From assembly GCF_032854445.1 (NCBI RefSeq), contig NC_088306.1, positions 19,191,764 through 19,255,763 on the forward strand: a DNA stretch of 64,000 nucleotides. Reading direction: 5' to 3'. How positions within the stretch are numbered: position 1 is the first letter of the stretch; every line of letters starts with the position of its first letter. This document shows positions 1 to 64,000 of this stretch, piece by piece. A model generated the notes under the pieces. That model saw only the letters and a program-made list of their open reading frames with translations. It ran no database searches and was not told the DNA's origin. The translations under genes were made by a program, and so were the position numbers. Source of the stretch: Liolophura sinensis (taxonomy: Eukaryota; Mollusca; Polyplacophora; Chitonida; Chitonidae).

Positions 1-386
1 AGTAAGTGTCAAAAGCCATAAAACATGGTATTTCACGAACTGTATTGGAATCGTTTTGTCAATGCTTTTGTCAAGCTTGAAAAGCCTTCTCGCTGGACAT
101 CCCTTTAAAATCCATATATGGTAATTTTGAGACAGACCTGCCGAACTTGTGATGACTTACTTATGTAAGAAAACATGCAGACTCCCAGACGACGTGAGAC
201 GGAGGAAGATCATTGCGTTGTATTTTATGAGAAAACTGCAGACGTTGGGAATGCCTTCGCCCACATGACACCACTTTTACTTGGGTGATAAAACCCCACT
301 GATGGGGTTGTCACAGTTCAGTCGAATTGCACGATATCACAGTGAGCCTTGAGAAGAGTTACGTAATGCATGCGTGACAGCAATTC

Positions 387-458
387 GGCTTGTTGGTCTA
401 GTGGTATGATTCTCGCTTAGGGTGCGAGAGGTCCCGGGTTCAATTCAAGGACAAGCCC
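387..458 (+). pseudogene. tRNA-Pro(AGG) copy 1, T-arm damaged
   Basis: The 72-nt cloverleaf has acceptor GGCTTGT/ACAAGCC and anticodon loop TTAGGGT (anticodon AGG). The 3' side of the T stem reads CAAGG instead of CCCGG, which breaks two pairs. Pol III T-runs follow. Expression is doubtful. Confidence 0.75.
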
Positions 459-901
459 TAATCTTTTGTTTCCTCTTTTTTAAATTTACTGAAGGTCTAG
501 CGTGTTGTCACTTTTCATAGACCTAATATCGGGATTTTTCCTTTTGGGGACGAAAATGTTGTTGGGGGACATTAATTGTAATTGTTAATTTTTAACATTG
601 CACAGGCGCCAGCTTGAATTTGGGAACCGCTCTTACGTTGATTTGTATATTACTGCCTTTGTCCACTTGAACAGGGTTTCTTTCAGGAAAGAATATTTCA
701 TTTCCTCTGTGGTTACATTCTAAAGCGAGAATTGGTTGCATAATTTTACATATCCCATGCAAATTTGTCGAGATAGCAAAACGAAAAATTATAGTTTACG
801 TGTACTGTTAGAAAACAAAGTTGTACTGCTCTGATATTAAAACGTTTCATCAACAAACTCTTTTAGATAGGTTACTGCACGTCAGAAAAAAAAAGCGAGT
901 A

Positions 902-972
902 GGCTTGTTGGTCTAGTATTATGATTCTTGCCTTAAGTTCGAGAGGTCAGGCTTTTATTTCCCAGACAAGTC
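902..972 (+). pseudogene. degenerate tRNA-Pro-derived copy (second tRNA of unit 1)
   Basis: The sequence starts GGCTTGTTGGTCTAGTATTA like tRNA-Pro, but the T-arm reads GGCTTTTATTTCC, so box B (GGTTCAANNCC) is lost, and the anticodon stem is disturbed. It is the same locus in the unit as the sequences at 2635, 4320, 6267, 7973 and 9721. Confidence 0.8.
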
Positions 973-2119
973 CTTTCTTTTGTTTGATGTGGAAATAATA
1001 TTTTACAAAGTCTTTTCTGTATAAGTCTAAAGCCATGTTAAACTTGTTATTCATAAAAGCTGGGCACAAATTTGTCCATTGTGTTTCTCATTCAGGTCTC
1101 GTTTTGTGCTGGCTTTGATTTTTATACGACTGTACGATTGGAATTGCCTTTGGGAATGTGGAAATGGACTGGAGAGGGCAAAACTCTTTCTTTCAACTGA
1201 TGATAACATGCTCAAGTAACAAAAGCTTATAAACCTTTAAGACAGGTTTTTCGAACAGTATTTTTTTCACTCGATTTATAAGACAGAATACATTCATGTA
1301 GTGAGCCAGTGCAAAAGATTTTCACACCTTTTAGCAAGCTGCAAAATAATAGTACAGCAAGTTATAGTGTGTAAATTACAAAGAAGAGTAGAGGAATTTT
1401 ATCGTGCATCATCCATGTGACAGTATATTGAAATGAGCGTCCTAGCAATCTTCAGTCCGGAGGCAATCCTTGGACCTAACAGCATTAACCGCGCATATGT
1501 AACCAATGAAAACGTACAGGGAATACAAACTGGGATTGACAGCTCGTCAGAAGACATGGCGCTGTACCCACCGTGGAGAGCAGAAGAGAATTTTAGCGCG
1601 GCGGGCAACCAATAGAAGTAGCCACTTTGGGAGGGAGGTGGCCTCCGATTTACTCAAAGATACAGGATGAGGATCTAGTCCAACAGATTGACAAGAAATT
1701 GGTTTCAGGGGTCTGTGAAGAATATAAAAGCCTAGTAAGTGTCAAAAGCCATAAAACATAGTATTTCACGAACTGTATTGGAGGCGTTTTGTCAATGCCT
1801 TTGTCAAGCTTGAAAAACCTTCTCGCAGGACATCTCTTTAAAATCCATATATGCTAATTTTGAGACAGACCTGCGGCACTTGTGATGACTTGCTTATGTA
1901 AGTAAACATGCACACTCCCAGACGACGTGAGACGGAGGAAGATCATTGCGTTGGATTTTATGAGAAAACTGCAAACGTTGGGAATGCCTTCGCCCACATG
2001 ACACGACTTTCACTTGGGCGATAAAACCCCACTAGCAGGGTTGTAACAGCTCAGTCGAATTGCACGATATCACAGTCAGCCTTGAGAAGAGTTACGTAAT
2101 GTAGGTGTAATAGCAATTC

Positions 2120-2191
2120 GGCTTGTTGGTCTAGTGGTATGATTCTCGCTTAGGGTGCGAGAGGTCCCGGGTTCAATTCCCGGACAAGCCC
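2120..2191 (+). tRNA. tRNA-Pro (AGG), copy 2
   Basis: All stems pair: acceptor GGCTTGT/ACAAGCC, anticodon stem CTCGC/GCGAG with loop TTAGGGT, and T stem CCGGG/CCCGG. Box A (TGGTCTAGTGG) and box B (GGTTCAATTCC) are intact. T-rich termination signals follow within about 30 bp. The anticodon AGG reads proline CCU (CCN after A34 modification). Confidence 0.95.
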
Positions 2192-2634
2192 TAAGGTTTT
2201 GTTTGCTTTTTTTTAAAGCTACCGAAGGTCTTGCGTGTTGTCACTTTTCATAGACCTAATATTGGGATTTTTCCTTTTGGGGACGAAAGTGTTGTTGGGG
2301 GACATTAATTGTAATTGTTAATGTTTAACATTGCACAGGCGCCAGCTTGAATTTGGGAAGCGGTCTTACGTTGATTTCTATATTACTGCCTTTGTCCACT
2401 TGAACAGGGTTTCTTTCAGGAAAGAATATTTTATTTCTTCTGTGGTTACATTATAAAGCAAAAATTGGTTGCATAATTTTACATATCCCATGCAAATTTG
2501 TCGAGATAGCAAAACGCAAAATTATAGTTTACGTGTACTATTAGTAAACAAAGTTGTACTGCTCTGATATGAAAACGTTTCTTCAGCAAACTCTTTTGAA
2601 TAGGTTACTGCACGTCAGAAAAAATAAGCGAGTA

Positions 2635-2706
2635 TGCTTGTTGGTCTAGTATTATGATTCTCGCTTTAAGTGCGAGAGGTCAGACTTTTAATTCCCGAAC
2701 AAGTCC
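2635..2706 (+). pseudogene. degenerate tRNA-Pro-derived copy
   Basis: The anticodon loop is TTTAAGT (would-be anticodon TAA) on a tRNA-Pro body. The T-arm is damaged (CAGACTTTTAATTCC), so box B is missing. Confidence 0.8.
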
Positions 2707-3803
2707 TATCTTTAGTTTGATGTGGAAATAATATTTTACCAAGTTTTTTCTGTATAAACCTAAAGCCATGTTTAACTTGTGACTCATAAAAGCTGGGCAC
2801 AAATTAGTCCATTGTGTTTCTCATTCAGGTCTCATTTTTTTGCTGGCACAAAACTCTTTCTTTTAACTGATGATAACATGCTGAAGTGACAAAAGTTTAT
2901 AAACCTTTAAGACAGGTTTATCGCACAGTTGTTTTTTCATTCGATTTTTAAGACAGAATACATTCATGTAGTGAGCCAGTGCAAAAGGTTTTTACACCTT
3001 TTAGCAAGCTGCAAAATAATAGTACAGCAAGTTATAGTGTGTAAATTACAAAGAATAGTAGAGGAATTTTATCGTGCATCATCGACGTTTAAAGTCGATG
3101 TGGCAGTATATTCCAATGAGCGTCCTAGCAATCTTCAATCCGGAGGCAATCCTTGGACCTAACTGCATCAACCGCGCATATGTAACCAATGAAAACGTAC
3201 AGGGAATACAAACTGGGATTGACAGCTCGTCAGAAGACATGGCGCTGTACGCACCGTGGAGAGCAGAAGCGAATTTTTCAGCGCGGCGGGCAACCAATAG
3301 AAGTAGCCACTTTGGGAGGGAGGTGGCCTCCGATTTACTCAAAGATACAGGATGAGGATCTAGCCCAACAGATTGACAAGATATTGGTTTCAGGGGTCTG
3401 TGAAGAATGTAAAAGCCTAGTAAGTGTCAAAAGGCATAAAACATAGTATTTCACGAACTGTATTGGAGGCGTTTTGACAATGCCTTTGTCAAGCTTGAAA
3501 AGCCTTCTCGCAGGACATCTCTTTAAAATCCATATATCGTAATTTTGAGACAGACCTGCCGAACTTGTGATGACTTACTTATGTAAGAAAACATGCAGAC
3601 TCCCAGACGACGTGAGACGGAGGAAGATCATTGCGTTGGATTTTATGAGAAAACTGCAGACTTTGGGAATGCCTCGCCCACATAACACGACTTTCACTTG
3701 GGTGATAAAACCCCACTGATGGGGTTGTCACAGTTCAGTCGAATTGCTCGATACCACAGTGAGCCTTGAGAAGAGTTACGTAATGCATGCGTTACAGCAA
3801 TTC

Positions 3804-3875
3804 GGCTTATTGGCCTAGTGGTATGATTCTCGCTTAGGGTGCGAGAGGTCCCGGGTTCAGTTCCCTGACAAGCCC
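3804..3875 (+). tRNA. tRNA-Pro (AGG), copy 3, with stem mismatches
   Basis: The anticodon loop TTAGGGT is kept. The acceptor stem has one mismatch (GGCTTAT/ACAAGCC) and the T stem one (CCGGG/CCCTG); box A reads TGGCCTAGTGG. It could be weakly functional or a young pseudogene. Confidence 0.65.
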
Positions 3876-4319
3876 TAATCTTTTGTTTGCTCTTTTTTAA
3901 ATTTACTGAAGGTCTGGCGTGTTGTCACTTTTCATAGACCTAATATCGGGATTTTTCCTTTTGGGGACGAAACTGTTGTTAGGGGACATTAACTGTAAAT
4001 GTTAATTTTTAACATTGCACAGGCGCCAGCTTGAATTTGGGAAGCGGTCTTACGTTGATTTCTTTATTACTGCCTTTGTCCACTTGAACAGGGTTTGTTT
4101 TAGGAAAGAATATTTCACTTCCTCTGTGGTTACATTCTAAAGCAAAAATTGGTTGCATAATTTTACATATCCCATGCAAATTTGTCGAGATGGCAAAACG
4201 AAAACCTTATAGTTAAGGTGTACTGTCAGTAAACAAAGTTGTGCTGCTCTGATATGAAAACGTTTCATCAGCAAACTCTTTTGAATAGGTTATTGCACGT
4301 CAGAAAAAAAAGGTGAGTA

Positions 4320-4391
4320 GGCTTGTTGGTCTAGTATTATGATTCTCGCTTTAAGTGCGAGAGGTCAGGCTTTTAATTCCCGGACAAGTCC
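4320..4391 (+). pseudogene. degenerate tRNA-Pro-derived copy
   Basis: Same design as the copy at 2635: loop TTTAAGT and a broken T-arm (GGCTTTTAATTCC). Confidence 0.8.
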
Positions 4392-5003
4392 TTTCTTTAG
4401 TTTGATGTGGAAATAACATTTTACGAAATTTTTTCTGTATAAACCTAAAGCCATGTTTAACTTGTGATTCATAAAACCCGGGCACAAATTTGTCCATTGT
4501 GTTTCTCATTCAGGTCTCGTTTTGTGCTGGCTTTGATTTTTGTACGACTGTACGATTGGAATTGCCTTTGGGAAGGTCGAATAGACTGGAGGGCACAAAA
4601 CTCTTTCTTTCAACTGATGATAACATGCGCAAGTGACAAAAGTTTATAAACCTTTAAGACAGGTTTATCGAAGACTTTTTTTTCCATTCGATTTATAAGA
4701 CAGAATACATTCATGTAGTGAACCAGTGTAAAAGGTTTTTACACCTTTTAGCAAGCTGCAAAATAATAGTACAGCAAGTTATATTGTGTAAATTACAAAG
4801 AATAGTAGAGGAATTTTATCGTGCATCATCAACGTTTAATGTCGATGTGGCAGTATATTCCAATGAGCGTCCTAGCAATCTTCAGTCCGGAGGCAATCCT
4901 TGGACCTAACTGCATTAACCGCACATATGTAACCAATGAAAACGTACACGGAATACAAACTGGGATTGACAGCTCGTCAGAATTCATGGCGCTGTACCCA
5001 CCG

Positions 5004-5196
5004 AGGAGTGAGTAAGTGAGTGCTTGGGGTTTAACGTCGTACTCAACAATTTTTCAGTCATATGACGACGAAGGAATCATTAGGGTGCATGTACGTATAA
5101 TGTGCCTCCTTGTTACAGGACGGATTTCCACCGCTCTTTTATTTAGTGCTGCTTCACTGAGACGACTTACCGAAGGCAAGTAAGCCGCACCGTCCG
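5004..5196 (-). repeat. SINE family 2 fragment inserted in the array
   Basis: A 193-bp insert is flanked by the duplication ACCCACCG (4996-5003 and 5197-5204), and the uninterrupted unit sequence resumes on the right. On the + strand it begins with a GAGTGAGT-type tail, then TTTAACGTCGTACTCAACAA. It matches the repeats at 43631-43972 and 53411-53696 but lacks the tRNA-like head, so it is a 5'-truncated SINE in - orientation. Confidence 0.85.
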
Positions 5197-5752
5197 ACCC
5201 ACCGTGGAGAGCAGAAGAGAATTTTTCAGCGCGGCGGGCAACCAATAGAAGTAGCCACTTTGGGAGGGAGGTGGCCTCCGATTTACTCACAGATACAGGA
5301 TGAGGATCTAGTGCCACAGATTGACAAGAAATTGTTTTTAGAGGTCTGTGAAGAATATAAAATCCTAGTAAGTGTTAAAAGCCATAAAACATAGTATTTC
5401 ACGAACTGTATTGAAGGAGTTTTGTCAATGCCTTTTTCAAGCTTGAAAAGCCTTCTCGCAGGACATCTCTTTAAAATCCATATATGCTAATTTTGAGACG
5501 GACCTGCCGAACTTGTGATGACTTACTTATGTAAGAAAACATGCACACTCCCAGACGACGTGAGACGGAGGAAGATCATTGCGTTGGATTTTATGAGAAA
5601 ACTGCAGACGTTGGGAATGCCTTCGCCCACATGACACCACTTTCACTTGGGTGATAAAACCCCACTGATGGGGTTGTCACAGTTCAGTCGAATTGCACGA
5701 TATGACAGTGAGCCTTGAGAAGAGTTACGTAATGCATGCGTGATAGCAATTC

Positions 5753-5824
5753 GGCTTGTTGGTCTAGTGGTATGATTCTCGCTTAGGGTGCGAGAGGTCC
5801 CGGGTTCAATTCCCGGACAAGCCC
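5753..5824 (+). tRNA. tRNA-Pro (AGG), copy 4
   Basis: Identical to the copy at 2120 over the 72 nt, with all stems and both internal promoter boxes intact. Confidence 0.95.
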
Positions 5825-6266
5825 AAATCTTTTGTTTGCTCTTTTTTAAATTTACTGAAGGTCTAGCGTGTTGTCACTTTTCATAGACCTAATATCGGGA
5901 TTTTTCCTTTTGGGGACGAAAATGTTTTGGGGGACATTAATTGTAATTGTTAATTTTTAACATTGCACAGGCGCCAGCTTGAATTTGGGAAGCGGTCTTA
6001 CGTTGATTTCTTTATTACTGCCTTTGTCCACTTAAACAGGGTTTCTTTTAGGAAAGAATATTTCACTTCCTCTGTGGTTACATTCTAAAGCAAAAATTGG
6101 TTGCATAATTTTACATATCCCATGCAAATTTGTCGAGATGGCAAAACGAAAACCTTATAGTTTAGGTATAATGTCAGTAAACAAACTTGTACTGCTCTGA
6201 TATGAAAACGTTTCATCAGCAAACTCTTTTGAATAGGTTACTGCACGTCAGAAAAATAAGCGAGTA

Positions 6267-6338
6267 GGCTTGTTGGTCTAGTATTATGATTCTCGCTTTA
6301 AGTGCAAGAGGTCAGGCTTTTAATTCCCGAACAAGTCC
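6267..6338 (+). pseudogene. degenerate tRNA-Pro-derived copy
   Basis: Loop TTTAAGT with a G-to-A change in the stem (GCAAG), and a broken T-arm as in the other second-position copies. Confidence 0.8.
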
Positions 6339-7458
6339 TTTCTTTAGTTTGATGTGGAAATAATATTTTACGAAGTTTTTTCTGTATGAACCTAAAGCCA
6401 TGTTAAACTTGTGATTCATAAAACCCGGGCACAAATTTGTCCATTGTGTTTCTCATTCAGGTCTCATTGTTTTGGTGGCTTTGATTTTTGTACGACTGTA
6501 CGATTGGAATTGCCTTTGGGAAGGTCGAAATGGACTGGAGGGCACACAACTCTTTCTTTCAACTGATGACAACATGCTGAAGTAACAAAAGTTTATAAAC
6601 CTTTAAGACAGGTTTATGGCACAGTTGTTTTTTCATTCGATTTTTAAGACAGAATACATTCATGTAGTGAGCCAGTGTAAAAGGTTTTTACACCTTTTAG
6701 CAAGCTGCAAAATAAAAGTACAGCAAGTTATAGTGTGTAAATTACAAAGAATAGTAGAGGAATTTTATCGTGCATCATCAACGTTTAAAGTCGATGTGGC
6801 AGTATATTCCAATGAGCGTCCTAGCAATCTTCAGTCCGGAGGGAGCCCTTGGACCTAACTGCATTAACCGCGCATATGTAACCAATGAAAACGTACAGGG
6901 AATACAAACTGGGATTGGCAGTTCGTCAGAAGACATGGCGCTGTACACACCGTGGAGAGCGGTGTGTACAACCACTTTGGGAGGGAGGTGGCCTCCGATT
7001 TACTCAAAGATACAGGATGAGGATCTAGTCCAACAGATTGACAAGAAATTGGTTTCAGATGTCTGTGAAGAATATAAAAGCCTAGTAAGTGTCAAAAGCC
7101 ACAAAACAGTATTTCACGAACTGTATTGAAGGCGTTTTGTTAATGCCTTTGTCAAGCTTGAAAAGCCTTCTCGCTGGACATCTCTTTAAAATCCATATAT
7201 GCTAATTTTGAGACAGACCTGCGGCACTTGTGATGACTTGCTTATGTAAGAAAACATGCACACTCCCAGACGGAGGAAGATCATTGGGTTGGATTTTATG
7301 GGAAAACTGCAGACGTTGGGAATGCCTTCGCCCACATGACACCACTTTCACTTGGACGATAAAACCCCACTGATGGGGATTCTCACAGCTTAGTCGAATT
7401 GCACGACATCACAGTCAGCCTTGAGAAGAGTTACGTAATGCATGCGTGACAGTAATTC

Positions 7459-7530
7459 GGCTTGTTGGTCTAGTGGTATGATTCTCGCTTAGGGTGCGAG
7501 AGATCCCGGGTTCAATTCCCGGACAAGCCC
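7459..7530 (+). tRNA. tRNA-Pro (AGG), copy 5
   Basis: Identical to the copies at 2120 and 5753 except for one G-to-A change in the variable region (GAGAGATCCC). Stems and boxes A and B are intact. Confidence 0.9.
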
Positions 7531-7972
7531 TAATCTTTTGTTTTGATCTTTTTTAATTTACCGAAGTTCTTACGTGTTGTTACTTTTCATAGACCTAAGA
7601 TCGGGGTTTTACCTTTTGGGAACGAAACTGTTGATGGGGGACATAAATTGTAATTGTTAATGTTTAACATTGCATGGTGCCAGCTTGAATTTGGGAACCG
7701 CTCTTATGTTGATTTCTATATTACTGTCTTTGTACCACTTGAACAGGGTTTCTTTCAGAAAAAAATATTTCACTTCCTCTGTTTTTACATTCTAAAACGA
7801 GAATTGGTTGCATAATTTTACATATCCCATGCAAATTTGTCGAGATAGCAAAATGAAAAATTATAGTTTACGTGTACTATTAGTAAACAAAGTTGTACTG
7901 CTCTGATATGAAAACGTTTCATCAGCAAACTCTTTTGAATAGGTTACTGCACGTCAGAAAAAATAGCGAGTA

Positions 7973-8044
7973 GGCTTGTTGGTCTAGGATTATGATTCTC
8001 GCTTTAAGTGCGAGAGTTCAGGCTTTTAATCCCCGGGCAAGTCC
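7973..8044 (+). pseudogene. degenerate tRNA-Pro-derived copy
   Basis: tRNA-Pro body with box A change (TGGTCTAGGATTA), loop TTTAAGT and lost box B. Confidence 0.8.
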
Positions 8045-9205
8045 TTTCTTTAGTTTGATGTGGAAATAATATTTTACGAAATTTTTTCTGTATAAACCTA
8101 CGGCCATGTTTAATTTGTGATTCATTAAAGGTGGGCACAAATTGGCCCAATGTGTTTCTCATTCAGGTCTCGTTTTGTGCTGGCTTTGATTTTTGTACGA
8201 CTGTACGATTGGAATTGCCTTTGGGAAGGTCGAAATGGACTGGAGGGGACAAAACTCTTTCTTTCAACTGATGATAACATGCTCAAGTGAGAAAAGTTTA
8301 TAAACCTTTAAGACAGGTTTATCGAAGAGTTTTTTTTCCATTCGATTTATAAGACAGAATACATTCATGTAGTGAGCCAGTGCAAAAGGTTTTTACACCT
8401 TTTAGCAAGCTGCAGAATAAAAGTACAGCAAGTTATAGTGTGTAAATTACAAACAATAGTAGAGGAATTTTATCGTGCATCATCGACGTTTAATGTCGAT
8501 GTGGCAGTATATTCCAATGAGCGTCCTAGCAATCTTCAGTCCGGAGGCAATCCTTGGACCTAACTGCATTAACCGCACATATGGAACCAATGAAAACGTA
8601 CAGGGAATACAAACTGGGATTGACAGCTCGTCAGAAGACATGGCGCTGTACACACCGTGGAGAGCAGAAGAGAATTTTTCAGCGTGGCTGGCAACCAATA
8701 GAAGTAGCCACTTTGGGAGGGAGGTGGCCTCCGATTTACTCAAAAATACAGGGTGAGGATCTAGTCCAACAGATTGACAAGAAATTGGTTTCAGATGTCT
8801 GTCAAGAATATAAAAGCCTAGTAAGTGTCAAAAGGCAGAAAACATAGTATTTCACGAACTGTATTGGAGGCGTTTTGTCAATGCCTTTGCCAAGCTTGAA
8901 AAGCCTTCTCGCTGGACATCTCTTTAAAATCCATATATGGTAATTTTGAGACAGACCTGCCGAACTTGTGATGACTTGCTTATGTAAGTAAACATGCACA
9001 CTCCCAGACGACGTGAGACGGAGGAAGATCATTGCGTTGGATTTTATGAGAAAATTACAGACGTTGGGAATGCCTTTACCCACATGACACCACTTTCACT
9101 TGGGCGATAAAACCCCACTGACGGGGTTGTCACAGCTTAGTCGACTTGCACGACATCATAGTCAGCCTTGAGAAGAGTGACGTAATGCATACGTGATAGC
9201 AATTC

Positions 9206-9277
9206 GGCTTGTTGGTCTAGTGGTATGATTCTCGCTTAGGGTGCGAGAGGTCCCGGGTTCAATTCCCGGACAAGCCC
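9206..9277 (+). tRNA. tRNA-Pro (AGG), copy 6
   Basis: Identical to the copies at 2120 and 5753, with all stems and both pol III boxes intact and T-runs downstream. It is the last intact copy before the retrotransposon insertion. Confidence 0.95.
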
Positions 9278-9720
9278 TAATCTTTTGTTTTGCTCTTTTT
9301 TAATTTACTAAAGGTCTTGCGTGTTGTGACTTTTCATAGAACTAATATTGGGATTTTTACTTTTGTGAACGAAACTGTTGATGGGGGACATAAATTGTAA
9401 TTGTTAATATTTAACATTGCACAGGCGCCAGCTTGAATTTGGGAACCGCTCTTATGTTAATTTCTATATTACTGCCTTTGTCCACTTGAACAGGGTTTCT
9501 TTCAGGGGAGAATATTTCATTCCGTCTGTGGTTACATTCTAAAGCGAGAATTGGTTGCATAATTTTACATATCCAATGCAAATTTGTCCACATAGCAAAA
9601 CGAAAACCTATGGTTTACGTAAACTTTTAGTAAACAGAGTTGTGCTGCTCTGATATGAAAACGTTTCATCAGCAAACTCTTTTGAATAGGTTACTGCACG
9701 TCAGAAAAAAAAGGCGAGTA

Positions 9721-9792
9721 GGCTTGTTGGTCTAGTATTATGATTCTCGCTTTAAATGCAAGAGGTCAAGCTTTTAATTCCCGAACAAGTCC
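9721..9792 (+). pseudogene. degenerate tRNA-Pro-derived copy
   Basis: Second-position copy: altered anticodon loop (TTTAAAT) and a T-arm reading AAGCTTTTAATTCC, so box B is lost. Confidence 0.8.
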
Positions 9793-10297
9793 TTTCTTTA
9801 GTTTGATGTGGAAATAATATTTTACGAAGTTTTTTCTGTATAAACCTAAAGCCATGTTAAACTTGTGATTCATAAAAGCTGGGCACAAATTTCTCCATTG
9901 TGTTTTTTTCATTCAGGTCTGGTTCTCTGCTGGCTTTGATTTTTGTACGACTGTACGATTGGAATTGCCTTTGGGAAGGTCGAAATGGACTGGAGAGGGC
10001 AAAACTCTTTCTTTTAATTGATCATAAGATGCTCAAGTGACAAAAGTTTATAAACCTTTAAGACAAGATTTTTGCTCAGTTGTTTTTTCATTCGATTTTT
10101 AAGACAGAATACATTCATGTAGTGAGCCAGTGTAAAAGGTTTTTACACCTTTTAGCAAGCTGCAAAATAATAGTACAGCAAGTTATATTGTGTAAATTAC
10201 AAAGAATAGTAGAGGAATTTTATCGTGCATCATCAACGTTTAATGTCGATGTGGCAGTATATTCCAATGAGCGTCCTAGCAATCTTTAGCCCGGAGG

Positions 10298-11296
10298 CTG
10301 GGCACCGGATGAAATGTCCGATGACACTATGGAGGCAGCTTTGAAACTCTATGGCTAATGCCTGGGTTTGACGAAACCCAGATTTTCAGACCCGGAGCTC
10401 TCACATGTTCGGACAGGTATTAGGATTTACAGATTTAGGTGTTACAAAGTTCGTTATGTACCAAATTTTATTAATTTCGATGGTGACATTGTGATGTTTA
10501 CCTACACCGGGCAGACCTATGAATGTCGGAAGTGTGGCCAAAAATCACACAAAAGGCGGCAGAGTGTAGGGCACTGTGGTGTTCTAGCTGCAACGGTTTC
10601 TCCCCCCATTAGAATCCTCATACAGAGAAGGACTGTACAGATCCATGCCGAATGTGTGAGTCAGGGCTTCATACGGTCAGTGACTGTTGTGCGAGAGCAA
10701 TGTCGTACGCGGCGCGGGTTAAGGGGAACCTACCGACTAAGCGCCAGTATAGTAAGGAAGACGCCGTAAAACAAGATGACGTTGATGTTGACGTCAGCGA
10801 CGATGATGACCCATTCAACCCACCTGCTATGGAACTGGTTCAAGACAGCGACGAGATCGAAGACGAAATCGACGGGAATGGTGACGACAACGCCGATGAT
10901 GACGTCAGCGACGACAGCGAGTCTGACAAAGAGATGGACGTCTGGGAGAATACTAAGAACACCGAAGAAGTGGATGTTGGTGATAATGAAACGTCATCAG
11001 CTATCCCGAGGTTGAAGAATGTGGTGGTGGCTGACATGCACGCTCCCGACGTGCGTTCACCGGTCCCAGTCGAAGAAAAGCGAGCGAAGTTGGACAATGG
11101 CAGTACAGCCGAAGAGGCAGCGTCATCTGTCCCGCCTAGTTCCCATCCTACTGACTATGATGGCGTTGATGCCGATCAGTCGTCAGACTGTATGACGCCG
11201 ACTCCATCTCAGGAGGGGGACACCATGCTTCTGGAATACAGGAAAAGAAAATCGCTTGCTTCTCGTGCGAGGCAGCGAATGAAAAGAGACAAATGA
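10298..11296 (+). pseudogene. retrotransposon copy 1, ORF1 (zinc-knuckle nucleic-acid-binding protein), broken
   Basis: Homology with copy 2 begins near 10298, so the 5' end is truncated. The translation has an RRM-like stretch, then zinc knuckles: CRKCGQKSHK, a CSSC-type knuckle, and CRMCESGLHTVSDC (C-x2-C-x4-H-x4-C). A basic segment follows, then a long Asp/Glu-rich tail ending RQRMKRDK. ORF1 proteins of this kind bind the element RNA in the retrotransposition particle. At least two stops (near 10355 and 10605) and a frameshift near 10551 break it; the C-terminal 214 codons (10652-11296) remain open. It lies 36 bp upstream of ORF2. Confidence 0.8.
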
Positions 11297-11332
11297 GTTG
11301 CAGTGTAATTAGGACTCTCTTATTTTACCACA

Positions 11333-14172
11333 ATGGGTATGTACGCTCTACCTTTACTTATTTGTATAATGAGCTTAAATAATATTCGTTTTGGGACTTT
11401 AAACATTAATAGTTTACGGGATCCGTCGAAACAAGGACATGTTAAGCAATTTGTTTTCGATAAAGGAATTGATGTACTATTCTTACAGGAAACACACTTT
11501 GAAAACTATAATGACACTAAATATTTGCAAATCCTGGGCAATGCAAGGTGGGCGTATGGGTCAAATCGAAGTTGTGGGGTGGGAATAATTATTAGGTATA
11601 CGGTAGATTGCATTATACGGAAAATACAGAGGTGTCCTAACGGTCGGTACATAAGCCTTAGGGTTGAACTCAACAACATTGCTTTAAACCTTGTTTGTGT
11701 ATATGCCCCTAATAATCCAAAGGAAAGAAAAGAGTTTGTTTCTAATTTAGATAATGTGATACAGGGCAGTGAGTTGGTTATTATGGGTGGGGATTTTAAT
11801 TGTGTCGAGAGCATTGAATTAGATAGAGCTGGCTGTGCCACTAATGGAAGGAATGATGGAGTGGACGAAATTAATAATTTGAAAAGAGATTTTGGTATTT
11901 GTGATATTTTTAGGAAATTGCATCCGAATAAGAATTGCTACTCGTGATCTAGGCGCAAATGTGCCAGTAGATTGGATAGATTTTATATCCCTAACGCTGT
12001 GTTTAAGTATGTAACCCAGTGTGATGCTGTACATGTGTCCTTTTCTGATCATTCCTGTTTTTTTATATTTCTTTTGAAGATGTCATTTCATTGGAGCCGT
12101 TCTACTGGAAGTAATACTTCTGTGTTAAATAACACGGAGCTTGTTGATAATATTAAATCCGTCTTCCATGATATTTTCTCTGTCTGTACAACTGGTCATG
12201 CAAATCTAATAAACAGATGGGAGACATTTAAAAGGGAATGTAAAGACAGAATTCGGAGTTACTGTAAGGAGAAATCTATGAACAAAAAACGTGATTTGTT
12301 GGAACTTGAACAAGAATTAAATGCGTTAAAATCTAGTCCAATCATTAACTGTGAGCGTATTGACAATGTGAAAAAGACCCTTTATAAGTCGAATCATGCG
12401 GGAGCGGTTATCCGTACTAAAGCTGTTCATTTTGATCAGGGAGAAAAACCAACGAAATATTTCATTAGACGAGAAGTTGGTAGGGGCAGAAAGAAGATGA
12501 TCAAAAGTATTACTTGTCATAGTGATTCTTCAATATCCCATGAATCTCAGGAAGGTATTGCTAAGTGTATAAGGTCGTATTATATGAAATTGTATGCTGA
12601 ATAAGATACTGACTCCTCCATTCAAGATGAGTTCTTGCCATCGCTTCCGATGTTAAATGAAGATTGTAAAACTGCCTGCGATGGCCTTTCGACTGAACAG
12701 GAGTTGTTTTTTGCAGTAAAAAATATGTCTAAAAACCGTTCGCCGGGATGCGACGATTTGCCAGCAGAGTTTTATGTACAATTTTGGCCTCTGTATTCGG
12801 GTGTGTTTACGGATGTAGTTAATTACTGTTTTAACTTGGGTAGATTAAGTAATTCACAGCATTCTGGGTTAATCACACTATTATGTAAGGACCCCGACAA
12901 TGCCGAAAGCATAAAAAAACTGGAGGCCAATCAGCTTACTAAATGTAGATTATAAGATTGTTTCTAAAGCTTTGTGCAATCGGTTAAAAAATGTGTTCCA
13001 TACAATTGTACTTCAGAATCAGACATGTGGAATACCAGGCCGAAGTATTTTTGACAACCTTCACTTATTACGAAATACATATGATTATGTTGAACAAAAA
13101 GATTTAAAAGGATGCTTTCTTAACTTAGACCAGGAGAAAGCCTTTGACAGAGTAGACTGGTCATTTTTGTTCAAATGTTTAGAGAAATTTAACTTCGGAC
13201 CCGGCTTTTGTAAGTGGGTGCAATTATTATATACTGACATTACAAGTAGTGTTATTGTGAACGGGCACATAACAGAAGAATTTAAACTGAGTCGAGGTGT
13301 CCGACAGGGTTGTTCTTTGTCACCATTATTGTATGTGTTGTCCTTAGAGCCCTTTATAGCGGCCATTAGAAACAATGACGAAATTAATGGTGTACGGTTA
13401 CCCGGCACAAATAAGGAAACAAGAGTGTCGGCATTTACAGATGATACGACTGCAATTTTATCTGAAGAGAGTTCTGTTCCGCATGTAATCAAAATAGCAG
13501 AAAGTTATAGAAAAGCCTCAGGAGCAAAACTCAACTTGTTGAAAAGCACGGTTCTTCCCATTGGTAACTGGGACGAAACTAACATGCACAGTGGTGGGCT
13601 TAACATCACTACAAACTCAAAGATTTGTGGGGTATTTTTTGGACTAGATCAAACAGAACTCAATTCTGAGTGTGTTTTAAGTCAGGTAAAGAAACATGTG
13701 TCAGCATGGAATGGAAGATATTTGACCCTACGAGGGAGGTCTGTCTTAATTAATACAGTTGCTTTAGCTGTCTTATGGTTTTCTGCACAGTGTACTCCGT
13801 TGCCACCTAAATGTGTCAATCAATGTTCCCAAACTGTGTTCAGATTTTTGTGGGATAACAAGCCCGAAAGTTTGAAGAGAGTTGTCGTACATAATAAAAT
13901 AGGGAATGGAGGTCTAAACGTACATAACATAGAATGTAAAATAAAAGCACTTGTTACTCGTCATGTTTTAAAGATAATTCATGGAACAACAGCGGAATGG
14001 AAATACTTTGCCATCTGTTGGTTGGGTTTACCCTTAAGGCATGTTTGTCGTGAATTCTGTCGTTCCAATGTCCCACATTCTGAAAACATTCAACCTTTTT
14101 ATAGACTGGCTCTGAGCGCCTGGAGAGAATTTACCACAGGTGTACAACAACCTGTAACATTATGTTCAAACA
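11333..14172 (+). pseudogene. retrotransposon copy 1, ORF2 (APE endonuclease + reverse transcriptase), broken
   Basis: This is the non-LTR retrotransposon polyprotein that nicks target DNA and copies the element RNA. The endonuclease domain (11380-12060) shows TLNINS, QETH, YAPNN, GGDFN and SDHS. The reverse transcriptase (12700-13900) shows NWRPISLLN-type sequence, NLDQEKAFDRVDW, GVRQGCSLSP and catalytic FTDD. Breaks are few: TGA at the position of a usual Trp near 11945, TAA near 12602, and one extra A in an A7 run near 12913-12919. The last codons (CQPSEM) are array DNA, so the C-terminal zinc-binding region present in copy 2 and the 3' UTR are missing. Layout and motifs suggest the Tx1/L1 group; the exact clade is uncertain. 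Confidence 0.88.
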
Positions 14173-14220
14173 GGTGTCAGCCTTCAGAAATGTGACGTAG
14201 TATAAATGTTATAATAGTTC

Positions 14221-14292
14221 AGCTTGTTGTTCTAGTGGTATGATTCTCGCTTCGGGTGCGGGAGGTCTCGGTTTGAATTCCCGGACAAGCCT
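14221..14292 (+). pseudogene. tRNA-Pro-like, anticodon CGG, probably inactive
   Basis: The anticodon loop TTCGGGT gives CGG (proline CCG). The first acceptor pair is A-C, box A reads TGTTCTAGTGG and box B GGTTTGAATTCC, each one base off consensus. It lies about 50 bp after the retrotransposon junction. It could be a diverged functional isoacceptor, but the mismatches suggest decay. Confidence 0.6.
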
Positions 14293-14720
14293 CTAAAGTT
14301 TTGTATTGCTGAATTTAATTTACCAAAGGTCTTGCGTATTGTCACTTTTCATACATTTAAGATCGGGTTTTATTGCTTTTGGGTGACGAAACTGCTCTTG
14401 GGGGATGTAAATTGTAATTGTTAGTGTTTTAACATTGCACAAGCGCCAGCTTGGCATTCAGATCAGTTTTTGCGATCATTTCTGTATTACTGACTTTGTC
14501 CACTTCAGGAAAGAATGTGTCATTTCCTTGATGGTTACATCCTAAAGCGACAATTGGTTGGGAAATTTTACATATCCCATGCAAATTTGTCGAGATAGCA
14601 CCACGAAAACTTATAGTTTATGTGTACTGTTAGCAAACAAAGTTGTACTGCTCTTATTTCAAAACGTTTCACCAGGAATCTGTTTAAGATAGGTTTCTGT
14701 TCGTGAGAAAAAATAACCGA

Positions 14721-14793
14721 GGAGACGTATTGGTCTAGTGGTATTATTCTCGCTTTAGGTTAGAGAGGTCATGTTTTTAATTCCCGTTCAAGG
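14721..14793 (+). pseudogene. degenerate tRNA-Pro-derived copy (older unit)
   Basis: Same relative place as the other second-position copies, but more eroded: loop TTTAGGT and a T-arm without box B. Confidence 0.65.
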
Positions 14794-15647
14794 TATTTCT
14801 TTACTTTGATGTTGAAATAACATTTTACGACGTTTTTTCTTGATAAACCTAAAGCCATATTTCACTTGTGAATCATAAAATATGAGCTTAGGTTTGTCCA
14901 GTGTGTTTCTCGTTTAGGCGTCGTTATTTTCCCGCTTTGATTGTATGTACGACTGTACGATTGGAATTGCCTTTGGGCAGTTTAAAGTCGCCTCCGGGTG
15001 ACGAAACTCTTTCTTTCAAATGATGATAACATGCTTAAGTGGCAAAAGGCCATAAACGTTAAGACATGGAAATCGAACAGTTTTGTGTTTTTTATTCGAA
15101 TTATAACGACGAGTAGATGCAAGTAGAGGGCCAGTTCAAAAGATTCTTGTACGTTTTAGCAAGCTGCAAAATAAACGTAGAGGAACTTATAGTGTGTTAA
15201 TTATAAACAATAGTAGAGGAATTTTATCGTGCATGATCGACGTTTAATTTGGGTGTGGCAGTATTTTCCAATCAGCACCCTAGCAATTGTCAGTTTGGAG
15301 GCAATCCTTGGACCCAGCTGCACCAACTGCGCATATGTAACCAATGAAAACGTACAGGGAATACAAACTGGGATTGACAGCTCGTCAGAAGACATGGCGC
15401 TTGTACGCACCGTGGAGAGCAGAAGAGAATTTTTCAGCGTGGCGGGCACCCAATGAGAAGTAGACATTTTTGAAGGGAGGTGGCATTTGATTTACTCAAA
15501 AATACAAGGTAAGGATCTAGTCCAACACATAGACAACAGATTGGTTTCAGATTGCTGTGAAAAATATAAAACCCTCGTAAGTGTCAAAATTTATAAAACA
15601 TCGTATTTCACGGACTGTTTTGGAACTTTTTTTAAATGCCTTTATCA

Positions 15648-15722
15648 AGCTTGAAAAGCCTTCTCGCATGACAGCTTGAAAAGCCTTCTCGCAGGACAGC
15701 TGGAAAAGCCTCCTTACAGGAC
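15648..15722 (+). repeat. 25-bp tandem triplication inside an array unit
   Basis: AGCTTGAAAAGCCTTCTCGC plus five bases is repeated at 15648, 15673 and 15698 with a few changes. The left-block units have one copy. Confidence 0.85.
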
Positions 15723-15983
15723 AGCTTTTTAAAATCCATGTATGCCGACTTTAACACAGATCTCCGTCACTTGTGATGACTTGCTTGTGTAACGAAACGT
15801 GCACACTGCCAGACGACCTCAAAATGAGGAAAATGATCCAATTGGGTTTGATGAGAAAACTGCAGACGTTGGGAAAGCCATCCTGCGCATGATACAACTT
15901 TCACTTCCGTCCTCTGACGAGGTTGTCACAGCTTTGTCGACTTGCACAACAGCGCAGTCAATCTTCAGTAGAGTGACGTAAAG

Positions 15984-16030
15984 TAGATGCTTAGGGTGCA
16001 AGTGCCCGGGTTCAATTCCCGGACAAACCC
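15984..16030 (+). pseudogene. tRNA-Pro 3' half remnant
   Basis: Only the anticodon-to-acceptor half remains (TTAGGGTGCAAGTGCCCGGG, then TTCAATTCCCGGACAAACCC). The 5' half is deleted. Confidence 0.75.
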
Positions 16031-16689
16031 TCAGACTTTGTTTTGCTATTTTTTTCAACCGAAGATGTCGCGTTTTGTCACTTTTCATAAACATAAGATG
16101 GGGTTCTTACCTTTTGGGTGACGAAACTGTTTTTGGGAGACATTAGTTGTAATGTTTAATGGTTAACATTGCCCAAAGGCCAGCTTCTACTTCAGATCAG
16201 CTCTTACGTCCATTTCTATGTAACTGAATTTGTCCAATAAAGAGCTTTGTTTCAGGAAAGAATATTTCATTTAAGGAAAGAATATTTTGTTTCCTTTATG
16301 ATTAAATCCTACGGCGACAAATCGGTTGCATAATTTTAGAAATTGCAAATTTGTCGAGATAGCACAACGAAAACTTGTAGTTTATGTGGCCAGTTTTTGA
16401 AATGCTTGTCAAGGTTGAAAAGCCATCTCACAGAACAGGCTTTTAAAGTCCATTTATGCTGACTTTGAGACAGATCTCCGTCACTTGTAATGACCTGCTT
16501 ATGTAACAAAATGTATGCACCTCTAGTCGACTTTAAAATGAAGAAGATAATCCCCTTGGATTTTATAAGAAAACTGAAGACGTTGGGAAAACCTTCCTGC
16601 ACAAGATACGTCTTTGACTTGTGTGAAGATCCGCGTACACAGTTTTGTCAAACTTCAGAAAAATGACGTAATGCACTAGTTATAGCCAG

Positions 16690-16765
16690 GGCGGCCACCA
16701 TTATGGTGGGTGGAAACCGGTCAGCGCCCGGGAGAAACCCACGACCAAGCGCTGCCAGATCCTAT
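16690..16765 (-). repeat. SINE family 1 fragment at array/LINE junction
   Basis: GCGGCCACCATTATGGTGGG, GGAAACCGG and CCCACGACC match the body of the common tRNA-derived SINE. It is wedged between the array end and retrotransposon copy 2. Confidence 0.75.
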
Positions 16766-16768
16766 CTA

Positions 16769-17640
16769 AGGTAAGTTTCAGCATTGGTGAAACGTTATGG
16801 TTCAGCCTCTCTTAACCTTGCGTCACACTGGGCCCCTGACAAATTTCCAGATGACACTATCGCGGCTGCTTTGAAACCGTTCGGAGAATATTTATAGATT
16901 TAGATATCACAAGACACGTTCCGTTTCTGGCTTTATTAATTTTGGTGAGGTGTTACATATAATGTTCACGTACTCTGGTCAGACATATGAGTGCCGGAAG
17001 GGTGGCCAAAAGAACCACAAGACAGAGGATTGTAAAGCTACATGGTGCAACAACTGTGGTGGCTCTTTCCCTCACGATGACACGCACACCGAGAATAACT
17101 GCCCTGGGGCTTGTCGTTCGTGCGGTTCTGTGGCTCACAATGTTAATCAATGCTGTGCCCGCGTTTCGTCGTATGTGGCAAGAGTTAAGGGCGTCCTACA
17201 GAGATCACCATGTCGTCAAAGTATCTGATGGCGAAGACGAAATCGTAGACGGCGATGGCTTTATTGACGTCGATGACCTCGACACTACGTCGCATGGCGT
17301 TGAACTTGCGAAACTTGAATCCATGAGCGAGAAGAAAAGACAGAGGATGAAAAGGAAGAAGCAGGCGACGTTAACTTCGTGTCTAATGACGTCACGACCG
17401 ATGAAACTGAGACGGCTGTTCTTTACCCTCAAAGTATGTGGGATGTGCAAGTGGAAGTACATGGCTTAAGTTCTCTGGGGCCATTACGACAGAAGGAAGC
17501 CAAGTTGGAAGCATCACTAACTACAGAAGATGGTAGTGAAACCAATGTTCCGAATACATCTTCGTCAGATGATGTTCTTGATGGCGATTCGGAGGTGTTG
17601 GAATGACACCGACTCCATCACAGTGCAGTGATTTCATGTT
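16769..17640 (+). pseudogene. retrotransposon copy 2, ORF1, decayed
   Basis: This matches copy 1 ORF1 from PDDTIAAALK onward and extends about 60 bp further 5'. Zinc knuckles are readable in 16962-17200: YECRKGGQKNHKTEDC (second Cys of the knuckle replaced by Gly), CNNCGGSFPHDDTHTENNC and CRSCGSVAHNVNQC. The acidic tail follows in shifted frames. Confidence 0.75.
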
Positions 17641-17769
17641 GAGGGAATGCAGAAAGCGGAAATCAGCCGCCCCTCCTCGTGATAGAAGGCGGCGAGGAAA
17701 AGATTAATTAGACATAATTAATCAAGGTACTTCAGTGTTCCAGTTCAACTCAGAACAATGGGTATGTAT

Positions 17770-20700
17770 GGTTTATTTTTTCTACTTTCTATAATGGCTG
17801 CTCAAGATTATAATTGGTTTTGGTGCCTTACATGTTAATGGTGTACGTGATGTGTATAAGCAGGGGCAAGTAAAAAAGTTTGTTTTTGATGACATAGATG
17901 TTATATTTGTTTAAAAAACTCATTTTGCTAATTACAATGATGCTAAAGGTTTGAATATCCCTGGGGGTTCAAGGTGGGCTTACGGGACTAATAAGAGTTG
18001 TTTGGTGGGTATTATAGTCCGGTATTCTGTAGATTGCGTAATATTCAAGGTAATTAGATGCCCGTATTTCCATTATTTAGTAATGAAGGTGGAATTGAAT
18101 AGCACAGCAATAGATCTTGTTTGCGCTTACGCCCCTACTGTTGCAAGGGATAAGAAGGAGTTTATTACCAGCGTAGACGCACTTATAGGCGGTAGTACAC
18201 TATAGTATTAGGAATGGATATCAGCTGTGTTGAAAACAATGTACTGGGTAAATTTAGTGGCAACGAGAATTCCAGGAATGGCGGGTTTCATGAAATGAAT
18301 GAATTAGAAAAGGATTTTGCGATATTTTTAGGGAACTTAACCCAACAACAGATGTTACTTCTTGTCGAGGGGTATAATTGGCAGTAGACTTGATAGGTTT
18401 TTATTTGACAACTACAGTTAAAAACTACGTGATATCATCTGACATTTTCCATGTCCCATTTCCCAGTCACTCGTGTGTGTATTTTAATGTATGTTTTAAG
18501 GACTGCTTTACATGGCGCCCTTTCTATTGGAAATGTAATGTCTCCATTTTTACAGACAGTGCCTTAGACATTAAAGTTTAAAATATGTTTGATAATTTAT
18601 ATCATAATTAAGTTCATTTAAAGGATGCCAGTTTAACTGACAGTTGGGAACAATTTAAAGCTGACTGTAACGATATTAGCCGAACACCTTGCAGCATTTT
18701 CTCGGCACAGGAAAAAAGACAGATTAGCTGAGTGGGAAAAGGAATCAAATGCTTTGAAGTAGGATCCAATTTCAAATTCTGAAAAAGTTAACGATGTAAA
18801 GAAAACAATGAATGCCATACATAAGACAGATCGGGACGGGCAGTCATAAGAGCTAAGGCCGTGTACTCTTCTTTTTTTCTTTTTTCCCTGACAATTTAGA
18901 CAATATTAAAAACTGGAGACCAATAAGCCTGTTAAATGATCAAAGTGAGAAACCAACTAGATATTTTATTAGGCGTGAGATGTGAAGACCGAAAACGAGG
19001 TGATGAAAGGTATTAAACGTCATGAAGACGGGACTGTTCTTCACTCTTGTCAAACAGAGATTGATTCCGCATTCGATTTTATTATAATGTTCTCTACGCG
19101 AATTAATTGACTAATACTGATTGTTAGGATGATTTTCTAGCAGGCCTACCGAAATTATCAAACGATTTAAAAGATTTTGTTGACGGAAGATGAATTGATT
19201 TTTTTGCGGTGAAAAATATGTGCAAATATCGTTCTCCGGTGGGGATGGTCTTCCGGTATGTCCGATTTTGGCCCATTTTAGGCAAATTGTATACTCACGT
19301 TGTTAATTGTTGTTTTCGCTTTGGTGCGCTTACGTCATCTCAGACATGTGGTTTAATTACTCTTCTTTGTAAGGACCCTGGCAATTAGACAATATTAGAA
19401 ACTGGGGACCAATAAGCCTGTTAAATGCTGATTACAAAATTTTGTCCTTATGTAATCGGCTGAAATCTGTCATCTCTACAGTTGTTAAGCAAAACCAAAA
19501 TTGTGGTCTCCTAAGCAGGAATATATTTGTCACTTTACACTTGCTTAGAAATACGTATGATTATGTCGAACAAAAACACCATAAGACATTTTTTATCAAT
19601 TTAGACCAGGAAAAAGCCTTCGGCCGAGTTGATTGGTCGTTTAGAAGTGTTTAGAAAAGTACAATTTTGATCCAGAGTTCTGTTGATGGGTCAAAATATT
19701 ATTCATGGATATATCTTATTGAGTTATTGTAAATGGCCACTTGTCTTATTCCTCCAGTTCATTTTGAGGCGTCCACGAGGGCTGTGTCCTTTCGTCGCTA
19801 TCTTATTTATTGTCACTGGAGTCATTTTAGCTGCTGTTCGAAAGAATAGTTCAATTAAGGGTGAAGGTATGCCTGGAACTGACAATGAGGCCAAGGCGTG
19901 TGCTTTTGTGGACGATTCAACTGTCATTGTTTCCGAAGAGAGCTCTGTTGAGCATGTTGTACATACAGCAGAAATGTACGGTGGAGCTTAAGGGACCAAA
20001 CTGAATCTGTCCAAAAACGCTGCACTGGCCATAGGCAAATAGAACACTGTAAATGTTCTTGACATTGGCCTCAAGACAGCTAAAATGCCGAGATTTGTGG
20101 TGTGTACTTTGGCCCTGACGCCACAGTATTGAACTATGATGGCATTCTCACAAAAGTTTTAAAAAATGTTTCTTCTTGCACAGGAAGGTTTCTAACGCTC
20201 AGGGGGAGGTCTGTGTTGGTTAATTCAGTAGACTTAACAGTTTTGTGGTTTATTGCCCAGTGTGTGGTTTATTGCCCAGTGTGTTTATTTACCCACTAAA
20301 CACATTTCTCAATGTCCGAATGCTGTTCACGGATGTTTTTTATGGAATAACAAACCGGAGTCATTGAAGAGAACTGTTATTTGCAATACATTTGCCGCTG
20401 GGTGGCCTTAATGCGCAAAATATTTATTTCTGGTAATAAGTATTTGGTATAAAACACATTTTGAAACTGCTACGCAGGCAATGTGCTGATTGGACATATT
20501 TTGCCATTTACTGGATTGGAGTGTCACTTAGAAACTTTAAACCAGAATTTGGAAAACCTAATGTTCCGCACTCTGAAGATGTACCTCAGTTTTATAAGTT
20601 CGCCCTCGATGCTTGAAGGGAATTTTATACAGGTTAGAAGTTACCCACTATGATTTACCCCAGCAAGGCTGTTTATGTTGTTATGTTGTTACTTAAGAAA

Positions 20701-21260
20701 GTCATTGAAGCTTCAAGTTGTTATGAATCGGCCGCAGTTAAACTGGCCAGTCATACTGAAGAGTGTTTTTAACAAATTTCTAGACCATAACTTAATAAAT
20801 TTGTTTAAAGTTAGTTCATGGCATCTTGCCTGTTAAAAAATAGCGTTTGCGTCGTAACATAGTCACTGATGACGCTTGTGTGTTTTGTCAATGCTGGGAA
20901 ACACAAACTCTATTTTTTTTTATGGAATGTCATATGATTTAGTATGTCACTAATGAGTTTCTTGGAGTGTTTATGAAATATGCCATTTGTTTTACTTTCC
21001 TTTAATGAAAAACATCTCAAGTTTATCCACAAGTTACTAGTTTTTGAGAAAGTGAGAATGTAATAAGTGTCATACAATTTTTACTCTGGTGTGCTAGAAA
21101 TGACATTGTCTTTGAACGGAAGAAAAGAGATGCGACTTATTTTGTTGATTTTGTTGGCATCAATCCAAGGAGTTTCAAAGAAATATGGTGTACAAACAAT
21201 GTACTCTGTAAAGTTGTAAACCGTAAACTTATTTATTTCCTTTGGGAGCTTCCTTAAGAA
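17770..21260 (+). pseudogene. retrotransposon copy 2, ORF2, heavily decayed
   Basis: Many stops and frameshifts, yet the order matches copy 1: endonuclease pieces (RWAYGTNKSC, LVCAYAPT), the KPTRYFIRREM-like spacer, and RT pieces (NWGPISLLNADYKI, NLDQEKAFGRVDW, FVDDSTVIVSEESS, FLTLRGRSVLVNS). It continues past the copy 1 truncation point into a C-terminal segment with DACVFCQCWET and LLWCARNDIVFE. These resemble the C-terminal Cys/His and tryptophan-rich segments of such ORF2 proteins. It therefore shows how much copy 1 has lost (roughly 0.6 kb of coding sequence). Confidence 0.8.
18872..18945 (+). repeat. displaced duplicate of an RT segment inside copy 2
   Basis: A T-rich stretch and CCCTGACAATTTAGACAATA, then ACTGGAGACCAATAAGCCTG, interrupt the spacer domain here. 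The same sequence occurs in its proper RT position at 19376-19430. The insertion falls between the codons for the AVYS and QSEKPT segments. Confidence 0.75.
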
Positions 21261-21289
21261 CTGGCAAATTATCAATGAAATAATAAGCA

Positions 21290-21615
21290 GTAATTGTCAC
21301 TGTGATGCATTTTTCTGAAAATCACGGTTACAAAATACGTGACTAGGTAGTCACAGTACATCCCGCCTGGTTTTTAAATTTTGAGATTTTCTTGGATGTC
21401 CAAAAAAATTGCCAGCTTCTTCTCAAAATTTTGAACTTGACAGCTGTTTCCCGATCAGCTGAAGTGAACAATTGCCGGAGTATAACGGCTTACAGGAACA
21501 GCAATGTAACAGTTGACGTGAACAATTGCCGGAGTATAACGGCTTACAGGAACAGCAATATAACAGTTGAAGTGAACAATTGCCGGAGTATAACGGCTTA
21601 CAGGAACAGCAATGT
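21290..21615 (+). repeat. dispersed repeat with 54-bp tandem triplication
   Basis: GTGAACAATTGCCGGAGTAT and the following 34 bases repeat at 21464, 21518 and 21572 with only a few differences. The upstream 170 bp (GATTTTCTTGGATGTC, CTCAAAATTTTGAACTTGAC) match 22060-22260, where the unit is single. The open frame across the repeats exists because 54 is a multiple of three; nothing suggests a protein. Confidence 0.85.
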
Positions 21616-22059
21616 TTTCACTGGCCTGTAGAAATGTGCATTGATAAGTAAGTTGTATCTCTTAAGAATACCTTATGTGACTTATTGCTATGAAGGCATG
21701 AAATAATTTGTTTTTCTTGCCAAAGAATAGGAGAGTGTAGTGTGGAATGCTCATTTAAAATTAGAACAGGTAGAAATTTATCTTGCCAAGGTATGACAAA
21801 CAATTTGTTTCCGGAGTTATGCAATTATTTGCATCATCTGGCGGCTATAGGCAGACGTGTTTGTAATCAATGGTTCAACGGAATTTTAAGCAGACACCAC
21901 TGGACTTTTAAAGAAATGCAACATGACTTGATTATGTCAGAAGTCATGAATTTTTGTAAACACTGGTGGTAAGGACTTCATTTTGCGAACTTTGCAACCT
22001 AGTTTCGAATCCTGTACACAGCCAATGAAATGTTGTTTTGATTGTTTTTATGGATCCGT

Positions 22060-22275
22060 TGTTGACGATGTGATGCCCGTTTTTATTCCAAACACGTGAC
22101 GAGGTAGTGAAAGTACTTCCCTTTGTTTTTTTAAGTCTGAGATTTTGTTAGATGTCAAGAAAAAATTCCCATTTTGTTTTCTCAAAATTTTAAACTTGAC
22201 AGGTGTTTTTCGAACAGTCGAAGTGAGCAATCACTAGACTATAACGGCTGATCGAGCTTACAGGAACATTTCTCT
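22060..22275 (+). repeat. second copy of the 21.3-kb dispersed repeat
   Basis: CACGTGACGAGGTAGTGAAA, GATTTTGTTAGATGTC, CTCAAAATTTTAAACTTGAC and ACTATAACGGCT align in order with 21320-21500, with moderate divergence. Confidence 0.7.
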
Positions 22276-22279
22276 TCAA

Positions 22280-23519
22280 ATAACAATGCTGAAACAAAAC
22301 AGCAAGTCGTCATTATCCCATTTCCAAAGAAAAACGTACTCGTACTGATAAATTGAATTAATATGGTTAGTACAGATAACCTATTACTTGCTCGTGTCAT
22401 GGTTTTCACATGCTCGTGTCATCTTTCTTTCACAAAAATATCACATGAGTTTTTCGTAAAGAAAACAACAACTTTGGAGCTGAATATATCAATGCGCACT
22501 AAAGTAGCTTCTGTGGAGACCCACAACAGTGACCTTAAAACACTGAGCAACATTCGATCTCATTCCAGCACACTGCACTTTACACCATACAGAGCATTAA
22601 CATGATTAAACCGTAACGCCAGGCGAATCCCGGGTCAGTTTGATAACGTGACAGTGGTTTAATTTAAAAGTTCACATTTACAAGCTCCATTGCGCGACAC
22701 GCCTGTGTGTGACGAAATATAACACATCTGATATTTTGTTTGACAAATATATAAAAGTTCAGAGTTCTTTCGTGAGGAACGTGGAATAATGAAGATGTTG
22801 ACTGGTTTCGGAGCTGGCTGAGTCACAATTTTTTGCTCACTTGGTTGTCCCAGCTGTGGATCCTGTGAATGATGACGCATTTCTCCAGCTGAGATTCAGG
22901 TATGCATTGAAAAGTTTTCGCAGCTATTCAGACTGTAAGGTCGTAGACTTTTATTTTACTTGGCTAATGTAAGGTTTTAGATTTGATCAAGCGTAACTTT
23001 TAAGCTACAGATCGTTTTGGCTGCCGTTTAAAAAAAAATGAGACTTTTGGTACTTTAATACCAACAGTTCCTTTAGAGATTCACAAAAAATTTGGAAGTT
23101 TGTGTTTATGTTCATTTAAGGAATTATTCCACATGTTAAGACCAAGTCTGACTTAAGTCCAAGACAGCTTCGTGATCCGGAATCCAGGAGGTATTGTGGG
23201 TAATTTTCGCCTTTTCTGTCCCAATACCCTGACCGCATTGATATAAGCAATATACATGTATTTTGTATATGCTATTATACACACTACTAAAACAAAATAT
23301 TTTGTAAGTTAAAGTTGGAAAATATTTTAATAACTTGATACAAAAAGAAGTGGATAATTCAAAGCGTAAATTACAGCTTGTTCTCAAAACTGGATAACGT
23401 CTTGATGTATATTCTTATACGGCAGTTTCAGAAGTAACAAATTCACAAATGCCTGTCAAATATGGCGTTCTTAACATTGTGCAATGAATACGTGTAGTCT
23501 ATATATACACAGCATCAGA
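22280..23519. other. upstream flank of SLC23 gene 1, nothing clear
   Basis: No recognisable gene, repeat or strong promoter was seen. A CTATATATAC stretch sits about 15-25 bp before the chosen ATG, too close to serve as its TATA box unless translation starts elsewhere. Non-coding first exons may lie here. Confidence 0.4.
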
Positions 23520-23678
23520 ATGGAGAATGAAACCGAGAATGACGCCAAGATCACCAAATCTTTGGAGAACCCCGCTGGCCCGAAAGCAATTGAAGTGAAG
23601 ACCGCACCTGTCAGCCATATTGTTTACAAAGTAGCAGACATTCCCTCGTTTCCAGCCACTCTAGTGTTTGCATTACAG
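23520..23678 (+). CDS. SLC23 gene 1, exon 1
   Basis: 53 codons from MENETENDAK to PATLVFALQ; donor CAG|GTAACA, phase 0. It encodes the cytoplasmic N-terminus and the start of TM1. ATG 23520 is preferred because homologous N-termini are short; ATG 23484 is in frame. Confidence 0.8.
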
Positions 23679-26494
23679 GTAACACTGCAAAACACACGTG
23701 GGATCATCTTTTTATTTATTTATATGATTTGCGTTTAAAGCCGTACTCAAGAATATGTCACTTGTACAACGGCCAGCATTATGGTGGGAGGAAACCGGGC
23801 ACAGCCTTCCCACGTACGGCCCGGAGAGGAAGTCATCACGAGGTGTACTTGAACTCACAGAGACCGCATTGATGAGAGGCACCTGGGTCATTGCGCGCTG
23901 GCACGCTGCCCACGTCGGCAACGGATACCCCCGCCTTAGATTATATGTACCATCCTAACGCTAACACTTTAGATGGAAAACTTTCTGATTTTATGTCTCC
24001 ATGATCCCCCCCCCCAAAAAAAACTTTTCTCGTCTTTGTCTTGAAAAGTCACACAGAATAAGTACCCATGAATAATTATCCAGTAGGTTACGAAAAATAC
24101 ATATCGTAGTCATTAGACAATCTACTGTACAACAATACGGGAGTTTCCAGTTCAAAATTTTTTTGTTGTTGAAGATAAAAACAATCCTCCTGTATCATAT
24201 GATTCGTGAAAAATATTAGGCAATCTTTTTTGACATTAATTTACCGATCATTTGTCTAACCGTGTTTCAGAGGCAAAAATCACAGTTTTTTTCTTTCCTT
24301 TAGAAACGTCTCAAGTTCACAAACGTTTAACTCTTCAATTTTCTCCATCGTTTGTCTGCTCTAAATATCTTTTTTGCGAATTTTTTGCAAACGCCCATGT
24401 TATATTAAATGTAATCCCGCAATTGTTGCTGAACATTTTTGACAGATAACATAATACGCTAGGGCTTTTTCTACCTTTAACGATAACAGAGTTCGAAATC
24501 GAAACCCACCTATTGTATTATTATGTCCTACTGCATGTATTGTACTACTCCAATGCTGTATAATAGTTCATTTTAGTCGGTTAACTTCCCCAATGTCAGT
24601 CGAAAAAGAATATTTTCCTTGATGCATCTTGTTTTGACCTTCAGGTCGCATTACAAGTTGTCTCCGGTGCTGTCACAAACTCGATCTTGCTATCAGACGC
24701 CATTTGTGGTACAAGCCACGTGACAGCCAAGCTGATGAGCACCAACATGTTCATGTGTGGCCTGACTACATTCATACAGGCTGTGATTGGTGTGAGGTAA
24801 GAGTAACAGGTGCTTCTGTTCAATTTATTTATTTATTTATTTGATTGGTGTTTTACGCCGTACTCAAAAATATTTCACTTATACGACGGCAGCCAGCATT
24901 ATGGTGGGAGGAAACCGGGCAGACGTTGGGAGAAACCATTTGACCATCCGCAGGGTGCTGGGAGACTTTCCCATGTATGGCCGGGGAGGAAGCCAGCAAG
25001 AGCTGGACTTGAACTCACAGCGACCGCATTGGTGAGAGGCTCCTGAGTCTGTTCAATTTAGTTCTGTAGGAAAGATTTAAAGGCAAAGGAACCACTAACG
25101 TCAAGTATATGTCAGATGAAAGACAATCGACGGTTGTCTACAAATATAGTTATTATTTTTTTGAAATGTTTCCAACCCACTAAAAGCAGTTGAAACTTTG
25201 GATTCCACGGTGGTCTTTTCTGACCATAATGGGACCAGTGACGTCACATCAACTATTTACCACTTAACACACAGAAGTTGCCAGATTTCATCATTCTAAA
25301 TGCATATACATATAGATCTATGAATATATTTGCAGAGTGGACCTTGAAAAGAGTTATTTCAAGCAAAAATATGAATGTGACGCCACTGATACCCTCTGGG
25401 TCACTACAGATAATTTGATGTTTTTTAAACTTTTTTTTACTCTTATGGATAAATTCTAAGAACATAAATCAAACTATTCCCCCGAACCATTTTTAAATGG
25501 TCTTTAATCTGACATATACTTTATTTTAGTATTTTCTTTGTCTTTAAATCTTTAGCATTCAAATAGATCTAACGATGATCCGTGATACTTCAATGGTCGA
25601 GATCTAACTACAACAAATATTTGTGGTGACTGAACGAACCAAACCTTTGAAATACGCGATGCAAAATCACCATGAAACTTACAATAGTTTGTCTTAAGGG
25701 GAGAAAGGAATGGTCCAGGGAAATGAATTAAAACAGTATTGAAGTCGTGTACCATTCTAGTTCATAAGTTGTTATTCAAAATACGTAACTCAGGTGGTCT
25801 TTGACTGCAGCTGTTCATATATCCAACGTGGCGATCTTGCTCAACACTTTAGATATACATCCGCTACATGTGGGTTAAGCAGAATTAGACACAAAAACGA
25901 AACAGTGTGTCAGAGATTACGGACACTGTCCGTACTTATCTACGAGAAAACTAAGTTCATTGCAATATTTAAGAAACTTGGGATGAAGATGTTCGATGGA
26001 ATATCCTCGACACACTGGTTGTTGCAGAGATAACTTGTGACGTTGATTGCTATAGTCACACAACACGCAACATCCAACAAGTGTTACAAGGCTAGGTAGG
26101 TACATGTCGTATACAGGACCGTTCGGTATATATTGCTCCCTCTTAAATCACATCACCGAAATTGGTAGGTACAGCCTGCATATATTTTACAAACATCAGC
26201 ATCACCTTGATATTGTCATTAACTGTTCCACATATCGTTCTTAAAGATTTATGCATTTTGTTTTATTTATTTGATTGATGTTTATCCCGTGCTCAAGAAT
26301 ATTTCATATATACAACGGCGACCAACATTAAGCAAACAGTTCTTAAACACGACTAACTTCTTTTTTCTCACGAGTCATCCTGAAAAGAGTGCCGGTTTCC
26401 TCCCACCATAATGTTGGCCGCGGTCGTATAAGTGAGCTATCATTGAGTACGGCGTAAAACACCAACCAAATAAATAAATAAATAAGCCAATAAA

Positions 26495-26525
<31 letters not shown>

Positions 26526-29500
26526 TAATGCTCTTTATTTCATATCGATGGCCTTAGTAGGTGTAGCACCTATTGTCACAAGGGTCGATTGCAAGTAACC
26601 AGCGATAACAATAGATACAGGCTATACATATATGGCAAATTATTTTGAAAAGCATGCAATAATAAAAATGTATACAGGCCTTAACAAGACTTGAAAAATA
26701 CGTTAAAATTTTACATACTTGGCAGTCGTGGAGATAAAACGCCTCTGAATTCATTAAAATAAAATTCGTGACAAGATCGTTTTAAAGATTCCAGACTAAT
26801 TCATTGTAAAACATTGGCCCTGAGATTCTAAAAAAAAACGTTTTAAAATTTCCTTTCGTGAGAATGGTATATTCAAAGTCTGCTGAGAATGTGATCTTAG
26901 ATTACTAGCTGGTTCGCACACAGAGAAGACTAGAGATATAAAGAGGTGCTTGACCACGTACACTCTTAAAGACTAAAACAACAAGATTAAATTTATATCG
27001 ATAAAAAGTGGATACCACTTCAATGCTACGAACATATCATGAGACGAATTCTGGCATCGTAACCCAAAATAAGGCGCATAGATCTTTTTCGCGATGCATC
27101 TAGTCTTGACAAATCTGATTTACTACTGTTGCCCCAAACAGAAATACAGTAATCCAAGTATGGTTGGACAAAACTATGGTAAAATTGTTTTCGAGCCGTT
27201 AAGGGTAAAATTTTCTTTACTTGGACTGAAATTGCAAACTTCGAGGATTTACATTCATGTTAATTGGGGGCTAGAAGTGGCTAAAAGTTGCCTCAGTACG
27301 ATTCAGGAATGAAACACCGCACATGCTGATTAAAATAAATGAAATGGGTTTTAAAAGTTTGGTGGTAACGGGATCTTGTCAGCGGGCTTTCGTAACCTTG
27401 AGGCAACCTGCTAATGTGCGATTTGTAGCTATGGACAGGGTAAATATTATCGTCTTTGTAATGAATATATATTCTTTTGTGTTTTCAGACTCCCGATTTT
27501 CCAAACACCTAGTATTTACTACGTGGTTCCTATAATCTCCAGAGCGGACCTACCAGACTGGGCATGCACCAACCAAGATTATGGTAATGACTAGGGCAAG
27601 AAATGCTGCAGTGGAGATCTACCAATCTTCATTCAAGGGGCGTTATTCGTTTTATTAATTCTAACAGTTCTAAGATTTCTTTCCTTCCTCGCTAGATGCA
27701 TAATAATCGCTGTGATAACAATTTTATTTATTTATTTCACTGGTATAAACCTAAAAATTGTAGGTCGATGTAGTTATAGTAGACTATATAAGATATATAG
27801 TTAAAAAGACAAATCTTGACCACAATTTTCTGGCCAACCTAGTACATTTATTAAGATTCTCAACACCCTCGTAACTTTGATTATGTTTAATCTTTTATTT
27901 TATTGACGTTTTGTGTAATGCTTATACATACACGGTTGGATAAATTCTAAGAAAATAAATCAAACTATTTTCCTGGACAGTTTTTCATGGTCTTTCATCT
28001 GGCATATACTTCGTCTTAGTATTTTCTTGACTTTAAGTGCTCAGTATTCAAATAAATCTACTGCTTGATCCCTGGCACCACAATGATCGAGATCTAACCA
28101 GAATACATGTATGTGATCACCGAAGGAACCATTCCTTTCCTGAGATAGGCGATACAGATTCACCCTAAAACTTACAGTACTTCACAGTTTGTCCTTTGAG
28201 AGATCAGAATGATCTAAGCGAATGAATTAAATCAGTATTCAAACCGTGTACCGTGCTAGTTTATCAGTTGTAGATAAGAATATTTCTTTGACTAGTGGTC
28301 ATAAATGAGAGGAAATTGGCCAGGACTGGGGGGAAAAAATTGCGACCAATCGTCACGTGCTTAGCAAACGTTTTGATTGCGAACAAGTGACCTCTTTGGT
28401 CAAGTCATCGTCATAGTCATCTTCAGTACCAGCCATTTAGAAAGCTTTTCCCACTTTCATCTATCCAGTATCGTCCTCAAACCAAACGATGTCAGCGTTC
28501 AATGGAACTACTTTGTCCCCTCCTGAAACTGGAGACGACATTTGGAGAGGAAGGCTTCTTGAGGCAAGTGATATCTGCTGAATACGAAAAGCGCTAATAC
28601 AGCTTTATTGTATTGTCAACTGTTAAAATCCTACTGTTAGCGAAGTAGTATTTCCATGACTTTTTACGTCAGTAACGCTTCATATTTTAATCCTGTGAGG
28701 TGGCGCTAGTGTGAAGCTTGACTTCAAGCTATTCTTACGTCAAAAGTAGATTGTAGCGTAACGTGTACACCGTTACAATGTATCATTTTCAGCAGTAACC
28801 TAATACTGTCTTCATTGTGACGTCATCATGCTGACGTCAATAAAACGACGTCAAGGTGCCTGGCGTTTGGTGTAATGAGTATTTCATTAAGCTTAAAATA
28901 CTCAACGGTTAACTAACCAGCCAAGGTAAAAAAAAAGAAGTCTTGTGTGTTTTGACAGATCTGCGGTGTCCTGATGATAGTGTCAATCCTCCACGCCCTG
29001 ATCGGAGCCACGGGTTTGGGTGGACAGATTGCTAAGGTGATTGGCCCCTTGACCATCGCTCCTGCTGTGGTTGTGATGATCCTCAAGTTTTTGGACACAA
29101 TCCTCAAACTGGTTTTTATCCATCTGGGAGTCGCAGTACTGTAAGTAAGACGTAGTTCTTAGACTACACTAAATATTTTTCAAGGAGAAAAACGGTTGTT
29201 TGAAAACTCTCTTTGTGTCTAAGGATGTCTTCTGTAAGAAGAATAACTCAAATGGAAACCATGTTGATATCAGCAGGCTTTTTTTTACTCATTTGATTGG
29301 AGATAAACACCAGTGTCAAGAAATGTTCAAGAATATGACGTCTCTTGGGTTTGTGGGGCCAAGTAGTCACGCCAGTCGAAAGTAAACAACGTCCCTCCGC
29401 TAGGTATCACGGGATGATTCCACAAAGGCGATTCTGACTTAAGTCCAAATTTTAAAACTCCATAAGATGCTAGCTTTTTTTACTTGAAGTTGAAAATAAT

Positions 29501-32500
29501 ATGGACACATTTGTCTAAAGATAACATTGATAAAGTGGACAAAACTGTAATTTCTAAAGCCACGAAAATAAGCTCTATGGTCATATTTCAAATTTTGACT
29601 GAAATAAGAAATGGCTTTATCGGCCCCAAAAAACTTCTGATTTAACGCGACAAATGCCATGTCACAGGTATGATAACTATGCTGAATTATGACAGAAACA
29701 GCTATTGTGCCTAAGGATTTTTGTTGTTAAATTAAAATTTGAAGATAAAATTTGAGTTAAAGTCTAAAATTTGATATCAAGTAAAAACATTTCACCCCGC
29801 AAAATGTCATAATATATTGCCTGCAATATGCATATATTTAGTTTTCGTCAGAAAAATTTTTTCCACATATACGATATGTCGGTGAGTATTATGGGTGGAG
29901 GGAACAAGTGCCAGGGATAAATCCATCGGCCGTGGGCAAGTTACTGACGAAAGTTCCTCCATGTGACGTAAAGATATACACAACTGCTTTTTTAATGAAT
30001 GTCAGATGATATTGTCATGCAAGCAATGAACGCAGAGTAATCTACAAATGGGGTACTGTCAGATTTTCTTCTCACAAAACGTGGCGCTAATGTACCATCG
30101 GAAGTGCGCATCACAAGTCTTTTGTTGTGCGACGCAAAACATGTTTCTTTCTGCGGTTTCATCTGTGACGTATTTGGTCTACCTTCTGTGACGTCGCGCT
30201 GTTGACTCTGCAGTGGACCACTTCGGATTTCTGCCGGTATACCATTCCTCGTCCATTGCCAAATTTGAACCAAGAGGCTGAATAACTAACATGCATCTGT
30301 AACCACCACACCACGGCCCGTTACCCAACAGCCGTGACGTTTCATTGGAAACAATTCATTTCATATACACATTATACTCGCTAATTCTTTGAATGCCTAA
30401 TTCTTAAGGGCATAAACTGGGGCTTTAGGCAACTTTACCATGTTTGTGTCCGATCTATCACAGCACTCTGGCTACACTGCTCATCCTCACCACGTACATG
30501 GCCAATGTACTCGTTCCCATACCCTACTGGACGAGAAGTCATGGCTGGAAAATGACCAAGTCAAAATTCCTCAGAACTTACGCCGTGAGTTATCCCCCTT
30601 TTTACCCGGACGTTTTTAGATAAATAACTAGTGCATTCGGTAGAAAATCTTTCATTTTCATTATGGTTGTATCTGCATCTTGTTAAGCTTTTTTCTTTAC
30701 CAAATTTAACCTTAACTCTCAATATGCCCCTTTCAAACAAATAGCAATTCTGTCAATGCAGTGGTTAGTATAAATACTTTCCCCCTTAGGTTAATCTACG
30801 TAAGTCTTCATGCTTCTTTAGTAGATGTCGTTTAAAGGGACATATTGCCGACGGCAAAAAGGGTTGTGTTTATTCTTAAAGTGATCTACACTTAGATAAG
30901 CCTTCCAGATGACTACTGACAAATATCTGATCTGGAGAATCAAATGTCCAGTTTTATCCGGGATTTCCCTCCGATCTATCCACTCGCTGAAGTTGCTATA
31001 TTCAGAAACATGGTAGAGGACTGACTTATTTGACCGATTTATCTCCCCTTGTGGCGCCACCTAGTTTGCACCCGATGGGAGGCGTTTGATTAATTTCAAA
31101 TGTCAGACACGGGATTTTGTAGTGATCATACAACCTAACATGCAACTTGCTCTATCTTCTACATGTAACTTCAGTTCTGCCGTGCAGGTCGTTGGACATT
31201 ACTTATATTTTGTAATAAATAGTCTACAGAACGTTATATCATATTTCAGCCTGCCACTGATATGTGTTCGATTCACCTATGAACGTTGCATTGTGGTAAC
31301 CTCTGTGCTGCCTCATTTGCATGTTACCTCTTCGGGTGGACAGTTCATGGATTTTCCTTTCTAATTCTGTTAATTGAAAATTTTTGAGACATATTTTATC
31401 TTAGGCCATTCAGTTTAAGTTGAAATGTAACTCATTTTGGTATTTATTTTAACCAACCCAAGACGGCTTTCTTTCTGCAATGTGCCCCTTTTAAGATCGA
31501 GTTTGTAAAATTTAATAAACTGGTCTTTTCTAAGAAGGTGTACGAAGAATCCGTCTCTTATTGATGTGGGTTAATCACTGTTCCTGTTCTAGTCAATGGG
31601 GCAGCTAAAAAGAAATAAAAAGATTAAGAATTAAATAATTTGAAAGAAATCCCTTTTCTTTCGTGACATCTCTCTTTTAATCTCTACTTTCTTCAGGTAT
31701 TAATCAGCATCGCTTTGGGTTGGCTTCTCTGTCACATCCTGACCGTGACCGGAGCGTTGCCGGACGACCCGGACAGTTTGCAGTACAACGCCCGGACGGA
31801 CAATAAGGGAGATACGGTGGAACTGGCAAAGTGGTTCTATTTTCCTTACCCAGGTAAATTACATTTATAACTATTTGTAGTTCACGAATTACTTCCACAA
31901 AAATTGCTATGTAGCAAAAACAAAAGAGTCGTAAGTCAGGGTCACATTTTATTTATTTATTTTTTTTATTTGATTGGTGTTTTACGCCCTACTCAAGAAA
32001 CTTTCACTTATGTATACCAGCTTTATGGTTGAAAAACGGGCATTGATGGGAAACCGACGACCACCCGCAGGTTGAGTTACCTTTTAACTCAACCTTTTAT
32101 ATCTCTTGCGATTTGTATGAACTCAAGAGAGGAACAGAGGTTCCGATCCTAGATTCGGATCCACACTAATTCAGATATTCAAAATGTAATGGATTGTGCC
32201 CAGTCCAAGCTGTTCAAGAAAGTTTCATCCCGAAAGTTATCTTTGGTAAACATGTTGCTAGAAGGCTTGCCGAGAGTACAAAGTGAGGATGAGAGTTCCG
32301 TGGCAAAGGTGAGAGTTTTGTGGTAAGGGTAAGGGTTTTGTGGTAAGGTTGAGATTTCTGTTTTAAGGGTGAGATTTCTGTTGTAAGGGTGAGATTTTTG
32401 TGGTAAGGGTGAGATTTCTATGGTAAGATTGAGAGTTTTGTGGATAGAGTGATAGTTATGTGGTAAGGGTGAAAGGTCTGTGATATGGGTGAGAATTCTG

Positions 32501-35500
32501 TGGTAGGAGTGAAAGTTCTGTGGTAAGGGTGTGAGTTGTGTGGTAAGGGTGTGAGTTATGTGGTAAGGGTGAGAGTTATGTGGTAAGGATTAGAGCTCTG
32601 TGGTATGGGTGAGAGTTCTGTGGTAAGGGTAAGATTTCTATAGTATGGGTGAGATTTCTGTCTTAAGCTTGAGATTTCTGTGGTAAGGGTGAGATTTCTG
32701 TGGTAAGAGTAAGAGTTTTGTGGATAGAGTGATAGTTATGTGGTAAGGGTGAGAGGCCTGTGGTATTGATGAGGATTCTGTTGTAGGAGTGAAAGTTCTG
32801 TGGTAAGGGTGAGAGTTATGTAGTAAGGATTAGAGCTCTGTGGTATGGGTGAGAGTTCTGTGGTAAGGGTGAGATTTCTATAGTATGGGTGAGATTTCTG
32901 TCTTAAGGGTGTTCTGTGGTAAGGGTGAGATTTCTGTGGTAAGGGTGAGAGTTTTGTGGATAGAGTGATAGTTATGTGGTAAGGTGAGAGGCCTGTGGTA
33001 TTGGTGAGGATTCTGTTGTAGGAGTGAAAGTTCTGTGGCAAGGGTGAGAGTTTTGTGGTAAGGAGCTCTGTGGTATTGGTGAGAGTTCTGTGGTAGGAGT
33101 GAAAGTTATGTGGTAAGGATTAGAGCTCTGTGGTATTGGTGAGAGTTCTGTTTTAGGAATGAGACTTCTGTGATGGGGTGAAAGTTCTGTAGAGATGAGA
33201 GTTGTGTGGTATGAGTGAGAAGTCTCACGACTATTTACTTGGACAGCACTGTACCGAAGGGCCCTGCACATGACTTGCACATATCTCGCCTTTTAGCATT
33301 TGTTAGATCCTGCGTGTTGTGTGACGATTTCAATCAACGTCACTAGTTATTACCGCAAAAATTAGTGTGTCAAGGCTATTCTGTCAATCGCCTTCACTTC
33401 AAGTTTCTTAAGGTTTACAATGAGTACAATTATCTTGTAAGTAAATACGGGCCGAGAGTTCAGAATCTTTGGCGTTCTGCTTCATGAGTGTGTCTTATTC
33501 CGCTTAACCCGGAACGAGGGAGTGTACATTCATTGTGTTGGATTAAATCGTTAAATCGTTGGATATATGAAAAGTTGCAATCAAAGTGCAACTGAGATGC
33601 ATAATGACAGCTGATATTCTAGCAATCTAACATGCAGTGGTATTCAGTTTTCTAGTATGAAGAAACTGCAGTGCTTGGAGTAAAACTTATATTAGGCAAG
33701 TTACTGACGAACTTTCAGATGTGTGACGTACAGACTTGCACGTCGTATTGATGGAAGACATAGGCTTCAGTGAGCGTAGATGCAAAAACAGCCACAAAAA
33801 CTTCCCTGACCACTTATTGTCACCACGGCGTAAAAGAACGTTGAGAGAGGGAGGTAATATTGGACATTACGACATTTCCACATGAAGAGAATAAAATACA
33901 ATTGAAGACGTACAGCATAGAGCGTAAAATTCAGAACAGCGACGACAGTGTGATAGCTGACAAATGGTCACACGTATCCGGTGAAATACGCCCTTTTGTC
34001 AGTGTAAGGCATTCAGGGTTTCATTCTAACTTTTCATGCATAAACAGTAGCAAACTACACTCTTTCTGCGCGGTTCACGGCTGGTTTGCGTCAGTGTTAT
34101 TTGCAGTTCTCTGCGGTTCACGGTTGGTTTGGGTCAGTGTTATTTTCATTTCTCTGCGGTTCACGGTTGGTTACGGTCAGTGTTATTTTCAGTTCACTGC
34201 GATTCACGGTTGGTTTGGGTCAGTGTTATTGTAGTTCTCTGCGATTAACGGTTGGTTTGGATCAGTTTTATTTGCAGATCTTTGGGGTTCACGATTGGTT
34301 TGGGTCAGCGTTATTTGTAGCTCTCTATGGTTCACGGCTAGTTTGCGTTAGTGTTATTTGCAGTTCTCTGCGGTTCACGGTTGGTTTGGGTCAGTGTTAT
34401 TTGTAGTTCTCTGCGGTTCACGGCTGGTTTGGTTCAGTGTTATTTGTAGTTCTGTGCGATTAACGGTTGGTTTGGATCAGTTTTATTTGTAGTTCTTTGG
34501 GGTTCACGGTTGGTTTGGGTCAGCGTTATTTGTAGCTCTCTATGGTTCACGGCTAGTTTGCGTTAGTGTTATTTGCAGTTCTCTGCGGTTCACGGTTGGT
34601 TTGGGTCAGTGTTATTTGTAGTTCTCTGCGGTTCACGGCTGGTTTGGTTCAGTGTTATTTGTAGTTCTGTGCGATTAACGGTTGGTTAGGGTCAGTGTTA
34701 TTGTAGTTCTGTGCTATTAACGGTTGCTTTGGATCAGTTTTATTTGTAGTTCTTTGGGGTTCACGGTTGGTTTGGGTCAGTTTTATTTGTAGTTCTTTGG
34801 GGTTCACGGTTGGTTTGGGTCAGCGTTATTTGTAGCTCTCTATGGTTCACGGCTAGTTTGCGTTAGTGTTATTTGCACTTCTCTGCGGTTCACGGTTGGT
34901 TTGGTTCAGTGTTATTTGTAGTTCTGTGCGATTAACGGTTGGTTTGGGTCAGTTTTATTTGTAGTTCTCTGCGGTTCATGACAGGTTTGCAGGAGGATTT
35001 TGTCCTGCCAGAACTATGTCGATGCCAGTATAAAAGACTATTGCATACAGAGAAAAGCTGGAGGGTTTTATTTATTCATTATTTATTCATAACTTTTCAT
35101 ATAAATGCTCAAATACTAGCAACTTACACGCCCTAGCACCCTGGGCGAAGAAGAAACTGGGTAAATAATAATAATCATCATAATCATAATAATAAAGCAA
35201 TAGTTACAAATGCAATTCATAGGACGTCGCTGGTCTAGAATTACTCAAAATACTGTGTTGTTACCACACGTAATGAAACTTTGTAAAGATACCGGACCTT
35301 TCTCAAATGCAGCGGACTGTAGAAGTAACATAGAACGTGACATCTCAACCTTAAGTGCATATAAACACTAAAAACGTGTATAAAGCTCCAGCAAAATCTC
35401 TCCATTGATGTTAAGTTGTTCGACCCAACGAATACGCCATCTAAATATTATCTTTGAATTTTTTCTCCTCTTACCAGGTCAGTTCGGGGTACCTCGATTC

Positions 35501-38500
35501 AGCGTCGCAATATTCTTTGGATTAATCGTGGCCATGTTGAGCTCTGTCATTGACTCCTTAGCTGACTACAAGATCGCAGCTCGTGTGTGTCAGATCCCTA
35601 AAGTTCCCCCACACGGCACCAACCGGGGCCTGTTGATCGAGGGATGCTGTAGCATACTCTCTGGGGCATTTGGTGCAGGCATGGCCACCTCCACAAATAT
35701 CTCAGTCACGGGGTCCTTAGCTATATCAGGTGTAAGGTTATTGTTCTTGTAACCGTAAAATAAACATTCTTGTATTTATACCTTACAGTATTTATGTAAA
35801 CAGCAATCAAATAAATCAATAAATTATACATTTTACGAACTTTATTACTAATGTTAAGCGGTACCACGTGAACCGACGAGGATGATATTTGTGATAGGTA
35901 AATATTTGGACTGCTCTAAAAGCAAGAATTCGATTTGCTTTGCGCTGATTGATTGTTTCTCAAAAATCCCTTTGAATAACCAAAGATTTTAAAAAAAAAA
36001 CATTCCCAAACATATTTATCGGCTTCGGCAGATAACTGGACATGATTATCGAAATAAGGGCGAAATTGATGCCAATTGCCTTTTATTTGCCCTTATTGGG
36101 GATAGTTAGGCGATAATGGGAAAGGCGAGAATAGTTGCCTATCACTTTGTGACAGAGTGCCTTCACTCCCTAACACCCTGTCATTGATTGGTGACATCGC
36201 CATATCGGTTTGCTTCGTAGTCAGGGGAAACTGCGGTGGAACGATAGTACGAAGACGGCCTTATTTATTTATTTATTTATTTATTTTGTTGGTGTTTTAC
36301 GCCGTTATTACGGCTGTCTGCATTATGGTGAGAGGAAACCAAACCCACAACAGTCCGCAGTTTGCTGAAGATCGCCCTATCCCTGTCACATGCCATACTG
36401 CTTTGAAGTGCAATCATAAATTGCTCTAGTAACTGAATGCAATGAAATCCCAAGAGACATTGAATGTCTGTTTTGACGCCTTTCATTTTAAAACCAACAT
36501 ACTTTTAAAATCACGTAGTCCTTTCATAAAGAAGTCACAAAAGCAAGTTCTCCTTAGTTCTGTTACGTACCTTCGAGAGCAAACACACAAGCGTTATATA
36601 GCAGAAATGTATGCATCACAGACTGAGATATCAGTTTCAACACTGTAAATTATCCTTACAGTTGACAATAACAATACACATGTGTAACGATGTGTCGCAT
36701 ACAGTGTGTACCGGTGTGTCGCATATGTATATATCTCGCCTTGTACTATTTGTTACACCCTATGTGCCGTATGGCCATTTCAGTCAACGTCAAGATTTTC
36801 TACTGTTTTTACTGTAAGTTTTCAAACTTTTTGATTCATTCTTTGAGTTTACTAAATTTTACAATAAGTAGGCCTAAGGTTTCCCGTTAAATAATCCCTG
36901 GTATTCTATTTCATAATTATGTGTAATTCCGCTTAGCCCGAGGCTACCCCGGGCATGTAAATTTTTGCCATCACAGTACAACCAGCGTAGAATTTACTCA
37001 ACGATAACATACGAATTAGTATGGTACACAATTTGGACATGGATTTAATTAACTGATCTAGAACTGTCAAGGGGCCTCCGCGGCCGAGGTGGTTAGCAAG
37101 CCAGAGTAGTGCAATGACCCACCAACACGGTCATTGTGAGTTCAACTGCAGCTCATGCTGGCTTCTTCTCCAAACAGACGTGGGAAGCTCTGCCGGTATA
37201 AATGGCATATTCTTGACCACGGCGTAATACTCAAATTATATCAATAAATAAATCAATTAATTAATAAATTAATAAATGAATCATTCTTTGCATGAAGTTT
37301 CTAATTCCAAATCCTGTCTTAATTATTTAGTGATTTGTGTTGAACGTTATTTCAAAAAATTGGCCAAATTAACCCGGAACGCAATACGAATGGAATATGA
37401 GTGTCTGTTTCGACGCGTATAGATTCTCTATTTGGAGAACCTGTCTATCGAATTTGGAACTTTCTTAACCAAGTAATACAAATTCTTGGGCAATTTCAAG
37501 GATTCATTTTTTTGTTTATTTATTTCTTTAATATAAATTTTACGCCGTACTCAATAATATTTCATTTATGCGGCGGCGGCCAGCATTTTGGCAGAGGAAA
37601 CAAGGCAGAAACCATCCGATTATCGACCATCCTAAGGTTACAGACAAACCTTCTCAAATACGACCGCATGTCCATGTACACCGCTAGCACGCTAAACACT
37701 ATGTTACTTCAACCTTCTACATTCTCCGAGGGAAAGTTAGGGGTATACTGCTACATTGTCATATATCTTTATTTCTCTTCTCATTAGGTAACTAGTCGTC
37801 GCGTGTTCCAGGCCGCCGGATTGTTGCTGATGTTCTTAGGAGTCGTTGGGAAAATCGGCGCCGTTCTGGTCATTATCCCCAAGCCCGTCATTGGGGCGGT
37901 ACTGATTGTGATTCTGGGGTCTGTCACTGGGGTCCTTATAGCCGAGTTGAACGATTTTGAGATGAAGAGGCCCCGGAACTGTATGACGATTGGGCTGGCT
38001 ATGCTCTTGGGTTACATGATTCCTAAAATGATCATCGAGTACCACGAAATACTGGACACAGGTTAGCACAAAGCTTCAGAATGAAGGGCAAGTACATACT
38101 TTGAGGAACTGTACGAATTATTTTGAAATCATTACAAACAACATAATTTTTCAGTGCAACCGAGATTATAATTCATCGTTTTTAATCTTTTATTCCTTTA
38201 TCACAGCCTCAATACCGAAAGTTCCTGCATTGGGATCTTTGTAGAATTTGATAGATACCGCGTGTTGTGAGACGATTTCAAAAACTCACAATAAAGTTAT
38301 TACTGCAAACTTTGACGTAATTAGAGTACTTTCATAACTTTCGTAGAATACCGGAAAATACAGGAGGCACGCGTGCCTCCGCTAATTTCATCCGTGGGCC
38401 AAACCTACATGCAGATATCGCTATTTTCAACAGAATGTAGTAAAGCGTATTTATATAGTTTATAGATTCCGACAAGTTTGTAGGAATTACAGAGCTTGGT

Positions 38501-39763
38501 ATTTTCTCGTTACCCTTTTTATTCATCGTCGTCAAATGACTGAAAAATTGTAAAGTACGACGTTAAACCCAAAGCACTCACTCACTCACTCACTTTTTAT
38601 ACATTTATTTTTGTCTCCAGTTTTTGTTGCGGGAAAAAGAGCACACCAGATTCCTAATGTTACAATTGTGTTGTTTCTCCCAGGTATTCCGGAGCTGAAC
38701 AATGTAATCAGAGCCATGTTTGGGACACCGTTGTTTGTAGCCGGTGTTGTGGCTTGCTTTCTAGATAACACTTTGCCAGGTTCGTTTCCACAGTCTTTAA
38801 CCACTCTAAGCTGTAAGTTTTTTTTTTTTCATAATTTGTTTTTTGATGTTTTGTGGTATGCAGGACATAGCCTGATTACTTGGGTGTTGCGTTTTCACGG
38901 TTAATTTCATAGCTAAAAGGGCAAAATTTCCCACATGTGACGCACAGACATGTGCATTATACTTTCAAAAATGAATATTTTAATTCTAACAGTAAGTGTG
39001 TTGTCTGAGTGATGCTAGAATGTATTCTGTTATTACAACACAATATTCTGTCGTAATCAACAGAATAATAGAACATGTGAGTTATGTTTAACAGAACAAT
39101 CATACAGAAAAAACAGAACAATCTGAAGCAATAACAAAATACATTCTAGCATCACAACAGACTTTCTGATCAAATTAACAGAGTAATGGTTCGTATGTAT
39201 TGATAGAAGATAACTGGCATTTAACAAATGTGAGAATGCGTAAACTATAATACAAAGCACGAATCAAAAAGTAAGAAAACTAATGGCAGATTATATCAGT
39301 GGTTGATTTCTGACTTTTTTTTGATTTCTAATGGTGTTGAAACAGTATTCTTTTCCTTTATATTACAACGAATGAAATCTAATGTATAATTTGACCACGC
39401 GGAAAAACACAGGGCTGTGCGAAACAAGATAAAACATAATGACACATGTATAATTTTTTTTCTTAATCTTCATACAAAGGTGAACCGCAAAATATTAATA
39501 TTATATTGATGATTTCTTTATTCATCAAATGCAAATGAAGCCTATTTTCTTTCTAAGGAGGGCGTGGCCAAAAACCGGATCCGGAAGACGATAAAGGGCA
39601 GACTTCCGATGAGACTGCGCCGGCTCACCGCCTACCTTATGTACATGACTATTTTACGAACTGTAAATGGACCCGATTCTGCCCCTTCCTGCCCGGATTT
39701 CAACACAACGTTAAGAAAGACGTGCTTATTTCGGAGCCAACGCAAAAATTGGAATTAGTATGA
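23520..39763 (+). CDS. SLC23-family transporter (nucleobase/ascorbate transporter type), gene 1, 11 exons
   Basis: Predicted multi-pass plasma-membrane transporter of the NAT/SLC23 family, whose members move ascorbate (SVCTs) or nucleobases with Na+ or H+. The spliced CDS is 1791 nt (596 residues; human SVCT1 is about 600): 23520-23678, 24645-24796, 27489-27583, 28469-28563, 28959-29140, 30464-30584, 31697-31853, 35478-35731, 37788-38061, 38684-38779, 39558-39763. All phases join without a stop. Family landmarks: PSIYYVVP region, two sequons (N140-Q-T, N147-G-T) in the loop where human SVCT1 is glycosylated, IGPLTIAP, YMANVLVPIPYW, NRGLLIEG, VTSRRVFQ, FLDNTLPG. Unusual: QH of TM1 is Q53-V54, the ES of TM8 is D346-S, and the P-N-x-G motif is T-N-I-S (393-396). 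Substrate is therefore uncertain. An in-frame ATG at 23484 is an alternative start. Confidence 0.92.
23711..23918 (-). repeat. SINE family 1 copy (intron 1)
   Basis: A TTATTTATTT tail, GCCGTACTCAAGAATATGTC, AGCATTATGGTGGGAGGAAA and GAACTCACAGAGACCGCATT are collinear with the full-length SINE at 51430-51702, with internal deletions. Confidence 0.85.
24645..24796 (+). CDS. SLC23 gene 1, exon 2
   Basis: Acceptor TTCAG|GTCGCA, donor GAG|GTAAGA. It encodes VALQVVSGAVTNSI through FIQAVIGVR (TM1 end to TM2), aligned without gaps to SVCTs. Ends in phase 2. Confidence 0.9.
24828..25047 (-). repeat. SINE family 1 copy with 13-bp target duplication
   Basis: Flanked by TCTGTTCAATTTA at 24815-24827 and 25048-25060. 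It runs from the ATTTATTT tail through the body to GCGACCGCATTGGTGAGAGG; the tRNA-like head beyond that is truncated. Confidence 0.92.
25446..25775 (+). repeat. 330-bp direct repeat, copy A (intron 2)
   Basis: GGATAAATTCTAAGAACATA, AATCAAACTAT, ATGGTCTTTAATCTG, GGTCGAGATCTAAC and the end CGTGTACCATTCTAGTT align collinearly with 27938-28275. Confidence 0.8.
26267..26335 (-). repeat. SINE family 1 3'-end fragment
   Basis: ATTTATTTGATTGATGTTTA and CTCAAGAATATTTCATATAT match the SINE tail end; it faces the fragment at 26390 in inverted orientation. Confidence 0.75.
26390..26515 (+). repeat. SINE family 1 3'-end fragment, (AATA)n tail
   Basis: GGTTTCCTCCCACCATAATG, GAGTACGGCGTAAAACACCA and a long AATAAATA/AATAAT tail. 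Together with 26267-26335 it forms an inverted pair. Confidence 0.85.
26540..27190 (-). mobile_element. LINE 3'-end relic (C-terminus of an RT polyprotein)
   Basis: On the - strand 27180-27060 reads SFVQPYLDYCISVWGNSS, then SDLSRLDASRKRSMRLILG. This is the post-RT segment of CR1/Jockey-like LINE polyproteins (P-Y-x-D-Y-C-x-x-x-W-G ... R-x-x-R-x-I-L). Stops follow soon after, and weaker similarity continues to about 26540. It sits in intron 2 of SLC23 gene 1, in opposite orientation. Confidence 0.75.
27489..27583 (+). CDS. SLC23 gene 1, exon 3
   Basis: Acceptor TTTTCAG|ACTCCC. It encodes LPIFQTPSIYYVVPIIS and RADLPDWAC; donor ATG|GTAATG, phase 1. Reading on would meet a stop within three codons, which supports the donor. 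Confidence 0.88.
27938..28275 (+). repeat. 330-bp direct repeat, copy B (intron 3)
   Basis: GGATAAATTCTAAGAAAATA, ATGGTCTTTCATCTGGCATA, ATGATCGAGATCTAACC and CGTGTACCGTGCTAGTT match copy A about 2.5 kb upstream. The copies flank exon 3. Confidence 0.8.
28469..28563 (+). CDS. SLC23 gene 1, exon 4 (GC donor)
   Basis: Acceptor CTATCCAG|TATCG. It encodes the extracellular loop with sequons NQT and NGT, ending DDIWRGRLLE, the counterpart of the SVCT W-x-x-R-x-x-E-x-Q-G segment. Only a GC donor (GAG|GCAAGT) gives the phase 0 needed by exon 5. Confidence 0.78.
28959..29140 (+). CDS. SLC23 gene 1, exon 5
   Basis: Encodes ICGVLMIVSILHALIGATG, IGPLTIAPAVVVMILK and FIHLGVAV. Acceptor TTGACAG|ATC, donor CT|GTAAGT, phase 2. 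Same length (182) as the gene 2 counterpart. Confidence 0.95.
29860..29990 (-). repeat. diverged SINE variant (TTACTGACG type)
   Basis: ATTATGGGTGGAGGGAAC is followed by GGGCAAGTTACTGACGAAAG and TGTGACGTAAAGATATACAC. Related stretches occur at 33700-33750, 38915-38975 and 52515-52660, suggesting a sister family of the main SINE. Confidence 0.5.
30464..30584 (+). CDS. SLC23 gene 1, exon 6
   Basis: Encodes TLATLLILTTYMAN, VLVPIPYWTRSHGW and FLRTYA. Acceptor ATCACAG|CACTC, donor GCC|GTGAGT, 121 nt. It lacks the minisatellite seen at the equivalent acceptor of gene 2. Confidence 0.95.
30836..31490. mobile_element. possible TTAA-flanked element (intron 6)
   Basis: The left end reads TTAA then AGGGACATATTGC. 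The right end, read in reverse, is TTAA then AAGGGGCACATTGC. The imperfect inverted ends, TTAA flanks and length of about 655 bp resemble the clearer element at 57130-57798. No transposase is readable. Confidence 0.4.
31697..31853 (+). CDS. SLC23 gene 1, exon 7
   Basis: Encodes VLISIALGWLLCHILTVTG, YNARTDNKGDTVELAKW and FYFPYPG. Acceptor CTTCAG|GTA, donor CAG|GTAAAT, 157 nt, phase 1. Confidence 0.95.
31948..32075 (-). repeat. SINE family 1 fragment, diverged
   Basis: The tail, GATTGGTGTTTTACGCCCTA, CTCAAGAAACTTTCACTTAT, GGGAAACCGACGACCACCCG and CAGGTTGAG follow SINE order. Confidence 0.8.
32283..33215. repeat. minisatellite, ~20-bp units (intron 7)
   Basis: About 45 imperfect copies of GTGAGAGTTCTGTGGTAAGG. 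The units are strongly strand-asymmetric (G and T on the + strand). Higher-order repetition is visible: the block starting near 32440 recurs near 32730 and 32960. Open frames through it are artefacts of the repeat. Confidence 0.93.
34072..34980. repeat. minisatellite, 43-bp units (intron 7)
   Basis: About 21 copies of a 43-bp unit (GGTTCACGGTTGGTTTGGGT, CAGTGTTATTTGTAGTTCTC). Variants (TTTGGGGTTCACGG; GCGATTAACGG) recur in blocks of several units, showing higher-order amplification. 43 is not a multiple of three, so the apparent proteins are frame-cycling artefacts. Confidence 0.94.
35478..35731 (+). CDS. SLC23 gene 1, exon 8
   Basis: Encodes QFGVPRFSVAIFFGL, SSVIDSLADYKIAARV, HGTNRGLLIEG and ATSTNISVTGSLAISG. 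This holds the TM8 carboxylate and the family signature region. The donor GGT|GTAAGG is preferred over GTGTAA because exon 9 must enter in phase 0. 254 nt. Confidence 0.95.
36261..36350 (-). repeat. SINE family 1 fragment (intron 8)
   Basis: A TTATTTATTT tail, TTGGTGTTTTACGCCGT, and CTGCATTATGGTGAGAGGAA with an internal deletion. Confidence 0.8.
37071..37280 (+). repeat. SINE family 1 variant with tRNA-like head (intron 8)
   Basis: GGCCTCCGCGGCCGAGGTGG, then TTAGCAAGCCAGAGTAGTG, begins with a box-A-like segment. GTGAGTTCAACTGCAGCTCA is the box B region. It ends GGCGTAATAC, then AATAAATAAATCAATTAATT. Most of the body between is deleted. Confidence 0.8.
37517..37640 (-). repeat. SINE family 1 fragment
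   Basis: TTTATTTATTTCTTTAATAT, TTTTACGCCGTACTCAATAA, GGCGGCGGCCAGCATTTTGG and CATCCGATTATCGACCATCC. It lies 148 bp before exon 9. Confidence 0.8.
37788..38061 (+). CDS. SLC23 gene 1, exon 9
   Basis: Encodes VTSRRVFQAAGLLLMFLG, IIPKPVIGAVLI and FEMKRPRNCMTIG, through EYHEILDTG. Acceptor CATTAG|GTAACT, donor ACAG|GTTAGC, 274 nt, phase 1. Confidence 0.95.
38525..38597 (+). repeat. SINE family 2 3'-end with (CACT)n tail (intron 9)
   Basis: GTCGTCAAATGACTGAAAAA, TACGACGTTAAACCCAAAGC, then ACTCACTCACTCACTCAC: the reverse complement of the start of the repeats at 5004 and 43631. Confidence 0.85.
38684..38779 (+). CDS. SLC23 gene 1, exon 10
   Basis: Encodes IPELNNVIRAMFGTPLFVAG, then VVACFLDNTLPG. 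Acceptor TCCCAG|GTATT, donor CCAG|GTTCGT, 96 nt. Confidence 0.94.
39003..39166. repeat. hairpin MITE-like inverted repeat (intron 10)
   Basis: GTGATGCTAGAATGTATTCT, then GTTATTA, near 39012-39037 pairs with AATAACAAAATACATTCTAG, then CATCAC, near 39132-39157. The loop of about 95 bp is rich in AACAGAA. No coding capacity. Confidence 0.75.
39558..39763 (+). CDS. SLC23 gene 1, exon 11 (C-terminus)
   Basis: Acceptor TTCTAAG|GAGGG. The phase-correct frame reads GRGQKPDPEDDKGQTSDE, LPYVHDYF, KWTRFCPFLPGF and stops at TGA 39761-39763. The YxxDY...RFxPFLP pattern matches SLC23 C-terminal tails. The longer open frame starting at 39564 is out of phase. Confidence 0.88.
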
Positions 39764-40304
39764 ATCGCCAATTCACTACAAGTTAATTTTCATACTTTCA
39801 ATACATCACCAGAAAGATATCAAAAGTATTTACCTAATCAACATAACAAATTTGCACATCGTGAAGATGACAGCCAATTAGCATATACGCATGGATCATC
39901 TTTAGTCTGAAAAGGAAGCGTAATGAAAATCACTTCGTCGTCCTCCATCTTGCCCTTTAAATATCTGATAATTTCAGCCTCGAAAGTAGAGGATATGGAC
40001 GTAACCAGTGAGAACCTGTAACACTGATACTCCAAAAGTCTCTTTTCGGAACATTTGACTGTTGAGATATCAGCTGATACTTTATCATATCCGAAAGGAC
40101 TGTGAAGAAATGCATAAAGTAAATACGATTGCTATCTTGACCACCAACCCAACTTCAACATCAGCATCGCCAAACGGCGATCTTTTTTCTGAACCACAGA
40201 TATATAAGAGATAAACACTTTTATGAATTCCATACTTATGACATGAATAAGAAGACAAAATGTCCGTGGGTCCGTCCTGCAATTGTATCCATTCTTGTGT
40301 ATGA
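39764..40304. other. 3' flank of SLC23 gene 1
   Basis: Presumed 3' UTR and flank. No clear AATAAA signal is seen soon after the stop codon. Nothing else was recognised. Confidence 0.4.
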
Positions 40305-40317
40305 GGGTTTGGTGAAA

Positions 40318-40538
40318 TTTATTTATTTACGCCGTACTCAAGAATATTTCACTTATACGACGGCGGTCAGCATTATGGTGGGTGGAAACCGGGCAGAGCC
40401 CGGTGGAAACCCACGATCATCCGCAGGTATCTGGAATACTTTCCCACGTACGGCCAGAGAGGATGCCAGCATGAGCTGGACTTGAACCCACAGCGACTGC
40501 ATTGGTGAGACTCCTGAGTCATTACGCTGCGCTAGCGC
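40318..40538 (-). repeat. SINE family 1, near full length, 13-bp target duplication
   Basis: Flanked by GGGTTTGGTGAAA at 40305-40317 and 40539-40551. It runs from the ATTTATTT tail to ACGCTGCGCTAGCGC of the tRNA-like head. Confidence 0.93.
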
Positions 40539-40920
40539 GGGTTTGGTGAAAAGCCTTGCCCGAAAAATAGCCCGGTTACTGGTGTAACAACGTTGATATC
40601 TTTCCGTTCACATGGGTGTCCTTAAATGTTCGCAGTTGATCAGTTAATTTCCTGATTTCAGTAACGTTCATTGTCCAAAAAAAAAAATAAATAAATAAAA
40701 GTAGACAACTATTTGTGAAGGAAAGAATGCCCACTTGTAGTCACAATGTTTGACTCTTAACACAGGGAGCGACGGAATGAATAAGAATAAATGGTTTAGC
40801 CCTACGCTGCATGCTCGTTATCTGTGAGCTCGGTTGTCTGTTTAGAGCTAGTGTTTTGCACACAGCCCAACTGTTGCAGACATATGTCAGTTAACTTACC
40901 GTCTCATTCATCAATTCTCA

Positions 40921-41159
40921 GTTGATTAGCGCGCTAGAGCAGCGTAATGACCCGGGAGCCTCTCACCAATGCAATCGATGTGAGCTCAAGTCCAGCTCAT
41001 CTTCGCGTCCTCTCCGGCCGCACGTGGGAAGTCAGCAACCTGCGGATGGTCGTGGGTTTCCATTGGGCTCTACCCGGTTACCTCCCACCATAATGCTGGC
41101 CGCCGTCGTTTAAGTAACATATTCTTGAGTACGGTGTAAAACACCAATCAAATAAATAA
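40921..41159 (+). repeat. SINE family 1, inverted relative to the 40.3-kb copy
   Basis: TTAGCGCGCTAGAGCAGCGT (tRNA-like head), GTGAGCTCAAGTCCAGCTCA (box B region), CACCATAATGCTGGCCGCCG, and an AATAAATAAT tail. Confidence 0.92.
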
Positions 41160-41289
41160 TACACGACAGAGACAGAATGCTTAATGATTCGAATGGTGGA
41201 GCTGTGTGTTCTGTCTTACGAGAGAAAGTGATGAAGCGAATCGATCGTTTCTGTAGAATTTCTGGAGGCTTGAGATGACTCAGATAGAC

Positions 41290-42720
41290 ATTTCCTCATA
41301 CAAAATTTGCATATGTTAAATAAGGGTATAATCAGGAAATAGTATAATATAAGAATTTTTGCTGAGTAAACATTTCAAGTGACTTTAGAAGCCTGTGTTT
41401 CTGGATATTTTTTGCAGATGTGCGTTATATGAGACACCCATGTAAGCTTATTAATAAAGACAATTCCAAGGAATTTACATTCTGAAATAGAGATAATTTC
41501 ACTGTTGTTTAATGAAATGGGGGGAGAGTGGGGTGCATTTGTGTGTCTAAAAACTGATAGGTTTTATTAGCATGTACTTAGTTTTGGCGATATTAAGTGA
41601 TAGGCGGTTGGCTGGAAGCCACAGTTGAACGTTAGTTAATTCCATTTCCATTATGTTTATTGCAATACTTAGAAGAGGTATAGAAAACCAGTATCGTCGG
41701 CAAGTCAGATAAATTTTATTAAACTAGCTGCAGCTATCATGTCATTAACGTAGATCAAATATAGTAAGGGGCCCAAAACAGAGTCTTGGGGACGCCGTGC
41801 GAGAGTGATTTAAAACATGATAAAACATCATCATAGTATACAAATTGATAACGATTAGTTAAATAACTATCAAGCCATTTATTGCATATTCCACGGAATC
41901 CATGATGCTTCAGCTTGTCGAGTAGGATGTTGTGATTTACGGTGTCGAATGCCTTCGACAGGTCACGTTACTTTGCTAAATTCTTTGATTTTTTTTTTAT
42001 TTGGCAGTAACAAGCCTGTCATGGGGATCACGTGTAATGTAGAATGATTTGATCAAATCCGATACTGATGATGAGTTATAGTGTTGTTACTTTCAAGAAA
42101 GTCCGTGATCCTATCTGCTGTGACTTTTTCAAAAATTTTACTGACACTAGGCAGAACCGAAACTGGCCGACAACTTTCCATTTGTTTGCAATTTCCTGAC
42201 TTGTAAACTGGGGTAAATTTGGCTATTTTAACAAATTAGGATACTGGCCAGTTAGCATTGACAAATTAATAATATGCTCTAGTGGATCAACAATAGCGTT
42301 CGAAGCTATTTTCAATACAGACATCGGAATGCCATCTATTCCCGGAGAAGATGATTTACAGTTAAATATAACCGAGGCGACCATTTATATAGACACTGGG
42401 TCAAAACACTGGGAATTCGTTAGTGATTGGCTCAGTGAGATACTCATGAAAAGAAGTGTAGGCAGAGGGTATATTATTCTCGAGGTTGGAAGCTACGGAT
42501 GTAAAATTGTTATTAAAATTGTCAGCAATAGACTGCTTATCGCATGTGTCCATGTTATTTATTTCGAATACGCCAGGAAGCGATTTTCTGCGTTTTTCAC
42601 CAAGCAGTTGGTTAAGTACTTTCTATGCTTCTTGAATATCACTGTGAACTTCGTTGAATTTGTTTTCGAAGTATGTTTTCCTTGATAGGCGAATAAGATT
42701 GTTAAAGTGAAGGAAAGCAC
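41290..42720 (-). mobile_element. LINE relic: reverse transcriptase of a CR1/Jockey-like element
   Basis: Reading the - strand from 42720 downward, broken frames give a pre-RT linker (NNNFTSVASNLENNIPSAY), KSSSPGIDGIPMSVLKIA, FTPVYKSGNCKQMESCRPVS, then SVSKIFEKV, DLSKAFDTVNHNILLDKLK, GFRGICNKWLDSYLTNRYQF, SHGVPKT (GVPQGS equivalent), and WLPANRLSLNIAKTKYM. The order is that of a full RT domain, and the FADDT block near 41700 reads LADDT. Numerous stops and frameshifts make it non-functional. It differs from the Tx1/L1-like family on the left. Confidence 0.85.
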
Positions 42721-43070
42721 CTGACTAATGTTTATGTCCACTGAAAGACTACCATCCAAAGTGTCTTAAACCGGCATTAAATATTTCTTCAGATTATTTT
42801 TAACCCAGTAAACGTTTGGCAAAAACTTGGTTTTGTCACAGCTTCAACGCGTCTCCATTATTGACACCAAGGTGACGTCACGTTTACTCTAGAGCTCTAA
42901 CGTCGAAGGTATTTCACGTATAATATTCTAAGCAAGTTGTGGACTTCGGCGATGAAGGACCAAGAGATAAATAGCTTTGTAGGAAATTAAACATACTGGA
43001 AGGATATTTCTGCTTGAACTCTTCATACAGTAGGCCTACTATGTCATTTATAAAGTGTCTGGCTACAACA

Positions 43071-43199
43071 TGCGGATGGTCGTGGGCTTCCCCCAGTTCT
43101 GCCCGGTTCCCTCCCACCATAATGCATGCCGCCGTCGTATAAGTGAAATATTCTTGAGCACAGCGTAAAACACCAATCGAATAATAAAAATAAATAAAT
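43071..43199 (+). repeat. SINE family 1 3' half
   Basis: GCGGATGGTCGTGGGCTTCC, CTCCCACCATAATGCATGCC, GAGCACAGCGTAAAACACCA and an AATAAAAATAAATAAAT tail. Confidence 0.9.
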
Positions 43200-43630
43200 C
43201 ATTTATACAGTTTACGAGTAGCCTGCAATTGCACGGCCGAGGTCGTAGCCTCCGGCGGGGTTGTACTGATACCAGTAGTCCTGACCCATATTAAATATTT
43301 ACAAAATTATAATAGGATTGTCGTCCAACTAGATTCAAGCTCAATTCTGACACAATTGTAAATAAATCCAGGCATTCAACTGTCGCAGAATTTTATGCTT
43401 CAATTTTGTAGTGGTGCCTTCTTAGATGAGAGCAGTGCTGACCTAGTCATCGCGGACGTCAGGGAAAGCGCCTCGGCTTAAACGCGGTGTTTCAACAATT
43501 TTACTGTATTTTATAAAAGAAAACAGAAAAAACATCCCTTATATACGAGAAAGACAAAGGGCAAAATTTAAATTCATCAGCTGTAATAAATTCAGAGAAA
43601 AAATATACCAAAAGATTTAATTAATTTTAG

Positions 43631-43972
43631 AGTGCTTGGGGTTTAAGGTCGTACAATTTTTCAGTCATATGACGACGTAGGAATCTTTAGAATGCATGTA
43701 ATGTGCCTCTTTGTTGCAGGGCAGGTTTCTACCGCTCTTTTATCTAGTGCTGCCTCACTGAGACGCCTTACTGAAGGCAAATAAGCTGTCCCGCCTTAGC
43801 CATTATACTGATACGGGTCAATCAGTAGTTGCACTATCCCCTTCACGCTGAACGCCTATCGAGGAAGCTGCAACTTGCTCTTTTAAAGTCTTAGGTGTGA
43901 CTCGACCCAGGACTGACCCTGGATCTACCACTCCCAAAACGGACGTTCTACCAACTGTGCTGGCTGGGCCGG
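43631..43972 (-). repeat. SINE family 2, near full length
   Basis: The + strand starts AGTGCTTGGGGTTTAAGGTC and CAGTCATATGACGACGTAGG. Read on the - strand, the right end begins CCAGCACAGTTGGTAGAACG, then CCGTTTTGGGAGTGGTAGAT, and TCCTGGGTCGAGTCACACC: a tRNA-like head with box-A- and box-B-like segments. This shows the family is tRNA-derived and distinct from family 1. Confidence 0.85.
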
Positions 43973-43974
43973 AC

Positions 43975-46100
43975 AAATAGTAAATTAATTTTTGGCATTG
44001 TCTGATGAGATGCCCTCTTCTCATTCCAATAAACCTTCGGCATCCCTAGTGAATTTTTCAGTGAGTCTGACATTTGTTGTTTAGCAACTGCATGCTGACT
44101 AAACGCCAACATTAACGACAAATATTGTATTTGTATAATTTGAACAGCGTGTCTAAGTAGGCCTTAATACGAGGGAGAAGAATGAAGTTTAGGCGGAGAC
44201 GGTATGCTGCTGTCAGACATAATTTGTCATACTGACATTGAATACTACACTGACGGCTTGTAAATCAACTGATTTTACGTCTGTGGTGATCCGTAAATGA
44301 TACAGACCTGTCCCACAACACTGTGTGAAATATGACCCTTCGTCTACACGTAAATAAATTGTTGTAAACCATCTGAAAATGATGTCTTGGGCTGTCCTTT
44401 GTTGTCATTTGTCACTTCATGGAGTGAATGGGCAAAGGCTACGTCACAGGTTAGGCCGAGCAATCTGATAGCATCGTTTTTGATTGGATAATTCTTAAGA
44501 CGGCGGTCTTCAGTCACATCAGCCATTTGTGCGATATTGTCATTTTGTGCTACACGTTATACGGTGAAATGTCATTAAAATAATAAAGTTTGATATTTTT
44601 TTGAAAGCTTGACTATCCTGCTTTCGATTGAAATATGTTTTAGCCAGGTGCTGTCTTGTTCTTTACGTTTATTTCTGTGTAATCTGTATTTCGTCCGTGT
44701 ACTACAATTCGGCGATATCAGTTGTTTCCTGTATAATTTAATTCTTATAGACAGATTATAACAGATCGTGTGTTACCCACGGCTTATAAATTTTGCTTTT
44801 ATTGGTTTTAATTGTTACGGTTGGGAAATATGTATTATGCAAGAAAAGTAATTTGGCCATTAATATGTCAAGAGCACCTCTTGGCTCATCCATTGTAAAA
44901 ATTTCATCACAGTTTACGTTCTCCATGACATATAAAATTACACCACCGTTTTTTTTATGTTTTCTGGTACATGAAATTGAGAAGTAGCTGGGAAAGTTGT
45001 AAAGTGATTCGGTTGATGAGTTTAGTCAGCTTTTAGAAAAATTATCATGGTAAAATCCTGATCTAAGTTTTGGAGACATTTGGTGACTTCATCAAAATGC
45101 TTTCTCAAGTTGCAAACATTAGGTGAAAAACGGAAAGCTGATTTTCAGCATCTGTGGCTAAGTAATTTAATTCTTCATTAATTTGTTTTCATGATAGGAT
45201 TTCGATTGGTGGGCATTAACGCTGCTCCAGTGGATTTTCGTAACTGTCAAATGTCATGTTTTGTTTGCCATCACTAAGATGAACAGAGTTGAAGTTTGCG
45301 GAGGAATTGTAGGGTGATGACGGAATATCACTATGTTCGTGAAAAGGGAGAGAAGAAACTGGGTTCTCAGGTGGAACAAACTGGTCTTTTTGCGGACTAA
45401 CCTTTGGGTAATGTGAACAGGTGCTCCTGACAGGCATTAAAAGTTATATGGTAGTTTGTGGTCACAAGTATAAAATTGATAAAAACAAGTGCAATGCCTG
45501 TATTCAGTTTTCAAAATTTGAAAGTTAGCTCCGTGCCACTGAGTAGAAAGCATGGCAGGTATGTGACTGAAGTTGCGTAACAACCTGATTTCCAGAAAAG
45601 CTCGGGATTGACCAGGCGTTGTAAATCAGGTGAGGATAAATATCTCCATTCTGCACGAAATAGCTCGTGCTTCCGGGGGGGGGGGGGGGGGGTCATGTGA
45701 TATTGAAATGTGCATTTGTATGATAATATAGACATGTGGAGAGCTATTAGTACAGCATGAAATTCTTATACACGTGGCAACCATCCTCGGGTAGGTAAGC
45801 AATGATATATTCAACAAAGTTACGTAACTAGTATCTCAGTTACAGACGATAGTCACGTCGTCCTGACATGTTATGTTACATGACATGAAATACAGTTTAC
45901 GCAATAAGTGTGAAAATCCTGTAAGGCATGTTGTCCGTTCATATGAACAGAGGGTCTCTGTGGGCATCTAGATATATCGATAGTTAGGAGCGAGAACGGT
46001 GATAGAAACAAACACCGTGTTCTGGATAGTTATCTACACAACAAACTCACTAGTTGATAAGCTGTAGTATAGTATACACTCAAGGTATCCTGCATTCGCA
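43975..46100. other. intergenic DNA, no gene recognised
   Basis: Only short incidental open frames. Contains a run of 18 G at 45675-45692. No family-level similarity recognised. Confidence 0.4.
45675..45692 (+). repeat. G18 homopolymer
   Basis: Eighteen consecutive G, able to form a G-quadruplex; its length may also be an assembly or sequencing uncertainty. Confidence 0.9.
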
Positions 46101-46105
46101 TCACA

Positions 46106-46730
46106 TTAAGCATTCGCCTCGGGTACTTCTTTCCCGTCTACCTTCTTCCCAGCTGTGTAACACGAGTTCATATAGTTCTTCAATAAGTTCTTTTTCAGTC
46201 TGTTTTCTGGTATGACGTCTTCAATGACGAATATGGGGCTGTCCTTCAGAAGAGCTTTCCCCTTTAAGAGTGTACCGCGTCTTCTGGCTTGTAGAGAGAT
46301 TTGACAAACATATGCCCTACCTGGGTCTACTCTATGGAGATTTACTATTTCGGCCTCCGGTACCTTGAGATTGTTTTTAATCACTGGTTGAATTACTTCA
46401 GTGTTCCTTAATTGCCCCAAAGCGCAGATTGATGGATCTATTGTAGCGTTCTTGATCTAGCCACTCTCTCAGTTAGGAGTTGATTATACATTTCTCCAAG
46501 CGTTTAACATGATTTTGGATATTGCACGTTTCGCTTTTGTTTACCGTAAGTCCATGTTTGATATTGACAAGTTCACTCCCAGTCGTTTGGACGACTTCCT
46601 GGCTTTTTTGTTGTTTATTTTTCACTGACGATAAATGGTGAGCAAAGTCAATTTGGTTTCTTTCTAATCGAATAAGAGTTGTTTGAATGTCACATATAAA
46701 ATGCAATATAGCCGCCAAATCACGTGGCAT
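46106..46730 (-). pseudogene. LINE ORF1p-like protein relic (coiled coil + C-terminal RNA-binding domain)
   Basis: The first part (46730-46473, from ATG) reads MPRDLAAILHFICDIQTTLI and continues as an amphipathic, coiled-coil-like segment ending NHVKRLEKCIINS. After a stop and frame change, 46460-46106 gives EIVNLHRVDPGRAYVCQIS, LLKGKALLKDSPIFVIED and a basic LLKNYMNSCYTAGKK tail. This resembles the R-x-G ... L-K ... I-F-I-N-E-D-L pattern of L1-type ORF1 proteins. It may belong to a LINE whose other parts are gone; no ORF2 is adjacent. Family assignment is by motif pattern only. Confidence 0.55.
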
Positions 46731-46739
46731 GAAAAAGAT

Positions 46740-47250
46740 CGGGCTCAGTGGTGCACAGCTTCAGACATCGGGGAATAATACTGCAAAATGTCAAGTCAAT
46801 TGGTCAATCGGTTTAAGCTGCAGGTGGCACACAAAATCGAATAAATAAAAATAATTCACAGATTTAGACAAAAAATCCATGAATGGTTGTAACTTTGCAT
46901 CGGTGATCTTACCGCCGTCTTGCTCATTGATTTGCTCTCTCTCTCCCTAGGAGCCACACATCTCCCACATCGGAGGTTGATTTCTATTTCTTTTTGTTAC
47001 TTCCAGGTGTTTTACCTACTGTATACACTACGTAGTGAAAACGAGCTCGAAAACTTGTACAATCAGATAGGTGTGTTCTATTTACCTCACAGAAGGAGTG
47101 TTCACATGGAGTGGACCTCACTGACAAAGTCGTCTCATCGATAAGGTTGGCTCCGTGTTGGATTCGTACAGCTTAATATGCTGGTGCCACTTAGGGCCTC
47201 CACCAGGAGCACGAGCAAAGAAATCTTTAAATCCGGATCATGTAAATCCG
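46740..47250. other. intergenic, nothing recognised
   Basis: A CTCTCTCTCTCCCT stretch at about 46935 and no supportable gene. Confidence 0.35.
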
Positions 47251-47534
47251 TTGATTGGTGTTTTACGCCATACTCAAGAATACTTCGCTTATACGACGGC
47301 GGCCAGCATTATGATGGGAGGAAACCGAAAACGTGTCAGTGCAGCTCACCAGACACGCCATACTCAAGAATACTTCGCTTATACGACGGCGGCCAGCATT
47401 ATGATGGGAGGAAACCGAAAACGTGTCAGTGCAGCTCACCAGATACGCCATACTCAAGAATACTTCGCTTATACGACGGCGGCCAGCATTATGATGGGAG
47501 GAAACCGAAAACGTGTCAGTGCAGCTCACCAGAT
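47251..47534 (-). repeat. 90-bp tandem triplication of a SINE family 1 segment
   Basis: After TTGATTGGTGTTTTACGCCA the block ACGCCATACTCAAGAATACT (through GTGTCAGTGCAGCTCACCAG) repeats at 47265, 47355 and 47445, exactly 90 bp apart. The copies are almost identical (only the base before each junction varies). Because 90 is a multiple of three, long open frames arise on both strands; they are not genes. Confidence 0.95.
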
Positions 47535-49880
47535 TGCGACAATAGGAACTTAAAAAGAGAACTATTCTATAACTCTGCTAAGAGTTACTACAACAAAATG
47601 GTCGCACATAACCAGTGAAATACGATCTCTTGTCAATTTACCTCAGTTAGGGTTTTATTTTAACTGTTCATGTAAATGTTACACTGTATATTATAGTCTC
47701 TTTCTTTTAACAAGTCGCGTACATTCAATCCTTTTAGTCAGTGACACATAACAATACAATCTGTACACATGGAGATGTTGAAGTCCATATTCTTGCACGG
47801 AAAGTCAAATTAGAACACTTTTTCCTATTCATAATGTTAAACTGCATAAGCTCAGTTTCGACACCAAGAACTCATTGCCTCGAGTGATACATAATTATTC
47901 AAAAACAAGTCCGATACGTTTTGTGGGAAAGTGAGATCTGTTACCTAATATTTGATTGACGCATGAACCTGTCTGTACAGTGGCAAGGCGAAAACATATG
48001 ACTTACGAAGAGAAATTGACTGTTTTAAACTGATGCAATCATCTGAAGAATACCACACACGAATGACTGTCAGTTAACAGGAGTGCTGCGCAAATACTGA
48101 AGTTGAATGTGAGGGCTATTCAAAGGGCATGAAAGGAATGCAGTACAAATACTCTCAGAGAAGAAAATCCAGCATTTCCTTTGTCGTTTTCGTCAATGTG
48201 GAGAAAACTGGAACGAATGATATTTGGTACAGAAAAACAACCGACAACAGGAAAATCACACCAGAAAGAAAGGATATCATAGAGATTAGAAACATTTAAT
48301 TACGCAAAACAAAGTTGTATAGAGCAGCAGATTATGACACCTTGATTAACGCCTCCAGCTGTCCTGTGTTAAAAAGATGAACACGACCAGATGAAAACGG
48401 GGCCCTGTTACAGTCAATCTATACTTCAATGTATATATGTTTCAATAGATGGAACACGAACAGTTGATCGGTCAGGATGCTGAAACACAAATGTTTCATG
48501 TTAGAATCAGTCCTGAAACCGCCAGTTTGTGTAACCGGAATTCAGGGGCCATAAAAGGTCTAGCTGTGATCTACGTTATCTGTGCTTGAGGATTACGCCG
48601 CCTCTGAAAATTCCTCATAAATAAATGCTTGTCACACGATATGAAAATGACACGTCAAGAATTAAATTTCAACGTTTCAGTTTTATTATTGAGAAACAGA
48701 ACAGCTCTCATATCTAACTGTAATTGACGGTTCGCTATAATCATGGTTTCCTCCATTATAATATGTAGTGCAGGCCTCGTTTGCTGGCATCTAATGGGTT
48801 ACTTTGTCTACAGGAACACGGGAGAGAACTCCCATTCCACAAATGTCTTTTATTTACGGGTAAAGCTCGAATTAGATGTACGCCGTTCCTCTAGGCATTG
48901 ACCAGTCACCAAACAGTGGTAATCACTTGGATATATTTTACTAAATCTATTCACCGGAGATTATCAACTACGGTACAAACATATAGCGAACGATTTGTAT
49001 CCTGGACGGCTGTACAAATACATGTCCTGTGGTTTCTGGTAGCTTTTCAGAATTCGACTGTGTGTAAAACACATTCACTTAATGCCAGCCCGTGTGTAAA
49101 CGGTTAAAACGTATAACCTAAAAACCGGTGGTTTACTTTACGGACAGTGACCGGTGATTCATGTCGCAGGTTTCACCGGGAAGTTTGTTTCACTGGGTAA
49201 CTTTGATGACGTTAGGCACGGTTACTGTCACTGCTCTTTATAACCTGTATTTGGCCTACTCATACAGATTGACGCTACTGGCTACTTGGTTTATATCGAC
49301 CTATATTTTGTCACCTCTTTACTTTGATCAACATTCTTTCATCTCCTTAATCGGTACCAGTATCTGTATGACTATACATAAGCCCAAAAGTTTCTGTTAT
49401 GGGTACACAATCCGCAGATGTGAAGGTAGGATGTGCCGCGTCGGCACCCGTACTTTAACCCAGATAAATAGTTATAGGCCGGGTTGTTTTAGAGTTAGTA
49501 TTTCTCCCAACTCTCGTACCGTGTCAGCCAGCAGTGCACAGATAGCTCTTGGTGGAACTTGACTCGGGAGCTAAGTGATAATTTGTATTTCTGCTGCTCC
49601 TTATACCCGAATTCACGCGCCAAAACGTACCCTCTGACGTATGCTTACCAGATAGTCTCCAGTGCAAGCGAGGTCGGCTGTTCACGAAAGTTTCTATCGT
49701 TTACAAAAATATCAACTTTATCGACATATAACCTATAGAGGAAAATGGCAATATAATACTTGCAAAGAATTCTTTATAATGGATCTCGAAATTATTGAAG
49801 CATTTGCTAACAAGAGTACGGCCTGTTCAAAATGGCCGCCTTCTTAAACTTCTACTGCTTCAAAATGCGATCAAAGTAGG
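47535..49880. other. intergenic, no recognised gene
   Basis: The longest open frame is 49161-49562 (listed separately). No repeat family was recognised in most of this stretch. Confidence 0.4.
49161..49562 (+). other. open frame of 133 codons, unknown
   Basis: Starts at ATG with MSQVSPGSLFHWVTLMTLG. A hydrophobic N-terminal two thirds (two or three possible membrane spans, including LYNLYLAYSYRLTLLATWFI) is followed by a Ser/Arg-rich end. No known family is recognised. It is single, without visible introns or neighbours of related function, and could be chance or mobile-element debris. Confidence 0.25.
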
Positions 49881-50034
49881 ATTTACTCAGACAAAATGAG
49901 ATCAATGCAGGTACAACATGCTGCAAATTTCAAATGAGTTAAAGACTTCAGATTTATTTCAATAATTACAAAACCACGAAGAAATGGCAAATAACACAGC
50001 TGTAAATTATGTCTGGGGATCGTCATCGTCCAAA

Positions 50035-50640
50035 TGCCACCATTTGGAAAAGGGCGGGCACTCGTGCTATTACACGCCGGTTCGGTGAAGACAGATTTTA
50101 TCCAAGATGCCAGGTTGTTGGTCGAGGCCGAGAATAGCAGATAATCATAACGAAATGGATGGTGATAATTTCTTGAATTGGTTGAAAATGGTGTTAATTC
50201 CTCATTTAGAATACCCAAGCGTTCTTATACTTGACAATACCAGCTATCACAGCATCGAACACTCATCAAGTAAATGTCCCTTTGTGTCAAACACGAAACA
50301 TGAGTGGAAAAAATGGCCTAAAAGTCGAGACATACCATTTCCGGTAACTACTCTCAAGAAAGATCTAAAGATGGTTCAAAGAAATAAGCCGCTTACAACA
50401 CACCAGTCTGACGTCATTGCCCATCAGAATCGTTATTTGATTACGGATGCCAGTGGCTTGTTGTGCGTTTAATGCGACAGAGCTGATCTGGGCAAACATC
50501 TCGCCACAACAAAACCTTCAAGTTAACGGACGTTGGGCACATTCCTCAAGAGGCTATGGACAAGGTGTCACGCACCGACTGGGAAAATGCTGTCAATCAC
50601 GTAATAAATATATGTTTCATGATCAATTCCCTTTGAGAGG
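50035..50640 (+). pseudogene. Tc1/mariner-type DDE transposase relic
   Basis: Three frame segments together follow a DDE_3-type catalytic domain. First GKGRALVLLHAGSVKTDFI (50050-50110), then NEMDGDNFLNWLKMVLIPHL and VLILDNTSYHS with the second catalytic Asp (50150-50260), then NATELIWANI (the P-x-E-x-W equivalent with the third acid) and TDWENAVNHVINICF near 50570-50620. Stops after the first segment and a later frame change disable it. No terminal inverted repeats were found near it. Confidence 0.7.
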
Positions 50641-50689
50641 CCACGAAAAGATTATTTGTCAATATTATCTAAATGTCAAAAATTAGGCA

Positions 50690-51265
50690 TCATTTAAAAT
50701 CTTCTAAATTTTGTTTCTTTTAGTTAATGTTTCGTCAGATATAGTAGTTTATGCTGAATGAAAATGCCCTTATTATGACAGGTAGAGCAGGAGTACTGGC
50801 AACTAGATGGTTGTTGCAAGGCTGTTGATCCTGTGGTTTTTAGGCTGAGCAGCAGTGAATATGGCGACTCCAGTGATAGCAGACTGAATCACATCATACA
50901 CTGCCTTGGGTTCTCAGCGCTCGGTTGGTGAGAAAATCGAAAAACAGAAATACATAAATGCAGACAGAGACTCTTTCCTTCTTAGCTAGATGATCTAAAC
51001 AAACATCCGTAGCCACAAAATTCTTCTCTGGAAGGATGTCATTCTGGAATGGTGAACCGCGACCAATAATTTTTACTCTCGTTCGGCCCCTGCCATGAGT
51101 GAAATCGTTTTCTCGCTTTGTTATAATATGCTGAAATTTCTTTACTTAACTGACTTCGAGCATTAGAGCATTGTGTGCTTAGCGGTTAGGCATTTTGTCA
51201 AGCACACGTGGCAATATCGATTGAGGCCTTCAACCAAAAATGTTTATCGACTCTTTTTTAAAAAA
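50690..51265. other. intergenic, nothing recognised
   Basis: No gene, RNA or repeat that I can support. Confidence 0.35.
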
Positions 51266-51269
51266 TCGA

Positions 51270-51350
51270 GGGAACTTCGTGACTTGGCGGTTAGCGTGCT
51301 AGAGCAGTGTATTGAGCCAGGAGCCTTTCATTAAAGCGACCGCTGTGATC
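51270..51350 (+). repeat. SINE family 1 head fragment
   Basis: TTGGCGGTTAGCGTGCTAGA, GCAGTGTATTGAGCCAGGAG and CGACCGCTGTGA match the tRNA-like 5' end of the SINE; the body is absent. Confidence 0.7.
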
Positions 51351-51429
51351 GCAGGTATATTATGTTCAAACAATTATAAAAAGGAAGAAAAATGTGATCT
51401 TAAAAATTGACTATAAATTTTATCTTGGA

Positions 51430-51702
51430 TTTTTTTTTTTTTTTTTTTTTTGATTGGTGTTTTACGCCGTACTCAAGAATATTTCACTTATACGACGGCG
51501 GCCAGCATTATGGTGGGTGGAAACCGGGCGGAGCCCGGGGGAAACCCACGACCATCCGCAGGTTGCTGGCAGACCTTCCCACGTACGGCCGGAGAGGAAG
51601 CCAGCATAAGCTGGTCTTGAACTCACAGCGACCGCATTGGTGAGAGGCTTCTGGGTCACTACGCTGCGCTAGCGCGCTAACCGACTGAGCCACGGAGGCC
51701 CC
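51430..51702 (-). repeat. SINE family 1, full-length reference copy (tRNA-derived)
   Basis: Flanked by TTTATCTTGGA at 51419-51429 and 51703-51713. On the - strand it starts GGGGCCTCCGTGGCTCAGTC, GGTTAGCGCGCTAGCGCAGC (box A region), and has GTGAGTTCAAGACCAGCTTA (box B region). The common body (CACCATAATGCTGGCCGCCG, GAGTACGGCGTAAAACACCA) and an A-rich end follow. It defines the family used to recognise the other copies. Confidence 0.95.
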
Positions 51703-52199
51703 TTTATCTTGGAATATGCCGATCTAATTGTATGTATTGTAAATTACGGTCCTTCATGCTATGTTTTTATCGTTTTTCATTTCACTCTCCCGAAATCGCC
51801 TAGAAATCATATGCAGACATTTGAGACTCATGACCTTCCTGTGGCCAAGTGGTCCATCTCATTTTGTGCTGGGATAGTCTCCTCGCTACTACCCCGACCC
51901 CTAAGACATCCTCCGCCCACTCTGTTCCGTCGTACATAAAATACCATTTTTCTGACCCAAGGCAGCAAATATCTGACAATTTTAGTGATTTCACTTATAT
52001 TTTACCTAATATGTTAGCATTATGATACTAGTATTTACAAGTTGTCTTTATAACTGCATGACCACTTACTAAAGTTACCGATATATGTAATGGAATAAAG
52101 CCAGCGATTCTCAGATAATATCTGAAGATGATATCTGATGTCACGAAAATCTCTGATCACAATTTAAGTTTCGTTTGTTGGGTCAGCATTGTTAATGCA

Positions 52200-52363
52200 C
52201 TATTTGCTTTCTATGCGACGAAATCCCGGTAAGATGGGACAGAACCGAGTCCATTTCCGGCTGAATAAATAGTCATGTACGTAAGGTAGGCGATGTACCG
52301 GTGCTCTCTCACCGGAAGTCGCGGGCTCACCGTCTTCCGAATCCGGTTTTTGGCCACGCCCAC
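52200..52363 (-). CDS. SLC23 gene 2, last exon
   Basis: Encodes GRGQKPDSEDGEPATSGE, HRLPYVHDYLFSRKW and RFCPILPGFRRIESK, then TAG. Acceptor TGTACAG|GTGGG. It is collinear with gene 1 exon 11 but 14 codons shorter at the end. Confidence 0.93.
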
Positions 52364-55300
52364 CTGTACAGGAAATAGGTATTGATATTACTTTCAGAAG
52401 AGATTATTATTTTGCACTGATCAGCAATAAAGAGGTTTTCTTATCACTATGCGAGAATTCAAATCTAAACTTTGCAGACATAGTTTTCACTTACTTTCTT
52501 TCTTGGCGCTCTTGTTTAGCGCCACACTCAAGTATTGTTCACTTATACGAATTGCGGTTAGTCTTACGGGTGGAGGAAACCAGACTGTCTGATGTAATCC
52601 ACCGACTTTGGCTGCTTACTGACGTGCAGTTATACACAACATATTGGTGGAAGACGAGCGGCCTCTTCAACGATCGTAACACTTCGCAAAAGTCCACGTC
52701 AGCAAATCTCACCACGGACCAACAAGCAGTAACAGCGAGGGGATCTACACATTCTCAGTTCAAGGTCGGTGTAGATTTAATCGCCTATCCTTTTGTTTGA
52801 TGGTAAAAATCTTCAAAGTGACCGCTCTAACTTTAAATTTAAGTTCTATTCATTTTTGCATTCAGTCTTATTTATTACTCGATTTTTTCATTCAATATAT
52901 GCTACATTAATTACAGTGTCATTATTTTCCTGCACTGATCATTATATTCAATACCTGGCAGCGTGTTGTCAAGAAAACAAGCCAGAACGCCAGCAACAAA
53001 AAGGGGAGTTCCAAACATGGCGTAGAGGACGTTATTAAGCTGTGTAATACCTTTAAGAGAAAAGAAGATATCGTCAGTTTTCCTTTGCACATAAGGTAAG
53101 CCATAGGCTTATAACGTGTAACATTCATAGTAATATATACATCATTCTAGTTTTTGAGGAGACTCCCAAGTGATCCCTGGCTGTGGGGATTCCTTGATAA
53201 AGAAATAAAGAATGAAATTAAATTAATCATTCTAGTTTAATGCATATGTATGATTATTTCTCTATTTAATTATTTGATTGGTGTTTTACGCCGTACTCAA
53301 GAATATTTCATTCATACGATGGCGGCCAGTATTATGGTTGGAGGAAACCAGGCAGAGCCCGGGAGAAACCCACGACCATCCGCAGTTAAGTTTAGCTTGA
53401 AAATTTTCATAACAATTTTTCAGTCATATGACGACGAAGGAGTCCTTAGTGTGCATGTAATGTGCCTCTTTTTTGCAGGACGAATTTCCACCGCTCTTTT
53501 ATCTAGTACTGCTTCAATGAGACGACTTACCGAAGGCAAGTCAGCCACCCCACCCGATTCTACCGATACGGGTCAACCAGTCGTTGCATTATCACTTTAA
53601 TGCTGAACACCAAGCGAGGAAGTTACAACTTCCTCCTTTAAGGTGTTAGATGTGACCCGACCCAGGGCTGACCCTGGATCCACCACCTCCCGAAGCATGG
53701 TAATAAAGTTTGAACAACTACCTAAAGGATATAGATCTATGTAACACAACCAGATGATCTTATGAGAAAAATTATCAACCTGGATTTTAATACGATGTTA
53801 AGAATTATACCCCACTTCCACGAAACAAGAACAATCTGTACTCCAAAGAGTAAAAGGTATATATTCTGTCATCAAACTGAGTATATGCACACGCTGTGCA
53901 GTTAGAATAATATAGTTTAATAATAGCCAATTTATGCCGTAAAATTGGTATAATAATCGTAAAAAGAGCATTACACGCTGTTCAGTTCGAATACTAGGCG
54001 TAAAAATAGGAATACAGAATAATTTATTTATTTACTTAATTGATTTTTGTTTTACGCCATACTCAAGAATACTTCACTTATACGAAGGTGGTGAGCATTA
54101 TGGTGGGAGGAAACTGGACAGGGTCCGGGACCCTGCAGTTAGAATAATAAGCGTACAAATAGGAATAACAAGCCTACAAGGAACGGTCTAAGTTGTGCCA
54201 TATAGAGCAAAGTACGCGTACACGGAGGTCAAGATATGATTTTTTTTAAAGCAATCAAAACAAATTAAAACCGTCGACATCATATCACCTGTGTCAAGGA
54301 CGTCTTGGTTGTTCAACACAAGTTTTGGTACCATAGTTCCCATGATGATTGACAGACCGACCGTCATACAGTTTCGGGGCCTCTTCATGTCAAACTCGTT
54401 GAGTTCCGCTAGTAGTACTCCCGAGACGGAACCCAGGATAATTAGCATAACTCCGCCCACCACCGGTTTCGGAATGATTACAAGGAATGCACCTATTTTC
54501 CCGACAATTCCAAGGAACATCAGAAAGAGGCCGGCAAATTGAAACACCCTCCTGCTAGTAACCTGTTCAAAACATGAATATTTAAATCGGTATAAATATG
54601 CCAAGCAGATTCAGCCACTCATCTTGCCGACATTTCGAGAAGCATGTATTATTAGTTAAACGGTTACTCAGTGATAGGACACGCAAATATCTGGTGTCAA
54701 CAATCCTCATATTGGGCGAGACGTCATACATTTGCGTATCCTATCACTGATTAATCACGTAACGAATTCATCCCAGCGCAGAAGACCGATATATAGGTGA
54801 ATCGCTTCAGCGATGTGACCACTCTACTCACAACACATCAAAGGGAGATAACCGATTCAGCAGACACATTTGACGTCGTCTGCAGGATTCGAAAAAGTAT
54901 TTGTACCCCACGTGATCGTTGTTGTCCAATGAAAAGTGGAGTATTTTATCTGATGAGGGATAAATTTTTATACTTGTGGCCCTCGCTGTCTCGCTTGACT
55001 CGGGAAAACATGAAAAAACCCAAACTTCATTATTCGAGAACTCTTTTTCCAACTAACAAAAAGATTAGTAGCGTTTAAGGCAAGTTTAATTTCCAACGAT
55101 CCGTAATGTTTGATCCCAAGAACAAGACAAGGACCATTATTATAGGCATTCAATTTGACATTGTCAGCTTCAGATATTCCCACTTTCTAAAAACAGTCAA
55201 TTCACCAAGCACTGTGTACTAGTGATGACAATGGCCACTTATCATGCTAGATATATCTATTTTTAAACAGTCCATAATTCAATCATTCCATCAACTTTAC

Positions 55301-58300
55301 AAATGAAATGATAACTCTTAACACTAAAGTGTTCTGTTCAACACTATAAAGATCACCTGGAGTGACTGCACTTATAAGAGTTCTCTGACCACCTTTATAA
55401 AGTGTTAATGTTTTAATACTCGTCAAAATGTTAACTTTCCAACTCCATTAAGAGCTGGCTAATCAACATCTTAAACCTACACCTGAAACAAAAATTCTAA
55501 CACTTCTAATGGAGTTGGAATATGAACACCTTTGAAGAGTGCTGAAACATGAACACTTCAAGTGCAGTCACTCCTCGTGATCTTTACAGTGTAAATTGTA
55601 ACACTTAAACTTTAAGAGGGTAAGTCTTACATCATTAACCTAAATTTTAACACTCGCTTGATTATAATTCATGCTGATTTCGTCTGGCCTGAGAACACAA
55701 AACTTTCCCTAGATGTAAGTGGAAATTTTGAGAAAGCCGGTGAAAGGTCTATTAGGATGATGATGGGCGTCTCCCTGGCGGATTTATAGGGAACATCGGT
55801 CATACTGCTTAGACCCAGGTTCTTGACCCATGAGGTCGCATACTCGAATACAGAATTGGGCGGTTTCCCGGGTACCCGGTGTGGAGAGGAAAAACACTGT
55901 TTTCAACTTTTGACTGGTTTCCTCCACTAATATTTATTTATTTATTTGATTGTTGTTTTACGCCGTACTCAAAAATGTTTCATTTATGCGACGGCGGCCA
56001 GCATTATGGTGGGAGAAAACCGGGCAGAGCCGGGGGGATACCCACGACCATTCGCAGGATGATGGCAGGCCTTCTCACGTACGGCCGGAGAGGAAGCCAG
56101 CATGAGCTGGAATTGAACACACAGCGACCTCATTGGTGAGAGGGTCCTGGATCATCATGCTGCGATAGCGGGCTAACCAACTGAGCCATGGATTCCCCCA
56201 CCCCTCAGGGCACTAAAAAGGTTTACTGCCATTGTGTAGAGAAAGATTCTTGACTAAGTATACGGCGCTAAACCCCAGCCTAATAGTAAATAGCCGATGG
56301 CCGTGAGTTCCCCCGGGCTGTGCTCTGTTTCCTCCTACCATAATGCCGGCCGCCGTCGTTTAAGTGAAACATTCTTGAGTACGGCGTAAAACATCAATCA
56401 AATAACTAAATATTAACAGATAAATGCATAAATAATCAAAAGACAAGTTACTGTGAAGTCTGGGACATTCTCACTGGAGCTTACCCCTGTAATGGCTAAG
56501 GCTCCAGTAACCGATATATTGGTGGAGGTCGCCAGACCAGCTCCAAAAGCGCCTGACAAGATGCTGCAAAACCCTTCAATCAGCAGCCCCCTGTTGGTGG
56601 CGTGTGCGGGGGGTCGCGGGATACGGCACACTCGGCTCACAATGTTGTAATCTGCCAATGAGTCGATCACAGAACTAAGCATTCCAACAAGCAGGCCAAA
56701 GAAGAGGGCCAAGCTTAGGCGGGGAGAGCCAAATTGACCTGAAATATATGAATAAAATGTCCGATGTCTAGTCAAAAGCTGTATCAAGAGTAAGAAGTGT
56801 GGTATGTAATCTGCAACAACAACAAAACCACAACAACAATAACGATTTCTTCGTACAGAGTTGTTCGTCGCAGGCAAAAATTGTGTTAAGGTTTATTCTG
56901 TCATGCATAGAACAGGATATAATTAAATAACGTGCCAGAGGATTACAATGTTAACAATCTAAAATGACACAGAAATGACCAGTTCAGCTTTATGCTGGCA
57001 TACGTGAGCCTACAGGGCATGGCTTGACAGCATATAGCGAGTTAAAACACAGACATAAACAATCCAATTTAATCTGATAACTGATCATGTAACACATTAA
57101 CTGTCATTTAAACGAATCAATGACTTTAAAGGAATACTGTCAAGAAAATAAATTATTTGTGCTCCCAAACTGTTTAAAAAGATCATATTGATAGTATTTG
57201 GGCCCCTGTAACCACAAACAGCCTGCTTGTAGTCGTTCTGATGCAACCGGCGACGAATACCGCTCGGCTGAATATGCATATAGTGCCAGCAAATCGGAAA
57301 ATAGCAAGGAATTAACTGAGATAAAATGTAGTCACCAGGTCAAATTGTCGGTCCGAAAATCTTCTGGTTTCTGACAGCTGTCGACGTGGTCAGACTCGCT
57401 GTCGGATGAGTGAGGGGAACGGTTTACTGGGCTGAATTCATGGGTTCCACGCGCTGAATCCGTTCGTATAGGATCATACATGTACGGGTCTATAGGTGGT
57501 ATACACATTGGAATTTCTAGTATGTCCGTTTCACAGTCTGACATTATTTTATTTTGGTATTTTCGCGCCTAAGATCGTATGTGGTATGTGAAACAGTGTT
57601 GTTCAGTATGGGCCCGTTCTTACGGTGACGTCACTGGGATCACGTGACGGGCACCTCATTAACTCCACTCTGGCTGACGGCTCCCTAGCGTGGGAAGCGA
57701 GTCCAGGGGTAAACAAACATCCAGGTTCGTTATAATGAGGGATTATGAGGTAATTATTAAATAAATACCGATGATCATAAGACCTTGACAGTATTCCTTT
57801 AATTCTTGAAGTGGTGGATTAAATGTGGTGGATATTTTCAACAAACACAAATATTTACGTATTTGATTGTTGTATTACGCCCTACTGAATGAATGAATGA
57901 ATGATTATGGCTTAACGCCACATCGGCAATATTTCAGCCATATCGTGGCGACGCCCTACTGAAGAATAGCCTATTTCACTTATACGACGGCAGCCAGCAT
58001 TATGGTTGGAGGAAACCGGGCAGAACCCAAGGAGGAAACGACTATCTGTAGATTTCTGTTCACAAACTATCTCGAGAAGGGGCGTAGATGTCATAACACT
58101 CACCTGGGTAAGGAAAATAGAACCACTTTGCCAACTCCACGGTGTCTCCCTTGTTATCTGTCCGGGCGTGGTACTGTATGTTGTCCGGGGTGTCCGGCAA
58201 TGCTCCGGTCACGGTCAAGATGTGACAGAGAAGCCAGCCAAAAGCAATGCTGATAAGAACCTGAATAGATAAAACTGGGCAAATTACACACGAGTCTAAC

Positions 58301-61300
58301 ACAGCCCATGACCAAGGATCACGAAGGCTCCTTCGCCTTATGTCAGATGTAGTTTTTGACTTCAAAATGGTTATGTGTCATCCAAAAATATGTTTTTGTA
58401 TATGCTTTTTAAAGTGAGTAGATTAAAAAGTTGATTGTTAAAAAAAATAATGATTTTTCCAGTGTTTTTGTCAACTTTAACGTCACGAGTAGACATATAG
58501 CCAACAGTGGCGGCCAACGACAGGCGTGTCAAAAAACTATATGGAAAAGCATAAGAGTGACAGGAATGTGTTATGCGATGGTAGAAAAAAGACCATAGAA
58601 AGATAGAGATTTGAATTAAACTAAATTTTCTTTGTCTTTGAAGGCAGTATTTCAAACCCCCAGCTCCGTGTCATCAGCTAAACTGCCATGTTTATATCTG
58701 GCTGTCTCAAACAATGCCTCATATACGTCACTAAAACAGTTCTTCATGTTCGTACTATTCTTACATTTCTGGTATGAATGTGTGTAGTTACGTCCGTTAT
58801 TACTGAATTTGTCATTGTTGCAGTGACTTCTATGTATATACATTGAATTTTTTCTTTGGTGTTGAGAGCTCTGAAATAATACCACATGTTAAAACTAAGT
58901 CAGACTTTGAGACAACTTTGTGATTCTGGCCCCGTTTGTTCAAAATTGGTTACAGATTTAATACCCGATTTAACTTTAAGCCAAGTCTTCAGTTTTGTAC
59001 TTAGCTTAAAATAAATTGCGTACCAGTATATTAAATATGAACTAAAACTGCGGCTGTTATACTTTGACTTTGGAAATCTGCATTGGCTGCTGAGACTGGC
59101 TAAAATTTTAAATGTAAAATATGACTTGATACCAGCATTAGCTAATACACTTTCGCACAAATGGACACTGGACACCCATTTATCAAACGTCTCGAGACTT
59201 TAATAAGTCAAAAATTCAAACACAGCTACAAATAAAATGCTCTGCTCAAGAAAGTTCAAAATTTGTACACTGATTCTTTGTTGCAGATAAATGTACTAAC
59301 CACAATTTGAGTTTTCCTGTTCTGAGTTTGGCCTTCTGACTTGCAATTTATGACTTACCGGTATATCTTATGTTGCTTGATAAATGCTGGCCCTATTGTC
59401 CTGCAGCCCAGTCTACAAAGCGCACGCAAATTTGCACAAGCGTAACTGTCATGATAATACGTACTGAATGATGTGTTACCATGACAATTTGTTTCTGAAG
59501 CAAAGTTGTTCAACCTTTGTAGAACGGAGCCCAGTTGATTCTTTAGTCTAGAAAGTATGTATCAGCTTCTGTTTCCATGTCAGGACATGCACCTAAGGTG
59601 GTCTAGCCAAATTGGACTCTTCCAAATAAAGGCTGGGTAGTTTATGGTGGATAGGTTATGGTAGTAGTCTGCTTCATTCAAATGAACAATTCTCACGTAG
59701 TTGTCAAAACAGATACTGTAATAAATGTAAAGATCATTTTAAGTCAAATCAACTCCAATAGAAAAGTACGGATATTTGAAAACAGTCTCGTTAGTCGAAA
59801 CCGTGGCCTAATGTCTTTACATTGAAAATCAAACACTTCCACCATCTGGACTGGGTGTGGTATGTTTATGTGTCTAGAAATAAATGCCTGGTCGTTTTTG
59901 CAAGGATTATTTAAAAATATATCAAACTATTAACACTTTGGTGAGATTCATGTTTCATTATTCAAAACAAAGGTTTTTATATTTGGCCGTCAATTGACTC
60001 TTAATTTTTATAATGCTGAGATGATGTCTAAGTAGTACTAAGTGCTTTAAGCCTGATTCTTCATTGTTATCTCACGTGAAATGTGTCACATCCACATTAC
60101 AACTTTGTTTCACAATGGAATAAATTTAACATTGACTGAAAGATATAGTAGGCTTTGGGAATCTCGTTTGACTTAAGAGTGATTCAGTTTTAAAAAAATT
60201 ATATTTTCTATTTCTCCCGACCCCGTAAACTTGACTACTGCGTGTCCTAAACGCAAATCATTCGGTTGTACAACGTTATTAAATAATCAAATAAATAAGT
60301 CGAGCTGAAGTTGTTTCTGAAGCCAAACAAAATGCATAACATGTTCCACGTCTACAACACGTCCACAGTGGATTCCTTTTTATCCTAACAGATTTTTGGT
60401 CGCTGGCTGAAGTTTGTTTCTTTTCTGACAATAGATTTTGTAAAAAAAGGGTTGATTGGACAATTTATAACAACAATCCAATAACATTATAATATTTCTT
60501 AACACTTATCAAAGATCAGTTCTTGATTTTTGGTTAGCTGTGGGGCAGTTGATTCCTATTGCTAGTTGTATTCCTGTATATTGATGTTCAGGACATGCAG
60601 GACACAAGAACACTGATACAACTGGACCGTCTTCTGGTGTCGATTTGCTGATGTCCTACATCGATTATCAGTCCTCTAGAAAAATCAGTGTACGCATCGC
60701 TAATGACTATGCTCCAAAGCTAATTGCACAAATTAAAGTCCAAATTCAGCATCGAATTGTACACAGTTGTGAATTAGCCATTGGTTTACTGTTAGATGGC
60801 TATCCATAAGGGAGAGAACTCACGGCATATGTTCTGAGGAATCTTGTCCGGGTAATTCTCCAACCCTGACCCCTTGACCAGTAGGGGATCGGAGCCAAGA
60901 TGTTTGCCATATACGTGGTAAGGATGATAAGAACACACATAGTGCTGGAATGAAGAACAGACATAGTGCTAGAATGAAGAACAAACATAATGATGGAATG
61001 AAGAACAAACAAACAGTGCTAGGATGAAGACACATATAGGGTTGATATGAAGATACACATGATCTAATGAAGAACAGACATACATTGCCGGAATGATGAA
61101 CACACATAGTTCTAGAATGAAGAACGCACGTAGTGCTGGAATGGCGAATACACATGGTGCTGGAATGAAGGACGCATATATATTCCTGGAATGAAGAACA
61201 CCGATATAGATCTAATGAAGAACAAATACATATTGCTGGAACGATGAACAAACATAGTGCTATAATGAAGAACACGCATAGTGCTTGAATGAAGAACGCA

Positions 61301-62022
61301 CATAGGCCTAAATATTGCTGGAGTGAAGAACACCGATACAGATGTAATGAAGAACAGACACACATTGCTGGAATGATGAACACAGATAGTGCATAATGCT
61401 GGGATGAAAAATATTTGAGCTGGAGTACACTAACGTCATTGTTGGTAGGGAGAGACAAGGCTGAGAAAGAAAACAAAAAATTCAGGATTTCACGGAAAGT
61501 CGGGAGCCTTAAAGAAACAGAGCCAACCCCTGAACAAACCTAACACTAGATAACTTGTTCAACTGGGATAATGGTGTATTTTCAGCAGCGAAATGGAAAT
61601 TTGCTTTACGTTTCATTAGTATAAGCACTGAGAAGACTGTCTCATCACCCCAGTGATTAAATTGCAAGCATCGTCAAGAGATATTTTGTACTCTGATAAA
61701 GCGAAACCATCAAACATACCGGCTCCTGTTAGTCATGAGTTCGAATTTCACTCGAGCCACTAGTCTCACTGGCATCAATTTATCATTGCAGGAAATCTTA
61801 TCTCACAAATAACTTTTTTCATTCATGACTATGGACTTACAAGAATGTCACCCCAAGATGGATGAGAGTGAACTTAATGAGGGTGTCCACTATCTTCAGT
61901 ATCATCACGACAACCGCTGGAACCACGGTGAGGGGTCCGATCACCCTGGCAACGTGCCCACCGATACCCGTGGCTCCGATCAGAGCGTGAATGACTGACA
62001 CCAACATCAGGACGCCCGAGAT
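52200..62022 (-). CDS. SLC23-family transporter, gene 2 (partial; 3' seven exons in window)
   Basis: Paralog of gene 1 on the opposite strand, converging on it. Exons on the - strand: 62022-61841, 60944-60824, 58260-58104, 56738-56485, 54562-54289, 53050-52955, 52363-52200, giving 1248 nt in one frame (415 residues to a TAG stop). The first six exon lengths and all phases equal gene 1. Landmarks: IGPLTVVP, YMANILAPIPYW, SSVIDSLADY, NRGLLIEG, ATSTNISVTGALAITG, VTSRRVFQ, FLDNTLPG. It shares the D-for-E and TNIS changes of gene 1. The 5' exons for TM1-TM3 were not found up to 64000, so they probably lie outside; a 5'-truncated pseudogene is possible but no disabling change is seen in the exons present. 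Confidence 0.9.
52514..52660 (-). repeat. diverged SINE variant near the end of gene 2
   Basis: GCCACACTCAAGTATTGTTC, ACTTATACGAATTGCGG and GGGTGGAGGAAACCAGAC, followed by CTTACTGACGTGCAGTTATA. It shares the TTACTGACG extension with 29860-29990. Confidence 0.65.
52955..53050 (-). CDS. SLC23 gene 2, exon equivalent to gene 1 exon 10
   Basis: Encodes ITQLNNVLYAMFGTPLFVAG, then VLACFLDNTLPG. Acceptor CTTAAAG|GTATT, donor CCAG|GTATTG, 96 nt. Confidence 0.94.
53263..53385 (-). repeat. SINE family 1 3' half
   Basis: GATTGGTGTTTTACGCCGTA, GGCGGCCAGTATTATGGTTG and CCACGACCATCCGCAG. It abuts a family 2 SINE. Confidence 0.9.
53411..53696 (-). repeat. SINE family 2 copy
   Basis: AACAATTTTTCAGTCATATG, GACGAATTTCCACCGCTCTT, ACGGGTCAACCAGTCGTTGC and CAGGGCTGACCCTGGATCCA are collinear with 43631-43972. 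The very end of the tRNA-like head is missing. Confidence 0.88.
54021..54140 (-). repeat. SINE family 1 3' half
   Basis: ATTTATTTACTTAATTGATT, TTTTACGCCATACTCAAGAA and GAGCATTATGGTGGGAGGAA. Confidence 0.88.
54289..54562 (-). CDS. SLC23 gene 2, exon equivalent to gene 1 exon 9
   Basis: Encodes VTSRRVFQFAGLFLMFLG, IIPKPVVGGVML and FDMKRPRNCMTVG, ending NNQDVLDTG. Acceptor GAACAG|GTTACT, donor ACAG|GTGATA, 274 nt. Confidence 0.95.
55318..55612. mobile_element. fold-back MITE with ~120-bp inverted repeats (gene 2 intron)
   Basis: The left arm has AAAGATCACCTGGAGTGACT, GCACTT and CCAACTCCATTA. The right arm, read in reverse, has AAAGATCACGAGGAGTGACT, GCACTT and CCAACTCCATTA in the same order. 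A short AT-rich centre separates the arms. AGTGTT motifs recur in both. No coding sequence. Confidence 0.85.
55930..56197 (-). repeat. SINE family 1, full length
   Basis: From the ATTTATTTATTTGATTGTTG tail to GGCTAACCAACTGAGCCATG of the tRNA-like head. Faces the + strand fragment at 56293-56409. Confidence 0.93.
56293..56409 (+). repeat. SINE family 1 3' half
   Basis: GATGGCCGTGAGTTCCCCCG, CCTACCATAATGCCGGCCGC and GAGTACGGCGTAAAACATCA. It forms an inverted pair with 55930-56197, ending about 75 bp from the exon at 56485. Confidence 0.9.
56485..56738 (-). CDS. SLC23 gene 2, exon equivalent to gene 1 exon 8
   Basis: Encodes QFGSPRLSLALFFGL, SSVIDSLADYNIVSRV, HATNRGLLIEG and ATSTNISVTGALAITG. 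Acceptor ATTTCAG|GTC, donor GGG|GTAAGC, 254 nt. Confidence 0.95.
57130..57798. mobile_element. TTAA-flanked DNA transposon with perfect 15-bp inverted ends (gene 2 intron)
   Basis: Ends AGGAATACTGTCAAG (57130-57144) and CTTGACAGTATTCCT (57784-57798) are perfect inverted repeats, flanked on both sides by TTAA (57126-57129, 57799-57802). TTAA target duplications are typical of piggyBac and Kolobok elements. The 669-bp element is too short for a transposase. It contains an ATG-started 70-codon frame on the - strand. Confidence 0.85.
57332..57544 (-). pseudogene. 70-codon frame inside the TTAA element
   Basis: MSDCETDILEIPMCIPPIDP, PYMYDPIRTD and SDSESDHVDSC, then a stop. The acidic, Ser/Asp-rich N-terminus with Y-M-Y-D-P recalls the start of 'P2X7-like' zinc-domain proteins often carried by invertebrate mobile elements, but no zinc-binding cysteines follow. 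Probably a truncated remnant of the full-length element's gene. Confidence 0.4.
57851..58052 (-). repeat. SINE family 1 copy split by a third SINE type
   Basis: ATTTGATTGTTGTATTACGC and CCTACT are interrupted at 57887-57950, then GCCCTACTGAAGAATAG, ACGACGGCAGCCAGCATTAT and GGTTGGAGGAAACCGGGCAG continue. It ends about 50 bp from the exon at 58104. Confidence 0.85.
57887..57950. repeat. short SINE-like insert with (GAAT)n end
   Basis: GAATGAATGAATGAATGATT, ATGGCTTAACGCCACATCGG and CAATATTTCAGCCATATCGT, bounded by the duplication ACGCCCTACTGAA (57877-57889 and 57951-57963). It is the tail end of a family different from SINE families 1 and 2. Confidence 0.82.
58104..58260 (-). CDS. SLC23 gene 2, exon equivalent to gene 1 exon 7
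   Basis: Encodes VLISIAFGWLLCHILTVTG, YHARTDNKGDTVELAKW and FYFPYPG. Acceptor TATTCAG|GTT, donor CAG|GTGAGT, 157 nt. Confidence 0.95.
58265..60820. other. gene 2 intron, mostly unrecognised
   Basis: AT-rich intron between the exons at 60824 and 58260. No gene or repeat that I can support, apart from a weak match of 58880-58930 (CACATGTTAAAACTAAGTCA) to 23131-23185. Confidence 0.4.
60824..60944 (-). CDS. SLC23 gene 2, exon equivalent to gene 1 exon 6
   Basis: Encodes TMCVLIILTTYMAN, ILAPIPYWSRGQGW and FLRTYA. Acceptor CATTCCAG|CACTATG, donor GCC|GTGAGT, 121 nt. The first 16 bases and the acceptor are one unit of the minisatellite that extends into the intron; gene 1 has TLATLL where this exon has TMCVLI. 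Confidence 0.9.
60929..61425 (-). repeat. ~24-bp minisatellite carrying the exon's 3' splice site
   Basis: On the - strand the unit is CACTATGTGTGTTCTTCATT, then CCAG. About 20 imperfect copies run from inside the exon (60929-60944) up into the intron. At least a dozen keep an AG after a pyrimidine-rich TTCTTCATTC. The unit nearest the exon supplies the splice acceptor and the first 16 exon bases. Long open frames across the array (including one of 218 codons) are a by-product of the period of three. Confidence 0.93.
61841..62022 (-). CDS. SLC23 gene 2, exon equivalent to gene 1 exon 5
   Basis: Encodes ISGVLMLVSVIHALIGATG and IGPLTVVPAVVVMILK, ending FIHLGV-type sequence (LIHLGVTF). Acceptor CTCGGCAG|ATC, donor TTCTT|GTAAGT, 182 nt. 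Confidence 0.94.
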
Positions 62023-64000
62023 CTGCCGAGAATCAACGAGACTTCATCATGTGACAATTATAGCCCATAACTCGAGAATATTTCACCGCCTCTTTTTAAG
62101 AAGACAAACATGTATCTTGGCGTTAAAACAGACATTCGTATAGCAGCCGTCAATTAACCAAACTGGACGTCCAAGGGCTAAAATCATGCTAGTTCCCAAA
62201 ACAATGTTTAACAACAAACCAACTACGAAAGTATATAAAGTACAAAAATATGACGGATGCAGGACAAGGGAAGTTGTCAAAAGTTTTCAGTGTTGTTGGG
62301 AAGGTGTATGGAAAGGCTGTATAGGTGAATGAATGAAATTAGTATCCAGACTGTGAATCGCATTTCAGGCAAACTTGTTGACTTATAGCAACAGGTGAAT
62401 CAGCGCCCACGTGACGTCATGGGTCGGTCGGCCGCCGCGTTGCGAACAATGTAAAGACACGTAACTTAACTGCCCAAACGTAACAATCCACGAATTACGC
62501 ACTGGGGTGGCAGAAACTTTAACTCACTCGTGAAATATACTTTTTTGTCCAACAACCATTTTATATAATTACAATTCGGCAGGTAATAATCAATTAATGT
62601 ATTTATTTCATGGGTAACTACTAGATAATGATTTAGGCATGCAGACGGAAGCTACCTCGTATTAAGCCCAAATAAGTCCCATCATTCCATACAATGCAGA
62701 TGGAACATTGCTGCTGTATGCCTTGTTTTCGAAAATCACATGCATGGAAACCTTTGCAAATAAACAAATTATTTAAACTTTGACCCCAAGTGTAAGGGCC
62801 ACTCCACCATTTTCATCTGGATATAGTGTGCTAGCTGCTACGAAAGTTGTATGCTAGCTTTATATCATAATGATACGAAAGTTCCAGGCTGGCTTCTGAG
62901 GTAATGCTCTCTTGTAGTATGGAGCCGATTGCGCCATTCCTACATAACTTTGATGATCGCCAGTGATTTCCTGTCTTTAGGGACACTTACAACAAATGCT
63001 ACCGTAACTTACTTGGCTATTTATCTCATGAGGTAGTTGTAACACAGGCGCAGGAGTTATTTGGCGATATAAAGTATTATGTTGTCAAAAATCGACGTTG
63101 AAAGTTGTCAGAGCGAACGTAGCCGCACGAATGTGGCTGCACTGATCTAACAACGCACTGACGCGCCGACCAGAGAGAGCCACAATGACTTCTGGTATCA
63201 CACAAGATGTCCAACAGATCTGTGAGCATCGGCAGCAGAGCATTACGTTTTTAACGATGTTATTTTGTCCTAACCTGCGTAAAACTGCGTAAAACAAACA
63301 CGCACGGTCCCTACTGCAATATACACGAGACAATCAAACGATTTCGGCGCATAAGTTGCCTCCACTTCGATGGATTGGTCATCATTTTAGCTGCCGTACT
63401 CGCCACCACGTGACCCGGAATTCTGATTGGAAACGTCATAATCTGTCAAGCTATAAAACCACGCGGTTTCACGATGTCGATCACGTGACATGAAATTGAT
63501 TACTGCTTGAAATTTAGTCCAAACATGGTGACAGGATACCGAAGCGAAGGCCTTTCGTCAAAACACCCAGGAATTACTTTACCGACTCCTGTTGATCGGA
63601 ACCTAAAATTATATGAAGCTAGACTTTTATGCAGACATGATTTATCTGTTCATCGATACATAAATGGTCAGGGTTAACGCAGAACAGCGAGCGCATCTCG
63701 GATCACTGAAGGAGTGTGTGAAGCTGACCTAACTGCTCGGTAGGGAGTTCGTTGTTAAATCTGCTGTCAGCTTCACTCGTGGAGCTAAAGCGTACGAAGC
63801 CTCAGTTTGGTCAGTGTAGACATTTTGTAGACATAGGGAACGAAGTTACGTGTGGTATTGTCACTAATAGATACATGTGATATATGACTGTAAAAGTAAG
63901 CAGAATTGTGGTTTCACGGCAAAGGTCATTATAATGTTACCATCAGCTAAATACTGCTGAGTGGAGAGAATGTAATTAACAGCCACGTGCGTGTAACGTA
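62023..64000. other. upstream side of gene 2; 5' exons not found
   Basis: I looked on the - strand for the TM1-TM3 exons (counterparts of gene 1 exons 1-4) and saw none. A + strand promoter-like cluster lies at 63420-63470. Otherwise unrecognised. Confidence 0.4.
63425..63462 (+). promoter_or_regulatory. possible pol II core promoter (ATTGG, ACGTCA, TATAAAA)
   Basis: GATTGG (inverted CCAAT), AACGTCATAA (CRE-like) and TATAAAA lie in order within about 40 bp. About 65 bp downstream an ATG (63524) opens 49 codons (MVTGYRSEGLSSKHPGITL...). No product recognised, so this is a weak call. Confidence 0.3.

Follow-up and report, generated by a model that had tools for sequence, protein, structure and literature searches.

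The window analysed here, that is a stretch of 64,000 nt of Liolophura sinensis DNA taken at its full length, carries a convergent pair of paralogous genes of the SLC23 / Xan_ur_permease family, with gene 1 on the forward and gene 2 on the reverse strand. Gene 1 exons were mapped to 28959-29140, 30464-30584, 31697-31853, 35478-35731, 37788-38061 and 38684-38779 (+), and an additional match was obtained at 39557-39703 (+). Seven exons of gene 2 lie within the window (all on the minus strand): a coding exon at 61841-62022, followed by a GTAAGT donor from 61840; the coding exon 60824-60944, which starts with CACTATGTGTGTTCTT (TMCVLIILTTYM...); and downstream thereof the exons 58104-58260, 56485-56738, 54289-54562, 52955-53050 and 52200-52363, the last of which contains the stop codon. 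Pairwise comparison of the first six exons revealed equal lengths in both genes (182, 121, 157, 254, 274 and 96 nt), and the coding DNAs are 72% identical over 1084 nt. When joined, the seven gene 2 exons yield 415 open codons followed by a stop, and the domain search assigned 188 bits to gene 2 and 173 bits to gene 1 for Pfam PF00860 (cut-off 27). Since its exons join into an open frame up to the stop and its Pfam score is far above the cut-off, gene 2 looks intact over its mapped exons and does not resemble a pseudogene. Judged from its sequence, the host gene is of the SLC23 transporter type, to which ascorbate or nucleobase transport may be ascribed by similarity only.

A search of 283 kb around the window with the gene 2 protein returned genes 1 and 2 only at E <= 1e-3, and a DNA search with 60824-62022 retrieved the locus itself and gene 1 among the matches listed. 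Two more exon matches upstream of gene 2 were found outside the window, and both are weak (E 0.002 and 0.007).

A 24-bp array crosses a 3' splice site of gene 2

The intron separating the first two gene 2 exons of the window ends in a clear minisatellite with a period of ~24 bp (60929-61391, minus strand), which comprises 18 intronic units (61391-60945) and one unit that crosses the acceptor (60944-60929). Within every unit, 16 nt equivalent to the exon start are followed by 8 nt equivalent to the intron end. TRF gave a score of 290 to an array at 60929-61305, with a period of 24, 15.6 copies and 69% matches, and wrap-around alignment to the unit CACTATGTGTGTTCTTCATTCCAG covered 61475-60908. 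The outermost part of this alignment (61392-61475, minus strand) is a decayed, weakly alignable edge consisting of four rows with 13-16/24 matching positions; these rows as well as two exon rows were left out of all unit counts, for which the 18 rows from 61391 to 60945 were kept. The interval 60929-61425 reached a wrap-around score of 540, whereas 60 dinucleotide shuffles averaged 39 and did not exceed 62. TRF and the comparison with shuffles thus bear out the preliminary description of a ~24-bp array extending about 0.5 kb into the intron, with the units being clear only from 61391 on. Its further statement that the acceptor and the first 16 exon bases form one unit of the array is likewise confirmed: the junction reads ATTCCAG/CACTATG at 60945/60944, and the exon, which starts with CACTATGTGTGTT, is identical in its first 16 nt to the consensus of the remaining 18 units (16/16 positions), while the best of these units reaches 15/16. 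Also as described, the paralogous exon of gene 1 (30464-30584, +; 121 nt, phase equal to that of the gene 2 exon) is free of such an array and reads TLATLL. Single units are identical to the consensus at just 16-23 of 24 positions, and the diverged array is therefore probably old. A block duplication is visible within it (61367-61236 versus 61235-61088, 108/146 aligned columns identical). No further copy of the unit was detected elsewhere in the window when up to five mismatches were allowed in ungapped comparisons using four rotations.

The main 3' splice site is assigned to the AG at 60945-60946 (minus strand), with 60944 as the first exon base; acceptors are designated by their first exon base below. 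Splicing at this position provides an exon whose length and phase are shared with the paralogue, and the resulting protein aligns gap-free over 361 residues to SVCT1 (chain 8jew_A, residues 157-517; 238.6 bits), a chain which we take to be human SVCT1. Of the first 362 residues of the 415-codon assembly, all from residue 2 onwards are aligned to SVCT1 with no gap. Owing to the six exon pairs of equal length and the gap-free SVCT1 alignment, 60944 is a well supported acceptor as far as sequence comparison can tell.

Only one upstream AG preserves the reading frame

To the 5' side of 60944, 18 AGs are found from 61460 to 60968, and each was translated together with the rest of the gene. The frame is kept in one case only, namely 60968 (AG at 60969-60970, minus strand), and the remaining 17 lead to a premature stop. 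A shift of the acceptor to 60968 indeed adds 24 nt, corresponding to TMSVLHSS, and the exon frame upstream of 60944 is open for 25 codons, i.e. about three units, up to a stop at 61021, both as previously claimed; an in-frame acceptor is present at the first step only. The AG expected before the unit at 60992 is replaced by ATC, and the next AG (61018) would add 74 nt and is out of frame. Consequently, the idea of several tandem in-frame acceptors had to be abandoned, and stepwise lengthening of the protein by octapeptides is unavailable in the present sequence, as the second upstream unit lacks an AG, and every further AG is either out of frame or followed by a stop. A functional cassette of alternative acceptors, for which several frame-keeping sites would be expected, was rejected on the same grounds (1/18 observed).

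Many units do retain an AG in register, as had been noted, that is 13 out of 18 (0.72), and on average the 23 dinucleotides within the unit are retained equally often (0.72). Conservation of the acceptor dinucleotide above the remainder of the unit can accordingly be dismissed. As the AG is retained no better than the average dinucleotide, there is no sign of selection keeping acceptors in the array, and AG retention looks neutral, as under drift.

Acceptor strength and candidate branch points

Scoring of 39 intron AGs with an approximate 3' splice site matrix assigned 9.1 to 60944 and 7.5 to 60968. On this rough scale, 60944 ranks third, behind 61460 (11.9) and 61185 (10.2), and the 13 acceptors defined by homology in the two genes, 60944 included, range from 6.0 to 12.7. 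The fact that two intron AGs outscore 60944 indicates that strength alone does not decide acceptor choice. The top-scoring acceptor-like AG of the intron by this approximate matrix (61461-61462, minus strand; TTTTTTGTTTTCTTTCTCAG) would lead to a stop if used. Lying at the array's outer edge, it may represent either an outer unit that has decayed or a tract unrelated to the repeat. We also considered 61460 as the ancestral acceptor and rejected this possibility: the site entails an early stop, and the sequence following it is unlike the exon start of gene 1.

Between 61480 and 60930, 18 matches to the branch-point motif yUnAy (TTCAT/TTCAC) are present; of these, 14 precede the next AG by 4-9 nt, and 11 are separated from an AG by 29-33 nt. 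Two TTCAT adenosines are candidate branch points for the sites in question, that is 60975 (minus strand), which is 6 nt away from the 60968 AG and 30 nt away from the 60944 AG, and 60999 (minus strand), which is 30 nt away from the 60968 AG. In human introns, splicing is described as normally using the first AG that follows the branch point, and AGs less than 12-15 nt from the branch point can be bypassed (PMC1431707). Following this rule, 60944 would be selected from a branch at 60975, and 60968 from a branch at 60999. Branch-point prediction, which had been suggested as a check on the array, thus gives a divided answer: the candidate 60975 fits the use of 60944, whereas the candidate 60999 fits 60968, so that geometry leaves room for the latter site. 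The conserved exon length and protein would favour the branch at 60975 over that at 60999.

A minisatellite probably seeded by an intron-exon junction

We regard it as likely that the array is a minisatellite seeded by the junction itself, in which the copy at the exon edge is the working site 60944 and all other copies are passive neutral relics. In this scenario, a short piece of DNA comprising the intron end plus 16 nt of the adjoining exon start would have been duplicated in tandem, and the repeat would have grown, partly in blocks of several units, into an intronic minisatellite. The exon-edge copy would have stayed under coding constraint and would still serve as the 3' splice site, while the remaining copies would drift neutrally. 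In most units, a TTCAT resembling a branch point precedes the unit's own AG by a few nt, and often the AG of the next unit by ~30 nt. Hence, a branch point at 60975 may be so near to the 60968 AG that this AG is skipped, leaving the 60944 AG to be used. Occasional use of 60968 would produce an in-frame form with eight additional residues in TM5, and use of any other of the 17 AGs would result in a premature stop.

As to the origin, the identity of the 16 exon bases to the array consensus fits an exon junction that served as seed and was held by coding constraint. However, the match concerns a single unit, and by our own estimate a full 16-nt match to the consensus would arise by chance in ~6% of units (mean column identity 0.84). 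Growth outward from the exon should, however, leave the youngest units nearest to it, and distance from the exon and identity to it are uncorrelated (Spearman 0.05, p=0.85); such directional growth was therefore rejected, and the missing gradient counts against the junction-seeded origin. Extension of the repeat into the exon past base 16 was discarded as well, as the resemblance to the unit found there is equalled by 302/1000 shuffles and by 266/823 windows of the other gene 2 exons. The opposite direction, that is an intronic minisatellite which spread by conversion across the acceptor and overwrote the start of the exon, is in our opinion unlikely. The exon start is indeed closer to the array units (11-15/16 identical) than to gene 1 (9/16), and such overwriting had been deduced in the preliminary description. 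However, the excess of divergence from gene 1 at the exon start is not significant (7/16 differences versus 26/105 in the exon remainder, Fisher p=0.13; 8/17 versus 25/104, p=0.07, when 17 bases are taken), which leaves this deduction without statistical backing, and an exon that equals the consensus exactly is what would be expected of a seed. Across the aligned coding sequences, 76/1069 windows of 16 nt have at least eight differences between the two genes. It appears highly improbable that an ordinary intronic minisatellite touches the acceptor with its end by accident. Admittedly, arrays are abundant in the window: merging 19 TRF rows by hand gave 12 distinct arrays, one of which covers one of the 26 exon edges considered, and upon random placement of the 12 arrays at least one of them covers some exon edge in 60% of trials. 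Overlap of array and edge alone is therefore a weak argument, but an exon edge falls within an end unit of the 24-bp array with a probability of just 0.02. The stronger argument against chance is the run of the unit in register into 16/16 exon bases, the AG of the acceptor being the AG of the unit itself.

With regard to splicing, the main competitor of a single working site is a pair of alternative acceptors, in which both 60944 and 60968 are used and the two resulting proteins are distinguished by the presence of TMSVLHSS in TM5. We consider this possible, albeit not probable. Both AGs are preceded by good tracts according to the approximate matrix (9.1 and 7.5), TTCAT is found 30 nt upstream of each, and the frame remains intact with 60968. 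The insertion is not penalised by Pfam PF00860, which scores the form with eight extra residues even slightly higher (189.4 versus 188 bits). On the other hand, the acceptor CAG is normally favoured over TAG, and the 60968 form requires an 8-residue gap in the alignment to SVCT1 and loses 10 bits (228.7 versus 238.6 bits for the 60944 form). Moreover, in a gap-free alignment the junction falls at residue 223 of chain 7ytw_A, presumably mouse SVCT1, which is ten residues past residue 213, an arginine by our own count. Arg213 of mouse SVCT1 is reported to reside in TM5, a gate-domain helix involved in the dimer interface (PMC10011568), and an insertion of eight residues including the polar HSS at about this position would probably harm the helix. 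Less probable still is a leak that depends on copy number, in which additional acceptors divert splicing towards nonsense-mediated decay and the array thereby lowers or tunes transporter output. Premature stops would indeed follow from 17 of the 18 upstream AGs, several of which score like real acceptors on the approximate matrix, and the array is richer in YAG than its single-base shuffles (42/2000 reach the density of the array). However, this enrichment follows from the copying of one acceptor unit, retention of the AG looks neutral, and regular splicing is reportedly undisturbed by comparable repeats in amphioxus (PMC3087553, PMC3902484). We give very little credence to the combination of these ideas, namely an acceptor bank with leaky splicing, in which 60968 adds the octapeptide to TM5, the other AGs feed decay and the repeat number sets the balance, so that output or form of the transporter varies between individuals.

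Relation to known repeats at splice sites

In amphioxus, the name 'mirages' has been given to tandem minisatellite-like duplications of intron-exon boundaries, which were described in Adh3 and in the globin genes BflGb6 and BflGb9 (PMC3087553, PMC3902484), as well as in PGBD5 and, as cited there, troponin C (PMC3902484). According to these reports, they do not disturb regular splicing, and the authors of the globin study proposed them as a source of new introns (PMC3087553, PMC3902484). Like the chiton array, they are built from tandem units across an intron-exon boundary, the AG or GT being retained in many of these units but not in every one (PMC3087553, PMC3902484); the units of the Adh3 mirage measure 10-72 bp (PMC3087553), as compared to ~24 bp in the chiton. 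The chiton array fits this kind of repeat on three structural features: its unit holds the intron end and the exon start (8 + 16 nt), the splice dinucleotide is kept by many, though not all, units (13/18), and an intact protein is encoded with an ordinary junction (415 open codons). It differs from the amphioxus examples as described (PMC3087553, PMC3902484) in that it belongs to another animal group and another gene, consists of ~18 short diverged units and is known from the DNA of one haplotype. The constant use of one site by the spliceosome, which the preliminary description had kept as a fallback, is the better-supported reading as compared to tandem in-frame acceptors, and it is in line with the splicing reported for the amphioxus mirages.

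Repeats of this sort are also found in human genes. Internal tandem repeats at exon-intron boundaries, with a mean unit of 30 bp, were reported to be capable of creating alternative splicing (PMC2812944). They share with the chiton array that minisatellites extend across boundaries, but they are described as variable, occur in recent primate paralogues and have RNA support (PMC2812944), whereas the chiton array is diverged and known from DNA. A 31-bp VNTR in human CBS, designated c.1444_1467+7(16_21), is polymorphic with 16-21 copies (PMC2630376). Its unit likewise holds a splice site and, by its name, coding and first intron bases; it is located at the donor side, has 31-bp units and is of known polymorphism (PMC2630376), in contrast to the acceptor-side array of the chiton. 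Finally, the sites 60944 and 60968 resemble NAGNAG acceptors (PMC3250501), which are neighbouring and in frame and add whole codons, but are spaced by three bases rather than by the 24 nt of a minisatellite. Among the open-licence papers listed by our literature searches, we recognised no mollusc case of repeats that span a splice site. Taken together, minisatellites spanning splice sites are already known from amphioxus and human, and the chiton example extends the kind named in amphioxus and appears to have arisen passively, as a by-product of tandem duplication. With its many near-copies in tandem, the array provides a natural test of the way in which the spliceosome chooses a single AG, and if its length varied between animals, it would offer a clean system to study effects of repeat number on splicing.

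Other repeats and minor observations in the window

Two large minisatellites were detected by TRF in the gene 1 intron between 31853 and 35478, namely 32286-33220 (20 bp x 47.5) and 34070-34978 (43 bp x 21.2), neither of which lies over any of the 26 exon edges considered. At 47264-47534, TRF identified three copies of a 90-bp unit with 98% matches, which is a piece of an interspersed repeat present at several other sites of the window; a literature search for words of this repeat yielded no paper. Open stretches at 41755-42235 (minus strand) resemble fragments of a LINE reverse transcriptase. The donor that follows the 274-nt exon of gene 2 is GTGATA (54288-54283, minus strand) and thus weak as compared to the usual consensus, and its counterpart in gene 1 reads GTTAGC.
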